DNA of 46,241 nucleotides, taken from the IMG/VR virus record IMGVR_UViG_3300022698_000322, positions 1 to 46,241 of that record. One strand, 5' to 3'. The translations under genes were made by a program, and so were the position numbers. Source of the DNA: a virus. The notes beneath the pieces were generated by a model. It made no database searches and was not told the origin of the DNA. It was given only the letters and a program-made list of their open reading frames with translations. Position 1 is the first letter of the stretch. Every line of letters starts with the position of its first letter. Below, piece by piece: positions 1 through 46,241 of this stretch.

Positions 1-461
1 TCGCCCAATTGAATTCTGCTTGTTGCGAGCATTTCAGCAAATTGAACGTTATCATCAGTATCCAAATTCTGATCGAACAACTCATCAGAGCCACCAGCGA
101 GATGAGTTGATGCGTGTGTAGTTGTTGCTTTACCATCCAGCGAATCCTGCAAATCGGTTACATCGGAAACAACGTGGTCGTGGTCGCCAATCGAATCAGC
201 TAATTCCCCTCGGAGCACATCGGCTGTGTCGTGAATTTGAGTTCGTATTAAATCAGCAGTGTCAGATATCTCATCTATTATATCAGGGAAAATAGCTTCT
301 AATAAAGAATCAATAGAACATACTGCTATATTACCGTCAACCATAACACATATTGAATCGCCAACAGAACCGACTATTGTGGCATTGGTTATTTCCACAT
401 TCATCGTTTCTAGGCTATCAGATATTAATTGTTCAAGCGCCATTATATCTAATGTAAACAT
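1..461 (-). CDS. Tail fibre / baseplate appendage protein (partial, 3' end beyond window)
   Basis: The minus-strand frame is open from an ATG at 461 to the left window edge, giving about 153 residues with no stop. The visible part ends in the pattern 'THASTHLAGGSDEL' followed by 'DTDDNVQFAEM', which is typical of phage tail-fibre shafts where a His/Gly 'HLAGGSD' segment precedes a repeat or receptor-binding region. It lies downstream of other tail genes at the distal end of the late operon, where host-recognition proteins usually sit. The start is uncertain because no clear Shine-Dalgarno is seen; an internal ATG at 443 is possible. The receptor-binding tip lies outside the window. Confidence 0.7.
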   Translation of the reverse strand, partial: MFTLDIMALEQLISDSLETMNVEITNATIVGSVGDSICVMVDGNIAVCSIDSLLEAIFPDIIDEISDTADLIRTQIHDTADVLRGELADSIGDHDHVVSDVTDLQDSLDGKATTTHASTHLAGGSDELFDQNLDTDDNVQFAEMLATSRIQLG

Positions 462-493
462 AAATATAAAATAGAATAATATAGTACATTTTT

Positions 494-1003
494 TTATATT
501 AAAAAACATCTTGCCAACCCTTCACCTACTCTTGATTGCATTACAAAACCAAGATTTCTTATAGTATCTATTCTGTTTATTGTTTCAGATTCCGCTTTTC
601 CAGTATCGGTATTTCCAGTATCACCACTTTTACTCATTCTAAAATATTCTCCTCTTGTTGCACCATTAGAATTAAAATAAACATCAGCATAACCAGAACC
701 AACCGGAACTATATATCCTGTACCACCAGAAACAATTACTGAATCATAAACAATTCCAGTGATATCATATGCATCTTCTGGAGAAAGTACAACAGAATAA
801 TCCGCAGTTGTATCAACATGTACCAAATATCCCATATTAATATCTGTACCACCACCATTTGTAACTTGTACAAGGTTTTGCTGTCCCGCAGACGGAGAGG
901 ATGCTGCTGTTACACCACTGTCAAGCCTGTTGAGTATCCGATAAACATCATCAAATACCCTGTCAATTGGTGGACTTCCGCATGTTTTTCTTGTATATGG
1001 CAT
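494..1003 (-). CDS. Putative tail-fibre-associated virion protein
   Basis: A 169-residue protein in the fibre cluster. The N-terminus contains a short helical segment ('RVFDDVYRILNRLDSG') of the kind used to anchor or trimerise fibres. It is followed by a Gly/Thr/Ser-rich beta-like region (about residues 45-130) resembling small capsid- or fibre-bound decoration domains. There are no catalytic motifs. It is co-directional with the neighbours and ends 33 bp before the next fibre gene starts. The functional call rests mainly on position and composition. Confidence 0.55.
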   Translation of the reverse strand: MPYTRKTCGSPPIDRVFDDVYRILNRLDSGVTAASSPSAGQQNLVQVTNGGGTDINMGYLVHVDTTADYSVVLSPEDAYDITGIVYDSVIVSGGTGYIVPVGSGYADVYFNSNGATRGEYFRMSKSGDTGNTDTGKAESETINRIDTIRNLGFVMQSRVGEGLARCFLI

Positions 1004-1036
1004 TTTTTCAATCCGTATTATTACATAAATTAAAAT

Positions 1037-1474
1037 TCATGGTGTTCCCTGTGAATAATTACACACTAACGTCCATACTGTACCATCATAAATAAATGTA
1101 GCAATACCATAAGGATAAAGCAAATATTGTCCAACTGTTAAATAGTGATTAATAGCCTTATAATTTCCGTTCGGTGTTTGACCATGCCTTATTTCTAAAT
1201 TTCCACCTGATTGATTAAGAAACTGTATTCTGTTTCCAGGCTCTCGCCCGGTTGATAATATCAGGTCAATGTATGCGTTTGAATTGTCGTCAATGATAAA
1301 CGTTTCGTCAGTTGCGTTAATACCAAGCTGGTACGACGCATCTGGATTAACGGTTGTAAGTGAACTCTGTCCATTTCCTTTGTGAAGTGTAACAAGATTT
1401 TCCCCTATTGCATTCATATCATCAGAATTGACAACATCTACTCCCCACCCTGTTTCTGGTGTTGACCAAGCCAT
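1037..1474 (-). CDS. Putative tail fibre / baseplate wedge protein
   Basis: A 145-residue protein beginning 'MAWSTPETGWGVDVVNSDDMNAIGENL'-like (N-terminal 25 residues). This start is common in phage fibre proteins, where a short N-terminal adaptor meets a beta-rich region of the 'FIIDDNSNAYIDLIL' and 'GNRIQFLNQSGG' kind. The C-terminal residues 'ATFIYDGTVWTLV' match the conserved end of many fibre or pyocin knob domains. It starts 1 bp downstream of the hub protein stop, so it is tightly coupled to the tail operon. Exact structural role unknown. Confidence 0.55.
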   Translation of the reverse strand: MAWSTPETGWGVDVVNSDDMNAIGENLVTLHKGNGQSSLTTVNPDASYQLGINATDETFIIDDNSNAYIDLILSTGREPGNRIQFLNQSGGNLEIRHGQTPNGNYKAINHYLTVGQYLLYPYGIATFIYDGTVWTLVCNYSQGTP

Positions 1475-1475
1475 A

Positions 1476-3461
1476 TCATGCTCCTGACGTTGTAGTGGTT
1501 GTTGTTGGTGCCTCTGTCGTCGTAGTTGTCGTCGGCAAACTTACGCGCCTACCGTATGTTACACAATGAAGCGCACCATCAAAAGAAAGCCTCTGTTTAT
1601 AAACAACAAATATATCGGTCAAAGAATCAGGCACATAAACAGGTGCAGTTATAGTATCACCAAGCTCAAGCGCCGGATTCCCGATCCAGTTCAAGGTAAT
1701 ATCTTTTCTTTCATCTTTATACGTTGAGAGAAGAGTTGAACTTATTGTCAATGCGAGCACCCTTGTTTGTACAAGATGATTGTTGTTAAATTTATATGTC
1801 CGCTTTCCGTTCTCTTTTATTGATTCCGCATCCTGTGATACCACAGTTTCAGATCCCCGTACGCTATATTCAATCCCTATCGCCTTCAATTTGAATGTTC
1901 CAGCATTACCAGAGCCCTCTGTAATGGTAACAATCATTCCCCACGGGTATATAGTTACATCAGACAAAGAAAGAGATACCCCGCCTGTCTCTTCCTCAAA
2001 AGTAATGTCCTCTTCTAAAACAGTAGCTGGTGCCCGTGTAAAATGAAACTCAAGATCAGATAGTGTCTCGGATGCACCAATTTCTATTTCATCTGTTAAT
2101 AGTATATCTGATTCTTCATCTGCCGGTAATAGTGGTTGAGTTTCTACTTCAATATAATTTGACAGATCATCAGTATTTGACGGCTGTTGCCTCGTAAAAT
2201 ACTGACTCTTAGTTATTGTCAAATCAGATGCATCCGGGTGGTTTGCTAAATAACTCTCAACGATTACAACATCATCCTTTGACATGTAAACCTGTCCCAT
2301 TGCCGCTTCTGCAATATCACGGAGAGCTGCCATGTAATTTGTTTTTTCGAACCACGCATATGGAACAGTGTAGTTTTGCAGCTCTTCGTCAATATCCCAT
2401 GTCATATCTATAAGCGGTATGTAGTCGCGCGCATGCTCAAGAACATATTCTGCCAGTGCATAAAGGGTGGTATTCTCAAATAATTCATCACACCTAAATT
2501 CTGCCCGTCTCAACAGATCTAATCTATCTCGCGCAGGAACAGTAACAGAAAAACTATCGTCCTTTACACTCCAATCGCCAGTCCAGAAAACACCAACCTG
2601 AATATATTCTGCCCCATCAAAACCAAGATACGCAGTAATCCTTCTATTAGGCTTAACAAGATTATGCAACGGACTATTAGCATTATCTGGAAACAGTGGG
2701 TTTTCTATATCAGAACCAGAAAGAGTCATATTAATATTCTGTAATTCAAGATCAAGTTCATTCGATGATATGTTACCAACCGGAAGCGACGCATCACGTA
2801 TTTCACGCTCTTCAAGAATATTTATTGACACTATATCATCATCATAAAACGTAGTAGTAAGAGTTTCGAAAAACTCAAGTATCTTTGAAATTGTATCGGA
2901 ATCACTCCATTTTTTAATTACAAGTTTCATCGATGTCGCAGAAGTAATTCCTTCATCAGATACATCTTTAGTATACCGTACAATAGCATTACCTGTTACA
3001 ACCTCGTGAAGAGCCTCTACCGCACCTTCATATACATAAACATCGAAATCAACTGGGTATTGATCAAGAACAGAATCACCAACGACAAGAAGTGAATTTA
3101 TTGCCCTCGCTGGAAATGTTATTGTAAGTTCAGGGTATGGTGAAAAATCTCCTGACCCATCGGCAACAGTTTCTGAATACCACCCCATTTGATTTTCGTT
3201 TGCTTCAGAAATAGTACTAGGTGCAAGATAATATGTCCCATCAAGTACAGTTGTACCATCAAGAATAAAATATTTATGAGCCGGTGTTTCACCAAGGTCA
3301 ACAACCTGCGGGTCTTCCCATGAGGTATGATTAACGTCGCTACTCGAAACTACGATGCCTGATTGAACGTATGGGTCTGTCCACAAAACGTCTATTTTGC
3401 ACTTAGGTTTTCGCGGGTTTGCGACTACCGCAGTATCAAATGCACCGGTTGTTGCTATCAT
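1476..3461 (-). CDS. Baseplate hub / tail-associated protein with Thr-rich C-terminus
   Basis: A 661-residue protein directly downstream of the distal-tail-like gene, which is the position of tail-tip hub proteins in siphoviruses. The body is acidic and beta-rich. A central region around residues 255-330 ('LVKPNRRITAYLGFDG' and 'FSVTVPARDRLDLL') resembles the hub fold that follows a carbohydrate-binding-like N-terminus. The last 25 residues contain two Thr6 tracts separated by 'EAP', the same mucin-like unit as in the protein at 10617-11222. The start overlaps the upstream gene's stop by 4 bp, implying translational coupling. Confidence 0.6.
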   Translation of the reverse strand: MIATTGAFDTAVVANPRKPKCKIDVLWTDPYVQSGIVVSSSDVNHTSWEDPQVVDLGETPAHKYFILDGTTVLDGTYYLAPSTISEANENQMGWYSETVADGSGDFSPYPELTITFPARAINSLLVVGDSVLDQYPVDFDVYVYEGAVEALHEVVTGNAIVRYTKDVSDEGITSATSMKLVIKKWSDSDTISKILEFFETLTTTFYDDDIVSINILEEREIRDASLPVGNISSNELDLELQNINMTLSGSDIENPLFPDNANSPLHNLVKPNRRITAYLGFDGAEYIQVGVFWTGDWSVKDDSFSVTVPARDRLDLLRRAEFRCDELFENTTLYALAEYVLEHARDYIPLIDMTWDIDEELQNYTVPYAWFEKTNYMAALRDIAEAAMGQVYMSKDDVVIVESYLANHPDASDLTITKSQYFTRQQPSNTDDLSNYIEVETQPLLPADEESDILLTDEIEIGASETLSDLEFHFTRAPATVLEEDITFEEETGGVSLSLSDVTIYPWGMIVTITEGSGNAGTFKLKAIGIEYSVRGSETVVSQDAESIKENGKRTYKFNNNHLVQTRVLALTISSTLLSTYKDERKDITLNWIGNPALELGDTITAPVYVPDSLTDIFVVYKQRLSFDGALHCVTYGRRVSLPTTTTTTEAPTTTTTTSGA

Positions 3462-3859
3462 ACTTCTCTCAGCTCAACTGTTAAATTCGTCCAGATTCCA
3501 TCACCAGTTAATAATAACCTGCTTCGATCAAATGGCTGCATAAGTACTGTGTACTGATCATAATTAACGCCTGGACCTGCAGTTGTTCCACCTAAATCGG
3601 TCGTATTATAAACCAGCAACGACAGCTCTGAATCAAGCTCGTAGATTGTCAATAGTGTATCAATATCCGTTTCATCAATCATTGAATAATCGAGTATAAA
3701 TGTTTTTTTTGTCGCAACTATATCGCGCCTAAGAGTACCATCTGCTGTTCGTCCTTCACGAGATATAATTTCCTCTTTTATTGAAAAAGATCTTCCGAAT
3801 GGCGTAAGTAAATATTCACTTCCTTCAGCTCCCAAATAAATATCGCCACGTGTTCCCAT
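3458..3859 (-). CDS. Distal tail-like protein
   Basis: A 133-residue protein between the tape measure and hub genes, the conserved position of distal tail or tail-tip connector proteins. The sequence is beta-rich and lacks enzymatic motifs ('GDIYLGAEGSEYLLTPFG' near the N-terminus, 'IWTNLTVELREV' at the C-terminus). It shares 1 bp with the tape-measure stop and 4 bp with the next gene's start. The call is by synteny. Confidence 0.5.
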   Translation of the reverse strand: MGTRGDIYLGAEGSEYLLTPFGRSFSIKEEIISREGRTADGTLRRDIVATKKTFILDYSMIDETDIDTLLTIYELDSELSLLVYNTTDLGGTTAGPGVNYDQYTVLMQPFDRSRLLLTGDGIWTNLTVELREV

Positions 3860-6696
3860 TATTGTGCTGCTCCTAATCTTTGCGCCTCATGAAATCTAAA
3901 CCGAGCTTGTCGTCGTTCCAGCTCTTTTATTCCAGAATCATCGGCGACCAATGTCCCTATTTTCCAAACGGTATTATATACAGGACTATTACCTCCACCT
4001 GAAACCGCTGCCGTCGGAGCAACAAGGTTAAGTCGTCCGGTCTGATCAATTGCATCAACAATCGCGGCCGCGATCTCCTTTACTCCTGTTTTCATCGGGA
4101 CGATTGCTTCGTCCTGTCCACCCTCTGCAATCTGAGCCGTTATCCCACCATCGGTACTTCTTGCGATACCACCATTTGCAAGCGGTATCGGCTTTGATGC
4201 AATCGCGATTGTTTGAGCTGCTCCGAGGGCACCCATTATAGCACCTACGATTAAATTTAATGGCCATATAAAATCTTTAGCTGCGTTCATAATCGCCACA
4301 GCTGTATTAATGCCAACTTCAAATATGCCCATTGCCTTATCTGCTATAGCCTGTCGCTTTTTTATTGCCTTTCGCTTTTTCTCGTATTTAACATCAAGAT
4401 TTTCAAGCGCCTTTGTTTTTTCTTCCTGAAGCATCTGTGAGTTTTCAATGTTCTCTCGCTCTCGTTGATAATTGTTATCAAGAGCGATCATTTTATTTTC
4501 ATTGAACATCGAAAAAACATCATAGGTTTGTCTTATCGAATCAACACCAACCTGTCCCAATTTTTCTTCGGATGTTTTCTGCGCTTCGATCCGGCGCTGG
4601 GACTGTCTCTCGACAAGGTCCTCCATCTCAACCCCGTGCCGTTCCTGAATTACTTCCAGCTCTTCCCGGGATCCCTGGAATATCTGTTTTTCACGGGTCT
4701 GCCGTTCTTTCAGTTCGGCGAGTTCCCGCTCGTCGGTATCTTTTATTCGCGCTATTTTAGCGCCTTCCAGATCATTATACGCACTCAACAGACCCTTGTT
4801 TTTCTTCAGTTCGGCATCGATCTTGTTTTCGTCGTATTCCCTGTTTTTCCGTTTCAGCTGTGCCTCTTCAAGATCATTTTCCGCCCGGATCCGTTCGTCT
4901 ATCTCGTCAACAAGGGCGGCAATTGCCTTGCGTTCTTTTTCTGCAGCGTTCGTTAAATCTGGCTTTGGACTAGGATTTTGTTCAGGATCTTGTTCAGGTG
5001 GGGATAAAAGATCCTTTAATTTCTTTTGTGCCATCGCAAGTTTCGTTTCCCAGCCGCCAGCCGTGCCGACAATGGCTACTAAACGCCTCTCAAATTCTTT
5101 GGCACGCTTAATCAAGTCTTTCCCCAAAACGGATGAGGTATCAACTGTTGTCAATGCTTTGTAAATAAGGATCAATTCTTTTAGATCTTTTATGTTACCT
5201 TTAGTTATTACCTCATCCTGTTCTTCCATTAAATCTATACCGGTTCGTATCGAATCGTTTAATTCGTCTTGGCTATTCTTAGATAAGCCAAGTGCTGTTC
5301 TGAATGTAACATATGCTCCGACTGCCCCGGCTATAGCGGTAACCACCAAACCAATAGGGTTTGATAAAAAAGCTGCGTTTAACAACAATACTGCTCCACG
5401 CAAACCTGCAACAACTGTAATCATCCTACCCAAAAAAAACAACATAGGACCTGCAGCAGCTACAAACCCAAGTGTGCTAAGTATATTTTTTTTTGTTGAA
5501 TTATCAAAGGAGTCGAATTTATCAGCAAGCGATTTAATATTTGATACCATGTGTTTTACTATAGGGAGAACATCGTTTTTTAATACAGGCAGTAAAGACT
5601 CGCTAAGTGAAATTGCTACCTTTATGATTTCGTTTTTTATGAGGTTCAACTGTGACCAAAAGTTCTGTAGCTGTTTCTGTGCAACCTCATCCGTAGTTCC
5701 GGCAGCGTTCCTCAAACTTGATTCATATTCTCGTATTGCATCAGATGTTCCGATAAGCGTAAGTAATGAGGCTACAGATTTCTCCTGAAAACCTAACATT
5801 GATATTGTAGCCTTTTTCTGTTCATCTGACATACCGGCAAGTAAATTTTCAAGATCACCGACAATGTCAGCCATGTTGCGCATTTCTCCGGCAGAGTCAT
5901 ATACGACAACACCAGCCTGCTTAAACGCTTCCTTTTCTTTAATTGCGGCTTTTTGTAAATCCCTTAGAACAATGCCTAATTGTGTTCCGGCTTCTGCGCC
6001 CTTTGTACCTTGGTCGGCGTAAGCGGCAAGAACGGCAATACCTTCCTCAACCGATTTACCTAAGACCCTTAGTGCAGCACCAGCTCGGTTAGTTAATGCT
6101 TCAGAAAATTGTTGTACACTGGCATTAGCAAGGGTGTTTGCTTTGACAAGTACATCAGATACGCGGACAAGTGCTTTTTCATCTTCAGCAACATCCTCAA
6201 AGGCCATTCCGAGAGCACTCTGTGCATCTGTCAAAAGATCGGTTGCAATCTGTAAGTCGAATTGTCCGGCTGCTGCAAAACTCGCAACCCTTGGCATAAG
6301 TGCAACAGACTGGGCGGCATCTTTTCCTGCGCTTGCAAGGTAATAATATGCCTTCGCCGCGTCGCTTGCCGACTGACCGGTAGTGGTGGAAACCTCTTTT
6401 GCAGCATCGGCCATCTTCGTACGCATCTCGTCTGATACATCACCCATGATAGCGAGAGAGGTTGACATTGATTTTTCGAAATCAGCACCAGCCTTTGTAA
6501 CTGCAGCACCAAGGGCAACTATCGGCAATGTAACATTTCTTGTCAGACCGGTACCGATTTTAGTGAAATCACGACCAACCTTTTTAAGATTGCGTGACAT
6601 CAGTTTTAGCTTATTGTCAACGCCTTTCAGGTCTTTCTTTAACCCTTCAAGACCATCAACACCAAGAACGCCATGGAGTTCAAATATTTTTCTCAT
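3859..6696 (-). CDS. Tail tape measure protein
   Basis: The longest ORF (945 residues). It sets tail length and forms the core of the tail tube. The N-terminal 130 residues have the TP901/lambda-H type pattern ('LKKVGRDFTKIGTGLTRNVT', then 'AGADFEKSMS'). Hydrophobic segments lie around residues 405-470 ('LGFVAAAGPMLFFLGRMI', 'GLVVTAIAGAVGAYVTF'). A long charged coiled coil spans about 585-790, and another hydrophobic stretch lies near 795-840. It follows the gpG/gpGT chaperones and precedes the tail tip genes, the canonical order. The start overlaps the gpGT stop by 4 bp. Confidence 0.93.
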   Translation of the reverse strand: MRKIFELHGVLGVDGLEGLKKDLKGVDNKLKLMSRNLKKVGRDFTKIGTGLTRNVTLPIVALGAAVTKAGADFEKSMSTSLAIMGDVSDEMRTKMADAAKEVSTTTGQSASDAAKAYYYLASAGKDAAQSVALMPRVASFAAAGQFDLQIATDLLTDAQSALGMAFEDVAEDEKALVRVSDVLVKANTLANASVQQFSEALTNRAGAALRVLGKSVEEGIAVLAAYADQGTKGAEAGTQLGIVLRDLQKAAIKEKEAFKQAGVVVYDSAGEMRNMADIVGDLENLLAGMSDEQKKATISMLGFQEKSVASLLTLIGTSDAIREYESSLRNAAGTTDEVAQKQLQNFWSQLNLIKNEIIKVAISLSESLLPVLKNDVLPIVKHMVSNIKSLADKFDSFDNSTKKNILSTLGFVAAAGPMLFFLGRMITVVAGLRGAVLLLNAAFLSNPIGLVVTAIAGAVGAYVTFRTALGLSKNSQDELNDSIRTGIDLMEEQDEVITKGNIKDLKELILIYKALTTVDTSSVLGKDLIKRAKEFERRLVAIVGTAGGWETKLAMAQKKLKDLLSPPEQDPEQNPSPKPDLTNAAEKERKAIAALVDEIDERIRAENDLEEAQLKRKNREYDENKIDAELKKNKGLLSAYNDLEGAKIARIKDTDERELAELKERQTREKQIFQGSREELEVIQERHGVEMEDLVERQSQRRIEAQKTSEEKLGQVGVDSIRQTYDVFSMFNENKMIALDNNYQRERENIENSQMLQEEKTKALENLDVKYEKKRKAIKKRQAIADKAMGIFEVGINTAVAIMNAAKDFIWPLNLIVGAIMGALGAAQTIAIASKPIPLANGGIARSTDGGITAQIAEGGQDEAIVPMKTGVKEIAAAIVDAIDQTGRLNLVAPTAAVSGGGNSPVYNTVWKIGTLVADDSGIKELERRQARFRFHEAQRLGAAQ

Positions 6697-7004
6697 TTAT
6701 TATCTCGAAACATTTTTAATATCCTGTCCGCGGTTGCCATTGATTTTTCAACCATTCGCTTTTTCGTTTCCTTATTGATTTTTTCCTTTTCAATAAGTCC
6801 AAGGCTCTTACAATACGCAGCCCATGATTTTTTCTCTCCCGCCCCGGTAAGCCATGCACTAAACGCCGAACATAACATACCTCTTCTTTGCTTTTCATAC
6901 TCATTGTTTTTTATCATCCTGCTGTAAAAAACAATTTCACTGTAAGGCAGACTGTCAAATTGTTCTAATTGTAAACGTAAGTAAAATCTTACTTCGTTTT
7001 CACT
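6693..7004 (-). CDS. gpT-like extension of tail assembly chaperone (reached by -1 frameshift)
   Basis: The frame is open from the slippery site at 7004 to the stop at 6693 (103 residues) and has no good start of its own before an internal ATG at 6917. The first residues after the slip ('SENEVRFYLRLQLEQF') continue as a charged helical protein that ends 'ADRILKMFRDNK'. In lambda-like tails the G protein is extended by a -1 shift into T, and gpGT binds the tape measure. Here the extended product would be about 245 residues. It overlaps the tape-measure start by 4 bp. The reading is supported by both the heptamer and the uninterrupted frame. Confidence 0.8.
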   Translation of the reverse strand, partial: SENEVRFYLRLQLEQFDSLPYSEIVFYSRMIKNNEYEKQRRGMLCSAFSAWLTGAGEKKSWAAYCKSLGLIEKEKINKETKKRMVEKSMATADRILKMFRDNK

Positions 7005-7429
7005 TTTTTTGACGCTTTCTGAGACTCGGTTATCTTCTTGAATAGCCCCGAGGCCAGAGAGAAAAAACTTGCCATACTTTCCGACTCTGCGACCTGATCT
7101 ATAACAATCAAATCAAGATCAAACGGCCCGTCATTATACTCTTCAACTGACATATTAAGAAGACTTGCAAACCATTCTGCTGCATCACAATCGACAAATG
7201 ATATAAACTGTTTCAGTATTTCAACCATGATAGATATAATTTGCGATTCATCGGTTAAAGAGTCAGCTTCTTTTTTTGTCGTTGATTCGTCGGCAATAAA
7301 TAACTTCGCAATTGTTTCGTCGCCGGTTACCTCAATAAGTTTTTTGCAAAGACCCGTGAACGTTACGCGGTCCTTTCGCGTAAGCTCACGAATCTTATAC
7401 TTTCTTTCACCAGACATGCAATCCTCCAT
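6989..7429 (-). CDS. Tail assembly chaperone, gpG-like
   Basis: A 146-residue acidic alpha-helical protein between the major tail protein and tape-measure genes. Its N-terminal part, 'YKIREL' to 'DRVTFTGLCKKLIEV', is typical of gpG-type chaperones that keep the tape measure soluble during tail assembly. Its last codons contain the A7 slippery run, so most ribosomes would stop at 6989 and a fraction would continue as gpGT. It begins 10 bp after the major tail gene. Confidence 0.75.
   Translation of the reverse strand: MEDCMSGERKYKIRELTRKDRVTFTGLCKKLIEVTGDETIAKLFIADESTTKKEADSLTDESQIISIMVEILKQFISFVDCDAAEWFASLLNMSVEEYNDGPFDLDLIVIDQVAESESMASFFSLASGLFKKITESQKASKKVKTK
7004..7010 (-). promoter_or_regulatory. 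Programmed -1 frameshift slippery heptamer
   Basis: On the minus strand the zero-frame codons read TCA AAA AAA GTG, so positions 7010-7004 form A AAA AAA, a canonical X XXY YYZ heptamer. Slipping back one base gives AGT GAA AAC GAA and opens the gpT-like frame. It lies five codons before the gpG stop, as in other tail chaperone pairs. Confidence 0.85.
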
Positions 7430-7438
7430 AAGTTAATG

Positions 7439-8026
7439 TTATGCGGTTGTCGTTGTGGTCGGGTTACTGTCATGTGGCCACAAGATTTCCCATGGTTCTG
7501 TATCAAGATCTGTTGACGCAAAATGAGCGGAGTATGTAACAGGTATTACAACCTCTTCAGCATCAGTAAGCGCTGCTTCAAAATTACTATCGATCAACGG
7601 ATTGTTAATGACAAACACCGCAGGACCAACAGCGTCACCATCACTAACCTCACCAATAAGAGCAACATTAGACATATAGTCATCGTCGTCAAGTTGGAGA
7701 GAACGAGTAATCTTGTCATGATTAGTAACAAGGGTTTCAGACGATCCAGGAAGCGCCCTGAGAATGAGGTCGGTATAAATCTCGATATAATTAGCAACAA
7801 GCGTCGCAGTCACACGCGTTATTCTCCGACCACCTTTAACCATACCCTTTGCACCGTCAACAGTCATATCCTTATACTCAGTTTCAATCGTGAAGGTGTT
7901 TCCACCGCGAGTTGCACCGATAAGGTCGCCTCTGTTTGACTCGTTAACATACCCTTTGTACACCGCGCCAGAATCTATCACAAAGCGCTTGTACGTGTTT
8001 TCAGTAACTCCATGGTATCTTGCCAT
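7439..8026 (-). CDS. Major tail protein
   Basis: A 195-residue beta-rich protein in the position of the tail tube subunit: after the tail completion genes and before the gpG-like chaperone. The middle is a Thr/Val-rich beta domain ('GRRITRVTATLVANYIEIYTD'-like, split by Arg). The extreme C-terminus is 'SNPTTTTTA', a short Thr tract that recalls the mucin-like units elsewhere in the virion proteins. A Shine-Dalgarno-like GGAGG precedes the ATG. The family cannot be assigned more finely by eye. Confidence 0.7.
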   Translation of the reverse strand: MARYHGVTENTYKRFVIDSGAVYKGYVNESNRGDLIGATRGGNTFTIETEYKDMTVDGAKGMVKGGRRITRVTATLVANYIEIYTDLILRALPGSSETLVTNHDKITRSLQLDDDDYMSNVALIGEVSDGDAVGPAVFVINNPLIDSNFEAALTDAEEVVIPVTYSAHFASTDLDTEPWEILWPHDSNPTTTTTA

Positions 8027-8038
8027 GATTTCCTCCTA

Positions 8039-8500
8039 TCAAGAAGTGATATAATCTATCCAATTTTTGCGCCCTGCACGGGCATAAAATTGAGTATTGT
8101 AATGGATTAATCTTGAATTTCCTTCACTAACCGGCGAAGAAGCGTAGTAATAAAGTCTGATATAATTAAATCTGTCATGCTCAAGGAGGGCACGGTCAAG
8201 TATAATTTGCAACCTATTTACTACAGCCCTTGCATTTACTCTGCTATAGTTTCTATCCTCATCTTTATAACTCTCATAATAATCGATGTATATATTAAAT
8301 GTTGTGATTACTTTATCATTTGTATCCCCGCTTTCTGTTATCCTGTATACTATATATGGCATTTCTGCTCTTTCTGGAGCGTGCTCAGAAAAAATAGCAG
8401 AAGTTGTATCAGATCCTATCGGATATGCCGTTAAATATGATACGAGTGTAGCATCTGCCTGTAAAAATGTTTGTAATGAAGACTCAAACATTATTCCCAA
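8039..8500 (-). CDS. Tail terminator / completion protein (DUF3168-like)
   Basis: A 153-residue protein whose start 'FESSLQTFLQADATLVSYL' and following 'HAPERAEMPYIVYRI' match the pattern of DUF3168-type tail completion proteins, which cap the tail tube and join it to the head. It lies between the HK97 gp10-like gene (10-bp overlap) and the major tail gene, the expected order. Confidence 0.7.
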   Translation of the reverse strand: MGIMFESSLQTFLQADATLVSYLTAYPIGSDTTSAIFSEHAPERAEMPYIVYRITESGDTNDKVITTFNIYIDYYESYKDEDRNYSRVNARAVVNRLQIILDRALLEHDRFNYIRLYYYASSPVSEGNSRLIHYNTQFYARAGRKNWIDYITS

Positions 8501-8907
8501 CTCTCACTTAATATTCTTTTTACCGCTGCAGTTTCCTCTACTAAAGTAGGGTATACAAATGGCCTCGGTTCAACATTTCCTACATATTTTTTCTTACCGT
8601 TTTTAGTTGTTATCCATCTATCAACAGTTCCAAATTCAAGTAAATGCGCATGGTATCCCGGTGGACCGACACCAACCAAAACCTCTCCAGGATGTTCATG
8701 TTTATATCCAATCCCCTTTTTTAGATTGCCGGTCATTTTTCCGGGAGGTTCGCCCGGTGCAGAATGGTCTCCTTCAAAATATTCATCAGAAACCTTCTGC
8801 CTCATTTTTTTGGCAACGTGCGCAGCTGCTTTTGAAAGATGACGCTTTTGTTCCATAGTTAATTCACGTATTGTTCTATCGATAAATGATGTATAATTTA
8901 CGTACAT
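8491..8907 (-). CDS. HK97 gp10-like head-tail joining protein
   Basis: A 138-residue protein with the conserved features of the HK97 gp10 family: an N-terminal basic helix ('MRQKVSDEYFEGDHSAPGEPPG'-type region at about 52-75), then 'GYHAHLLEFGT' followed by 'PRPFVYPTL' near the C-terminus. The Leu-Glu-Phe-Gly-Thr and Arg-Pro-Phe motifs are diagnostic of this group. It is flanked by head closure and tail terminator genes. Confidence 0.85.
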   Translation of the reverse strand: MYVNYTSFIDRTIRELTMEQKRHLSKAAAHVAKKMRQKVSDEYFEGDHSAPGEPPGKMTGNLKKGIGYKHEHPGEVLVGVGPPGYHAHLLEFGTVDRWITTKNGKKKYVGNVEPRPFVYPTLVEETAAVKRILSESWE

Positions 8908-8910
8908 ATA

Positions 8911-9252
8911 TTACCGCACTTCTTTACAATTAATATTTTTATAATAATCGCTCCATATTGCCCGTTCGATACTAAGTACCTCAAATACCCTGTTTTTAAA
9001 TACAATTCTATCAAGTTCCTCTATCTCTATTTGTCGGCGTATTCTTATCTGGTGTGTAGCGTCAACATCAATTGTTCTGAACTTGAATACCTGCCGTGCC
9101 TGTTTCGGGTATATAGCTGCAAAACATGATGATAAATCAGACCAAGTCACACCAAACCCGCCGTCTCCGTCAGTCGTACTTAATTGACGCTGTATAGTTA
9201 TACGGTGCCTCATTTCCGTTGCAAGTGTTTTGTCACCTATTCTGTCTAACAT
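8911..9252 (-). CDS. Head-tail closure protein (phage_H_T_join / SPP1 gp16-like)
   Basis: A 113-residue protein with the family pattern 'MRHRITIQRQ', a central Gly/Asp loop and Trp ('GDGGFGVTW'), 'DVDATHQIRIR' and a C-terminal 'NRVFEVLSIE'. It forms the ring that seals the connector after packaging. Its start abuts the connector gene stop (1-bp overlap). A divergent copy of its core is found fused to another domain at 13566-13997. Confidence 0.85.
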   Translation of the reverse strand: MLDRIGDKTLATEMRHRITIQRQLSTTDGDGGFGVTWSDLSSCFAAIYPKQARQVFKFRTIDVDATHQIRIRRQIEIEELDRIVFKNRVFEVLSIERAIWSDYYKNINCKEVR

Positions 9253-9842
9253 TAGTACACCTTATCAGGTCGCAAAAGATCATAGAAAGCCGATGGTATC
9301 GGAGTCTCACCGGCACGGTTTTCATTGTGCCAAGTACAGTATATGTAAATTGCACTTTTTACGGATTCAGGTATAGCGGAAACTGTTCCGTCATCAGTTG
9401 TTGTAGTGTCTTCCGAATCTCCATACCCTGCAAAGTATCTTACTTTAAAACCATCTATCGGTCGTAATGTAGTTGTTGGCCACGTTTCATTATATGCCAG
9501 TGATATTCTTCCAGGACAACTACCGGTATCAATAATTAAATCATTTAAATCAAATTCATATTCTGTATTATCAGTATCATAGTATTTAACACTTTCAACT
9601 GAAATTAAAGGCGATCGTGGTAGTTCAAATATCTTCGGCGGATATTCATCAAATATCAATTCGAGTTTTTGTGTGTAATAGGCACGCCATTGAAAATTTT
9701 CTGCAGCAATTCTACCGGCTTTTATCCATGATGTGATAATGTCATCCTCAACATCTGAATCAATGTGAGCATGTAACTTTACATCGTCCAGCGCTACCGG
9801 TTCAACTGTCGGCCCGGTGATTACACGTAGTTTATAACTCAT
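9252..9842 (-). CDS. Head-tail connector (HK97 gp6-like)
   Basis: A 196-residue protein. The N-terminus 'EPVALDDVKLHAHIDSDVEDDIITSWIKAGRIAAE' (read as two blocks) is the helical signature of gp6-like DNA-packaging or connector proteins ('L.EVK.HLRID...ED..I...I.AA'). The second half contains 'LPRSPLISVESVKYYD', also conserved. This places it as the ring that binds the portal. Unusually, it is separated from the capsid gene by about 8 kb of surface-protein and sugar genes. Confidence 0.85.
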   Translation of the reverse strand: MSYKLRVITGPTVEPVALDDVKLHAHIDSDVEDDIITSWIKAGRIAAENFQWRAYYTQKLELIFDEYPPKIFELPRSPLISVESVKYYDTDNTEYEFDLNDLIIDTGSCPGRISLAYNETWPTTTLRPIDGFKVRYFAGYGDSEDTTTTDDGTVSAIPESVKSAIYIYCTWHNENRAGETPIPSAFYDLLRPDKVY

Positions 9843-10615
9843 TTTATACCAGCCTTTAATTTCTTAACAAGTGGCTCTCCGAATTCTTTATATAGATCAG
9901 TTAATTCAAAACCTAATTCCTCAAATGCATAGATATAATTCCGCACCCGATCCTGTATTTTAAGCGGATACGGTATCTGTCGGCCTTGATGATAGAACAT
10001 ATGCATCCAGATCATATTAGGATAACACCATACTTTTCGACCAGCCTGCCTGTACTTCTCTTGTATGTATCCGGTCTCGGCACCAAAGCCACGAAAATTT
10101 TTGTTGAATCCAAGCCAGCTGTCTCTTCTCACCGCAAAGAAACCGGCCCCCATAGCCCAGATTTCAAATGGTTCTTTTGGTATTTCTTCGAACGATAAAG
10201 CCTTTCCCCATATCCCCCACATTCTTTTTCTCCAAGTTGGCAGCCATTCGCACCAGTATTTTTTGAGAGACGATTGGATTAGCGGTCCTTGTATCATGTC
10301 GTCACCAGGTGGGGTGTGGTCAAGAGCACCCGGCTTTATTAGTATATGAGAATCCATTATCAGAACATATTCACCCCGCGCATGTTCAAAAACTTTATTT
10401 TTTGCATGAGATACCCCGGTAACATCGGTCTCTCTGTAATATCGCACAGTATCACCACCGTTTTTTTGTACAAATTTCATTAACTGATCTGATCCGTAAT
10501 TATCTATTACAACTATTTCACAATCAGTCAGATCGTGATAAAGTCTTAACGCCTGCACCGTAAACCAGACCTCAACATCATTATTAAAACACGGCATTCC
10601 GATTGTCCACTTCAT
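9839..10615 (-). CDS. Family 2-type glycosyltransferase
   Basis: A 258-residue GT-A fold transferase. The N-terminus 'WTIGMPCFNNDVEVWFTVQ' is the nucleotide-sugar-binding strand-loop, and 'CEIVVIDNYGSDQL' provides the usual 'VIDNxS' motif. The metal-binding DxD equivalent is 'MDSH' at about residue 98. Downstream, 'FRGFGAE' followed by an acceptor-side helix resembles the Trp/Phe-Gly-x-Glu segment of GalNAc-transferase-like enzymes. It overlaps the connector gene by 4 bp and sits 1 bp downstream of the Thr-tract protein gene, which suggests the Thr-rich protein as a substrate (inference). Confidence 0.8.
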   Translation of the reverse strand: MKWTIGMPCFNNDVEVWFTVQALRLYHDLTDCEIVVIDNYGSDQLMKFVQKNGGDTVRYYRETDVTGVSHAKNKVFEHARGEYVLIMDSHILIKPGALDHTPPGDDMIQGPLIQSSLKKYWCEWLPTWRKRMWGIWGKALSFEEIPKEPFEIWAMGAGFFAVRRDSWLGFNKNFRGFGAETGYIQEKYRQAGRKVWCYPNMIWMHMFYHQGRQIPYPLKIQDRVRNYIYAFEELGFELTDLYKEFGEPLVKKLKAGIK

Positions 10616-10616
10616 A

Positions 10617-11222
10617 TTAACGCGCCTCTTTACAGGTTATAACAAGTATTATCCCACGTTCTTGTATATTTTCAACAACTAAAATTTCTAAATATCTTGT
10701 TTGTCCGCCAGTAGTCCATTTTATTCGGTAACTTTCATTCGGTGTTCCGGTAATATCGAGTGCAGGCATAACATCGTACGCACTTGTATATACATATGAT
10801 ACTGGTTCAGTTGTCGTAGTAGTAGTCGGGGCCTCGGTTGTCGTAGTGGTAGTCGGAGCTTCAGTTGTCGTAGTAGTAGTCGGGGCCTCGGTTGTAGTAG
10901 TGGTAGTCGGAGCTTCGGTTGTCGTAGTAGTGGTCGGAGCCTCGGTCGTAGTAGTGGTAGTCGGAGCTTCGGTTGTCGTAGTGGTAGTCGGGGCCTCGGT
11001 TGTCGTAGTGGTAGTCGGAGCTTCAGTTGTCGTAGTAGTAGTCGGGGCCTCGGTTGTCGTAGTGGTAGTCGGAGCTTCGGTTGTAGTAGTGGTAGTGGTA
11101 GGTTCTTCGTACTCATGTTGTACATAAGCGGTCCCGTCTTTCCAGTAAACAGTAATATCGCTTCCTGTAGACTCGATTACTTCAGCGGTTCCGTTTTTCC
11201 ATACAACATCATTTATAGCCAT
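10617..11222 (-). CDS. Mucin-like Thr-rich virion surface protein
   Basis: A 201-residue protein in three parts. A 40-residue N-terminal beta domain holds two 'KNGTAEV/KDGTAYV' half-repeats. A central region has eleven Thr6-7 tracts spaced by 'EAP' (period nine residues). A 60-residue C-terminal domain ends 'ILVITCKEAR'. The middle region is unlikely to fold and resembles an O-glycosylated mucin stalk. It is co-transcribed with glycosyltransferases and lies inside the virion gene cluster. Both flanking genes are adjacent or overlapping by 1-2 bp. No enzymatic function is visible. Confidence 0.7.
   Translation of the reverse strand: MAINDVVWKNGTAEVIESTGSDITVYWKDGTAYVQHEYEEPTTTTTTTEAPTTTTTTEAPTTTTTTEAPTTTTTTEAPTTTTTTEAPTTTTTTEAPTTTTTTEAPTTTTTTEAPTTTTTTEAPTTTTTTEAPTTTTTTEPVSYVYTSAYDVMPALDITGTPNESYRIKWTTGGQTRYLEILVVENIQERGIILVITCKEAR
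10806..11102 (-). repeat. 27-bp tandem coding repeat (PTTTTTTEA units)
   Basis: Eleven near-identical 27-bp units encode Pro-Thr6-Glu-Ala. Synonymous variation (GGAGCTTC versus GGGGCCTC, GTAGTA versus GTAGTG) alternates between units, which suggests growth by duplication of larger blocks. Copy number is likely to vary between isolates. Confidence 0.95.
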
Positions 11223-13192
11223 TAACTAATCACCGCCTCCGGCCAAACATAAATTTCCTTCCCTGACTCATATTTGCAAAGCTTAATCTGGAAAAATGCA
11301 AATCCTGTTTGTGATGGAGTGAATGTCACCGATAGAGATTGTGTCCAGTCCGTATCGTTACTGCGTGTTGCAATAGTTTCGGTCGAGGCTGTTGTTGTCA
11401 ACGCACCGTCAGCACCGGCCATGTATTTTCCCTCTAAAATTATTTCGGTATTTGCAAGTGTATCAGTAAAAGTTGATTGAATTTTAAACGTATATGTTTT
11501 TTCAACCGATGCTTCAGCGTAAACTCCGTATTCATAATCATTCAAAACTTTTATAAAATTACTCGCAGATAAATTCGATTGTAAATTACTCACCTCAATA
11601 CAATAACCATTCCCGGTATCGGGATCAACGGACGGGGAATCTCCTGTTCCATCACATGCGGTCTTAATCGTATTACCCATAACCTGATATGTTTTATGGG
11701 AGTTTAGCGTTTTATCATCATGATCAGACAAACAAAGTGATGCACCGTCAATATCATTTAAATCATACAGCGATAACCCTGCAAGCGGCATTTTACAATT
11801 TTTGCATTTTGTAACTGGACTATAACCCAAATCGTTTGTATTTGGTGCGGAAACAGCACCGTTATAACCTAATCTACCGCTCACCGTATTATTGTTGGAA
11901 GAATAAAATCCATAAGTATTCGAGTAGATATCTCCGCTCACCGTATTATTGTTGGAAGACTCAAATCCATAAGTATTCGAGTAGATATCTCCGCTCACCG
12001 TATTATTGTTGGAAGAAATGACGCCACGATAATTTGAGTAGATATCTCCGCTCACCGTATTATTGTTGAAAGAAATGAAGCCACGATAATTTGAGTAGAC
12101 ATCTCCGCTCACCGTATTATTGTCGGAAGAATTAAATCCATAATAACTTGAGTAGATATCTCCGCTCACCGTATTATTGTTGGAAGAATTAAATCCATAA
12201 TAACTTGAGTAGACATCTCCGCTCACCGTATTATTGTTGGAAGAAATGACGCCATAATAATTTGAGTAGACATCTCCGCTCACAGTATTATTGTCGGAAG
12301 AATTAAATCCATTCTCTCCATTTCTAACAATACAATTAGTAAACGTACCTCCGTTTATGGTTATTCTATACAAACCAGTAAACTGAACATGACTACAAAC
12401 ATTTGAATTAACACCAGTCGTATTATCAACAAAAAATGGACGATTAGTATTATATCTGGACGCAGATTGAATATCAGTTTCCGCTCCATATTTGTAAATT
12501 TTCACATTCCTTGTTACATTCGCGACCCTTGAAACCCATGTATCTCCAACATCCGCAGTAACTCCGGTCAATGTATCATTAAGCGTAATAGTAGTCCCGC
12601 TTATTCCAGCTATAGTCCTTACTACAACAGCATCAGTACGTGAAGACGAATCTCCTGTGCTTTCCCTTTTTATCGTTATTTCATCACCTACATGCCAATC
12701 ACCATCCATATCGTTGTTCGTAATAATCGTGTTGTCACCATCGGTATTTTCAGCATTATTGTCAAGGGTAGTTTCCCAAGACGTGCAATAAGCGGAATCA
12801 CCATAAATATTATAAGTCCCTCCATCGGTCACAGTAATACCTTGAGCATTATCTCCTGTAGTATTGAATATTATTTCAGCAGTATAGGCGGCACCAACCG
12901 GAGTTACCGCCGAACCAACGTTGAGCGTCCCTGCTGCCCCTATCGTAAGCGAAACGTTTCCAAAAGTAAGTTTTGTGTCATCATCGGTGACGAAGGTAAG
13001 CGTCCCGTTTATAGTAGACGCGCCAAGTTCATTTGTCTCTGAAACGTTGTACGTCACCTCATGGCCGGTATCGACGGTAAAGGTATCCCCGGCACTCCCC
13101 GGCCAATCCGTTCCTTTTACCCCAGGGGAATCATTCCCCCATGTCGCTCCATCATCCCAGTCGCCTGTTTGTACGCTTGTAAATGCTGCCAT
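11222..13192 (-). CDS. Right-handed beta-helix virion surface protein with NosD-like repeats
   Basis: A 656-residue protein. The N-terminal 220 residues are a beta-solenoid-like region of the 'GNDSPGVKGTDWPGSAGDTFTVD' type (read as two blocks) seen in phage and bacterial surface proteins. Residues about 290-440 hold at least eight 19-residue repeats of the form 'NNNTVSGDIYSNYYG.SS', a parallel beta-helix rung pattern. After 'CKNCK' a Cys pair precedes a C-terminal beta-sandwich-like domain with 'GDSPSVDPDTGNGYCIEVS'. It is probably a fibre or capsid appendage that binds or cleaves a polysaccharide. No catalytic residues can be assigned. It overlaps the Thr-rich protein gene by 1 bp. Confidence 0.7.
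   Translation of the reverse strand: MAAFTSVQTGDWDDGATWGNDSPGVKGTDWPGSAGDTFTVDTGHEVTYNVSETNELGASTINGTLTFVTDDDTKLTFGNVSLTIGAAGTLNVGSAVTPVGAAYTAEIIFNTTGDNAQGITVTDGGTYNIYGDSAYCTSWETTLDNNAENTDGDNTIITNNDMDGDWHVGDEITIKRESTGDSSSRTDAVVVRTIAGISGTTITLNDTLTGVTADVGDTWVSRVANVTRNVKIYKYGAETDIQSASRYNTNRPFFVDNTTGVNSNVCSHVQFTGLYRITINGGTFTNCIVRNGENGFNSSDNNTVSGDVYSNYYGVISSNNNTVSGDVYSSYYGFNSSNNNTVSGDIYSSYYGFNSSDNNTVSGDVYSNYRGFISFNNNTVSGDIYSNYRGVISSNNNTVSGDIYSNTYGFESSNNNTVSGDIYSNTYGFYSSNNNTVSGRLGYNGAVSAPNTNDLGYSPVTKCKNCKMPLAGLSLYDLNDIDGASLCLSDHDDKTLNSHKTYQVMGNTIKTACDGTGDSPSVDPDTGNGYCIEVSNLQSNLSASNFIKVLNDYEYGVYAEASVEKTYTFKIQSTFTDTLANTEIILEGKYMAGADGALTTTASTETIATRSNDTDWTQSLSVTFTPSQTGFAFFQIKLCKYESGKEIYVWPEAVIS
11877..12310 (-). 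repeat. 57-bp tandem repeats in the beta-helix gene
   Basis: Units of 57 bp (19 codons) carry the invariant block 'ccgctcaccgtattattgtt' and a variable block that differs by a few bases. Adjacent units are almost identical at DNA level. This implies recent duplication or gene conversion rather than ancient rung repetition. Confidence 0.9.
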
Positions 13193-13503
13193 TATTCAAT
13201 ATCCTTTAATGTAGTCGCTACAGTTTGCCACGTTTCCCACTTTTCATTTGATTGCATCAACCCTTTTCCTTTTAAAACCGCCTCAACCTCTTCGATAGAA
13301 ATCATAGTTTTCCGTTCTGGTTCGCTTTGTCGTTCCTCCCATTTTAAAATAACATCGGCTGCTGATTTGTTGATATCCGCTTCAAACGGCTCTTTTTTAA
13401 AATAGAGAACACGATCAAGTAATGTTCCGTCGTCTAACTCTATAGTTACCGGCTGCTCGTATTTCTCATATCTTGATATAGGAGTATGTTTAATGATTTT
13501 CAT
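13192..13503 (-). CDS. Hypothetical protein in surface-protein cluster
   Basis: A 103-residue charged protein without recognisable motif. The first half is beta-like ('QPVTIELDDGTLLDRVLYFKK') and the second half is helical with Glu/Lys. It overlaps the start of the beta-helix gene by 1 bp, so the two are probably translated together; a chaperone or attachment role for the large surface protein is possible but unproven. Confidence 0.55.
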   Translation of the reverse strand: MKIIKHTPISRYEKYEQPVTIELDDGTLLDRVLYFKKEPFEADINKSAADVILKWEERQSEPERKTMISIEEVEAVLKGKGLMQSNEKWETWQTVATTLKDIE

Positions 13504-13565
13504 AATTAACCTCTAATATTTTTTGATCAACTTTTCTCCAATATTGATTACACCGAACGACCGTT

Positions 13566-13997
13566 TTAATTACCACTAATACGGCATACCACGTTTTGTC
13601 CTATTGCATCTGTCGGTATGGTCCAATCATAACTACCAGTATTTGGTGCTGCCAAAATAACTGTTTCCCAACTTCCACCATTTACCTGATATTCTATCAA
13701 TACCGTTCCCGCTACAATACCGCTCCACGTTATTGTCCAAGTGTCATCAACGATTTTACAGCTACCGTTTGCAGTAAATCTCCCTCTGATCATAACCCGA
13801 TGAGTTGCATCAACGTCAATACTCTTGTATTCCAGTTTTTGTATTGCCGTTATCGCATTTATCTCAGCCCATACAGTCGCAATATCTATCCAGGTGTTAT
13901 CATATCCACCCTCACCGTCAACAGCAGACAATATCCCCTGAAAGGTGACCCTATTCCATGCGTTTGTCGCTATTGTTTTTTTGCTTTTGCGATTCAC
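13566..13997 (-). CDS. Head-closure paralogue fused to an Ig/BACON-like domain
   Basis: A 143-residue protein. Residues 13-73 align by eye with the head-tail closure protein at 8911-9252: both have a 'DGxGGxxxTW' loop, 'IDVDATH' and a following 'IR' strand. The remaining 70 residues ('WTITWSGIVAGTVLIEY' then 'SWETVILAAPNTGSYDWTIP') look like an Ig-type beta-sandwich with the 'W..P' ending of secreted or surface repeats. It therefore combines a joining-protein core with an adhesion-type domain. It might be an alternative head-tail joint or a decoration protein tethered by that core. The start overlaps the methyltransferase gene by 4 bp. Confidence 0.65.
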   Translation of the reverse strand: MNRKSKKTIATNAWNRVTFQGILSAVDGEGGYDNTWIDIATVWAEINAITAIQKLEYKSIDVDATHRVMIRGRFTANGSCKIVDDTWTITWSGIVAGTVLIEYQVNGGSWETVILAAPNTGSYDWTIPTDAIGQNVVCRISGN

Positions 13998-14566
13998 CGT
14001 TTTATTCCGTTTCGAAGCAAATAATAGCCATTGCGGCTTGCTTTCATTTCATCTTTTTCGATAATTTTAACCCCAGCGTTTTCAAGTAACTTGTTTATTT
14101 TATCAATGTCATAAAGCCTTATATGCTCTTTAGACAAATGTCCGTCTTTTGGAACAGACACCAATATGGTCCCGCCTGTTTTTGCTACCCTCACAATTTC
14201 ATTTATTGCGTCAATGTCACTTGGTACATGTTCGAGAGTTTCACCACACAAAACGAAGTCAAAATAATTGTTCTCAAAGGGGAGAGAATCTGCTGTAGTA
14301 TTTAAAAGAACTATCTCTTTGTTTTTGTATTTAGATAATCTCTGTCGTGCCTGTTCAAGCGCATTCTCACAGATATCTACACCATATAATTCTGTTACTT
14401 CAGCTTTTTTACCAGCAAGATATAATGCAAGCCCTCCTGAACATCCGACATCAAGCAACTTTCCTGATTTAATCCGTTCCATAAACCACGCATGTCGGGC
14501 AACCTGATACTTGTGCTTCGGATGTTTAGGGTCAAAGTACCGTTCCCAAGTGTTAAACTGTTTCAT
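13994..14566 (-). CDS. SAM-dependent class I methyltransferase
   Basis: A 190-residue protein with motif I 'LLDVGCSGGLALYLA' (residues about 38-52), an acidic post-I residue in 'LYGVDIC', and 'FDFVLCGETLEHV' as motif IV (UbiE/Methyltransf_11 type). These small enzymes often methylate sugars or lipids and are common next to glycosyltransferases. It overlaps the glycosyltransferase gene by 14 bp. Its substrate is unknown; a glycan on the virion is a reasonable inference from context. Confidence 0.8.
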   Translation of the reverse strand: MKQFNTWERYFDPKHPKHKYQVARHAWFMERIKSGKLLDVGCSGGLALYLAGKKAEVTELYGVDICENALEQARQRLSKYKNKEIVLLNTTADSLPFENNYFDFVLCGETLEHVPSDIDAINEIVRVAKTGGTILVSVPKDGHLSKEHIRLYDIDKINKLLENAGVKIIEKDEMKASRNGYYLLRNGIKR

Positions 14567-15542
14567 ACGGATAAACCTTGTTCGGCGGCTCGGTTGTCTT
14601 TAGCATATTATCAATTTTTATTACCTTGCCTGTTATATGCTGTGTGGCGTATTCCCTCATAAAATCAGGGGCGAGATGTCTCTTTGCCCATACAGTCTGT
14701 GACTCAGCAATATCTTTTCTCTCCCCAGCGTTTTTTATTAAATACTCAAGGTCATCTTTCAATTTCTTAGCATCTGTATAAACTACCGGAGGACGATAAA
14801 AATGTGGTTCAGTTACAGGCTGTTCACAACCGGAAACAGTGCAACAACCGAGAAGCATACCCTCAAGCCCGGACTTTCCGATTGCCCCTTGATATTTTTT
14901 ATTATTTTTAAACCTTGAATTATCAAAATTCTTATTTCCGACAACAATCTGATCAATCATTATATCAGAACGAGCCTTCTCCTTTAGACACTCCACCCAT
15001 GGCTTGTCTGTTAAAAGGTTTAACTCAATATCATATTTTTTCTTCAGTTCATTTACCACAGAAACGATGATATCGGTCCCCTTATATTTTGCTTTCTTAC
15101 CTGGGGAATGGCAGATTACAACAGGTTGATTATTAGTGGTTTGTTTTACAATATCTGGTAGTATCATTGTTTGATAAATAGGAATAGTACTTTTATAACA
15201 ATATCGGATTAGGTCAGGCATCGCATAAGTTGTTATACCGTGTTTTTTAACAACTGCTTTCCAACTTTTTTCAAGTCTCGCACAATTGGTATCGGAAAAT
15301 ATTACCGCACACTTTTTATATTTATTAAAATCAAGCCTGTTCGCACAATATAGAAGTGACCGTGTTCCAATAAAAAAAAGATAGTCAGCGTTTATATTTC
15401 TGGAAAACCTGTTAACCTTTATGATATCACCAAAAAACTTGTCTTGAGTTCGATCAATAGAATACAGTTTTGCTCCTAACGCTTTCGCGAAAAACGGAGC
15501 AGCAAAATATTTACATGACTGTGCAATAACGGCAACATTCAT
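14553..15542 (-). CDS. Glycosyltransferase, GT-B (family 4-like)
   Basis: A 329-residue protein with two Rossmann-like halves. The second half has 'VVICHSPGKKAKYKGTD' (the donor-side loop common in GT4 proteins) and 'GKSGLEGMLLGCCTVSG', the conserved E-x7-E-like region where the nucleotide-sugar is held. The N-terminal half begins 'MNVAVIAQSCKYFAAPFF'. It overlaps both flanking genes by 4-14 bp, forming a compact four-gene sugar cassette. Confidence 0.75.
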   Translation of the reverse strand: MNVAVIAQSCKYFAAPFFAKALGAKLYSIDRTQDKFFGDIIKVNRFSRNINADYLFFIGTRSLLYCANRLDFNKYKKCAVIFSDTNCARLEKSWKAVVKKHGITTYAMPDLIRYCYKSTIPIYQTMILPDIVKQTTNNQPVVICHSPGKKAKYKGTDIIVSVVNELKKKYDIELNLLTDKPWVECLKEKARSDIMIDQIVVGNKNFDNSRFKNNKKYQGAIGKSGLEGMLLGCCTVSGCEQPVTEPHFYRPPVVYTDAKKLKDDLEYLIKNAGERKDIAESQTVWAKRHLAPDFMREYATQHITGKVIKIDNMLKTTEPPNKVYPYETV

Positions 15543-16246
15543 CTTTTTCTCCTATCAAACGGCTTATAATGTTTAAATTCTGGATACCCTACGCGCCTTA
15601 ACAATTCTTTACCATAATTATGTTGTATAAAAAAATTACTTCTTACTGGCCATGTAAATACGCGGTCTTTATTTGACATTGCATCAACATTTATACCGGA
15701 AAGTTTTGCAGCACATGATAGGGCAGGCATTTCTCGACCACATCCAGTAACTTTCCAAACACGATGCCACTCATTAAAAAATTCAGAAGTACCGTTTTTA
15801 GTAAAACCACACAAAGCACCGTAATAAACAACTATTGGAAGGGAAAGACCGGATAACCTAAGCGCTTTTGAATATAATCCTGGTATATGTTTTCCCTCTT
15901 TCCAATGACCATACAAATTAAGCAAAACACTATTGTCTTTTATACGATCAAAAACCTTCTCAACACCATCTTTTTGAATAACGGAATCACAATCAAGATA
16001 TAATGTCTTATCAAAAGGAGTATACTCAATCATTCTTGTTTTATAATTACGATTATTTTCCCTTTCGTCATTAATGTATATAAACTCAACATTATCAATT
16101 TCAGACCATTTGCCATGACGGTTACTGTCTACTATATTGGTTAAAATGGCAAACGGAAGATCAGTATATCTACGAGAATACGCAACACAATAAGCTGCAA
16201 GTTTATCATAATTTTCACCAAAAGCAACATGCAGTATTCCGTTCAT
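15539..16246 (-). CDS. Nucleotide-diphospho-sugar transferase (GT8-like)
   Basis: A 235-residue GT-A type protein. The metal and nucleotide-sugar site is visible as 'TLYLDCDSVI' (Asp-x-Asp at about residues 84-86), preceded by 'NYKTRMIEYTPFDK', in which a Lys before the DxD strand is typical of this group. It begins 'MNGILHVAFGENYDKLA', a usual first strand. The gene overlaps the upstream FkbM-like gene by 4 bp. Confidence 0.78.
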   Translation of the reverse strand: MNGILHVAFGENYDKLAAYCVAYSRRYTDLPFAILTNIVDSNRHGKWSEIDNVEFIYINDERENNRNYKTRMIEYTPFDKTLYLDCDSVIQKDGVEKVFDRIKDNSVLLNLYGHWKEGKHIPGLYSKALRLSGLSLPIVVYYGALCGFTKNGTSEFFNEWHRVWKVTGCGREMPALSCAAKLSGINVDAMSNKDRVFTWPVRSNFFIQHNYGKELLRRVGYPEFKHYKPFDRRKR

Positions 16247-16794
16247 GACCGCAACACTCCATATCCATGATACATTTTGAGGCTTTTAATTTTTTTCAGC
16301 TTTGCGACAAGGCTTTTGTGCCTTTCGGTCATTCCCGGTATTTTGTTGTAATGCCATTGTATATGAAGCTCATTGATAAGATCAATCGTTCCGTCATCAA
16401 CACATTTCTCAAGTACTGGATATTCTGAGCCCTCGATATTCATTTTAATAACAACGTAATCATCTTGAGCAAATGTCTCAGATAACCACTTGCTAAAATC
16501 AATACCCTTAACCTCAATAGGATGATTTTTGTCGAGGTTACCAGTACGTTTATCTTTGTAAACTGAATTACCTTGAATGGTAGGGTGGCGAGTGTTAATA
16601 AAAAACTTTAACATAGAATTATTAACCCATACCGCACGGTGATAAAGGGTTACTTCATCACCGTAGCGAATATGGGCGAGCGAAGGATTGCACTCGAAAG
16701 CATAAGCCTTATATTTGGGGCCATACCGGTCACTTGATAAAACCCTTCGCATTATTTTACCGTTAAAAGCCCCGCAATCTACATAGGCAAACAT
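16243..16794 (-). CDS. FkbM-family methyltransferase
   Basis: A 183-residue protein with the shortened FkbM pattern: motif I 'YVDCGAFNGKIMRR' at the N-terminus, 'AYAFECNPSL' as the SAM acidic residue region, and 'VVIKMNIEGSEYPVLE' which is the hallmark 'K.DIEG.E' segment. FkbM enzymes O-methylate sugars or hydroxyl groups of small molecules. It is the first gene of the sugar-modification set on this transcript. Confidence 0.85.
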   Translation of the reverse strand: MFAYVDCGAFNGKIMRRVLSSDRYGPKYKAYAFECNPSLAHIRYGDEVTLYHRAVWVNNSMLKFFINTRHPTIQGNSVYKDKRTGNLDKNHPIEVKGIDFSKWLSETFAQDDYVVIKMNIEGSEYPVLEKCVDDGTIDLINELHIQWHYNKIPGMTERHKSLVAKLKKIKSLKMYHGYGVLRS

Positions 16795-16833
16795 GGCGCA
16801 ATCCTTTCACTATTTGGCATATTTCTTCACACA

Positions 16834-17220
16834 TTACTCAATGTATCCCTGAACAATAATAGTGACATTGCCAGCACCGGACGCATCGGCTGTAAGATCT
16901 GTTGCAGCTGTCAACTTTATAGGACGAGTAAAAACAAGTTCTACTGTTGAATTGGCAGCACCATACAAAGGGCCGATTAAAACAGTTGATACATCCCAAC
17001 GATCAGGGGCACAAGTCGTGGTAGTTGTAGTCGGCGTTTGTTCGCCTTCTCCAATGGTAACTGTTATTGCAGCGCCAAATGACACTGCAATCCGTTCAAC
17101 ATATATCGACTTTCCAGAAACACCAGAGACCAGCGTTTCGCAACCGGATAAATCTGCAGTGTTTCCATTTACTACAAAGCCACGGCTGGCCACATTGTTT
17201 GATACAAGTGTAATAGACAT
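16834..17220 (-). CDS. Putative capsid/virion decoration protein with Thr tract
   Basis: A 128-residue beta-rich protein with a central 'TPTTTTTTCAPD' tract, like the Thr tracts in three other structural genes. The sequence before and after the tract looks like one split beta-sandwich ('SITLVSNNVASRGFVV' and 'ELVFTRPIKLTAATDLTAD'). It lies downstream of the capsid gene and is followed by sugar-modifying genes. The role as a surface decoration is inferred from position and composition. Confidence 0.55.
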   Translation of the reverse strand: MSITLVSNNVASRGFVVNGNTADLSGCETLVSGVSGKSIYVERIAVSFGAAITVTIGEGEQTPTTTTTTCAPDRWDVSTVLIGPLYGAANSTVELVFTRPIKLTAATDLTADASGAGNVTIIVQGYIE

Positions 17221-17232
17221 AGTTTGTCGTCC

Positions 17233-17772
17233 TTATACTGCGGCCTCTGCATACGCCCCCGTAGACATAGGAACATAATACAGGTGCGCTGTAGCGGTTA
17301 TACTTCCGGCCTGTGTGGCATCACTGGATTGCATACCAATTGCACATACAGTGTTTGCACCGGCAGATGTTATACCACCAATAATATGCATTTTCCCTGC
17401 TGCCTCAACATCCGAAAGACCTGCCGAGTCGGTAATAACCGCAGCAGTGGCAACGGCCCCGCCGACAAAAACAATCCTGCCGTATGCGCCAAGGTTCGCA
17501 ATACTCGCACACTTTGCACACATAGGGTTTTGTGCGATAACCGGTGTGGTATACGTCACATGAAACAGCACCTGAGTAACGTTCGCGTCAGCGGCGGCAG
17601 TAAGCTCAATAAATAGCTGCTTGACACCTATCCGACCGTAAACGTTAAACAGACTTGTATCAACACCGCCTGTCGTAAAGTTCGCGGCTACCAACACGCT
17701 GTTGGTAGTTTCAACGTGCAGACCGGCAACCATGTCTGCCAGCCTGTCTCTGGTTGATTGATTATAATTCAT
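17233..17772 (-). CDS. Putative virion protein, Ala/Thr-rich
   Basis: A 179-residue low-charge protein rich in Ala, Gly, Thr and Val. A 'CAKCAS' motif near residue 95 may bind a metal or form a disulfide. Its composition matches capsid-associated proteins such as that at 17933-18433. It overlaps the 40-residue upstream gene by 11 bp, which suggests coupled translation. No family recognised. Confidence 0.55.
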   Translation of the reverse strand: MNYNQSTRDRLADMVAGLHVETTNSVLVAANFTTGGVDTSLFNVYGRIGVKQLFIELTAAADANVTQVLFHVTYTTPVIAQNPMCAKCASIANLGAYGRIVFVGGAVATAAVITDSAGLSDVEAAGKMHIIGGITSAGANTVCAIGMQSSDATQAGSITATAHLYYVPMSTGAYAEAAV

Positions 17773-17884
17773 TCTTTTTCTCCTTTTTCTTGTCTACCTT
17801 GTAAGAAGATGAAGACTCCTTACTCTTCCGAATCTCATCCTTTACGATGTCCCTGATTCTTTCAAGATCGGTTGCATCTAACAT
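17762..17884 (-). CDS. Small highly charged protein (40 aa)
   Basis: ATG at 17884, stop at 17762. The product begins 'MLDATDLERIRDIVKDEIRK' and ends in a Lys-rich tail. A helical, highly charged peptide between two virion-type genes could be a scaffold or linker peptide. A Shine-Dalgarno-like AGGAG lies upstream on the minus strand. It overlaps the following gene by 11 bp. Confidence 0.6.
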   Translation of the reverse strand: MLDATDLERIRDIVKDEIRKSKESSSSYKVDKKKEKKNEL

Positions 17885-17907
17885 TCTGAATTCTCCTATT
17901 TAAGTAA

Positions 17908-17925
17908 GGCGGCTTTTACACCGCC
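17908..17925 (-). other. Intergenic stem-loop
   Basis: Five-bp GC stem (ggcgg/ccgcc) with an 8-nt loop between two capsid-associated genes. It is followed on the minus strand by only a short T-rich stretch, so it is more likely an RNA-stability or processing hairpin than a full terminator. Confidence 0.4.
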
Positions 17926-17932
17926 GTTATTA

Positions 17933-18433
17933 TTATGCGAAACAAGTATCAGTAAAAGCACCAGCATAGCGCGGCTCAAGAACTGCAAACACGCTTACAA
18001 GCCCTGTCGCACCACCAGCATCGGTAAACTCAAGCGTAAGCCACTCTTCATTGTTTGCCATGTCCATTATTGTTGCCGGGACATCAACGATGAGCAAATA
18101 ATTCGGATACGTTGCCTGGGTTATCACAAGGCCAGTTGCAGCCGTTACAGTTGTAGCTGTTGCAAGAACATCACTTGACGTTCCGGTTGACCCCCATATA
18201 CTTGTAGCCCCACCGTACTGGTAAGAAAAGGCCAGGGCAGAGGTTGTCGCACCATCAGTAGCCCCAGAATATGCCTTTAGTGTTGAATCAGCAGCACCCA
18301 TCGTTCCAACATCAATCAGAAAACGACAGTGGTGGAAGTTTTTCATATTGATACTTTTGGTTTCCTGCGTTGCTCCTGTTGCCAGATTAAGGGCACTTGC
18401 AACCAGCGCGTATTTTAATTCTCTCGATTTCAT
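17933..18433 (-). CDS. Putative capsid-associated protein
   Basis: A 166-residue protein directly downstream of the major capsid gene. It is rich in Ala, Thr and Gly ('GTMGAADSTLKAYSGATDGA') and has the look of small beta-structured capsid fibre or cement proteins. The N-terminus 'MKSRELKYALVASALNLATG' is amphipathic rather than a signal peptide. A strong Shine-Dalgarno (AAAGGAG) precedes the ATG. Confidence 0.55.
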   Translation of the reverse strand: MKSRELKYALVASALNLATGATQETKSINMKNFHHCRFLIDVGTMGAADSTLKAYSGATDGATTSALAFSYQYGGATSIWGSTGTSSDVLATATTVTAATGLVITQATYPNYLLIVDVPATIMDMANNEEWLTLEFTDAGGATGLVSVFAVLEPRYAGAFTDTCFA

Positions 18434-18451
18434 ATTTTTCTCCTTTATAAC

Positions 18452-18473
18452 AGCCAGGCATTATTGCCCGGCT
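18452..18473 (-). other. Stem-loop after the major capsid gene
   Basis: On the minus strand AGCCGGGCA-ATAA-TGCCTGGCT forms a near-perfect 9-bp stem with a tetraloop. It lies between the capsid gene stop and the Shine-Dalgarno of the next gene. There is no U-run after it, so it could stabilise the capsid mRNA end or act as a partial terminator that keeps capsid expression high. Confidence 0.6.
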
Positions 18474-18493
18474 AGGACTATATTGTTTTTAAA

Positions 18494-19810
18494 TTATGCC
18501 CTTTCATTGAGCGTTATAAAATGCGACTGTTCGTTACTTCCTTTATGCGGTGTGAGTGCGCTTGCTCTCCATGGCTGGCCATCAAGTCGAAGCACAAACC
18601 GAAGAATAGTCTCGTCGTTTACAAAACGAACATGGATAGAAATATCGCTTTGTATTCCACCCTTTTCGGCAACAATATATCCATCCTTAAAGTTGGCAAG
18701 AATAACATCACCCTTATCTCCCAACGTTGCACACTGCTCAATTGCATACGCTGGCCTACCGAGAATGGTATTGTACGGCGCATTATTAAGACCGCCAGCA
18801 GCCATAAAAACAGGAACACCGCCAGTACCTACATCAAGCGTCATTGTAAAAAGCTGAGGTTCAATGTCTTGGTTGTAATACCACACATAATTAGAAGTCT
18901 GCGCAGCAAAGCGCCGAGCATACATCTTAACGATATTCTCAGTAGTTATAGTATTTGCATTTTGTCCAGCTTCCTTTGTAATAGAAACAAGGCACCCTGC
19001 ATTCATAACACCTAACATGGTCCCTGCACCAGTCCCATTAATAAGATCGCCTTGGATTTTGAAATCAAATGCAGACCTGAATGCGTTTGTTATTCTTGTG
19101 TCCATTGCAGCAACATCCATCCTTAATTCATCGGTAAGATAAACCAAGCCAATATATTTTTTAAGCTTTAGTTCAACTTGACGGAACTTTGGTTTTGATG
19201 CTGTCTTTTCATCCGCCTCACCAGCATTGTAAATAGTTATTCCGCCAAAAGTACTTGTCGCCCTGCTTGTCTCATCAAAACCGTTAATTGTAATGGAGTT
19301 TGAATTTGCAGATATTGGCAGCTTTTCACATTGCCCTAATATTAGACTATTGTCGAACAGGTCTTCAGACAACTTATCAGCGAAGTCGCTCTGAAGTAAA
19401 TATCCACCATCGCTCGGAACTGTTTCTCCTAAACCAGTGGCCGCATTACGTAAACGAGGATCATAATTGCCACCTGGTCTACTGGCAACAATCATCGCTG
19501 TTATGTTTTCCCCCATTGACCCAAACTTATCTCTCGATCTGCTGTCATTCATTGGAATGCGAACATCAGATCCCTTCGAAACGGTAAGCGGTTCATCCGA
19601 AGCTTCGAGTGTATCAGCTATTCGCAACTCTCTTTCCCTTACAGAAATTTCCTTGTTGATCTCCTCAACCTTGTCGAGCAGTTCATTTTTAAGATTTCTT
19701 TCTGCTTCGGTAAGTCCCCTGTTTTCGTTAGTCGCTTTGGCATCAATATCAGCAGATGCCTTCATCAACTGTTTTACCTCATCCTTGAGCTGAGTGATTG
19801 TTTTCATCAC
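18494..19810 (-). CDS. Major capsid protein (HK97 fold)
   Basis: A 438-residue protein. The N-terminal about 110 residues form the delta/scaffold coiled coil ('MMKTITQLKDEVKQLMKASA' and 'EAERNLKNELLDKVEEIN') normally removed by the prohead protease. The HK97 body follows with 'AATGLGETVPSDGGYLLQ', 'LPISANSNSITINGFDE' and the E-loop region. The C-terminal 'GDVILANFKDGYIVAE' is the P-domain signature. The start overlaps the protease gene's end by 32 bp. Two successive ATG codons make the exact start uncertain by one codon. Confidence 0.93.
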   Translation of the reverse strand: MMKTITQLKDEVKQLMKASADIDAKATNENRGLTEAERNLKNELLDKVEEINKEISVRERELRIADTLEASDEPLTVSKGSDVRIPMNDSRSRDKFGSMGENITAMIVASRPGGNYDPRLRNAATGLGETVPSDGGYLLQSDFADKLSEDLFDNSLILGQCEKLPISANSNSITINGFDETSRATSTFGGITIYNAGEADEKTASKPKFRQVELKLKKYIGLVYLTDELRMDVAAMDTRITNAFRSAFDFKIQGDLINGTGAGTMLGVMNAGCLVSITKEAGQNANTITTENIVKMYARRFAAQTSNYVWYYNQDIEPQLFTMTLDVGTGGVPVFMAAGGLNNAPYNTILGRPAYAIEQCATLGDKGDVILANFKDGYIVAEKGGIQSDISIHVRFVNDETILRFVLRLDGQPWRASALTPHKGSNEQSHFITLNERA

Positions 19811-20780
19811 TTTTCTCCTTTTTTAAAATGTTTACTTTTTTTAAAAGTTGAACAACAGGATCAATCAGTTGAGTTGCATCTTCAACCGTATTGTCCTGAT
19901 TTACACTGGTATTCTCCTGACCATTGTCAGCATCCCGCTGATTGGCACCGTCATCACTTTGAGCATCCCGCACATTGTGATTTTCGGGTTCACTTCGAGC
20001 ATCCCGCTCGTCATGAAAAACCTTGGCCACTATATCTTTTGCCTGGTTTCGAGAATACCCTGCATCCCGCAGGTTTTTCTCTAAACCGCGCTCAGTAACA
20101 TTCTTTTTGTTATCGGCAGTTGCCCTGACACGCATTTTTTCAGGGACATTGTTATAAATCGACAGGTCGTATTTTCCATCCACGGCTTCTCCATCATATA
20201 TGCGATCTACAAGCCCATTTTCAAGCGCTTCCTCAGCAGTAAACCATGTCTCTTCACCCATCAGCTCAAAAAACGATTCAGCGCTTTCGCCAGTCTTTTT
20301 AGCATAGTCATTCGCAATAGATTGATTTATTTTTTCGTGTAGCGATATTTCCTTATCTATATACTCTCGCAGCTCTTCCATCGCCTTGACGTTAAAATAT
20401 CCAAAAACATCAAGAAAACTGAGTGCGTTATGTATCATCATAAACCCGCCGTCAACTATCTCAATCTCATCTGCACCCATAACGAGAAAAGATGCTGCAG
20501 AGGCTGCGAGGCCATCGATGTGTGCAATCACTTTGGATTTGTGCTGCATTATTGCGGTTTTTATCGCCCGAGCCGCAAAGATATCACCACCACCGGAATC
20601 AACCCGGAGGTGTATTGTTTTTGCCTTGATGTCATTGAATTCCTTTATGAATTCCTGTGAGTCAATACCAAACCAGCCACCAATATCACCATAGAGGTAA
20701 ATTGTAGCCTCTTCATCTTTATTTTGAACATTGTGTTTATTATCAATCCTGCGTGATGCACCTTTTCGAACAGTAATCAT
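19779..20780 (-). CDS. Prohead protease, ClpP-like (S14/S49 type)
   Basis: A 333-residue serine protease that matures the capsid. 'RVDSGGGDIFAARAI' is the ClpP substrate loop, the nucleophile Ser lies in 'GLAASAASFLVMGAD' (about residue 93), and the His in 'GGFMMIHNALSF'. The catalytic Asp is expected further on. The C-terminal about 100 residues are a charged low-complexity tail with three Arg-Asp-Ala repeats, likely involved in scaffold contacts. It is flanked by portal and capsid genes as in HK97-like phages. Confidence 0.92.
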   Translation of the reverse strand: MITVRKGASRRIDNKHNVQNKDEEATIYLYGDIGGWFGIDSQEFIKEFNDIKAKTIHLRVDSGGGDIFAARAIKTAIMQHKSKVIAHIDGLAASAASFLVMGADEIEIVDGGFMMIHNALSFLDVFGYFNVKAMEELREYIDKEISLHEKINQSIANDYAKKTGESAESFFELMGEETWFTAEEALENGLVDRIYDGEAVDGKYDLSIYNNVPEKMRVRATADNKKNVTERGLEKNLRDAGYSRNQAKDIVAKVFHDERDARSEPENHNVRDAQSDDGANQRDADNGQENTSVNQDNTVEDATQLIDPVVQLLKKVNILKKEKSDENNHSAQG

Positions 20781-20795
20781 TATTTCACCCTCTTT

Positions 20796-22097
20796 TTAGG
20801 TTGCGAACAATTTCATTTTTTTATCTTCAGTTTCTTCTTTCTTTTCTATGTCTGGTTCTTGCCCATTTTGGTTTTTACTAAGATACTCGTTAAATTTACT
20901 TAACGGAATATTCCCTGTCGGTGCCCATAATTCATCAGCAAGCGGATCGTCACTCGGGTTCATATCCTCTTTTTCCCTTGCTTCATTCGGGGTCATTATC
21001 GTGCTTCCGATCATTAATTTGTAAAATTCAGCACGTTCTTTCGAATTAGCCCTTAAAAGACCCTCCAAAACATGCTTGAAATAAAAACCAGATTCATACT
21101 CATTTTTTCTTATTAACTGAGTATCGTAAATCTGCTCAAGATGAATCGCCCACGGCAAGATAGTATCGATCACGTAAGAGGAATTCTCTGCCTCAATGTT
21201 GTTGAAAGACGATTTTGTCATGTCTTTCAATTTGTGCGGAGGAATATTAAACCATCGGGCAATATCGGTGATATGATGCTGTTTTGACTCCAAAAATTGC
21301 GAATCTTCCGGAGAAAAACCTAATTGCTCGATCTTCATTGCCTCTTCGAGCAACATTAACTTATGTGAATTGCCTAAACCACTGTACGTGTCTGTCAGCG
21401 ACTTTTTCAGGTTGGTGTATGCTTGCGGAGAAATCGACGGTCCTGGATGAGATACAACTATACCGGGATGTGTCCCGTTGTTAAAGTAATTTGAAGAAAA
21501 CGTCTCCATCGCCATTCCCCACCCAATGTTTTTACGCGCCATCGTTATCGGAGAATATCCGACAAGCCCGTCAAACCCAAACCCGGCAATATGGAGTATT
21601 CTATCCCTTTTTAGGGTAATTTCTTCTGAATCTACCTTGACAACATAAACCAGCTCTTTATTTTCTATTTTTGGCTTTACACGATTTGGAGTGATCGGCC
21701 ACAACTGAGTGATATCGCCAACCCGGTTCCTGACAATTTCTGCAAATGCATTTCCCCATGTAAGTACATGTGACATCATACACTCACGACCTATTTTAGC
21801 AGTCATAAATGGATTAAATTGGGTATGCATAACCCGATAAAGGCTACTTTCAGTAGCGTATCGCGTTTTTCTGCCTTTATGTTGCCGTAAATGGAGAGGT
21901 AAGCTGCCACAAGTGCTGGAAATTTGATAAACAGCATTCCAAACCGCACTATACGTCATTGCGTTGTATTCGTTTATGTTTTCACCGGACGGGGATTGAG
22001 ATCCGTAAAGATTCCAAAGCGAAGAATTCCATGCTTTTGAATCATTCAAGGCAAGATCGTTTTTAAATAGCCGAGCAATTTTTGAGATAAAGCTCAT
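20796..22097 (-). CDS. Portal protein (HK97 family)
   Basis: A 433-residue portal subunit. 'NAMTYSAVWNAVYQISSTCG' and 'LPLHLR' near the N-terminus, 'GNAFAEIVRNRVGDITQLWPI' in the crown/wing part (read as two blocks), 'ILHIAGFGFDGLVGYSPI' and 'DIARWFNIPPHKL' are all typical of this family. It forms the dodecameric DNA-entry ring. No clear Shine-Dalgarno precedes the ATG at 22097. In most phages the terminase is next upstream; here 4.7 kb of accessory genes intervenes. Confidence 0.93.
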   Translation of the reverse strand: MSFISKIARLFKNDLALNDSKAWNSSLWNLYGSQSPSGENINEYNAMTYSAVWNAVYQISSTCGSLPLHLRQHKGRKTRYATESSLYRVMHTQFNPFMTAKIGRECMMSHVLTWGNAFAEIVRNRVGDITQLWPITPNRVKPKIENKELVYVVKVDSEEITLKRDRILHIAGFGFDGLVGYSPITMARKNIGWGMAMETFSSNYFNNGTHPGIVVSHPGPSISPQAYTNLKKSLTDTYSGLGNSHKLMLLEEAMKIEQLGFSPEDSQFLESKQHHITDIARWFNIPPHKLKDMTKSSFNNIEAENSSYVIDTILPWAIHLEQIYDTQLIRKNEYESGFYFKHVLEGLLRANSKERAEFYKLMIGSTIMTPNEAREKEDMNPSDDPLADELWAPTGNIPLSKFNEYLSKNQNGQEPDIEKKEETEDKKMKLFAT

Positions 22098-22160
22098 TTA
22101 GTACATTTACCGGTTAAAATGACTAAATAGTAATCAATCTAACCATAAACATACATAAAT

Positions 22161-22190
22161 GTGTATTAAAATGGTGCAATTTTAATACAC
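22161..22190. promoter_or_regulatory. Perfect 12-bp inverted repeat, probable operator upstream of portal operon
   Basis: GTGTATTAAAAT and ATTTTAATACAC form exact complementary arms around the 6-bp centre GGTGCA. It lies in the 216-bp AT-rich gap between the portal start and the Cro-like gene. A minus-strand -35-like TTGCAC overlaps the centre. This suggests that a dimeric regulator, possibly the adjacent HTH protein, controls the structural operon. Confidence 0.6.
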
Positions 22191-22240
22191 TTGTGTATAG
22201 AAACTGTGTAATAGATAGAAATATTTAGAAATTTGTAGAA

Positions 22241-22283
22241 GAATAAAAATAAAAAAAGCCCGTGAAAATTAATCCACAGGCTT
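22241..22283 (-). terminator. Rho-independent terminator after the Cro-like gene
   Basis: On the minus strand AAGCCTGTGG-attaatttt-CACGGGCTT is followed by an uninterrupted T-rich run. It lies 31 bp past the HTH gene stop and would end the accessory-island transcript before the portal promoter region. Confidence 0.8.
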
Positions 22284-22313
22284 ACTGGAAATGCGACCTG
22301 TCAGGTTCTTTAG

Positions 22314-22496
22314 CTACTTTTTTGCTGCACTCTCCAATATTTCATTAATCTTTTTCTCGTACTCATCGGGGAGTGGAGCGAAATCATTAAGCCACAGGTT
22401 CAAATATTGGTACGATACTCCGAGCATTTTTGCCAGACTCTTTCGCTTGATCCCGGCATTTCTAATTCTTTTTTTCAGCATTTTCATTTTACACAT
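22314..22496 (-). CDS. Small Cro/C1-type helix-turn-helix regulator
   Basis: A 60-residue protein: basic start ('KMKMLKKRIRNAGI'), then 'KRKSLAKMLGVSYQYLNLWL', which fits helices 2-3 of a Cro/C1 HTH. A short acidic helix 'DEYEKKINEILESAAKK' closes it. It sits between the 7-repeat array and a strong terminator and upstream of a perfect palindrome, so it may regulate the portal operon or the island. Confidence 0.75.
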   Translation of the reverse strand: MCKMKMLKKRIRNAGIKRKSLAKMLGVSYQYLNLWLNDFAPLPDEYEKKINEILESAAKK

Positions 22497-22521
22497 TATT
22501 TACCTCTTCCTGTTTCGCCCC

Positions 22522-22950
22522 CTCACAATTCCCGCCCGGGCACGAGTTGAAACGATATTGCCGCCGATGGATGAAGCTATTTCCGATCTCACAATCCCCG
22601 CCCGCGCACGAGTTGAAACAATTGAATTTTTTCCGCCTTGCAGTCCCTTGCTCTCACAATCCCCGCCCGCGCACGAGTTGAAACAATACCGTTTCGTCAC
22701 AATCACTATCTTCGATTAGTCTCACAATCCCCGCTCGCGCACGAGTTGAAACCCGCCTTATAAATGATTATTGACAACTAAGCAATCTCACAATCCCCGC
22801 CCGCGCACGAGTTGAAACTAGCGCAGAAGAAGAGACTCTTGTCGCGCAATTACTCACAATCCCCGCCCGCGCACGAGTTGAAACGTTGCGGTTGGTTCCT
22901 TTTGAGAATACTGTTTTCCTCACAATCCCCGCCCGCGCACGAGTTGAAAC
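22522..22950. CRISPR. CRISPR array 1: seven 32-nt repeats, six spacers
   Basis: Repeats at 22522, 22588, 22653, 22721, 22787, 22853 and 22919, each 32 nt, beginning CTCACAATCCCCGCCC and ending GCACGAGTTGAAAC on the plus strand. Spacers are 34, 33, 36, 34, 34 and 34 nt and all unique. Repeats 2, 3, 5, 6 and 7 are identical; repeat 1 has two changes and repeat 4 has one. The 3' GTTGAAAC and the 32/34 geometry resemble type I-C-like repeats if read on the plus strand, while the degenerate repeat at the left end would suggest transcription from the right. Orientation is therefore open. No adaptation genes are nearby. Confidence 0.95.
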
Positions 22951-23271
22951 TGTATCACCCGCAACAACAATAAAATCAATATGTTGAAGTACCTCTTGCG
23001 CGTACCGGTAACCTCTCAATGTTGGATTGTTTGCGATTGTAATTGTATTGTTTCGATCTCCGTTACGTTTCAATGGGTTACAACTTGCGCGAAAGGTACG
23101 GGGTTTCATGTGTGCTACAGGTTCGCGCTCTGTGCGGGAAAAAATAAATGTGCCACCATCGATACTCGTTTTAAGCGGGTGGGGATCGGCAAAACAGCCG
23201 ATTGACATAAAACATCTACGCCGTGCGCGTTGTGATCGCGCTTTTTCTATATCGATGGTGACACTAATCAT
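22768..23271 (-). CDS. Hypothetical protein whose 3' end reads into CRISPR array 1
   Basis: ATG at 23271, one base after the stop of the preceding gene. The frame stays open for 167 residues. The first about 108 residues are unique ('MISVTIDIEKARSQRARRRC' to 'LQHIDFIVVAGD'). The rest is translation of array repeats and spacers ('VSTRARAGIV' three times). Either a real gene has had its end replaced by the array, or the frame is open by chance. No family recognised. Confidence 0.35.
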   Translation of the reverse strand: MISVTIDIEKARSQRARRRCFMSIGCFADPHPLKTSIDGGTFIFSRTEREPVAHMKPRTFRASCNPLKRNGDRNNTITIANNPTLRGYRYAQEVLQHIDFIVVAGDTVSTRARAGIVRKTVFSKGTNRNVSTRARAGIVSNCATRVSSSALVSTRARAGIVRLLSCQ

Positions 23272-23272
23272 T

Positions 23273-23473
23273 TTACGCCACCGCCAATGCTTCGCGGATT
23301 TTGGTTTTCCGAATATTAAGATTAGCACCGATCTGGCGAGCGGTTGCGTTCGACAGCCCGGCCTGAACAAGCGCTGATCTGTCCTCACGTTTACCGTCGA
23401 AATGCTCATCAGCAGCCTTGTCGAGCCTTTCCAGAGAGTTGTCGCTATGCTGTTCGAGTTTCTTCAGATCCAT
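23273..23473 (-). CDS. Small helical protein, possible DNA-binding
   Basis: A 66-residue all-helical, charged protein. The second half 'LVQAGLSNATARQIGANLNI' followed by 'RKTKIREALAVA' could form a helix-turn-helix. It overlaps the upstream zinc-ribbon gene by 29 bp and is followed after one base by the next ORF. This tight packing supports it being translated. It lies between the two CRISPR arrays; no homology is recognised. Confidence 0.5.
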   Translation of the reverse strand: MDLKKLEQHSDNSLERLDKAADEHFDGKREDRSALVQAGLSNATARQIGANLNIRKTKIREALAVA

Positions 23474-23666
23474 TCTGAACCACCTTTCGTAATAACGTTG
23501 AACGTTTATTTAATGACGACACTTTAATTCCTATATTAATAGCGTCGCCCTTGTTTGCATGATAAAACCGTATTCCTCGATCACCCTTACCCTTGCATCT
23601 ATCGCAGTATTTTTCCCTTGTGTTTATCGGGTTAAAATGTTTTTGACAGTTACTACACCTTTTCAT
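23445..23666 (-). CDS. Small zinc-ribbon protein
   Basis: A 73-residue protein starting 'MKRCSNCQKHFNP' and continuing 'REKYCDRCKGKG', giving two CxxC knuckles that would bind one Zn. The basic remainder suggests nucleic-acid binding. A Shine-Dalgarno (AAAGGTG) lies upstream. The degenerate first repeat of CRISPR array 2 sits immediately upstream of that ribosome-binding site, within the 5' leader. Confidence 0.6.
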   Translation of the reverse strand: MKRCSNCQKHFNPINTREKYCDRCKGKGDRGIRFYHANKGDAINIGIKVSSLNKRSTLLRKVVQNGSEETRTA

Positions 23667-23672
23667 TTTTCA

Positions 23673-23822
23673 CCTTTCACCCCCAGCGCGGGGGATAGAC
23701 TTATCATCGATAGTTATGTCCAGAAATAGCAATCCCGTTTCCCCGCGCGCGGGGGATAGACGGCAGTCTGGCAGCAGATCGGTTCCGAAATGACCCCGTT
23801 TCCCCGCGCGCTGGGGATAGAC
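23673..23822 (+). CRISPR. CRISPR array 2: three I-E-like repeats, two spacers
   Basis: 28-nt repeats at 23673, 23734 and 23795, exactly 61 bp apart, with 33-nt spacers at 23701 and 23762. Core 'TTTCCCCGCGCGCGGGGG' plus 'ATAGAC' reproduces the hairpin and 3' handle of type I-E repeats, and the 61-bp period equals the usual I-E repeat+spacer unit. Repeat 1 is degenerate in its left half; repeat 3 has one change. The handle orientation predicts transcription on the plus strand. No Cascade or cas3 gene is in the window. Confidence 0.85.
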
Positions 23823-23925
23823 ACCAATATATTGCGCGAAGGTGGACAAAACAGTCCATTATGTTGAGCTTTCCAACATGTGCGACAAACGGTAGCCGCT
23901 AAATTAACTATATTGATGTCTGTTT

Positions 23926-25053
23926 TCACGCGCACTTCTCTTTCTTCACTTCAACAAAACCACACTCTCCACCGATCTCCTGTATTTTATAATTCAACTT
24001 CGTTTTAAGATCAAACCACCCGTAAAGAAAATCAAACAATGTTTTTTCCGGCATATTTATCACTACCAGCTTTCCAGCGCATTGCTGCCGGGCGAAATCT
24101 GCTATTCTCCTGCTCCATAGGTGATTATTGTTCTTTTCCGCATTCGCCCGACGTTCAGTATACCGGTTCAACTTTGCCTTAACGTTCTTTTTTTGCTTTT
24201 TTTCTCGCTTTATGTAACTTTTAAACTCGCGAATGTATTTATTATAGATACATTCCATCTGTGACAAATACCCGACAATACCAGCTGCTGAAAAAGGACG
24301 GCTTGACCATTTATCATCAGTATAACAGGTGATAAATTTCTCCTTATCATCGGAAAACTCTACATACATTATCTTTTCAGGATCAAGTTTACTCGGAGTA
24401 TCGGGGCGCTCATACGACAAAATCAATATAATTTTATTTTTGTTTTCGTCGAATGACAGGTATGAATCACAAATCTTCCAGCCATCGCGCTTTTCCCGTA
24501 ATGATGAAAACGCATAATATGTCGATGAATCGAGCTTTTGAGTGTTAAATTCTATTTCTCCAATTTCTTTATCCCACCGACATTTTACCTTGTGGCCATC
24601 AATAATAACCTTTTTCGAACCTGCTTTTAACGGAATCCCGGCCCGATTGAATTGAGCGAACGCACGTTTCCCGTTCAGAATTAAAAACTTTTTATTGCAT
24701 TTTTTTATGTCCTGATCTTTAGCTGTCATCATTCTATTTATTACATATTGTATTTTGGAATACGAATCGGATATTAACGACGGATACAATTCTTTCATCC
24801 AGTAATACATTTCATAATATTTTACTTTTCCTCCCGTTTTTATACATTCAGAGAGGATTTTAACCGCTTGCGGAGTAGGTTTTATCGTTACATTATTATC
24901 CTTACAAACGATTTCTGACCCGGCTGTTTCTGCCAATGCACAATATGAGTACGCAGCCCGAAGACATGCACGATATAATCTCACCGATGATCTGATTTTG
25001 CCATGAAGCTCAAGATCATCAACATACAGCTCAAGTTTTAGGTTTCTTTTCAT
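23926..25053 (-). CDS. Cas12/TnpB-like effector, predicted nuclease-dead and C-terminally short
   Basis: A 375-residue protein with the general organisation of small type V effectors/TnpB: an N-terminal beta/helical (WED/REC-like) part, 'YPSLISDSYSKIQYVINRMM' at about 90-109, and a 'FNRAGIPLKAGSKKVIIDG' beta region. A RuvC-like half follows with RuvC-I as 'KIMYVEFSDD' (227-236; Glu232 where Asp is expected), a long basic helix (263-300), 'NHLWSRRIADFA' (310-321), RuvC-II as 'KLVVINMPE' (328-336; Asn where the catalytic Glu is expected) and 'LNYKIQEIGGECGFVEV'. It stops before the zinc ribbon and RuvC-III Asp. It could bind guided DNA without cutting. It lies beside two arrays. Remote similarity only; a TnpB-derived repressor is an alternative. 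Confidence 0.65.
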   Translation of the reverse strand: MKRNLKLELYVDDLELHGKIRSSVRLYRACLRAAYSYCALAETAGSEIVCKDNNVTIKPTPQAVKILSECIKTGGKVKYYEMYYWMKELYPSLISDSYSKIQYVINRMMTAKDQDIKKCNKKFLILNGKRAFAQFNRAGIPLKAGSKKVIIDGHKVKCRWDKEIGEIEFNTQKLDSSTYYAFSSLREKRDGWKICDSYLSFDENKNKIILILSYERPDTPSKLDPEKIMYVEFSDDKEKFITCYTDDKWSSRPFSAAGIVGYLSQMECIYNKYIREFKSYIKREKKQKKNVKAKLNRYTERRANAEKNNNHLWSRRIADFARQQCAGKLVVINMPEKTLFDFLYGWFDLKTKLNYKIQEIGGECGFVEVKKEKCA

Positions 25054-25075
25054 TTATATCCTCTGCCAAATTTGA

Positions 25076-25408
25076 TTATTCAAAGAGCATCAGTTTATAC
25101 GGCATGTTAGGTTCTGGAGCAGTAAAAGCCATCTTGCCCGACTCAAAATCAATTATATAGTTATGTGGCTTGTACCCAATGAGTGTATCTGTATTAGTAG
25201 ACGCACTATAGCTTCCAATAAAAAATTGGCTGTACGTATACCTGTTCCCCTCAAACGTAACAATATGCTTTTCACCAGGCTCTGTAACAGCATGAGTAGT
25301 ACCATTAATAACATAACGTTTTTGCGAATTTTCTCCACTATTACCAACCGGATTAGAGCCACACCTGATAATAACAAAAGCAGCAATCAACACGAAAAAA
25401 GACCTCAT
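25076..25408 (-). CDS. Small putative lipoprotein
   Basis: The start at 25408 gives 'MRSFFVLIAAFVIIRCGSNP', a short signal peptide with Cys at residue 16 after Val-Ile-Ile-Arg, an atypical but plausible lipobox. The mature 95 residues are beta-rich ('HIVTFEGNRYTYSQFFIGSY'). An upstream in-frame ATG at 25432 would add eight residues. It is the gene before the Cas12-like gene on the same strand (22 bp gap). A surface-exclusion role is possible for a phage-borne lipoprotein but is inference. Confidence 0.6.
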   Translation of the reverse strand: MRSFFVLIAAFVIIRCGSNPVGNSGENSQKRYVINGTTHAVTEPGEKHIVTFEGNRYTYSQFFIGSYSASTNTDTLIGYKPHNYIIDFESGKMAFTAPEPNMPYKLMLFE

Positions 25409-25525
25409 TACATACCCCCTCTTCATAACCAATAAAGGCTACCCACAATTTATGTAATTCAAACAACCAACGGATGGGTTATTTATAATTATAATAAAAA
25501 TTATTATAAAATGCAAGTTATTTCT

Positions 25526-25744
25526 TTATTTTCTCGAATATTTCCACGGTTTATCTTCTTTTTCTAAATCCAGTCGTATTTTAAAATCGCAAATATCCCA
25601 TTGTGGGTAATATTTTTTATAATTTCCACCATTTGATACGTTCGATTTTCTTACCTTTTTTTGGGATTGTTTTTTTTCAAACCGTTTTCTTTTACCACCG
25701 TTATATCCGTCGGTTAATATCGGCTTCCTGTATGATCGTGACAT
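25526..25744 (-). CDS. Small basic phage protein of the 'MSRSYRK' type
   Basis: A 72-residue protein starting 'MSRSYRKPILTDGYNGGKRK', a beginning seen in many short phage proteins of unknown function ('MSRSYKK.PV'). It is very basic, with Tyr/Trp near the C-terminus, consistent with nucleic-acid binding. It follows the gene at 25746-26051 with a 1-bp gap. Confidence 0.55.
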   Translation of the reverse strand: MSRSYRKPILTDGYNGGKRKRFEKKQSQKKVRKSNVSNGGNYKKYYPQWDICDFKIRLDLEKEDKPWKYSRK

Positions 25745-25745
25745 G

Positions 25746-26051
25746 TTATTTTATTGGTACACAGAAGTTTAAACATTTAAATCGTTGCTTAATTGCTTTA
25801 AAGAAACGATTAAACATACCAGAAAACTGTTTATTACGCATTTTTCGTTTTAAACTTTCAGAAAATGGTCTTTCATATAAATAATCAACTTGATAGTAAT
25901 CACCGTACTGATCGTACATGCAAGCACCATCAGGGAAATCTTCATCCATTTCAGGATACCACACAATAGTACCATCAACCTCAATGTGACAAATATCATC
26001 GGTCACCACATTGGTTTCAACACCGTTTTTGCGAGAAATTGTTACTTCCAT
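25746..26051 (-). CDS. Hypothetical protein
   Basis: A 101-residue protein: an acidic beta-like N-terminal half ('ICHIEVDGTIVWYPEMDEDF') and a strongly basic C-terminal half ('LKRKMRNKQFSGMFNRFFKA'). No motif recognised. It is packed between two small genes with gaps of 1 and 3 bp, so it is very likely translated as part of the accessory operon. Confidence 0.5.
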   Translation of the reverse strand: MEVTISRKNGVETNVVTDDICHIEVDGTIVWYPEMDEDFPDGACMYDQYGDYYQVDYLYERPFSESLKRKMRNKQFSGMFNRFFKAIKQRFKCLNFCVPIK

Positions 26052-26054
26052 TTT

Positions 26055-26261
26055 TTAGCCCTTTTCCTTAATATTAAACCGGCACCTGATTATGGATTCC
26101 CTCGGAATCCGTATCGATCCTACAATTTTCTCACAAACCAGGTGCCCGTGCTCCACCCACAACCGAATCGTCCGATCAGTCACACCAAAATATTCGGCAA
26201 CCTCGTAAACATTAAACAGGCTTTTTTTCGGAAGCAGATTATCATCCTGTTTATTAGTCAT
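26055..26261 (-). CDS. Excisionase/MerR-type helix-turn-helix protein (copy 2)
   Basis: A 68-residue protein with 'SLFNVYEVAEYFGVTDRTIR' followed by 'LWVEHGHL', the HTH_17 (excisionase/MerR-like) pattern including the wing 'IRIPRESIIR'. It overlaps the neighbouring paralogue by 4 bp. Such proteins bind DNA as small regulators or recombination directionality factors. No integrase is present in the window, so regulation is more likely. Confidence 0.75.
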   Translation of the reverse strand: MTNKQDDNLLPKKSLFNVYEVAEYFGVTDRTIRLWVEHGHLVCEKIVGSIRIPRESIIRCRFNIKEKG

Positions 26262-26521
26262 ACAAAACGCCTTTTGTTGAATTTACACATCTGAATAGAC
26301 CTTAACGGAATACGACCATTGTGTTCAACAAGATGTTTGTGGTTAACCCATAGTTTAATCGTTGGTTCTGTAGTTCCCAAATACTCAGCAGCCTCAAACA
26401 TAGAAAGTGTTCTGTTGTCGGGGGGTGGAGTTTCCTTTTTTTCTTCTGGTATTTTATCGATAACCTCAACCGGCTTGTTTTGAAAACTTTTTTTGTTCTT
26501 GCTTCCTTTTTTCCTCGGCAT
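26258..26521 (-). CDS. Excisionase/MerR-type helix-turn-helix protein (copy 1)
   Basis: An 87-residue protein with a basic and Pro-rich N-terminal tail followed by 'TLSMFEAAEYLGTTEPTIKL', the same HTH_17 pattern as its downstream neighbour, then 'WVNHKHLVEHNGRIPLRSIQ'. The two are tandem duplicates that have diverged. The start follows the 30-residue gene stop with a GAGGGG Shine-Dalgarno. Confidence 0.72.
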   Translation of the reverse strand: MPRKKGSKNKKSFQNKPVEVIDKIPEEKKETPPPDNRTLSMFEAAEYLGTTEPTIKLWVNHKHLVEHNGRIPLRSIQMCKFNKRRFV

Positions 26522-26534
26522 AATACACCCCTCG

Positions 26535-26627
26535 TTAAATTTTGTCTATTACAAACAACACCTCATTTGAAAACCAACCTTCACGAAGTTCATTACCATC
26601 AAACCGCGGAACAATATACTTATTCAT
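26535..26627 (-). CDS. Micro-protein (30 aa)
   Basis: ATG at 26627 preceded by a perfect AAGGAGG Shine-Dalgarno (7-bp spacing), stop at 26535. The product starts 'MNKYIVPRFDGNELREGWFS'. The strong ribosome-binding site and its position between two operon genes argue for translation. Function unknown. Confidence 0.55.
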   Translation of the reverse strand: MNKYIVPRFDGNELREGWFSNEVLFVIDKI

Positions 26628-26676
26628 AATACCTCCTTTTTAAATTATAACGCCATCTTTTAACTATCTCATTGTA

Positions 26677-26838
26677 TTATATCTCTTTTTGTATCTGAAA
26701 TTTTATATATCTACCAATGCTATCTAATAATTCAGATGTTGCATCGGCAAATATTGCCGCTGCATATCCAATAAAAATACACGCAAGGCCAATACTTAAT
26801 ATTAAAAAACATAATGCAACACAAATAAAACCATTCAT
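26677..26838 (-). CDS. Small single-pass membrane protein (53 aa)
   Basis: ATG at 26838, stop at 26677. Residues 3-32 form a hydrophobic segment ('FICVALCFLILSIGLACIFI'), and the rest is an amphipathic tail. A GAGG Shine-Dalgarno lies 9 bp upstream. It directly follows the large terminase gene. It might be a holin-like or superinfection-exclusion peptide, but nothing specific supports either. Confidence 0.55.
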   Translation of the reverse strand: MNGFICVALCFLILSIGLACIFIGYAAAIFADATSELLDSIGRYIKFQIQKEI

Positions 26839-26858
26839 TTCAATACCTCAATATCAAA

Positions 26859-28607
26859 TTATAAAGCCATCCTGTTTACCATATCGTTATACTCCATATC
26901 TTCATAAACAGATTTTACCGGACCTTCATTTTCAATTGTAACGCCAATTGCCATTAATAAGGCGGCCATATCATCAATTTTGTCAGCAGATTTCTTCCTG
27001 TCAGGAGCCATATTTAAGTTTACATCCGTCCGAGCAACAATGTTTGATGCGCACCAGTTTAATACAGGATCACCCCCATGCCGCAGCTTTCCTGAAACAT
27101 ACATCTCTTCAAGTTTCTTCATCGCCGGATGATAGCTTTTTGGTCCCTGAATGAACTCAACAAGATTAAGACCTTCTTTTGTTAAATTGTTCGCAAGTTC
27201 TGTTGCATTCCAGCGATCATACGCTATTGTTTGTATTTTAAATTTATTGTTTAATTCTATGATATCACGTTCTACTACCTCATAATCAATAACATTTCCC
27301 CCTGTTTTTTTGATCAACCCCATATTAACCCATGCGGAATACGGTACGGTTCCACGTTCAGTTCTAATTTTTATAGCATCCTCCGGGCACCATCGCCAAC
27401 CGTAAGTATAATATATACCGTCAACATCCCAAAGCAGCCGAAACGCGGCAAGGTCCATCGTACTCGCAAGATCAAGTCCACCATAACAAGGATATTCTTT
27501 CACAAAATCAAAATCAATTTCAGAAGAGCACTCACGCCATTTTAAAAGATTAACCCATCCACCCGAAACCGAAGCCTGACGATTAAGTCGTTTTATTTTG
27601 AACTCAGCCAATTTAGATGGCATTTGCTTTGCCTCAATAGCTTCTTTACGTATTGCGGAAAGTAAATTAGGGTTTGTATCTATAAGCGGGTTTGCCTTTA
27701 CCCATTTTGATTCGTCGAAATCATCATCGGCTTTTATACCGGCAGTCTTATCTTCATCGTCCAGACACCAGAATAAAGCCAAAAAATGATCTGCTTCGTT
27801 TCCAAATACGCCCTGCAATAACTTTTTCGAAAAATCCCGCAGTTCACCCCATGGACCAGGTGATGTATACCCCTCTGTCGTAGTATATAACCATAGCGGA
27901 TTAGACCGCGCACCAGCAGCAGAAGTCAACACGTTTAGAAGATCTGGATCTTTATGTGCATGTATCTCATCAAGTGCCGTATGAGACGGATTCAACCCGT
28001 CTTGAGTACTTGCTTTCGCATGTATTGGCCTGAAATTACTACCAGTATCATATTTAGTTATCGCCTTGGCCCACACCTCTAACCCAAAAGCCTCCCGAAG
28101 TTCGGGAGTTTTTTCAATCATCTTTTTTGCGATGCCGAAAATTATAGCAGCTTGAGGAAACGTTGTGGCGGCACTAATTACCTGTGCGCCAGGTTCGCCC
28201 TCACAGCATATACAATATATTAAAATTGCCGCTGCGAGGGTGCTCTTTCCAGACTTCCGTGCCGTGGCATACAAAGCAGACGTAAAACGACGGCCACCAG
28301 TTTTTTTATCCCTAAACCCGAATAATTGAACAATAAAAAAGCATTGCGCCGGATGTAATACGATTGTCGGTGAATCCCATTTACCTTCTACGTGCGGGAG
28401 CTTTTCAATAAAATCACATGCGTTATTACCTTCGTTTTCTTCGTAATTTTTATTAAAATAAAATGTACAATCCTTTTTTTTTGTCCTTTTTAAATCATCT
28501 AGAAAACGCTGTGCTGCCAATCGTATCCATCGGCAATGTTTTTTATAATTTTTATCACTTATTGCATCACGCGCATACTTTTCTGCCGTTTCAACATAAT
28601 TTTTCAT
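26859..28607 (-). CDS. terL: Terminase large subunit
   Basis: A 582-residue packaging motor. ATPase domain: 'ATARKSGKSTLAAAIL' is Walker A (about residue 112) and 'PSHTALDEIHAHKD' carries Walker B Asp-Glu. Nuclease domain: 'YGGLDLASTMDLAAF' (RNase H-like first Asp) and 'KIDDMAALLMAIG' (last Asp pair). It is of the HK97/P2-like Terminase_1 type. It overlaps terS by 4 bp. Confidence 0.95.
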   Translation of the reverse strand: MKNYVETAEKYARDAISDKNYKKHCRWIRLAAQRFLDDLKRTKKKDCTFYFNKNYEENEGNNACDFIEKLPHVEGKWDSPTIVLHPAQCFFIVQLFGFRDKKTGGRRFTSALYATARKSGKSTLAAAILIYCICCEGEPGAQVISAATTFPQAAIIFGIAKKMIEKTPELREAFGLEVWAKAITKYDTGSNFRPIHAKASTQDGLNPSHTALDEIHAHKDPDLLNVLTSAAGARSNPLWLYTTTEGYTSPGPWGELRDFSKKLLQGVFGNEADHFLALFWCLDDEDKTAGIKADDDFDESKWVKANPLIDTNPNLLSAIRKEAIEAKQMPSKLAEFKIKRLNRQASVSGGWVNLLKWRECSSEIDFDFVKEYPCYGGLDLASTMDLAAFRLLWDVDGIYYTYGWRWCPEDAIKIRTERGTVPYSAWVNMGLIKKTGGNVIDYEVVERDIIELNNKFKIQTIAYDRWNATELANNLTKEGLNLVEFIQGPKSYHPAMKKLEEMYVSGKLRHGGDPVLNWCASNIVARTDVNLNMAPDRKKSADKIDDMAALLMAIGVTIENEGPVKSVYEDMEYNDMVNRMAL

Positions 28608-29083
28608 AAAACACCAAGCCGTCCCTTATTCTCTAAAAATTTGTTTTTCTTTTTCGCAGAACCATCAACCCTTATTTTTGTTCTGCTCGATGGTGTCATA
28701 CCGAATTCTGCTAAATACCTATGACAATCCCTCATAGATGTATTAGCAATATTTAGATAGGGATTGTTTATTGGATTTCCATTTTTTGTTTTAACAACCA
28801 TATTTGCAGGAGTAATCTTTTTTTCCGCATCAACCCATCTTCCGTATGCCTGACAATACAAAGCAAGCATAGATAAATCGATATCAGTCAACACACCAAT
28901 ATTATGTAACTTTACTGATATGCTATACCACTCCTCTTTAGCTGTGTCAGACAAAAACTCAGGAGGATCTGGCACATTTTCAACAACATCAGGTTCCGGC
29001 TCATCATTATTACGTCGACATGGGCGGTCGGTGCCGTTTATGACGTGTAATTTGGTTGGCTTTCGTGGTCTTCCTGCTGTCAT
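28604..29083 (-). CDS. terS: Terminase small subunit (P27 family)
   Basis: A 159-residue protein with the P27 pattern: 'GRPRKPTKLHVINGT' at the N-terminus, 'PEFLSDTAKEEWYSI', and 'LALYCQAYGRWVDAEKKI'. The C-terminal 'RDCHRYLAEFGMTPSSRTKI' is the segment that contacts the large subunit. It recognises the packaging site. It lies directly upstream of terL as usual. Confidence 0.92.
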   Translation of the reverse strand: MTAGRPRKPTKLHVINGTDRPCRRNNDEPEPDVVENVPDPPEFLSDTAKEEWYSISVKLHNIGVLTDIDLSMLALYCQAYGRWVDAEKKITPANMVVKTKNGNPINNPYLNIANTSMRDCHRYLAEFGMTPSSRTKIRVDGSAKKKNKFLENKGRLGVL

Positions 29084-29108
29084 TGTGTTTTAAACTGCCT
29101 TTTTTGAT

Positions 29109-29219
29109 TTAAATTAAGCACTTTTTAAAATTGGCATCCTTGATTATGCGAGGATTGTCCGGGTTTTTATGCAGTTTTTCAATGGGAACCATTTTAGCCT
29201 GTGGCAATGTTTCACTCAT
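29109..29219 (-). pseudogene. Truncated ParB-like N-terminus (remnant of a ParB/DNA methylase gene)
   Basis: A 36-codon ORF with a good Shine-Dalgarno (GGAG). It reads 'MVPIEKLHKNPDNPRIIKDA' then 'NFKKCLI' and stops. This is the first block of ParB-N-type proteins, which in many phages is fused to a DNA methyltransferase and lies next to terS. The rest is missing. The gene seems to have been broken by a deletion or frameshift, and a complete ParB-Dam gene of different sequence is found 0.8 kb upstream in cassette DNA. Confidence 0.7.
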
Positions 29220-29232
29220 CTTCTTTTTCTCC

Positions 29233-29432
29233 ATTTACCTTTTTCTTTTTAAGATCGGGGGCCAGAATTTCGGATATGGGAAAAACCTGATGCCCCTCCG
29301 GTTACACACCAGGCGGCCACAGAGGCTATAACGCCCCCCCCGCTTCGGGTTGTGGGTGTCTTCGATACTGTTCTGAGAGACGGGTTGTAAACCGTACCGC
29401 CCCCGGTGCTTGAGCCGCAACATGGCATACTG
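29233..29432. other. GC-rich stretch without a convincing gene
   Basis: About 200 bp, clearly richer in GC than the phage genes on its left. Several G/C runs (for example eight Gs on the minus strand near 29335) and complementary segments (CACC...GGCGG with CCGCC...GGTG on the minus strand) suggest secondary structure. Open frames cross it but have poor codon content and no family match. It may be the remains of a cassette. Confidence 0.4.
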
Positions 29433-29513
29433 CGTTCACCGCATGTATGCTGTTGCGGCCTATAATCCACTTCCTTAATTTCCTGCCGCAATTGCATACT
29501 GCGGCTGTTGTAC
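29433..29513 (-). repeat. attC-like recombination site (cassette end), minus orientation
   Basis: On the minus strand it begins GTACAAC (R''-like) and contains GCCGCAGTATGC paired with GCATACATGCGG, and ATTGCGGC paired with GCCGCAAC. The site is homologous to the plus-strand site at 45424-45510, with compensatory changes in the stems. The terminal core (R') is degenerate. It lies just past the nuclease gene at 29532. Confidence 0.7.
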
Positions 29514-29531
29514 GAAGTTCGGGCGGCTTCC

Positions 29532-29954
29532 TTAATTTTCTGCGCGCGCGTCTTCGTTTTTCTGTGCCCACTGCACCCAATTTCTTATACGCTGCTTCAC
29601 AATATCAAGCGTCGCTGGTTTCCACTTCTCGCCCTTCCCGGAAAACCACACCATAAGGCCATCCACCACCATAGTCTCAGCATTGCCAGAAACCACAAAA
29701 ACGGATAATAATTTTGTTTTCGTCAATCGTTCGTACATCAGAAGTTGCCCGCGCTTGAGTTCCTGCTGTCCTTCTTTCCATTCGAGCATTAAGCCCTTTC
29801 CGTTGATCTCTACTATCGCGTCAACGTCTCCAAAGTTGATTCGTCCGGGAAAGCAGTCTGAAAAAAATTCGATCTTTGGCCGCTTCAGCTTGTTGAAACA
29901 TCCGCGCTTATCGCAATCCCACCGAAGCGGGTTATATCCGTTCACCTGCTCCAT
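29532..29954 (-). CDS. PD-(D/E)XK-like nuclease
   Basis: A 140-residue protein. 'INFGDVDAIVEINGKGLMLE' followed by 'WKEGQQ' gives the core Asp...Glu-x-Lys of the PD-(D/E)XK fold (about residues 37-61). The preceding 'CDKRGCFNKLKRPKIEFF' contains a Cys pair. The gene overlaps the ParB-Dam methyltransferase by 13 bp on the same strand, so the two are coupled. The pairing recalls a compact restriction-modification or nuclease-protection unit, but phage DNA-processing nucleases of this kind also exist alone. Confidence 0.7.
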   Translation of the reverse strand: MEQVNGYNPLRWDCDKRGCFNKLKRPKIEFFSDCFPGRINFGDVDAIVEINGKGLMLEWKEGQQELKRGQLLMYERLTKTKLLSVFVVSGNAETMVVDGLMVWFSGKGEKWKPATLDIVKQRIRNWVQWAQKNEDARAEN

Positions 29955-30991
29955 GTAATGCCAAACTTTCCGAACACCCGACAGAAAACATCAGACTTCT
30001 TTCCAAGGTAAATGACGGCTTGCCCTTGAAGTGGCGCGCCGGGATTTCCGCTTGGGTCAAGAAAACGAATCCGGCTTTTAGGAAAGCAAACCGCACTGCT
30101 GCATTCTGCCATGCTCTGAAACCATGCTGTTTCAGTTGCGTTGTTCACGAGTACACACGCTTCATCAATCTCCTTTGCCTTAAACTTCTTGACAATCGCG
30201 GCGGAGAATTGGCCTATCAGCGGCTGCGCATAAGGCGGATTCATGAATGTGCGCCCATGCCATCTATTTGAAAGCCCGTCGTCGTCGATTGTGAAAAATG
30301 TTTCGGCCTTCACCGTGCGGTTCGCCTTCTCGCTCGATGCCGGATCACAGTCAATGCCGCCCATGACTTCGCGGACGGCTTTGACGTACTCTGGCGGCGT
30401 GTACCATTCATTTTCTCCTGTGGCAAGCGCAACATGCGCCTTCTTTTCTGTTGCTGTTGCCTTGGATTCAAAGTCTTTCACAACTTCCCGCTGCTTCTCC
30501 GGCGTAGCTTTTGTAAGACGCGCCGCCACGCTCACCGGCATTTTCCCTGAGTCCACGGCACGCGATAACTCCGGCGTTCCACGCTCCTGCACCACGCGGG
30601 CGCGCTGAACACTGCTACGAGCAACCGACATTCGTTTTGCTGCACCGGCCTGAGAAACTGCTTCAATTGAAGCAGTTGTTTTCTCTGGCCTGCCTTCGTT
30701 CATCGTCGCAATTCTCGCGGCGATCATTGCCCGCTGCGATTCGTTCAAATGGCGTCGCTTAAGGTTCAGCGAAATCACGAAGCCAAGCGGGTCTTTGCCT
30801 TTGTATTCGCGTGTCTTGATTTCAACTCCAGCATCCTTGCACGCTCGCGCCCGGTTGCGCCCGTCAAGAATTTTGTCCTCGTACAACCAGACTGACTCAT
30901 GCAGGCCATTCTCTTTGATGTCGGCAACGAGCGCATCGTATTCCGCGCCTTCAATCATCGGAAAAATGTCTGCCATCGGATGGTATTTCAT
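29942..30991 (-). CDS. ParB-like domain fused to phage Dam-type N6-adenine methyltransferase
   Basis: A 349-residue protein. Residues 1-100 are ParB-N-like ('EYDALVADIKENGLHESVWL', 'ILDGRNRARACKDAG', 'LNLKRRHLNESQRAMIAARI'). A KorB-like helical linker follows to about 190. The C-terminal half has the phage Dam pattern 'GENEWYTPPEYVKAVREVMG', 'IDCDPASSEKAN' and the catalytic 'TFMNPPYAQPLIGQF' (NPPY). It probably methylates adenines in phage DNA. GC content is above that of the late genes, fitting acquisition by transfer. It lies between inverted repeats and attC-like sites. Confidence 0.88.
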   Translation of the reverse strand: MKYHPMADIFPMIEGAEYDALVADIKENGLHESVWLYEDKILDGRNRARACKDAGVEIKTREYKGKDPLGFVISLNLKRRHLNESQRAMIAARIATMNEGRPEKTTASIEAVSQAGAAKRMSVARSSVQRARVVQERGTPELSRAVDSGKMPVSVAARLTKATPEKQREVVKDFESKATATEKKAHVALATGENEWYTPPEYVKAVREVMGGIDCDPASSEKANRTVKAETFFTIDDDGLSNRWHGRTFMNPPYAQPLIGQFSAAIVKKFKAKEIDEACVLVNNATETAWFQSMAECSSAVCFPKSRIRFLDPSGNPGAPLQGQAVIYLGKKSDVFCRVFGKFGITWSR

Positions 30992-31046
30992 GGTTTCCTT
31001 TCTTGGTTTTCGCGCGCGCCTATAATTTCAAAGCCGCCCGAATTTT

Positions 31047-31064
31047 GTACAACATTTGTTAGGC
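31047..31064 (-). repeat. Collapsed attC-like site
   Basis: On the minus strand GCCTAAC-aaat-GTTGTAC: the R''-type and R'-type ends of an attC site with the middle deleted. It marks the junction between the 56-residue gene, whose TAA stop lies in GCCTAAC, and the methylase-nuclease unit. Confidence 0.6.
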
Positions 31065-31229
31065 GACAGTTTTTTGTTGCTCCGCTTTATAAGCAAGCAT
31101 ACAACCACTGTGCCAGTCTGAAGGCGGATTACCTTCCTTTACATAGCATTCACAACATTGGTATACGTTACCCGTTTTAGCACTCCAGCTTTCGTGCATA
31201 GCCGCCTTTCCACACTTACACTTTTTCAT
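31059..31229 (-). CDS. Zinc-ribbon micro-protein (56 aa)
   Basis: ATG at 31229 with a GGAGG Shine-Dalgarno 6 bp upstream, stop at 31059. The N-terminus 'MKKCKCGKAAMHESWSAKTG' and 'NVYQCCECYVKEG' provide two Cys pairs for Zn. The end 'HSGCMLAYKAEQQKTVA' is helical. It overlaps the collapsed attC site at its stop codon, as cassette genes often do. Function unknown. Confidence 0.65.
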   Translation of the reverse strand: MKKCKCGKAAMHESWSAKTGNVYQCCECYVKEGNPPSDWHSGCMLAYKAEQQKTVA

Positions 31230-31248
31230 GCTTGCCTCCAGTATATGG

Positions 31249-31341
31249 TCAACAAAAATACCTATTTTTACTAATATCCCTTAAAAGCTCATATTGCCGT
31301 CTATCAGACTTAATAAGAATTTCGTTGTTTAGAGATGCCAT
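31249..31341 (-). CDS. Micro-protein (30 aa)
   Basis: ATG at 31341 with GGAG 9 bp upstream, stop at 31249, 20 bp before the next start. The product 'MASLNNEILIKSDRRQYELL' plus ten residues is helical and charged. The only evidence is the ribosome-binding site, spacing and operon position. Confidence 0.4.
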   Translation of the reverse strand: MASLNNEILIKSDRRQYELLRDISKNRYFC

Positions 31342-31371
31342 AATAAAACTCCAAGGAAAAATTTATTTCTT

Positions 31372-31635
31372 CTAACATTTCGGCGCATACGAAGTGCCCT
31401 CGATCCAGTCGCAATTGTAGCACCCATACTTATCGTGCGCCATCCAATAGCATATTCTAGAACTACCGCACTTAGGACATTTTGTAATGCGCCTGTTGTG
31501 TGTTGGTTCGCCAACTTCCGCAGCTTCTGTGGCCGCGACCCAACACTCCCACATAAGCGACCGTACCTTCGTTGATACCGTATCTGCAGCGAAGCGGTCC
31601 ATAAACTCCTGAAATTTTCGGTTATTAGCGGCCAC
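31372..31635 (-). CDS. Zinc-ribbon protein with helical N-terminus
   Basis: An 87-residue protein. The start is GTG at 31635 with AAAGGAG upstream. The N-terminal helix is 'NNRKFQEFMDRFAADTVSTK'. The C-terminal 'ITKCPKCGSSRICYWMAHDK' and 'YGCYNCDWIEG' form a Cys4 zinc ribbon. It is the first gene downstream of the HNH endonuclease gene and opens the cassette-like stretch. Probably nucleic-acid binding. Confidence 0.65.
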   Translation of the reverse strand: MAANNRKFQEFMDRFAADTVSTKVRSLMWECWVAATEAAEVGEPTHNRRITKCPKCGSSRICYWMAHDKYGCYNCDWIEGTSYAPKC

Positions 31636-31705
31636 CTACAATCTCCTTTCAAGGGCGGACTTGCACAAAACGGTTCGCGAATATGTGAATATCAATTTTC
31701 TTCCA

Positions 31706-32062
31706 TCATAATTTTCCAGTCTCTATCGGATACCCATCAACACCAATATGCTTAACAACTTTACCGCTTTTCTCGTATATTTGTTTGTTTCTGTTATGAC
31801 AATGTTCGCACAACGACTGGAACGGCCCCTTAAAAAACAATTTAATATTCCCACGGTGGGGTACTATATGATCACATACCGTAGCTACAGTAATTTTCCC
31901 CCCTTTTTTACAATCACGGCACATTGGTTCACGCGCCAACTGAGCCTTTCTAATTCTTCGCCAGGTAGGAGTATGGTATAAATAATTATATTGTCCAGAT
32001 TGATTACTTTTTAATTGCCGTACGGCGTGCGGTTTATGTGTTTCTGGTTTTTGCGGAGACAT
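31706..32062 (-). CDS. HNH endonuclease (packaging-associated)
   Basis: A 118-residue protein with the HNH motif: 'LAREPMCRDCKKGGKITVAT' (first Cys pair), 'VCDHIVPHRGNIKLFF' (the His-containing core) and 'FQSLCEHCHNRNKQIYEKSG' (second Cys pair and the Asn). In HK97-like phages an HNH protein assists the terminase in cos cleavage and lies next to terS. Here 2.6 kb of cassette DNA separates them. It is the first gene of the minus-strand operon. Confidence 0.9.
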   Translation of the reverse strand: MSPQKPETHKPHAVRQLKSNQSGQYNYLYHTPTWRRIRKAQLAREPMCRDCKKGGKITVATVCDHIVPHRGNIKLFFKGPFQSLCEHCHNRNKQIYEKSGKVVKHIGVDGYPIETGKL

Positions 32063-32347
32063 TATTAATAATATACATATTATTTGCCTTATATGGCGTG
32101 TAAAATAATCAATAATCGCGTCGATTTTCCTTACACTGGCACAATGCGCTACAAGTCTATAGTTTATATATACTTACGTGGATTTTTTACCGGTTTTATC
32201 AAATCGGTGTCGGTTTCTTTTACACTTTAAAATGTTCAAGAATCTGAAAAACGCCTTAATTACAGTGTATAGGGCACTTTTTGTTTTGGCACAGTATTCG
32301 CTTTATTATATGGGTAGATAACACACAAACAAACCGAGGAGGACGGA
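32063..32347. promoter_or_regulatory. Divergent promoter region between late/packaging and early operons
   Basis: A 285-bp AT-rich gap between genes transcribed away from each other. A plausible plus-strand promoter is TTGGCA (32286-32291), a 17-bp spacer and TATGGG (32309-32314), 34 bp before the first early ATG. CGGT-containing near-repeats lie around 32189-32216. No ORF is credible in the gap. Confidence 0.5.
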
Positions 32348-32611
32348 ATGAATCCCAACGAGATGATCAAAAAAATTGAGGCATTGGCAGCTGAGGGCAA
32401 AAAAAGTTTGACTATTAAATCTGATGGTAAAGATGGGCACAAATACTCCGCTCATCTGTTTGTCATGACAACAAATCCGGTCAACGGATCAATCATTATC
32501 TTGAGAGATGGACAGGCGTTTTTGGAAAAATCTTTTAGTTCTGTTTTGCCAGTCTATCAGTCGGCAATGGATAATATTAACGTATTAGTTGGAGATCGCA
32601 GAAACAACTAA
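32348..32611 (+). CDS. Hypothetical early protein
   Basis: An 87-residue protein preceded by CCGAGGAGG. The N-terminus is helical ('NEMIKKIEALAAEGKKSLTI') and the rest is beta-like. It is the first gene of the early operon and shares the 'accgaggagga.gga' ribosome-binding leader with the next gene. No family recognised. Confidence 0.6.
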   Translation: MNPNEMIKKIEALAAEGKKSLTIKSDGKDGHKYSAHLFVMTTNPVNGSIIILRDGQAFLEKSFSSVLPVYQSAMDNINVLVGDRRNN

Positions 32612-32625
32612 CCGAGGAGGATGGA

Positions 32626-32805
32626 ATGAAAAGAGCAAAAACGATCAGAAAAATTAATGAAATACTGCGGACGGATGACTATTGCGGGATACCACGCGGC
32701 ACAATAGTTGATCTGTCAATTTATGATGACGCCGACGATATCGCGTATCTGTTGAGACATGGCATCATTGTACTGGCTGGAGATCGATACGTGATGGCGT
32801 ATTAA
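32626..32805 (+). CDS. Hypothetical early protein (59 aa)
   Basis: ATG at 32626 with CCGAGGAGG upstream, stop at 32805. It begins 'MKRAKTIRKINEILRTDDYC' and ends 'GDRYVMAY'. Its leader duplicates that of the previous gene. No family recognised. Confidence 0.6.
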   Translation: MKRAKTIRKINEILRTDDYCGIPRGTIVDLSIYDDADDIAYLLRHGIIVLAGDRYVMAY

Positions 32806-32899
32806 CCAGCTCGAAACCTGGTTCGCCCGGTCTGCCGGTTCCTGCCGGCGGTACTGATGAGAGCAACAACCGCCCCGCTGGGCATAGAACGGATCAACT

Positions 32900-33415
32900 A
32901 TGATCATTGACAAAAATTACACTGGAGCAACACCGTATTTAAACGGGATAAAAATTGACGGCGATTTGGTCACTTCAGAATCGCTAACTATCACATGTGA
33001 TCTATACGTAACCGGGTACCTCAGCAGCGGCGGGAGCATCATCAGCGGCGGGGACCTCATCAGCAGCGGCGGGGACATCATCAGCGGCGGGGACCTCATC
33101 ATCAGCGGCGGGAGCATCAGAAGTGGCGGGGACCTCATCAGCGGCGGGGACATCAGCAGTGGCGGGAACCTCCGTTATGTTAGCATATCTGTTTTTGGGG
33201 TACCCACAGAGGTATTTATACAAATCAAACTATTTTACAGTATTACAATTACAGACACGATAATCAAAATCGGCTGTGAAAAACACACAATTGACAAGTG
33301 GAAAAACTTTACAGACAGAGAGATTTTAGAAATGGATGGACATAGTGGTCTCCAGTTCTGGAAAGAATATAAAAATATGATTATGGGTATTGTAGATAGT
33401 AACAAAAAACAATAA
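32900..33415 (+). CDS. Gly-rich repeat protein
   Basis: A 171-residue protein. Residues 43-92 are about ten short imperfect repeats of Ser-Gly-Gly-(Asp/Ser)-(Ile/Leu)-Ile, encoded by DNA repeats 'ggcggggacctcatcagc'. The alternation suggests a short beta-solenoid, as in polymer-forming (bactofilin-like) or left-handed helix proteins. The C-terminal 70 residues look globular and include 'CEKHTIDKWKNFTDREILEM'. It lies in the early operon, so it may not be structural. Function unknown. Confidence 0.6.
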   Translation: MIIDKNYTGATPYLNGIKIDGDLVTSESLTITCDLYVTGYLSSGGSIISGGDLISSGGDIISGGDLIISGGSIRSGGDLISGGDISSGGNLRYVSISVFGVPTEVFIQIKLFYSITITDTIIKIGCEKHTIDKWKNFTDREILEMDGHSGLQFWKEYKNMIMGIVDSNKKQ

Positions 33416-33609
33416 TGAATCTTAATTACGCAATAAAACTTGCAAAAAAAACCGGACTAACACTTGTTGAGGTGTTTGATCGATCCGGAAGAAATCACCT
33501 CGTTTTAAGGAGCAACAACCAGTTACTTGATATGATAAATAACGGGGTAGTTTATCGGATTATCTACAATAATACAACCGAAGAAAAAAAGCAAAATGAA
33601 TATCTATGA
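33415..33609 (+). CDS. Hypothetical early protein
   Basis: A 64-residue protein starting 'MNLNYAIKLAKKTGLTLVEV'. It overlaps the stop of the previous gene by 1 bp and the next start by 14 bp. This packing is the main reason to accept it. No motif recognised. Confidence 0.5.
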   Translation: MNLNYAIKLAKKTGLTLVEVFDRSGRNHLVLRSNNQLLDMINNGVVYRIIYNNTTEEKKQNEYL

Positions 33610-33718
33610 TACCGCCGGTAATTGGCTCGGGGTTGATATCGCACAACCAGGCGATCCGTATGCGGCACCTGAAGATGATGACGACACCATACCCGATGAG
33701 GAGGTTAACAATGATTGA
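33596..33718 (+). CDS. Acidic micro-protein (40 aa)
   Basis: ATG at 33596, stop at 33718. The product is 'MNIYDTAGNWLGVDIAQPGD' followed by an Asp/Glu-rich tail. It overlaps both neighbours by 8-14 bp. The last codons contain the Shine-Dalgarno (GAGGAGG) of the next gene, a common arrangement for coupled translation. Confidence 0.5.
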   Translation: MNIYDTAGNWLGVDIAQPGDPYAAPEDDDDTIPDEEVNND

Positions 33719-33911
33719 ATTTATTGTATCGCACTGGTTGTTTTTTGTTTTCGGTGCGCTTATAATCGCATTTGTTATCTGGGTGATTTTTGAAGCCGAA
33801 AACCCAGCTGAAATTTGTCCACACTGCGGTAAAATGGTCATTATGAAATATCACTACTGTGAAGGGCGTATCGAGATGCTGATACACCAAGACACAAGGA
33901 GAGTACGATGA
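33711..33911 (+). CDS. Small membrane protein with zinc-knuckle tail
   Basis: Start at 33711 (GAGGAGG upstream). Residues 5-27 are a transmembrane segment ('VSHWLFFVFGALIIAFVIWV'). After it, 'ICPHCGKMVIMKYHYC' provides a Cys pair on the other side. It is 66 residues long and overlaps the next gene by 4 bp. Confidence 0.6.
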   Translation: MIEFIVSHWLFFVFGALIIAFVIWVIFEAENPAEICPHCGKMVIMKYHYCEGRIEMLIHQDTRRVR

Positions 33912-34276
33912 AAATGCTAACCGAAATAGTTGTCGGCTTCGTTGCTGCTGTTATTTTACTGGTGCTTCTTTCAATTGTTTTCCCGTCATGTTCACCGGTG
34001 ATAGTCTATGAGTATTCCCCCACTACTATCTGCGGGAAATTCAGTGATGCCAGGTATCTTGACGGAAACTATATAATTCAGTGGCCGGACAGCATTAAAT
34101 CAGAATCAGGTATACTGCAGGTTCGACAACGGTGTGATCATCCATATATAGACACATGGGAATATGACACCGGAATAGTACTGGTCTGGCAGTACCATGT
34201 AAATGAATTATGGGTATCAGATCCGAATCGGTTTTTCGGGAAGGGGGGCTATAGTTATAAGCTAACACTGTTTTGA
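33908..34276 (+). CDS. Membrane-anchored or lipid-modified small protein
   Basis: A 122-residue protein with an N-terminal hydrophobic helix ('IVVGFVAAVILLVLLSIVFP') followed by 'SCSP', which could be a lipobox-like cleavage site or a simple anchor. The remaining 90 residues are a beta-rich, probably periplasmic domain with three further Cys. The role is unknown; early expression of an envelope protein is compatible with superinfection exclusion (inference). Confidence 0.55.
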   Translation: MKMLTEIVVGFVAAVILLVLLSIVFPSCSPVIVYEYSPTTICGKFSDARYLDGNYIIQWPDSIKSESGILQVRQRCDHPYIDTWEYDTGIVLVWQYHVNELWVSDPNRFFGKGGYSYKLTLF

Positions 34277-34362
34277 TGGGGGCAATTATGAAACGTTCAA
34301 TCGCACTAGAAAAAGTTGGAAAAATAAACGCTGGGGAGGTTAGAAAACATGGTCACGCATAG
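34276..34362 (+). CDS. Micro-ORF (28 aa)
   Basis: ATG at 34276 overlaps the preceding stop (TGATG) and the frame ends at 34362, overlapping the next start by 14 bp. A second in-frame ATG lies at 34288. The product is basic. It may only serve to couple translation to the next gene. Confidence 0.35.
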   Translation: MGAIMKRSIALEKVGKINAGEVRKHGHA

Positions 34363-34624
34363 TATTGACAATAAAAAAAATATTCTTAATAATAAAGAAA
34401 TTCCCAAAAGCGTACTTGTTGCAGAAAAAATACTTCGTAGCTACTACCCAGACCTTTACAAATATCTAAGCGGATATCGCAACTGTAAAAGTAATTTACA
34501 ATTAGAAAACATTCGGGGTAGAGTTGAGGTAATGGGTTTTAATTGGTATTCTACGCTTAAATATATAATACTCCGTTTTATGAATACATTCGAAAATACA
34601 ACAACAGAAGGGGGTGAACAATGA
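34349..34624 (+). CDS. Hypothetical early protein
   Basis: A 91-residue protein preceded by GGGGAGG. Helical, with 'PKSVLVAEKILRSYYPDLYK' in the middle; no motif recognised. It overlaps the next gene by 4 bp. Confidence 0.5.
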   Translation: MVTHSIDNKKNILNNKEIPKSVLVAEKILRSYYPDLYKYLSGYRNCKSNLQLENIRGRVEVMGFNWYSTLKYIILRFMNTFENTTTEGGEQ

Positions 34625-34929
34625 ATAATGTTCTTGATTATGACACAATTGCAACGATAAAAAACGATAACATAAGCTCCATCGTGCGCAATCATTTGAT
34701 ATCTGTATACGGGGTGTTGAAGGATCTTGGGTATGAACACGCAACTGGCGATAATAGTATGTATGAATTTATCGTCGGAAAAATTAACGTCCGTAAAGAT
34801 TTTGATGGTACAACCTGTGTCAGGATTAACAGCAGGATAAAAAAAGATGAATTTCAACGCGACACGATTATTCATTGTGCCGATATCGACCAGAAACACT
34901 CAGTATCGGAAACCATTCAAATAAAATAG
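34621..34929 (+). CDS. Hypothetical early protein
   Basis: A 102-residue alpha/beta protein ('ISSIVRNHLISVYGVLKDLG', 'IVGKINVRKDFDGTTCVRIN'). Preceded by GGGGG at the end of the overlapping upstream gene. No family recognised. Confidence 0.5.
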   Translation: MNNVLDYDTIATIKNDNISSIVRNHLISVYGVLKDLGYEHATGDNSMYEFIVGKINVRKDFDGTTCVRINSRIKKDEFQRDTIIHCADIDQKHSVSETIQIK

Positions 34930-34940
34930 GGGTATAAATT

Positions 34941-35129
34941 ATGTTTATCTCTGGACTAATACTCGGCGTAATTATCACACTTTTAATTGTAATAATTATT
35001 GAATCGTGAGCGGCAACGGTTGTACTTTACAATCTCGGATCGTTCAACCCGTGGTTATACATCCCAAGTATAGCCAGTGTTGTTATTGCACTTATTATTC
35101 TTTTTGTTTCTGCATTTTCAGAAAGTTGA
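34941..35129 (+). pseudogene. Two-TM membrane gene interrupted by an in-frame TGA
   Basis: ATG at 34941 opens a 22-codon hydrophobic peptide ('FISGLILGVIITLLIVIIIE') that stops at TGA (35007-35009). The same frame continues without interruption to 35129 as 'ATVVLYNLGSFNPWLYIPSI' and another hydrophobic helix. TGA is a normal stop elsewhere in this genome, so this looks like a nonsense mutation or two separate tiny membrane peptides. Confidence 0.4.
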
Positions 35130-35133
35130 AAAA

Positions 35134-35283
35134 ATGTACGCTGATACGTGGCAATTAATTATTGTTGTTATTTGTGTTTTCGGTTTATTTATCAGTGCCG
35201 GATTGTTAAAATTAATACTGGCTATGCTTAGATCATCCGGTACTATGATAATGGGAGGCGCACGATGGAAAAAGAAATTATAA
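35134..35283 (+). CDS. Small single-pass membrane protein
   Basis: Start chosen at ATG 35134; an upstream in-frame ATG at 35077 would lie inside the preceding frame. 'LIIVVICVFGLFISAGLLKL' is a transmembrane helix. It ends with a basic tail and overlaps the next micro-gene by 19 bp. Function unknown. Confidence 0.45.
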   Translation: MYADTWQLIIVVICVFGLFISAGLLKLILAMLRSSGTMIMGGARWKKKL

Positions 35284-35351
35284 TTGCAGAGATAATAGCC
35301 ATAATTGCAGTTATTATATTTTGCAGACTCACAATGCACGTGAAAAAATAA
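35265..35351 (+). CDS. Membrane micro-protein (28 aa)
   Basis: ATG at 35265 with GGGAGGCG upstream, stop at 35351. 'EIIIAEIIAIIAVIIFC' is a single hydrophobic helix with a basic tail. One of three consecutive membrane peptides ahead of the recombination genes. Confidence 0.45.
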   Translation: MEKEIIIAEIIAIIAVIIFCRLTMHVKK

Positions 35352-35367
35352 AATTAAAGGAGCCGAA

Positions 35368-35925
35368 ATGTCCCCACTATTTAATAAAATAGCTGAATTC
35401 CAAAAACTTTTCTCCGGAGTAAGCAAAAAACGTTCAAATGAATTTACTCACTCAAAATATGCAAATCTTGAAGATATAACCAACGCTGCAACACCAATAC
35501 TTGTTGATGTAGGAATATCAGTCTGCTATATTCCTAAAGTCGTTGACGGAAAACAAATCTTAATCACTATGCTGTATGACGAGAAAGATAAAGTAGAATC
35601 AGAAGTTGATATCACGGGGTTAATGCCAAAGCCGGAAGCTATACGATTTGGAAGCGCCTTGACATACGCACGGAGGTATTCATTATGCTGTATGCTGAAC
35701 ATACTCACCTATGATGACGATGGCAGTTTGAACGGACACGCAGATATCCGTCCGGCAACCAAAGAACAGAAAGAAAAAATACACACCCTTATGGCTGAAA
35801 AAAACACTGATCCTGACAAGGTTAATGAATTTATTAAAAACAGAGGTTGGGGAGAATCTGTTGAAGACCTCGGATTTAGAACTGCTGCTGTTATAATTGG
35901 AATGCTCAAAAAGAAAGAGGCATGA
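35368..35925 (+). CDS. erf: ERF-family single-strand annealing protein
   Basis: A 185-residue recombinase. 'YANLEDITNAATPILVDVGI' and 'SALTYARRYSLCCMLNI' followed by 'DDDG' form the ERF superfamily core (ssDNA-binding ring former). It promotes annealing of homologous strands. It is followed after 1 bp by a YqaJ exonuclease, the expected partner that generates the 3' overhang. AAAGGAG precedes the ATG. Confidence 0.92.
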   Translation: MSPLFNKIAEFQKLFSGVSKKRSNEFTHSKYANLEDITNAATPILVDVGISVCYIPKVVDGKQILITMLYDEKDKVESEVDITGLMPKPEAIRFGSALTYARRYSLCCMLNILTYDDDGSLNGHADIRPATKEQKEKIHTLMAEKNTDPDKVNEFIKNRGWGESVEDLGFRTAAVIIGMLKKKEA

Positions 35926-35926
35926 C

Positions 35927-36520
35927 ATGGAACAACGGTCAGAAGAATGGATTGCAGAAAAACTGGGAAAAATAACCGGCACCCGCGCAGCTTATTTAAT
36001 GGGCTCTCCATTGGCGCAAAAAACCCTCATGTCTCTTTTAATTTCAGAAATCGCCATGGCACAAAGGAAAGCGTCTCCCCTGACACAAGCAATGAAACGC
36101 GGTATTGATATGGAAAACGAAGCCAGGGAATACTATGAAATCACACATAAAACCGCAGTTAAAGAAACGGCATACATAGAACACCCAAAATACAGTACCT
36201 GCGGATGCTCTCCCGATGGCCTAGTGGGTGAAAACGGCGGCATAGAAATAAAATGCCTTCTCCCTGAAAATCACGTTAGAGTTTTCATGATTGATGACAT
36301 AGATAAAAAATACGCATGGCAAATAAAATGGAATCTATTTTGCACAGGCCGTGAGTATTGGGATTATTTTGGATACTGTTCAGATCTTCCGGGAGAACTC
36401 GCATATTACGAAAAAAGATTTTATGCAAAAGATATCGATTTTGAAGAAATAGAGAAGAAACTGTTGAAATTTACGTCGCAACTTAATGAATTCCTAGATC
36501 AGTTTAACCTTAACATATAG
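35927..36520 (+). CDS. YqaJ-type viral exonuclease/recombinase
   Basis: The start at 35927 gives 197 residues: 'MEQRSEEWIAEKLGKITGTR' is the conserved N-terminal helix with Arg, followed by 'MKRGIDMENEAREYYE', 'CGCSPDGLVGENGGIEIKCL' (catalytic Asp and Glu-x-Lys) and 'YAWQIKWNLFCTGREYWDYF' (Gln motif). This is the lambda-exonuclease fold. Together with ERF it forms the phage's homologous-recombination pair. Confidence 0.92.
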   Translation: MEQRSEEWIAEKLGKITGTRAAYLMGSPLAQKTLMSLLISEIAMAQRKASPLTQAMKRGIDMENEAREYYEITHKTAVKETAYIEHPKYSTCGCSPDGLVGENGGIEIKCLLPENHVRVFMIDDIDKKYAWQIKWNLFCTGREYWDYFGYCSDLPGELAYYEKRFYAKDIDFEEIEKKLLKFTSQLNEFLDQFNLNI

Positions 36521-36528
36521 GAGTTATA

Positions 36529-36786
36529 ATGGCTTTCAAACTTAACGACGGGCAAATTGTACTTAACCAGGTTCCGCCACAGGAAGGAAAAAAAATGCCT
36601 TCACTCAAAGGTAAGATCAGAATTATGGGGATATCCATTCCTGTAGTACTCTGGACAAAAACAACTGTCGAAGGGAAAAAATGGTGGTCCGGCCACATCG
36701 GTGAAGATGCACCGGAATTCTGCTCTGAGCAAAGACCGCAACAGGAGCAAACGCCTTCACAAGCAGATGACAACTGCCCCTTCTAA
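36529..36786 (+). CDS. Small protein with SSB-like acidic tail
   Basis: An 85-residue protein. The body is beta-rich ('KGKIRIMGISIPVVLWTKTT'). The C-terminus is a Gln-rich linker ending 'ADDNCPF', which mimics the Asp-Asp-x-x-Pro-Phe tip by which SSB recruits repair proteins. Its place between exonuclease and NinB genes fits a role on ssDNA. It is shorter than a standard OB-fold SSB, so the assignment is tentative. Confidence 0.55.
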   Translation: MAFKLNDGQIVLNQVPPQEGKKMPSLKGKIRIMGISIPVVLWTKTTVEGKKWWSGHIGEDAPEFCSEQRPQQEQTPSQADDNCPF

Positions 36787-36788
36787 CC

Positions 36789-37187
36789 GTGGCTATCACA
36801 AAATTACACCATGGTACAGTGTCCGGCGGGAAATTCCTGCCGGACAATCCCGAAACCTTCAAAAGGGTTTTTTACAAGTATGAGGGAAAGCGTATTATCG
36901 TTAAGATCAGCAGATTCAAAAAATCACGCAGCAACAATCAGAACAAATATATGTGGGGCGCAGTATACGACATCATTTCTGACCACACCGGGTACACTAC
37001 TGAGGAAGTTCACGACGCAATGAAACTTTTATTTCTGAGAGTACACCGTGACGGACTTCCTGACACGGTTAAAAGTACCAGTAATTTAAACACCGCAGAA
37101 ATGGAAGATTACCTCGAAAACATCCGGCGCTGGGCCTCTGTTGAAATGGGACTGTATATCCCGCTACCCAGAGAGGTTGAATATTAA
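36789..37187 (+). CDS. ninB: NinB-like recombination protein
   Basis: A 132-residue protein starting with GTG at 36789. 'IVKISRFKKSRSNNQNKYMW' contains the diagnostic Arg-Ser-x-x-Gln-Asn-Lys-Tyr block, followed by 'LRVHRDGLPDTVKSTSNLNT' and a helical end ('EDYLENIRRWASVEMGLYIP'). NinB (Orf) replaces RecFOR functions during phage recombination and binds ssDNA/SSB. It lies in the recombination gene set. Confidence 0.85.
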   Translation: MAITKLHHGTVSGGKFLPDNPETFKRVFYKYEGKRIIVKISRFKKSRSNNQNKYMWGAVYDIISDHTGYTTEEVHDAMKLLFLRVHRDGLPDTVKSTSNLNTAEMEDYLENIRRWASVEMGLYIPLPREVEY

Positions 37188-37188
37188 T

Positions 37189-37566
37189 ATGCAATTTCAA
37201 AAAAAAAACAAACAGAAAATAGTTTCCCGCGGCAGAACGCCAGAATACGAACTGCAAAAACCATGCGAAGACTATCTAATTGTAAATAATATTGCATTTA
37301 TCCGCATCCCTGACGAAATGTACCAGGCCGTTTTTGGAATACCAAATATCCCACCACACATAAAAGCAATGATCGCTGAGTTTGTCCGCGGGGTACCGGA
37401 TATTACTATTTTACGCGACAACGGAACTTATACCTGTGTCGAATTGAAAACAGCTATCGGGAAACAGTCCACCGGACAGAAACAGTTTGAGCGCAGGGTT
37501 GCAAATGGACATTATTTTATTGTCAGATCGTTCGACGAATTTAAAAAAATTGCTGATAATAAATAA
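37189..37566 (+). CDS. VRR-NUC domain nuclease
   Basis: A 125-residue protein. 'RGVPDITILRDNGTYTCVEL' followed by 'KTAIGKQSTGQKQF' displays the PD-(D/E)XK core (Asp, Glu-x-Lys, Gln) of VRR-NUC nucleases, which act on branched DNA. 'EDYLIVNNIAFIRI' is the N-terminal conserved strand-helix. Overlaps nothing; it follows ninB by 1 bp. Confidence 0.82.
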   Translation: MQFQKKNKQKIVSRGRTPEYELQKPCEDYLIVNNIAFIRIPDEMYQAVFGIPNIPPHIKAMIAEFVRGVPDITILRDNGTYTCVELKTAIGKQSTGQKQFERRVANGHYFIVRSFDEFKKIADNK

Positions 37567-37591
37567 ATATCTTGCATTAACCTAGTAAAAC

Positions 37592-37620
37592 TTGGTTTCG
37601 ACGCAGAATTATGGTATATT
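37592..37620 (+). promoter_or_regulatory. Candidate sigma70-type promoter
   Basis: TTGGTT (37592-37597), 17-bp spacer, TATATT (37615-37620). It lies in the 168-bp gap before the replication gene. A hairpin with T-run downstream (37684-37727) could act as an attenuator on this transcript. Confidence 0.5.
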
Positions 37621-37683
37621 AGAGGTATGAGTGACGGATCATTTTCCAAAACCAAATTGTAATTTTAGCCCTGCGGAATTTCC

Positions 37684-37727
37684 GCCCTTGCCTCGCTCGT
37701 GCCGTCACACGGGCAGGAGGGCTTTTT
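37684..37727 (+). terminator. Hairpin with T-run ahead of the replication gene
   Basis: GCCCTTGCC pairs imperfectly with GGCAGGAGGGC and is followed by TTTTTATTTATT. A separate perfect palindrome GCGGAATTTCCGC lies just upstream (37673-37685). Together they look like a terminator or attenuator between the recombination genes and the replication gene. Confidence 0.5.
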
Positions 37728-37734
37728 ATTTATT

Positions 37735-38046
37735 ATGCACCGAGGGTACGTTAAATTCTGGAGAAAAATACTTGATTGGGAATGGTTCTCATCTTCCGAA
37801 ACATTCCACGTATTCGCGTTTTTATTTCTTTCGGCCAACCACTCAGATGGAAACTATAAAGGAATCAACATTAAACGAGGCCAGATTTTAACCGGCAGGA
37901 AATCAATATCTGAAAAAACAGGAATCTCCGAACGGTCGATTAGAACTGCACTAAAACGGCTAAAAGCGACCGGCGAAATAACCATTAAAACGACCAACAG
38001 GTTTAGTATAATAACACTATGTAATTACGATGTTTACAACTTGTAG
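37735..38046 (+). CDS. Winged-helix replication protein (DnaD/phage O-like N-terminal domain)
   Basis: Start chosen at ATG 37735 ('MHRGYVKFWRKILDWEWFSS'), the usual first residues of phage replication initiator N-domains ('..YI.L.R.I.....W'). 'IKRGQILTGRKSISEKTGIS' and 'ERSIRTALKRLKATGEITIK' form the winged helix. It is 103 residues and ends at TAG (38044). The same frame continues after the TAG with 'HEGSDQQNDQQPVQQTTSNR', a composition typical of the linker found in longer homologues, so the gene may be truncated by a nonsense codon. Confidence 0.78.
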   Translation: MHRGYVKFWRKILDWEWFSSSETFHVFAFLFLSANHSDGNYKGINIKRGQILTGRKSISEKTGISERSIRTALKRLKATGEITIKTTNRFSIITLCNYDVYNL

Positions 38047-38057
38047 CACGAGGGTAG

Positions 38058-38113
38058 CGACCAGCAAAACGACCAGCAACCGGTCCAACAAACGACCAGC
38101 AACCGACCACAAA
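38058..38113 (+). repeat. Iteron-like direct repeats (CGACCAGCAA), candidate origin
   Basis: Units start at 38058, 38070, 38081 (degenerate), 38093 and 38104 (partial), spaced 12, 11, 12 and 11 bp, about one helical turn. They lie immediately after the replication protein gene, like the lambda O iterons. An AT-rich stretch follows (38115-38160). This could be the initiator-binding origin, or simply a repetitive Gln/Asn/Thr-coding linker. Confidence 0.5.
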
Positions 38114-38243
38114 CAAGAATGATAAGAATGATAAGAAAAAAGAAGTATACAGTTAATAATACTAGATACTGTTACTTAGTACCTAGAACGGGGAAAACAC
38201 CCAGTTTGATTATAAACATTGTGAACTATTGAGGATATTAAAA

Positions 38244-39779
38244 ATGAAGCTCCGTGAATATCAGCAAAAAACAATCGATATGATACGTGAGGCATTAAGA
38301 TTGGGGTTTAGGAGAATACTTGTCACCTTACCGACAGGGGCCGGAAAGAGCATAATAATGGGCCACATTGCCAAGGCTTGTATAGACAAGGGAAATAAAG
38401 TTTTGGCACTCATGCACCGGAGGGGTCTGGTTGGACAGCTCGGTAACAGGTTTGAATCATGCGGCGTAACTTCGGGAACCATTATGTCCGGGGTTGAATC
38501 TAATTTGAGCAATAAGGTACAAATAGGCACAAATCAGACGTTCTCAAGAAGAAGACTTTTTGAAAAGATAGACCCTGAAACAGGGGGCCTATTCAAGCCA
38601 TGGCAGCACCCAGCCGATGTCGTGCTTTTAGACGAAGGGCATCGGAGTCTCTCAAAATCGTTTCAAAATACCTTGGAGGCATACAAGGACAAGGTGGTGC
38701 TTGGGTTCACCGCAACACCCGTTCTTAGCTCAGGGGCCGGTTTTTGTGCGTATTACGAGAAATTAATACAACCTGTAACTGTGCAGGAATTAATTGATAT
38801 CGGATCGCTTGTCCCAGGCGTATATTATGGGCTATCTGCTCCCGACCTAGAAAACATTAAAATGGTCGCCGGTGATTACGAGAAAAAAACCTTGGGTGAG
38901 CGTGTGAAAGATCCTAAGATTATCGGAGATATCGTTGAAAACTGGAATCGTATTGCTTTCGGGAAAAAGACACTCGTTTTTGCGGTAAACGTGAAACATT
39001 CAAAAGCTATTGTTTATGAATTCACCAGAAACGGAATAGCAGCAGAACATCTGGACGCACACAGCTCAGATGAAAAAAGAGACGAGATAATAAAAAGGTT
39101 TCGAGTGGGTGAAATACAGGTGCTTTCGAATGTGGGCATATTCATTGAGGGCACTGACATACCGGAAATTGAGTGTGTCTGTCTTGCCCGCCCCACAAAA
39201 AGTATTGGGGTTTATCTTCAAATGATTGGAAGAGGAGCACGGCCATTTCCTGGGAAAGAAAATTTTATTGTCCTCGATCATGGAAAGAATATAAACGAAC
39301 ACGGCTTTTACGAAGATCCGATCGAGTGGACACTGGCCGGCAAGGAAATATCATACAAAAAGCCTGTACCGAGAGAGAAAAAAGAAAAGTACAAAATGAC
39401 TTGCCACGTTTGCTCTGCAATTTTTACCGGAAATATATGCCCCCAATGTTACACAGAGGTTGAAAACTACGGAAAAAAAATCGAGGCAATCGGAGCCGAA
39501 TTGAAACGCCTAAAAGAAGATGAAACTAAATCAACAGACAAAAGAAAAGGAGTAGCATTACGCAGATTGCAACCGTCTATCTTAATTGGAATGCTAAAAC
39601 ATGAGGCAAACAGGCTTGGAAAAAGTGATAAATGGATACGGGCCCAATATAAATCAATTAATGACAGATGGCCGAAAAACCTTGATGTAAGACCTTTACC
39701 GGCAACAGACGAACTAAAGAATTATTTAAAATATCTTAGAATTAAATATATAAAATCATTACAAAAAAAGGCTGCATAG
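38244..39779 (+). CDS. DEAD/DEAH-box superfamily 2 helicase
   Basis: Start at ATG 38244 ('MKLREYQQKTIDMIREALRL'). Walker A is 'TLPTGAGKSIIMGHIAKA', motif II 'VVLLDEGHRSLS' (DEGH variant), motif III 'GFTATPV', motif V around 'NVGIFIEGTDIP', motif VI 'QMIGRGARPFPGK'. A Cys4 zinc knuckle ('CHVCSAIFTGNICPQC') follows near residue 394, then a helical C-terminal domain. Such RecQ/UvsW-like SF2 helicases serve as phage replicative or fork-remodelling helicases. 511 residues. Confidence 0.92.
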   Translation: MKLREYQQKTIDMIREALRLGFRRILVTLPTGAGKSIIMGHIAKACIDKGNKVLALMHRRGLVGQLGNRFESCGVTSGTIMSGVESNLSNKVQIGTNQTFSRRRLFEKIDPETGGLFKPWQHPADVVLLDEGHRSLSKSFQNTLEAYKDKVVLGFTATPVLSSGAGFCAYYEKLIQPVTVQELIDIGSLVPGVYYGLSAPDLENIKMVAGDYEKKTLGERVKDPKIIGDIVENWNRIAFGKKTLVFAVNVKHSKAIVYEFTRNGIAAEHLDAHSSDEKRDEIIKRFRVGEIQVLSNVGIFIEGTDIPEIECVCLARPTKSIGVYLQMIGRGARPFPGKENFIVLDHGKNINEHGFYEDPIEWTLAGKEISYKKPVPREKKEKYKMTCHVCSAIFTGNICPQCYTEVENYGKKIEAIGAELKRLKEDETKSTDKRKGVALRRLQPSILIGMLKHEANRLGKSDKWIRAQYKSINDRWPKNLDVRPLPATDELKNYLKYLRIKYIKSLQKKAA

Positions 39780-39781
39780 TA

Positions 39782-40633
39782 ATGAATGTGTTTCAACAGG
39801 CGGTCCGGGCAGGATATTCCTGCATACCATGTCACGGTAAAATACCGTCTGTAAGCTCGTGGAAAAAATACATGGAGTGTCGACCAAGCACTTCGGAAGC
39901 CGAAGGCTGGACCGGAAACATTGCCATAATCTGCGGTAAAATATCAGGCGGATTGGTATGCGTCGATTTTGACGTTAAGAACGGCGACAAGTGGAACGAA
40001 TGGCAACTAGATGTAAACAATATCGAACCAAAAGTATTAAGCAAAATATACGTTGAAACTACACCAAGTGGAGGCTACCACGTTTGCTACAGATCACCGG
40101 AAAATAGCAGAAACGCTAAACTGGCGTGTAATAAAGATGGAGCAGCAACAATTGAGACGAGGGGAGAAGGAGGGTATTTTGTCTGCGCACCATCAATAGG
40201 GTATTCTGTTTACTTCGGAAAACTATCAACATTAAAGAAAATCACAGAATCAGAAGAATCGATATTGCTTGCCGTTGCTGAATCGTACAACGAATATGAA
40301 AAAGAAGAATACAAACCTATTCACAATAAAGAAGTAAAAGGAACCACAGTTTTAAATCGGTACGATAGCGTCACAGATCCGGTATCAATACTTCAGGCAC
40401 ATGGATGGAAAGTTGTTTTTAATCGGGGGGGGAAGGTTTATTTGCGAAGACCAGGCAAAAACGATGGTATTTCAGCGACTTGGAACGCAATTCCAAAAAG
40501 ATTCTATTGTTTCAGTACTTCCACTGTTTTTGATTCTAGAAAATTATACAAACCAAGTGCAGTATACTCAGTACTTGAACACAACGGGGATTTTTCAAAA
40601 GCAGCAAAACACCTTAGAAATAAAGGGTTTTAG
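39782..40633 (+). CDS. Bifunctional primase-polymerase (Prim-Pol, AEP-like)
   Basis: A 283-residue protein. 'GYSCIPCHGKIPSVSSWKKY' is the N-terminal Prim-Pol signature, 'GLVCVDFDVKNGDKW' carries the catalytic Asp-x-Asp, and 'VETTPSGGYHVCYR' the conserved Ser-Gly-Gly-x-His loop. 'TIETRGEGGYFVCAPS' is the third block. The C-terminal 80 residues are a small domain without helicase motifs, so the helicase is supplied by the preceding gene (2-bp gap). Confidence 0.9.
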   Translation: MNVFQQAVRAGYSCIPCHGKIPSVSSWKKYMECRPSTSEAEGWTGNIAIICGKISGGLVCVDFDVKNGDKWNEWQLDVNNIEPKVLSKIYVETTPSGGYHVCYRSPENSRNAKLACNKDGAATIETRGEGGYFVCAPSIGYSVYFGKLSTLKKITESEESILLAVAESYNEYEKEEYKPIHNKEVKGTTVLNRYDSVTDPVSILQAHGWKVVFNRGGKVYLRRPGKNDGISATWNAIPKRFYCFSTSTVFDSRKLYKPSAVYSVLEHNGDFSKAAKHLRNKGF

Positions 40634-40686
40634 CTTTTTTTGAGGATTGAACCGGTACAAACACATTTCGCGGATGGGTGGGATTG

Positions 40687-40869
40687 ATGAACACCGTAAT
40701 AAAAACCCGTAACGAGTTCGAACTCGTAAGAAAAAAAGGTGAAATCGACTACGACGCATGGATACAACGTATTTCTGAAATCTGGCCGTACCGGAAGCGA
40801 GTGGTCGAGCAGGAAGAGCCGAAAAAGAAAAAACTCAGAGAATTTAGAGACCTAACAAAAATAATTTAA
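40687..40869 (+). CDS. Small basic protein
   Basis: A 60-residue protein (ATG 40687; a GTG start at 40678 would add three residues). 'VIKTRNEFELVRKKGEIDYD' and a Lys-rich tail suggest DNA binding. GGGTGGG upstream is a weak ribosome-binding site. No family recognised. Confidence 0.5.
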   Translation: MNTVIKTRNEFELVRKKGEIDYDAWIQRISEIWPYRKRVVEQEEPKKKKLREFRDLTKII

Positions 40870-40890
40870 CATTTTAAGAAAGGTTTTACC

Positions 40891-42021
40891 ATGAATGAAC
40901 TTATTTCAATCAAATCAAAAGAACTTGAAGGAATTGAACTCAGCAAGGCCGAGCAGATCAAGGCTGTTTTTGATCCGATGTCGGAAGCGTTATTGAAGTT
41001 TGAAGAAGAGTACAACAAGGTTATGGAAGAAAAAGAAAGTGGTATTACCGACGATCTTACCCAAAAGGCAAAGCGGTTGAGAATTGATATTGGAAAGGTT
41101 CGTATATCAACAGAGAAAACAAGGAAAGAGCAAAAAGAAGAATATCTCCGAGCAGGTAAAGCGATCGATGGAGTTGCCAATATTGTAAAGTGGGCGGTTA
41201 CAGACAAAGAAAACAAGCTCAAAGAAATAGAGGAGCATTTCGAGAACATGGAGCGAATACGTATTGAATCTTTACAAAATGAGCGTGCTGAACTACTATC
41301 AAAATTTGTCGAAGAAATGCCAGCTGACCTCGGAACGATGAAAACAGATGTATGGGAAGCATATTTGTCGGCAAAAGAAAAACAATACAACGATAGAATC
41401 GAAGCAGAAAAGAAAATCGAAAAAGAACGAGTTGAAAAAGAACGTCTCGACAAACTTGAAAACGAAAGAATGGTATCGCTTTTGCCATACCGACAATTTT
41501 GGACGTGTGAGAATTACAATCTAAGAGAAATCTCTGAAACAAACTACCAGGCCATATTGTCTGATATGGAAACCGCAAAGAAATTTTACGATAAAGAACA
41601 AGAAAAAATAAGGTTTGAAAATGAGCGTCTAAAAAAAGAAGCAGAAGAAAAAGAGCGAAAAAGAAAAGAAGTGGAGAAGGCAAGAAAAGAGAAAGAAGAA
41701 GCAGAAAGAATAGATCGAGAAAAAAAAGAACGAAAAGAGCGTGAAGAGTACGAGGCCAAATTAAAAAAAGAACTCCTCAAAAGGGAATGTGTCGAAAAGG
41801 AACTTGCAGCCAAAAAAGAGGAAGAGCGAAAAAGAAAAGAAGTGGAAGACGCAAGAATCCAAACAGAATTAAATAAGGGAGATTCGGACAAGGTAAAAGA
41901 TCTTATATCTGATCTTATCTTATTAAAAACAAAATACTCCTTTAAGTCGAATAAGAATAAAAAAATGTATTTTGATGTATGCGAACTTATCGACAAGGTA
42001 ATATCGCACATTAACAATTAA
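40891..42021 (+). CDS. Long coiled-coil protein (DUF1351-like)
   Basis: A 376-residue protein. Residues 45-125 ('IDIGKVRISTEKTRKEQKEE' and 'AIDGVANIVKWAVTDKENKL') match the DUF1351 pattern of phage recombination-associated proteins. Residues 230-330 are an uninterrupted Lys/Glu/Arg coiled coil. The C-terminal 45 residues are helical. It often sits near recombinases in phage early regions; its role is not established. Confidence 0.7.
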   Translation: MNELISIKSKELEGIELSKAEQIKAVFDPMSEALLKFEEEYNKVMEEKESGITDDLTQKAKRLRIDIGKVRISTEKTRKEQKEEYLRAGKAIDGVANIVKWAVTDKENKLKEIEEHFENMERIRIESLQNERAELLSKFVEEMPADLGTMKTDVWEAYLSAKEKQYNDRIEAEKKIEKERVEKERLDKLENERMVSLLPYRQFWTCENYNLREISETNYQAILSDMETAKKFYDKEQEKIRFENERLKKEAEEKERKRKEVEKARKEKEEAERIDREKKERKEREEYEAKLKKELLKRECVEKELAAKKEEERKRKEVEDARIQTELNKGDSDKVKDLISDLILLKTKYSFKSNKNKKMYFDVCELIDKVISHINN

Positions 42022-42114
42022 CCCTCGCGCCAGTTCCGCGATTTAAGTAAAATTTTTTGATTGTTTTGATAAAATAGTTGGCATTTTAAAAATAAAGAGT
42101 ATATATTTATATAC

Positions 42115-42318
42115 ATGAAATCACAAATTAAAGACGTTGAAACGAAGTTGCCGATCAGGGGAAAACAGAGATTTTTTGATCTGTGTGCAGCCCAGTCGAA
42201 AATCTATCCTGTGACCATTGGGCCGAAACGGTCAGCAGCAAGATTTTTGCGGGAAGCAGCAAGAGAAAAATTGATAAAACTTGGCTTTAGCACAGAATAT
42301 TTAAAATCAATTGTTTAG
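42115..42318 (+). CDS. Small DNA-binding-like protein, last early gene
   Basis: A 67-residue basic protein ('KSAARFLREAAREK'-like helix in residues 40-55). No obvious Shine-Dalgarno; the leader contains AAAGAG. AT-rich sequence upstream (42060-42114) may hold its own promoter. It is the last phage-like gene before the cassette array. Confidence 0.5.
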   Translation: MKSQIKDVETKLPIRGKQRFFDLCAAQSKIYPVTIGPKRSAARFLREAAREKLIKLGFSTEYLKSIV

Positions 42319-42342
42319 ATGTATATACTGCAACATGTAGAC

Positions 42343-42558
42343 GTTATGCAAAATAGAAAGGGCTTCTTGTGATTGTAGGCGCACTAATCAACCGGCTGGT
42401 TAGAACCTGTCCGGGGCTTCCCGTGTTTAAACGTAATGCCGCCATATCAGGAAGGTGGGAGGTGCGCTGTAAATTATGGAGGCCCTTTCTAAATCGCATA
42501 ACAGCCGCAGCCCAACATGTCAAAGCCCACGTCGGGCGGGTGCGGTAGCCCGTTGTAG
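42343..42558 (+). mobile_element. Integron-like cassette 1 (RNA element only) with attC site 42496-42558
   Basis: Starts at a core-type GTTATGC (42343). Ends in an attC-like site with R'' GCATAAC, paired CCGCA/TGCGG and GCCC/GGGC, and core GTTGTAG (42552). It contains RNA element A and no gene. Confidence 0.7.
42354..42491 (+). ncRNA. Structured element A (unknown RNA family, cassette 1)
   Basis: TAGAAAGGGC (42354) pairs with GCCCTTTCTA (42482). A 14-nt 5' linker then leads to inner stem GCGCAC (42379)/GTGCGC (42462). The 3' linker reads TGTAAATTATGGAG. About 77 nt lie inside the inner stem, with a CTAA...GGTTAG hairpin. Elements B and C share the layout with different stem sequences. No credible ORF in this cassette. 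Confidence 0.7.
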
Positions 42559-42590
42559 TAAATCGTCTTCTTAAATTTATTGGAGTTCTC

Positions 42591-42869
42591 ATGGAACAAC
42601 TTATCGATAATCAACCATCATTTGATGAACTTGCAGCAAGCTGTTGCAATATGGCAAACATCATCGCGTCCATTCGAAAGTTATGCGATAGAACTCAGCC
42701 GACATCCTACAACACAGGCAGCCTAAAATTTCCAAGCCTTGAAGAGGTTCGCGAGGCTTACGAGCGGCATGTTTCAGGAAGAACATTTTCTAACGAAAAA
42801 CCATTAGATTCAATAGCGTTCATACGCGAATATATTATAACGGCTTGTAAACTTCAGGCAGGTGCCTGA
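42591..42869 (+). CDS. Cassette 2 protein, unknown function
   Basis: A 92-residue protein following TTGGAG. 'DRTQPTSYNTGSLKFPSLEE' resembles 'CTQPTSTNTASFQLPLTMES' in the cassette 5 protein, so the two are distant paralogues. Both cassettes also share the leader GTCTTCTTAAATTTATT. Helical ends, no known motif. Confidence 0.6.
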   Translation: MEQLIDNQPSFDELAASCCNMANIIASIRKLCDRTQPTSYNTGSLKFPSLEEVREAYERHVSGRTFSNEKPLDSIAFIREYIITACKLQAGA

Positions 42870-42880
42870 GAACGTTGTAC
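42835..42880 (+). repeat. attC-like site 2 (short)
   Basis: R'' TTATAAC, internal hairpin CAGGCaggtGCCTG and core GTTGTAC (42874). Overlaps the end of the cassette 2 gene. Confidence 0.6.
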
Positions 42881-42916
42881 AAAACTTCAGTCGTGCTTTT
42901 TATAATTGGAGGTAGC

Positions 42917-43144
42917 TTGGATACATTTAAACAAATTGTAGATTTAATGTGGGTTATTTCGGTTTCATGCACCGTAGTTATATACCATTATCGCTACTTT
43001 AAATCTAAGGAAGGCACTCCGTCCGCATCGCACAACAGCGCTATGGTGCCATGCGAAAACGAGAAATGCGATAATGCAGCGGTATATCATTTATGTAGGG
43101 ATTGTATGCGCGATGATGCCGCATTCTACGCACAGCACCAGTAG
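42917..43144 (+). CDS. Cassette 3 membrane protein with zinc-knuckle tail
   Basis: Start chosen at TTG 42917, 3 bp past GGAGGTA; an earlier in-frame ATG (42875) lies inside the attC core and is less likely. One transmembrane segment ('QIVDLMWVISVSCTVVIYHY'), then 'KEGTPSASHNSAMVPCENEK', then Cys residues near the end ('YHLCRDCMRDD'). The leader and the 'PSASHN' block are shared with the cassette 11 protein, while the C-termini differ. Confidence 0.55.
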   Translation: MDTFKQIVDLMWVISVSCTVVIYHYRYFKSKEGTPSASHNSAMVPCENEKCDNAAVYHLCRDCMRDDAAFYAQHQ

Positions 43145-43152
43145 CGCGGAAC

Positions 43153-43159
43153 GTTGTAC
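43153..43159 (+). repeat. Cassette core site GTTGTAC
   Basis: A core-type AACGTTGTACGCAATGC junction between cassettes 3 and 4. A clear R'' arm is not visible, so the attC site here is short or decayed. Confidence 0.4.
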
Positions 43160-43209
43160 GCAATGCCTCGATTCTTTTTGAATTAAAGGCGGCGCTAAGA
43201 GGAGAAAAA

Positions 43210-43719
43210 ATGAAAGCTGACAAATTCCAAGTTGAAGATGAAAACGCATGTAATCTTTGTGCGTTACATGAAAATTTTGATGAACAGATCGATTTTGTTC
43301 CGTGTCCGTCATGCGATAAGCCAATTGACATTCCTGGTGAACTTACAGTTGTCGGAGAACACAACGGATGCGATACAAAGAACATTACTAAAGTTCCGGT
43401 GGAAGAGTGTCCACACTGCGGAAAAACGGTCGCATTTCTCCCTACTGTAATACATTACAATGCGAACCATGATGTTTATTACACCGGGGAACCTTGCTAC
43501 CTTGGCCCAGATGAAGATTCCGATATAGAGGGAAGAGTTCGAGAGAAGATGAAGGAATCTGTAGAGCAGTTCGTCCGCAGGGTTAAGGCTGGTGAAGATA
43601 ATTTAAATGATTTTTATCTCACCATCTGGCTTGAACGGTGCGTATCTAAAGCACTTGCTGAGTTCCTTTACGAAAAAGGATATAAAAGGAAGATCGCGCC
43701 GCAGGAGAATAAGGAATGA
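43210..43719 (+). CDS. Cassette 4 protein with multiple zinc knuckles
   Basis: A 169-residue protein after GAGGAG. Three Cys pairs ('ACNLCALHENF', 'PCPSCDKPIDIPGE', 'ECPHCGKTVAF') suggest two zinc-binding units in the first half. The second half is helical and charged ('VREKMKESVEQFVRRVKAGE'). No catalytic motif. Confidence 0.7.
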   Translation: MKADKFQVEDENACNLCALHENFDEQIDFVPCPSCDKPIDIPGELTVVGEHNGCDTKNITKVPVEECPHCGKTVAFLPTVIHYNANHDVYYTGEPCYLGPDEDSDIEGRVREKMKESVEQFVRRVKAGEDNLNDFYLTIWLERCVSKALAEFLYEKGYKRKIAPQENKE

Positions 43720-43732
43720 ATCGAGGCACAGC

Positions 43733-43808
43733 GTACAACATTGGCTATACGGTTCGCTGTCGCTCTCCCAAATACTGTCGTACTTCGTATAGCCAAAGCA
43801 CGTTGGAG
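43733..43808 (+). repeat. attC-like site 4
   Basis: R'' GTACAAC, long stem TTGGCTATACG paired with CGTATAGCCAA, core GTTGGAG (43802). Confidence 0.75.
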
Positions 43809-43846
43809 GAAATGGTCTTCTTAAATTTATTCATAGGCGGCGCAAT

Positions 43847-44107
43847 ATGTTAAGTATGGCAAGATGTAAAACTCACGGTATTTGCAAACACGAAACTCGG
43901 TCGGTGTGCTCACTGTGCGCCGCAGAAAATAGTTGTACTCAGCCCACATCCACCAACACAGCAAGTTTTCAATTGCCGCTCACTATGGAATCATGTATCG
44001 AACATTTACGCGCAATGTGGGGAGATATCCATATTACAGCAGAGGTTCGTGGCGCGGTCGAAGAAACTCACGATTTTATAGAGCGGCAACTGCAAACGTT
44101 GCTCTAA
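43847..44107 (+). CDS. Cassette 5 Cys-rich protein
   Basis: An 86-residue protein. The N-terminal 'CKTHGICKHETRSVCSLCAA' is a Cys-rich zinc-binding stretch, followed by the 'TQPTS.NT.S' block shared with cassette 2 and a helical end. ATG at 43847 or 43856. The leader TCTTCTTAAATTTATT matches cassette 2. Confidence 0.6.
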   Translation: MLSMARCKTHGICKHETRSVCSLCAAENSCTQPTSTNTASFQLPLTMESCIEHLRAMWGDIHITAEVRGAVEETHDFIERQLQTLL

Positions 44108-44115
44108 CGTTGGTG
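44080..44115 (+). repeat. attC-like site 5 (very short)
   Basis: AGAGCggcAAC pairs with GTTGCTCT, followed by core GTTGGTG (44109). It overlaps the gene's 3' end. Confidence 0.55.
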
Positions 44116-44163
44116 TCCATGTTTGCCTTAAAAATATTAAAATATTATCGAAAGGGGCGGCGA

Positions 44164-44427
44164 ATGAAATACCGATTTTTAAAGGATGGTGAACCGGTTG
44201 TTGTTGCTACCGACGAACAGCGATTTGGCATAAACGGTAACGGTCCGTGGAAGCCTTTGTCTGTCAATATTTTTTGGCGTAATGGGGAGATATATAAAAG
44301 TGGCGTGCATTGTAAAATTCGCCGCCCCATTACGCAGGGGAAGCGGCAAACACAGGCCACCAACAAACGCAGCACGGCTAGCAAGGCTCGGCCCAAATTG
44401 GCGAAGCGCCAACTTCGTGCTGCGTAG
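44164..44427 (+). CDS. Cassette 6 small protein
   Basis: Start chosen at ATG 44164 behind GGGGCGG, giving 87 residues. The first 55 residues are a small beta domain ('YRFLKDGEPVVVATDEQRFG', 'NIFWRNGEIYKSGVHCK'). The last 30 residues are basic and are encoded by the attC site itself, a common feature of cassette genes. Function unknown. Confidence 0.6.
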   Translation: MKYRFLKDGEPVVVATDEQRFGINGNGPWKPLSVNIFWRNGEIYKSGVHCKIRRPITQGKRQTQATNKRSTASKARPKLAKRQLRAA

Positions 44428-44437
44428 TACGTTAGGC
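44358..44437 (+). repeat. attC-like site 6
   Basis: R''-like CACCAAC, stem CGCAGCACG/CGTGCTGCG, apical hairpin TTGGCGAAGCGCCAA, core GTTAGGC (44431). Fits the classical attC layout. Confidence 0.85.
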
Positions 44438-44474
44438 GAAATAAAATTTTCTTTTTGAATATGGAGGCTCGCGT

Positions 44475-44708
44475 ATGCCGGTAGTAGCAATGGTTGAATG
44501 CTCGGCGGGAAACGACAGCGTAGGAACTATGTGGATTCAAACGAGGGTATTTAATACATCAGAACCTATTGCTAATGTCATGCGGTGGGTTGAAACGCTG
44601 TCGTCTCATTGCATAGGTAAAGTCATTCTTCGCACGCCAGATAACGCGAGCGAAATTAAAGTAGAAAATTTTACATCGCCTAACAAACAAAGTGTGGCGC
44701 AAAGCTAA
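44475..44708 (+). CDS. Cassette 7 small protein
   Basis: A 77-residue protein preceded by TGGAGG. 'TMWIQTRVFNTSEPIANVMR' and 'GKVILRTPDNASEIKVENFT' suggest a compact alpha/beta domain. The last residues overlap the attC site. No family recognised. Confidence 0.6.
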   Translation: MPVVAMVECSAGNDSVGTMWIQTRVFNTSEPIANVMRWVETLSSHCIGKVILRTPDNASEIKVENFTSPNKQSVAQS

Positions 44709-44749
44709 ATTTGCGAAGCGCAAACTTCACACTTTGTCAAACGTTATAC
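44678..44749 (+). repeat. attC-like site 7 (canonical)
   Basis: R'' GCCTAAC (matches RYYYAAC), stem CAAAGTGTG/CACACTTTG, hairpin TTTGCGAAGCGCAAA, core GTTATAC (44743). The clearest attC in the window. Confidence 0.9.
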
Positions 44750-44776
44750 GCAATTGCACCGGAGAGCAGATATTAT

Positions 44777-45484
44777 ATGCGCGCCCTAAATACAATTCAT
44801 AGAGTCGATTCCTTTGCGGAGCTTCATGCGCTCGCTTCTCAGTGCGTAGATTTTGCCTTCGCCGACCCGCCGTATGGTGTCAACAAGGCAGAATGGGACA
44901 GCGCCTACCCTCGTTTCGATTTCGAGGCTGAGTTGCTCCGCGTTACGCGAAAGGGTGTTGCTGTTACGCCGGGCCAAGAACAAATCGCCACTTGTATCCA
45001 GCGTATGGGTGCGGCTTATCAAGGTTTGCACGTCGGGCGCAATCTCAACGGTATGACTTTCAACAAGCTTGGTTTCGAAAACACCATTATTGCCGTTATC
45101 GGCGGCGGTGCCGTGCGGGGGCAGTCATTTTTCGAGTTTTCTGTTTCTGGCGAGAAGCCGCCGCACCCTTCTCCTAAGCCGATTGAGTACATGGTCAAGT
45201 TGCTTCTGCGATTTACCGAACCGGGCGATATTGTTCTTGATCCTTTCTCCGGTAGTGGCACAACCGCCATTGCCTGTCACAAACTTGGTCGGCGTTTTCT
45301 TTGTTTCGAGCATGATATTCAGTATCACGCGCTGTCCCTCGAACGACTGGAACAGGAGCGAGCTCAACAGTGCCTTTTCGGGGCAGAGGGCGCGCTGGAA
45401 TCTAAGGAATCCGGTGCAACAGCGTATAACAGCGGCAGTATGCAATTATCGCTGGACATTATGGAAGTGGGCAATAGGCGATAA
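44777..45484 (+). CDS. Cassette 8 DNA methyltransferase (N4/N6, beta class)
   Basis: Start chosen at ATG 44777, outside the attC core, giving 235 residues. 'VDFAFADPPYGVNKAEWDS' is the catalytic DPPY motif near the N-terminus. 'DIVLDPFSGSGTTAIACHKL' near residue 155 is the SAM-binding motif. This order (IV before I) defines beta-class enzymes of phage orphan or type II methylases. The last residues overlap the attC site. No cognate restriction gene is seen, so it is probably a protective or regulatory orphan enzyme. Confidence 0.92.
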   Translation: MRALNTIHRVDSFAELHALASQCVDFAFADPPYGVNKAEWDSAYPRFDFEAELLRVTRKGVAVTPGQEQIATCIQRMGAAYQGLHVGRNLNGMTFNKLGFENTIIAVIGGGAVRGQSFFEFSVSGEKPPHPSPKPIEYMVKLLLRFTEPGDIVLDPFSGSGTTAIACHKLGRRFLCFEHDIQYHALSLERLEQERAQQCLFGAEGALESKESGATAYNSGSMQLSLDIMEVGNRR

Positions 45485-45510
45485 CTGCACACATGCCGCA
45501 AACGTTGGAG
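45424..45510 (+). repeat. attC-like site 8, homologous to the site at 29433-29513
   Basis: R'' GTATAAC, stems GCGGCA/TGCCGC and ATTATCGC/GCGATAAC, core GTTGGAG (45504). Sequence and fold match the minus-strand site at 29.4 kb, with compensating stem substitutions. Confidence 0.85.
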
Positions 45511-45517
45511 TGCAATA

Positions 45518-45645
45518 AATGGGTGCTTTTAATTTAGATGCGCGAGCGGTGCAAAGTCCGTTTAATTTGCTTCCGGTAACGGGGCTAAGACAGGTGCCCC
45601 GCCGAAGGGCCGGTGATCTCGCGCTATATTTTGGAGGCACCCATT
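45518..45645 (+). ncRNA. Structured element B (same family as A, cassette 9)
   Basis: Outer stem AATGGGTGC (45518)/GCACCCATT (45637). 5' linker TTTTAATTTAGAT, inner stem GCGCGAG (45540)/CTCGCGC (45618), 3' linker TATATTTTGGAG. An internal hairpin CGGGGC...GCCCCG lies within 71 nt. A 42-codon frame beginning in the outer stem is probably incidental. Confidence 0.7.
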
Positions 45646-45651
45646 GACTGC

Positions 45652-45719
45652 ATCCAACAACCGTATGGTGTTCGCCTTCGGCACATGCAGGAGCACGTCA
45701 CCATACTTTTCCGTTGGTG
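45652..45719 (+). repeat. attC-like site 9
   Basis: R''-like ATCCAAC, stem CGTATGGTG paired with CACCATAC, core GTTGGTG (45713). Confidence 0.75.
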
Positions 45720-45724
45720 TAAAT

Positions 45725-45858
45725 GTTTCGCTCTTTGAATATTTATGGCGCTGTAAAACATGGAGGATGGCCCTACTGCCTGTCGGTAGCTCCGGCATTA
45801 ATCCTCTCCGGGAAAATGGCTTTGGGAACAGCGCCTTTACATTATGGTGGAGCTAAAC
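45725..45858 (+). ncRNA. Structured element C (same family as A, cassette 10)
   Basis: Outer stem GTTTcGCTC (45725)/GAGCtAAAC (45850) with one mismatch. 5' linker TTTGAATATTTAT, inner stem GGCGCTGT (45747)/ACAGCGCC (45828), 3' linker TTTACATTATGGTG. The 73-nt interior includes CTACTG/CGGTAG. The cassette has no ORF with a ribosome-binding site. Confidence 0.7.
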
Positions 45859-45864
45859 ACGTTC

Positions 45865-45943
45865 CACCAACAAGCCAAGGGTGGCTCGAAGACTCGCGCA
45901 AATGCCGGAGTACCGGCACTTCACCCTTGGCAGTCCGTTGTGC
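45865..45943 (+). repeat. attC-like site 10
   Basis: R''-like CACCAAC, stem GCCAAGGGTG/CACCCTTGGC, hairpin GCCGG..CCGGC, core GTTGTGC (45937). Confidence 0.85.
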
Positions 45944-45982
45944 AAAACTACAGTCGTTAATTTTTTAATTGGAGGTTTAATT

Positions 45983-46237
45983 GTGAGTGAGTTCTTTTTC
46001 TTTTTCGTCCTTTTGTTGCCTGTTGCACTTTCATGTTTTGTACTTGGAATAAGGGTGGCAATTAAACAAAATAATAAGGAAGTCACTCCTTCCGCATCGC
46101 ACAACAAAGCAAGCCCGTCTGCTTCGCAAATTGCCGACGACATCGAGTCAGAGGTTAACAAAGTTAAGAACAGCACATACCCGCTAAACCTGTGCCATGT
46201 TGAAAAGTGGTGTTGGCAACTTCGGGCATTGCAATAA
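45983..46237 (+). CDS. Cassette 11 membrane protein
   Basis: GTG start at 45983 behind GGAGG, 84 residues. A transmembrane helix ('FFFFFVLLLPVALSCFVLGI') is followed by 'KEVTPSASHNKASPSASQIA' and a helical Cys-containing end. The leader and the 'PSASHN' block match cassette 3, but the C-terminus is unrelated. The stop codon runs into the AATAACGTT of the next core at the window edge. Confidence 0.65.
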   Translation: MSEFFFFFVLLLPVALSCFVLGIRVAIKQNNKEVTPSASHNKASPSASQIADDIESEVNKVKNSTYPLNLCHVEKWCWQLRALQ

Positions 46238-46241
46238 CGTT

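Follow-up and report, generated by a model that had tools for sequence, protein, structure and literature searches.

Type V-F CRISPR systems are built on Cas12f (Cas14, V-U3), an effector defined by the D, E and D residues of its RuvC domain and by the zinc ribbon of its TNB domain; the array lies downstream of the effector gene, the tracrRNA between the two. Nuclease-dead Cas12f (dCas12f) systems associated with sigma factors also exist. In the Cas12f complex solved by cryo-EM, one anti-repeat duplex is formed by the loop of the 5-bp stem 3 of the tracrRNA, the second by the tracrRNA 3' end (PMC8053092). RuvC-inactivated Cas12 proteins accompanied by arrays, which bind without cleavage, are found in type V-C (Cas12c) and type V-M (Cas12m), the latter common on mobile elements. 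Both interfere by binding, and block transcription (PMC12669027). TldR, a phage-encoded nuclease-dead relative of TnpB, represses host flagellin (PMC13418256); the guide RNA described for it is its own and adjacent, and does not come from an array of different spacers. Viruses may also carry mini-arrays with host repeats (PMC11656645), and a decoy role has been proposed for the phage Cas9 of type II-C2, which has an inactive RuvC and is accompanied by a phage tracrRNA (PMC11656645, PMC12669027). Small type V homologues (V-U/Cas12f-like ORFs) located beside viral arrays, lacking adaptation genes and with RuvC motifs not always found, are reported in those parts of a landfill virome study considered here, in which cognate paralogous tracrRNAs are not described (PMC12607003).

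Two arrays in a phage cassette

The DNA analyzed, called the window throughout, is a 46,241-base IMG/VR record encoding terminase, portal, head protease, capsid, tail, helicase and primase. Two arrays, with different repeats as originally predicted, reside between the portal and terminase genes (Table 1). The repeats of array 1 start at 22522, 22588, 22653, 22721, 22787, 22853 and 22919; five of the seven copies are identical, one has one mismatch, and one has two. Repeats of array 2 start at 23673, 23734 and 23795, with a period of 61 nt, the copy at 23673 being degenerate. The eight spacers of the two arrays are all different. The number of exact 32-mer duplicate pairs expected by chance in 46 kb is ~1e-10. 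An ORF at 22768-23409 runs across array 1 and probably does not represent a gene.

Table 1. Coordinates of the cassette components and of its border in the window
Feature	Coordinates	Strand	Remarks
Terminator-like hairpin with U-run	22256..22283	-	after the HTH gene; 2 found vs. 3.1 expected by chance, hence weak by itself
Cro/C1-type HTH protein, 60 aa	22314..22496	-	Pfam HTH_3, E 3.7e-5; directly downstream of array 1
Array 1	22522..22950	-	seven 32-nt repeats, six spacers of 33-36 nt, all different
Candidate second (3') anti-repeat of tracr-b	23077..23091	-	CGCGCAAGTTGTAAC, complementary to the 5' part of repeat 1
tracr-b	23152..23262	-	structured RNA preceding array 1; anti-repeat in the loop (TCACAA, 23230-23235)
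66-aa ORF	23273..23473	-	95% identical in L013, partial in L008; no significant family
Zinc-ribbon-like ORF, 73 aa	23445..23666	-	weak zinc-ribbon matches; 73-77% identity in L013/L008
Array 2	23673..23822	-	three 28-nt repeats (GTCTATCCCCCGCGCGCGGGGAAACGGG), two 33-nt spacers
tracr-a	23819..23921	-	structured RNA immediately preceding array 2; anti-repeat in the loop (CCGTTT, 23887-23892)
Cas12f-like effector, 375 aa	23926..25053	-	predicted nuclease-dead, C-terminally truncated

Three more contigs with a close homologue of the effector were retrieved from IMG/VR (L008, L013 and L014). L013 and L014 are the same over effector and arrays, which leaves three distinct phages, the window included. 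The order effector, tracr-a, repeat 2, zinc-ribbon ORF, 66-aa ORF, tracr-b, array 1, HTH gene is kept. Array 1 is syntenic in L008 and L013/L014, with five repeats in each, and none of its spacers is common to the window, L008 and L013/L014. Repeat 2 is found in one or two copies in the relatives, L013 having a single one.

Repeats of array 1 vary in the relatives. The L008 array (L008:6256-6551) is made up of two repeat subtypes, leader-proximal GTTTCGTC and distal GTTTCATC, the distal ones resembling the L013 repeat. The fourth spacer of L013 (L013:7519-7565) includes a 12-nt piece of the repeat, a sign of within-array recombination or misalignment.

The cassette is bordered by the 60-aa HTH gene, which occurs also in L015, a cassette-less contig related by its terminase (75%), portal (86%) and HTH gene (66%). 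Since other genes replace the cassette in L015, the slot is regarded as variable cargo space. Tandem 5-nt GACNN blocks, NN varying, were noticed in this slot of L015 (6033-6175, 6765-6850 and 6865-6992), flanking a 188-aa ORF with no Pfam match. The large terminase of the window (26859-28607) is 66% identical to that of Pseudomonas phages phi2 and TC7, whereas the best matches of the portal are at 35-38%, mostly in Firmicutes phages; the contrast suggests a mosaic genome. Elsewhere in the window, long tandem repeats of 27/54 nt and 57 nt lie in coding sequence at 10806-11096 and 11872-12312, between head and tail genes, the proteins encoded having no PHROG match, and two DNA methyltransferases are encoded at 29942-30991 and 44711-45484, one with a ParB-like N-terminal part. 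The contigs may be fragments, and the absences reported below hold for these contigs only.

Orientation of the arrays

The most degenerate repeat is the lowest-coordinate copy in array 1 as in array 2. The last array-1 repeat of L013, at the far end equivalent to that of the window, is the degenerate one too. As the degenerate copy is at the low-coordinate end, and tracrRNAs and effector on the opposite side, the arrays read on the minus strand, and not on the plus strand, on which the repeat of array 1 had been taken to end in GTTGAAAC. Repeat 1 accordingly reads GTTTCAACTCGTGCGCGGGCGGGGATTGTGAG, its copy at 22522 is leader-distal, and the effector gene and the structured RNAs are upstream.

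The effector

The 375-aa protein matches the PADLOC Cas12u3 profile over residues 3-368 (E 8.2e-17). This profile matches all three effector homologues, the Cas12f profile two of them (best E 1.1e-12), while NCBIfam guided_TnpB matches the effector at E 8e-7, under its cut-off. The best match in the PDB is 9n9c, a nuclease-deactivated Cas12f of 365 aa, followed by Cas12f and TnpB-like proteins; the 9n9c alignment covers only about 84 residues, with weak E values (0.0002-0.0008). An AlphaFold model built on the alignment of three sequences has a pLDDT of 39, and the fold assignment rests on sequence profiles. No homologue of the effector was found in a set of genomes from 84,980 species.

In the alignment to solved structures D is replaced by E in RuvC motif I (MYVEF) and E by N in motif II (LVVINM), both changes being invariant in the three homologues. 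The C-terminus stops inside the TNB domain, recognizable over 23 of 60 positions and in L008 only, and both the third RuvC motif and the zinc ribbon end are missing. With the RuvC acids replaced and the C-terminal end lost, the effector is predicted to be incapable of cleavage. The ORF is intact in the three phages (372-375 aa) and under purifying selection, pN between window and relatives being 0.17, against a saturated pS of 0.84-0.86. The protein is thus predicted to be a conserved nuclease-dead Cas12f. In the absence of the RuvC D, E, D residues and of the TNB zinc ribbon, the system is called V-F-like, and not an active V-F member.

Two related structured RNAs

Each array is preceded by its own structured RNA of ~105 nt, encoded on the minus strand in a non-coding block. 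The block conserved after the effector gene was considered as a zinc ribbon displaced to another frame, an interpretation dropped because structure and compensatory changes show the block to be RNA. Fold z scores of tracr-b are -5.4 in the window, -6.1 and -4.6 in the relatives; those of tracr-a are -4.0 in the window, -2.8 in L013 and -0.9, not significant, in L008, in which the outer stem is not kept. Eleven compensatory pairs support tracr-b in the three phages (shuffled mean 4.0, none of 500 shuffles as high). Standard pairs occupy 95.8% of the cells of its alignment, and the signal is lost when the partner is slid.

When a covariance model is built from tracr-b sequences only, tracr-a is recovered with it in L013 (E 5.6e-8) and in the window (E 8.6e-7); E is 4e-31 for the window tracr-b, a sequence used in building the model. 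The same model has no match in 609 kb of terminase-related phages, and no Rfam family reaches the gathering threshold. Matches to the tracr-a hairpin in L009-L012 are due to chance. Both scaffolds feature a closing stem, a 5-bp stem carrying the anti-repeat loop, a hairpin, and a CTGTTTTG-type hairpin. tracr-a and tracr-b have one fold in common and, as paralogous scaffolds, a common descent. This, and the same gene order in related phages, speak against the two separate acquisitions suggested by the heterogeneity of the repeats. The 61-nt core of tracr-a is identical at 57 of 61 positions between the window and each relative, while the synonymous sites of the effector are saturated. In the window tracr-a continues directly into the first repeat 2; in L013 it is joined to the lone repeat, followed by a single possible guide or by the start of the next gene. 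Given the loss of the stem in L008 and the single repeat in L013, tracr-a may be decaying or have another role.

The loops of the 5-bp stems pair with the repeats of the adjacent arrays. TCACAA of tracr-b pairs with UUGUGA of repeat 1, CCGUUU of tracr-a with AAACGG of repeat 2, in both cases by six Watson-Crick pairs, in the same register, ending 1 nt before the spacer. Neither loop pairs in this way with the repeat of the other array. In a fixed-register Watson-Crick test the random expectation for the two loops is 0.0022 and 0.0009; in a looser test, with G-U pairs allowed and the register free, p is 0.06 and 0.16. A second, 3' anti-repeat is a candidate in tracr-b: the region fits best the repeat of its own phage in each of the three (p 0.03, 0.02 and <0.001), which lends it modest support. 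The 3' anti-repeat of L008, GACGAAAC, is matched by the two leader-proximal repeats of that phage (GTTTCGTC...), and the distal repeats carry GTTTCATC. A scan for anti-repeats by RNAduplex, by which the 3' region was flagged, was set aside as non-discriminating, the repeats being GC-rich.

Other cas genes and spacer targets

Six-frame searches of the window and the three related contigs detected neither Cas1, Cas2 nor Cas5, positive controls being matched. The expected lack of cas1 and cas2 is thus confirmed, that of Cascade for Cas5, the one subunit searched for separately. With no cas1 or cas2 found, the phage alone cannot add spacers, which sets the locus apart from autonomous adaptive CRISPR systems. 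Neither an integrase nor a Sigma70_r2 domain was found in the four contigs, which are possibly fragments. The genomes of the 84,980 species contain no match to a degenerate pattern drawn so as to include repeat 1 of all three phages.

Matchless spacers are common in metagenomic phage arrays. No significant target was found for the spacers in the window, in its relatives, in 0.9 Mb of terminase-related phages, in phage and plasmid collections or, by degenerate patterns, over IMG/VR, and hence no PAM can be derived. Spacers w1_4 and w2_1 seemed to derive from the terminase, an idea discarded after a shuffle test (p 0.05 and 0.18 among 16 spacers).

Discussion

The locus resembles type V-F systems in the profile match of the effector, in the position of the array, downstream of the effector gene and separated from it by the tracrRNA, and in the 5-bp stem loop that pairs with the repeat, to which a 3' anti-repeat may be added with moderate support. 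It differs because the effector, of 375 aa, lacks the TNB end and the RuvC catalytic residues, and because two scaffolds and two arrays are present, on a phage. The change of E to N in motif II is shared with 9n9c, and both proteins end just after the second RuvC motif; unlike the sigma-factor-associated dCas12f, no sigma-70 region-2 domain is encoded in these phage contigs. Types V-M and V-C are alike in the combination of an inactivated RuvC with arrays, yet belong by profile to other Cas12 subtypes.

The interpretation we favor, at a probability of roughly three in four, is that of a V-F-like phage module, in which a dead Cas12f-like effector served by two cognate guide sets obstructs transcription or replication at the DNA it binds. 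The arrays had already been suggested to feed, possibly, the Cas12-like protein next to them, and the upstream effector and the tracrRNA-like RNAs with cognate anti-repeats argue for it. The main idea of the same original prediction was that of mini-arrays with I-C and I-E repeats of the host, processed by the host Cascade and used against competitors. On the plus strand array 2 does resemble I-E repeats in length, period and hairpin, and virus-borne arrays with host repeats exist, as mentioned above. Read on the plus strand, however, the arrays would have the degenerate repeat at the wrong end. Moreover, cas12f is syntenic in all three phages, and for each repeat a cognate anti-repeat is present in a neighboring tracrRNA-like RNA, supported in tracr-b by compensatory changes. 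Type I systems do not use tracrRNA, and no relative of repeat 1 is known from the genome set; for both reasons reliance on a host type I system, and with it the assignment to types I-C and I-E, for which Cas5 is also wanting in the contigs, is very unlikely. A decoy, in which dead Cas12f and tracrRNAs sequester the type V crRNAs of the host, as proposed for the II-C2 Cas9, is highly improbable: it would not need arrays of its own with many different spacers, and host repeats related to array 1 are missing from the same genome set.

Loss of catalytic residues and C-terminus, one partly degenerate repeat per array, and the reduction of array 2 in L013 are what a decaying TnpB/Cas12f relic with inert arrays would exhibit. 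Yet the intact ORFs and low pN against a saturated pS, the conservation of the tracr-a core over the same divergence, and the compensatory changes in tracr-b make decay extremely improbable. A TldR-like regulator is unlikely, less so than the readings just discussed. The dead effector and its guides would repress chosen host promoters, aiding lysogeny or takeover. As TldR, the effector is a dead TnpB/Cas12f-like protein on a phage (its TnpB profile match being under cut-off), HTH genes flank the cassette, and the L013 tracr-a fused to one repeat, and then to a single possible guide, comes nearest to the adjacent guide without array of TldR. Against this, two arrays with eight spacers are found here, spacers are not common to the phages, and the four contigs lack an integrase. 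A TldR-like function is compatible with the V-F-like module, since the biochemistry would be the same and the targets alone would differ.

In the module as we envisage it, the dead Cas12f-like protein would take crRNAs from both arrays, each with its cognate tracrRNA-like scaffold, the 5-bp hairpin loop pairing with the end of the repeat just before the spacer. We infer that the components are expressed and assemble into a ribonucleoprotein, which would bind double-stranded DNA matching the spacer, next to a 5' PAM, and remain on it, so that the target would be left uncut but its transcription or replication stopped. Binding and transcription block are proposed because the inactivated Cas12 proteins of types V-C and V-M act in this way (PMC12669027). 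Competing mobile elements or host genes would be the likely targets.

Two paralogous tracrRNAs serving one effector would be the unusual feature of this locus. It is conceivable, though we hold this view tentatively, that the scaffolds arose by duplication and diverged, their loops specializing to two repeats for one dead Cas12f, and that a cis-fused, omega-RNA-like tracr-a now stands beside a trans-acting tracrRNA. If so, the locus would represent a still living intermediate between the guides of TnpB and those of Cas12, and the phage would be able to address two sets of targets separately.

Natural CRISPR interference without a nuclease is rarely encoded by phages and mostly untested. Here the effector is very small, adaptation genes are lacking and there are two cognate scaffolds, so that the rule by which Cas12f reads its tracrRNA could be tested by loop swaps. 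The finding bears on the splitting of TnpB omega-RNAs into tracrRNA and crRNA, and recasts apparently orphan phage arrays as a defined module for which a mechanism is predicted.

What the first reader, a model, noticed from the sequence alone, without database searches (positions are those of the whole stretch)
29109..31680. A second cassette locus in reverse orientation splits the packaging genes
HNH endonuclease and terS are normally neighbours; here 2.6 kb lies between them. It contains an attC-like site at 29433-29513 and a collapsed one at 31047-31064, zinc-ribbon micro-genes, and a GC-richer methylase-nuclease pair. Orientation follows the local operon, so cassettes entered twice, each time aligned with transcription.
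Basis: partly seen in the sequence, partly recalled or inferred. Interest (0 to 1): 0.7.

Follow-up and report, generated by a model that had tools for sequence, protein, structure and literature searches.

The report
Second integron-cassette block in phage packaging operon
This phage carries mobile-gene 'cassettes' of the kind bacteria store in integrons at two places, and the second, decaying set sits backwards between two DNA-packaging genes and holds a DNA-methylase/nuclease pair that other phages carry as ordinary genes.

Summary
Confirmed in substance. Between HNH and terS lie 2.6 kb of minus-strand DNA containing a cassette block. The methylase-nuclease unit (about 29433-31053) ends in an attC that is 74% identical over 115 nt to an attC of the phage's own + strand array. 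An attC model trained without it finds it on the minus strand (E=8e-4). Its start and end are complementary over 22 of 24 nt, as in the array's cassettes; this is unique in the window and absent from shuffles.

Corrections. The attC at 29433 has lost its R' core (GTT to GCA) and the middle attC its stem, so the block is decaying. No integrase gene was found. The HNH-terS gap is a variable cargo slot: short in 15 of 19 relatives, filled with other genes in some. The methylase-nuclease pair is a common phage module, without attC in 24 of 24 other loci; only here is it inside a cassette. 'Entered twice' is plausible but not shown; alignment with transcription rests on two loci.

Phage cassette clusters are already known. 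The second, opposite block with phage-derived cargo is a new variant.

The parts
31706..32062 (-). HNH endonuclease gene, left neighbour of the insert
   Evidence: phrog_2323 HNH E=1.9e-28
31376..31671 (-). cassette X: starts G|TTTTGTGC 35 nt after the HNH stop, ends at R'' ACACAAC (31495); carries an 87-aa zinc-ribbon-like ORF (31372-31635) that overlaps its attC
   Evidence: own start/end complementarity 14/26 against cross maximum 12; only weak zinc-finger matches
31370..31501 (-). attC of cassette X: R'' ACACAAC, L'' GGCGCAT, L' ATGCGCC, R' GTTAGAA
   Evidence: scan hit; right half E=0.076 with model R1; fold, z -1.3 only
31054..31376 (-). cassette Y with a 56-aa Cys-rich ORF (31059-31229)
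   Evidence: translation; start/end complementarity 13/26, not decisive
31047..31064 (-). collapsed attC of Y: R'' GCCTAAC + AAAT + R' GTTGTAC, stem lost
   Evidence: sequence
29433..31053 (-). cassette Z (methylase-nuclease)
   Evidence: 22/24 complementary arms 29506-29529/31031-31054, the only such pair in the window and none in 6 shuffles; own 21/26 against cross maximum 13; excised-circle junction folds at z -8.35
29942..30991 (-). ParB-like N-terminus + Dam-type N6-adenine DNA methyltransferase, NPPY motif intact
   Evidence: PF05869 E=2.5e-13; phrog_111 5.5e-34, phrog_21315 2e-28; A6
29532..29954 (-). small nuclease-like protein (GDVD...EWK, PD-(D/E)XK-like), overlaps the methylase end by 13 nt
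   Evidence: conserved D43, D45, E58, K60 in 12 of 12 homologues; alpha/beta model; fold match weak
29433..29513 (-). attC of cassette Z: R'' GTACAAC, L'' CCGCAGTATGC, L' GCATACATGCGG, then AACG; identity to attC h becomes weak after the G, at the expected crossover point; R' GTT is GCA
29236..29432 (-). unassigned GC-rich segment (0.55), perhaps a broken cassette
   Evidence: GC; no Rfam match
29109..29234 (-). 41-aa ORF MSETLPQAKMVPIEKLHKNPDNPRII..., possible remnant of a ParB-like/methyltransferase gene just upstream of terS
   Evidence: phrog_498 E=0.015, phrog_620 E=0.041, N-terminal positions; relatives L022 and L033 have a ParB-like gene at this place
28604..29083 (-). terminase small subunit
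   Evidence: PF05119 7.2e-27
26859..28607 (-). terminase large subunit
   Evidence: phrog_9 7.6e-150
42343..46241 (+). main cassette array, 11 attC sites (a-k), running off the contig end
   Evidence: scan score >=26: 12 in the window against 0.6 in shuffles; folds; complementarity

Best explanation
The minus-strand insert is a second, decaying cluster of integron gene cassettes without an integrase (a CALIN). It is made of about three cassettes (X, Y, Z) lying in the HNH-terS cargo slot of a phage whose main cassette array is on the other strand. Shown: the attC-type right end of Z, the own-start/own-end complementarity, orientation with the operon, absence of a tyrosine recombinase in this (incomplete) contig, and the phage origin of the methylase-nuclease pair. 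Inferred: cassettes were placed here by an integron integrase supplied by a host, or came in as a block from another array, and lie downstream of HNH so that late transcription through terS reads them without a promoter of their own. The methylase would modify phage DNA (anti-restriction or self-marking) and the nuclease would process DNA in concert. The lost R' core of Z and the lost stem of Y mean the block can hardly be re-excised and is becoming fixed phage cargo, perhaps replacing an older ParB-like/methyltransferase gene of which a 41-aa stub may remain before terS.
For: 115-nt match of the Z end to array attC h at E about 1e-14. Model R1, trained without it, finds it on the minus strand at E=8.4e-4 and the X attC half at E=0.076, with the first chance hit in the window at E=4.7 and no false hit at E<=1 in 306 kb of controls. 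22/24 terminal complementarity, unique in the window and absent from shuffles. Own-against-cross test over 14 cassettes, mean 16.9 against 10.5, Z 21 against 13. The closest relative G001 has an attC array at the collinear place. No PF00589 recombinase in either contig. HNH-terS gap short in 15 of 19 relatives. The pair is a phage module without attC in 24 of 24 loci.
Against: Z's R' core is not GTT, Y's attC has no stem, and X's attC is weak (z -1.3), so none of the three would pass as a fully intact attC. The closest relative cannot serve as an empty site, because its HNH and terS lie at opposite contig ends. The segment 29236-29432 is unexplained. The ParB stub rests on E=0.015 plus position.
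Confidence: 0.83

Rival explanations
1. Block transfer: the X-Y-Z stretch was already a run of cassettes in another array (another phage or a bacterial integron) and came in by ordinary homologous or illegitimate phage recombination. Integron integrase played no part at this site. (This rival concerns the mode of entry only; it keeps the cassette identity.)
For: Phage modules move by such recombination. The attCs here are degenerate. A 197-nt GC-rich piece of unknown origin trails the block. The slot holds unrelated genes in relatives. Qi et al. 2023 (PMC9892861) propose the same for phage CALINs.
Against: Identity of the last attC to its relative weakens right after the G of the crossover (AACG|CA), as expected for integrase-mediated insertion at a non-canonical site. 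A mutated R' explains that equally well.
Confidence: 0.42
2. Ordinary phage cargo: the methylase-nuclease pair is simply a phage module at its normal place, and the attC-like ends are coincidence or transcription terminators.
For: The pair is native and unflanked by attC in 24 other viral loci. In L095 it lies 0.9 kb upstream of an HNH gene followed by terS and terL.
Against: In none of the relatives examined does the pair lie between HNH and terS. attC h homology of 115 nt and terminal complementarity of 22/24 are far beyond chance. GC of the pair differs from its surroundings in the window but not in the other loci.
Confidence: 0.08
3. The minus-strand block is an inverted translocated piece of the phage's own + strand array, so only one acquisition took place.
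For: Same attC type in both places; Z's attC is nearest to attC h of the array.
Against: No cassette body is shared between the two loci: outside the attC no DNA match of the insert to the array was found. The array runs off the contig end, so missing cassettes cannot be excluded.
Confidence: 0.15

Closest known systems
CALINs of virulent phages (Tetrasphaera phage TJE1, Polaribacter phage P12002L and others; Qi et al. 2023, PMC9892861)
   Same: attC-bounded cassettes without integrase in a phage genome; DNA methyltransferases are frequent cargo; attC sites of divergent direction are reported for P12002L. My scanner recovers the TJE1 attCs at 244-293, 1016-1075 and 1462-1519.
   Different: Here there are two separate loci on opposite strands, one of them between HNH and terS, with 11 attCs in the main array. 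Cassette ends are complementary over about 22 nt, against about 8 nt in two TJE1 cassettes and 11-12 nt in three class 1 cassettes.
Fused gene cassettes with partly or fully lost attC (PMC4670013, abstract)
   Same: The Y-Z junction, with R'' and R' kept and the stem gone, matches this description.
   Different: In a phage, with no integron platform.
Cassette insertion at non-classical attG sites (Loot et al. 2024, doi 10.1038/s41564-023-01548-y, known to me only through citation in PMC12901181)
   Same: Cassettes outside an integron, last attC lacking a canonical R'.
   Different: The target sequence cannot be reconstructed here; the attG consensus was not available to test.
Phage ParB-like/Dam methyltransferase plus small PD-(D/E)XK-like nuclease pair (viral loci L096-L119)
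   Same: Same gene order and a short overlap, with homologous methylase in 17 of 24 loci.
   Different: Elsewhere the pair shows no attC-like site at its end and has the GC of its contig; here it lies inside a cassette.

Membership tests
integron gene cassette | attC with R'' (RYYYAAC) and R' (GTTRRRY) flanking an L''/L' stem at the 3' end of the ORF | tested here: inconclusive
   Z: R'' and stem present, R' is GCA. X: complete but weak. Y: R'' and R' present, stem lost.
integron gene cassette | cassette start complementary to its own R'' end | tested here: met
   Z 21/26 against cross maximum 13; X 14 against 12; Y 13, not decisive
integron gene cassette | homology of the end to recognised attC sites of the same element | tested here: met
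   E about 1e-14 to attC h; R1 E=8.4e-4
CALIN | at least two attC sites close together without an integron integrase | tested here: inconclusive
   No PF00589 in the window, but the contig is incomplete. + array: 11 attCs. Minus locus: two recognisable attCs and one collapsed.
CALIN | attCs recombined by an IntI | not testable with these tools
   needs an assay
restriction-modification pair | methyltransferase with catalytic motif plus nuclease with catalytic residues, genetically linked | tested here: met
   NPPY motif; D43/D45/E58/K60 invariant in 12 sequences; linkage. PADLOC gives only 'orphan methyltransferase'.
restriction-modification pair | same recognition sequence for cutting and methylation | not testable with these tools
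   needs an assay

The most novel reading that the evidence does not exclude
A native phage gene pair was turned into an integron cassette. Comparison of the cassette copy with uncassetted copies in other phages would then record how cassettes form, with the roughly 22-nt terminal complementarity of this lineage's cassettes as a trace of the process, and the phage swaps anti-restriction cargo by borrowing a host's integron integrase at more than one genomic site.
Probability: 0.25. Interest if true: 0.75.

Novelty: new variant of a known kind. Interest (0 to 1): 0.5.

Why it matters
De novo cassette formation is described as largely unknown (PMC5371416). Here the same methylase-nuclease pair exists as plain phage genes and inside a cassette, so its boundaries can be compared directly. 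It also shows that phage cassettes need not stay in one array: they occur in a late packaging operon, where promoterless cassettes would be read.

Tried and rejected
Methylase against viral contigs and genome contigs: no close relative. CRISPR repeat of the phage in genome contigs to name a host: no match, so the host and its integron remain unknown. attC patterns in viral contigs: only the closest relative G001, or nothing. Rfam: nothing useful. A structure-based covariance model failed because RNAalifold found no consensus pair on the MAFFT alignment, so R1 is a sequence-only model. The IntI-insertion-at-attG reading was considered and kept only as compatible, since the target cannot be reconstructed. 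attC-like hits in L015/L016 look like internal sequence repeats, not attCs. The PH101 CALIN was not recovered by my scanner (one quarter of that genome not fetched), so the scanner is not exhaustive. PDB fold search for the nuclease gave only weak matches, Hjc-type resolvases among them.

Full report
Observation. The window is a 46,241-bp IMG/VR phage contig. On the minus strand HNH (31706-32062), terS (28604-29083) and terL (26859-28607) follow each other, with 2623 bp between HNH and terS. In 15 of 19 viral loci with both genes the gap is 100-215 bp, and it is 131 bp in Pseudomonas phage TC7. The remaining four have 550-3150 bp. Two of these, L022 and L033, hold a ParB-like gene there; the L022 product is 465 aa and looks like a ParB-methyltransferase by eye. 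None of the four shows an attC-like site.

Is it cassette DNA? Four independent tests agree for the methylase-nuclease unit Z. First, its right end (29433-29547) matches 45390-45504 of the opposite strand at 74% over 115 nt, E about 1e-14, and that sequence is attC h of the + array. Second, a sequence model from 14 attCs of the + array and of the closest relative, with the insert left out, finds 29434-29516 (-) at E=8.4e-4 and 31366-31407 (-) at E=0.076. All better-scoring hits are array attCs, and the first chance hit is at E=4.7. In 306 kb of other phage DNA the model has no hit at E<=1 outside the relative's own attCs. Third, Z's first 24 nt and the 24 nt at its R'' end are complementary at 22 positions. 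No other such pair within 2.5 kb exists in the window, and none in six shuffles. Fourth, in each array cassette the start matches its own end better than other cassettes' ends on average (mean 16.9 against 10.5 of 26 over 14 cassettes); Z scores 21 against a cross maximum of 13. Joined as an excised circle, Z's ends fold into one long hairpin (z -8.35).

Anatomy. Y carries a 56-aa Cys-rich ORF and ends in GCCTAAC-AAAT-GTTGTAC, an attC reduced to its R'' and R' boxes. Z carries the methylase (29942-30991) and the nuclease (29532-29954) and ends in the attC at 29433-29513. In that attC, identity to attC h becomes weak after AACG, where R' should begin (GTT is GCA). Then come 197 nt of GC-rich DNA without assignment and a 41-aa ORF whose only matches, all weak, are the N-termini of ParB-like/methyltransferase families, and then terS. 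GC is 0.50 for X, 0.38 for Y, 0.51 for Z, 0.55 for the GC-rich segment and 0.34 for the last piece, against 0.40 for terL-terS.

The cargo. The methylase has a ParB-like N-terminus and a Dam domain with NPPY. The nuclease has an invariant D-x-D...E-x-K core and a modelled alpha/beta fold; its PDB matches are weak. Twenty-four viral loci encode the nuclease. In 17 a methylase homologous to the window's is present; wherever both ORFs could be bounded it is directly upstream, with an overlap like the window's in several. None has an attC-like site near the nuclease end, and the pair has the GC of its contig. So the pair is a phage module. In L095 it stands 0.9 kb upstream of an HNH gene that is followed by terS and terL.

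The closest relative. G001 (IMGVR_UViG_3300031277_000003, terL 75%) is collinear with the window and has 13 attC-like sites at the place corresponding to the + array. Its HNH and terS lie at opposite contig ends. If the contig is circularly permuted, its HNH-terS interval is about 2.5 kb of unrelated genes with no attC. I therefore call the interval a variable cargo slot, with that reservation.

Mechanism. Neither contig encodes a tyrosine recombinase (with controls), so any integron integrase would have to come from a host, which I could not identify. Whether the block came by integrase at a non-classical site or as a block by phage recombination is open. The junction at the crossover G is compatible with the first and does not exclude the second. 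With R' lost on Z and the stem lost on Y, the block is probably no longer mobile. Expression by read-through from the packaging operon is inferred from orientation and from GA-rich sequences before the ORF starts.

Known or new. Clusters of attC sites without integrase in virulent phages, often with methyltransferases, were described by Qi et al. 2023 (PMC9892861), including divergent attCs in P12002L. New here are a second, opposite-strand block in the packaging operon and a phage-native gene pair inside a cassette. The lineage's cassette ends are also unusual. Complementarity runs about 22 nt with a short mismatch around positions 10-11, against 11-12 nt in three class 1 cassettes and about 8 nt in two TJE1 cassettes. 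The control set is small.

Noticed in passing
window 22495-22960 and 23673-23822: Two CRISPR-like arrays in the phage: seven or more repeats CTCACAATCCCCGCCCGCGCACGAGTTGAAAC with 66-nt spacing, and three repeats like CCCCGCGCGCGGGGATAGAC with 61-nt spacing. The first repeat has no exact match in genome contigs.
   Followed up: partly
window 42343-46241; L083 15449-20000; L084 1-482: Cassettes of this phage lineage have about 22-nt (not 7-12-nt) start/end complementarity, interrupted by a short mismatch around positions 10-11 in most; possible clue to cassette formation.
   Followed up: partly
window 42591-42869, 42875-43144, 43847-44107, 31372-31635: Small ORFs, some Cys-rich, that run through their own long attC sites, so attC loop and coding sequence overlap.
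   Followed up: no
window 46241: The contig ends at ...AACGTT, the R' of an attC, so assembly may have broken at a repeated attC and the + array is probably longer than seen.
   Followed up: no
window 44711-45484: The + array also carries a methyltransferase cassette (N6_N4_Mtase, E=1.4e-21); its attC is the nearest relative of the attC of cassette Z.
   Followed up: partly
window 10752-11155, 11820-12368, 32995-33200: Tandem repeats of 27, 57 and 18-21 nt, at least partly inside coding sequence.
   Followed up: no
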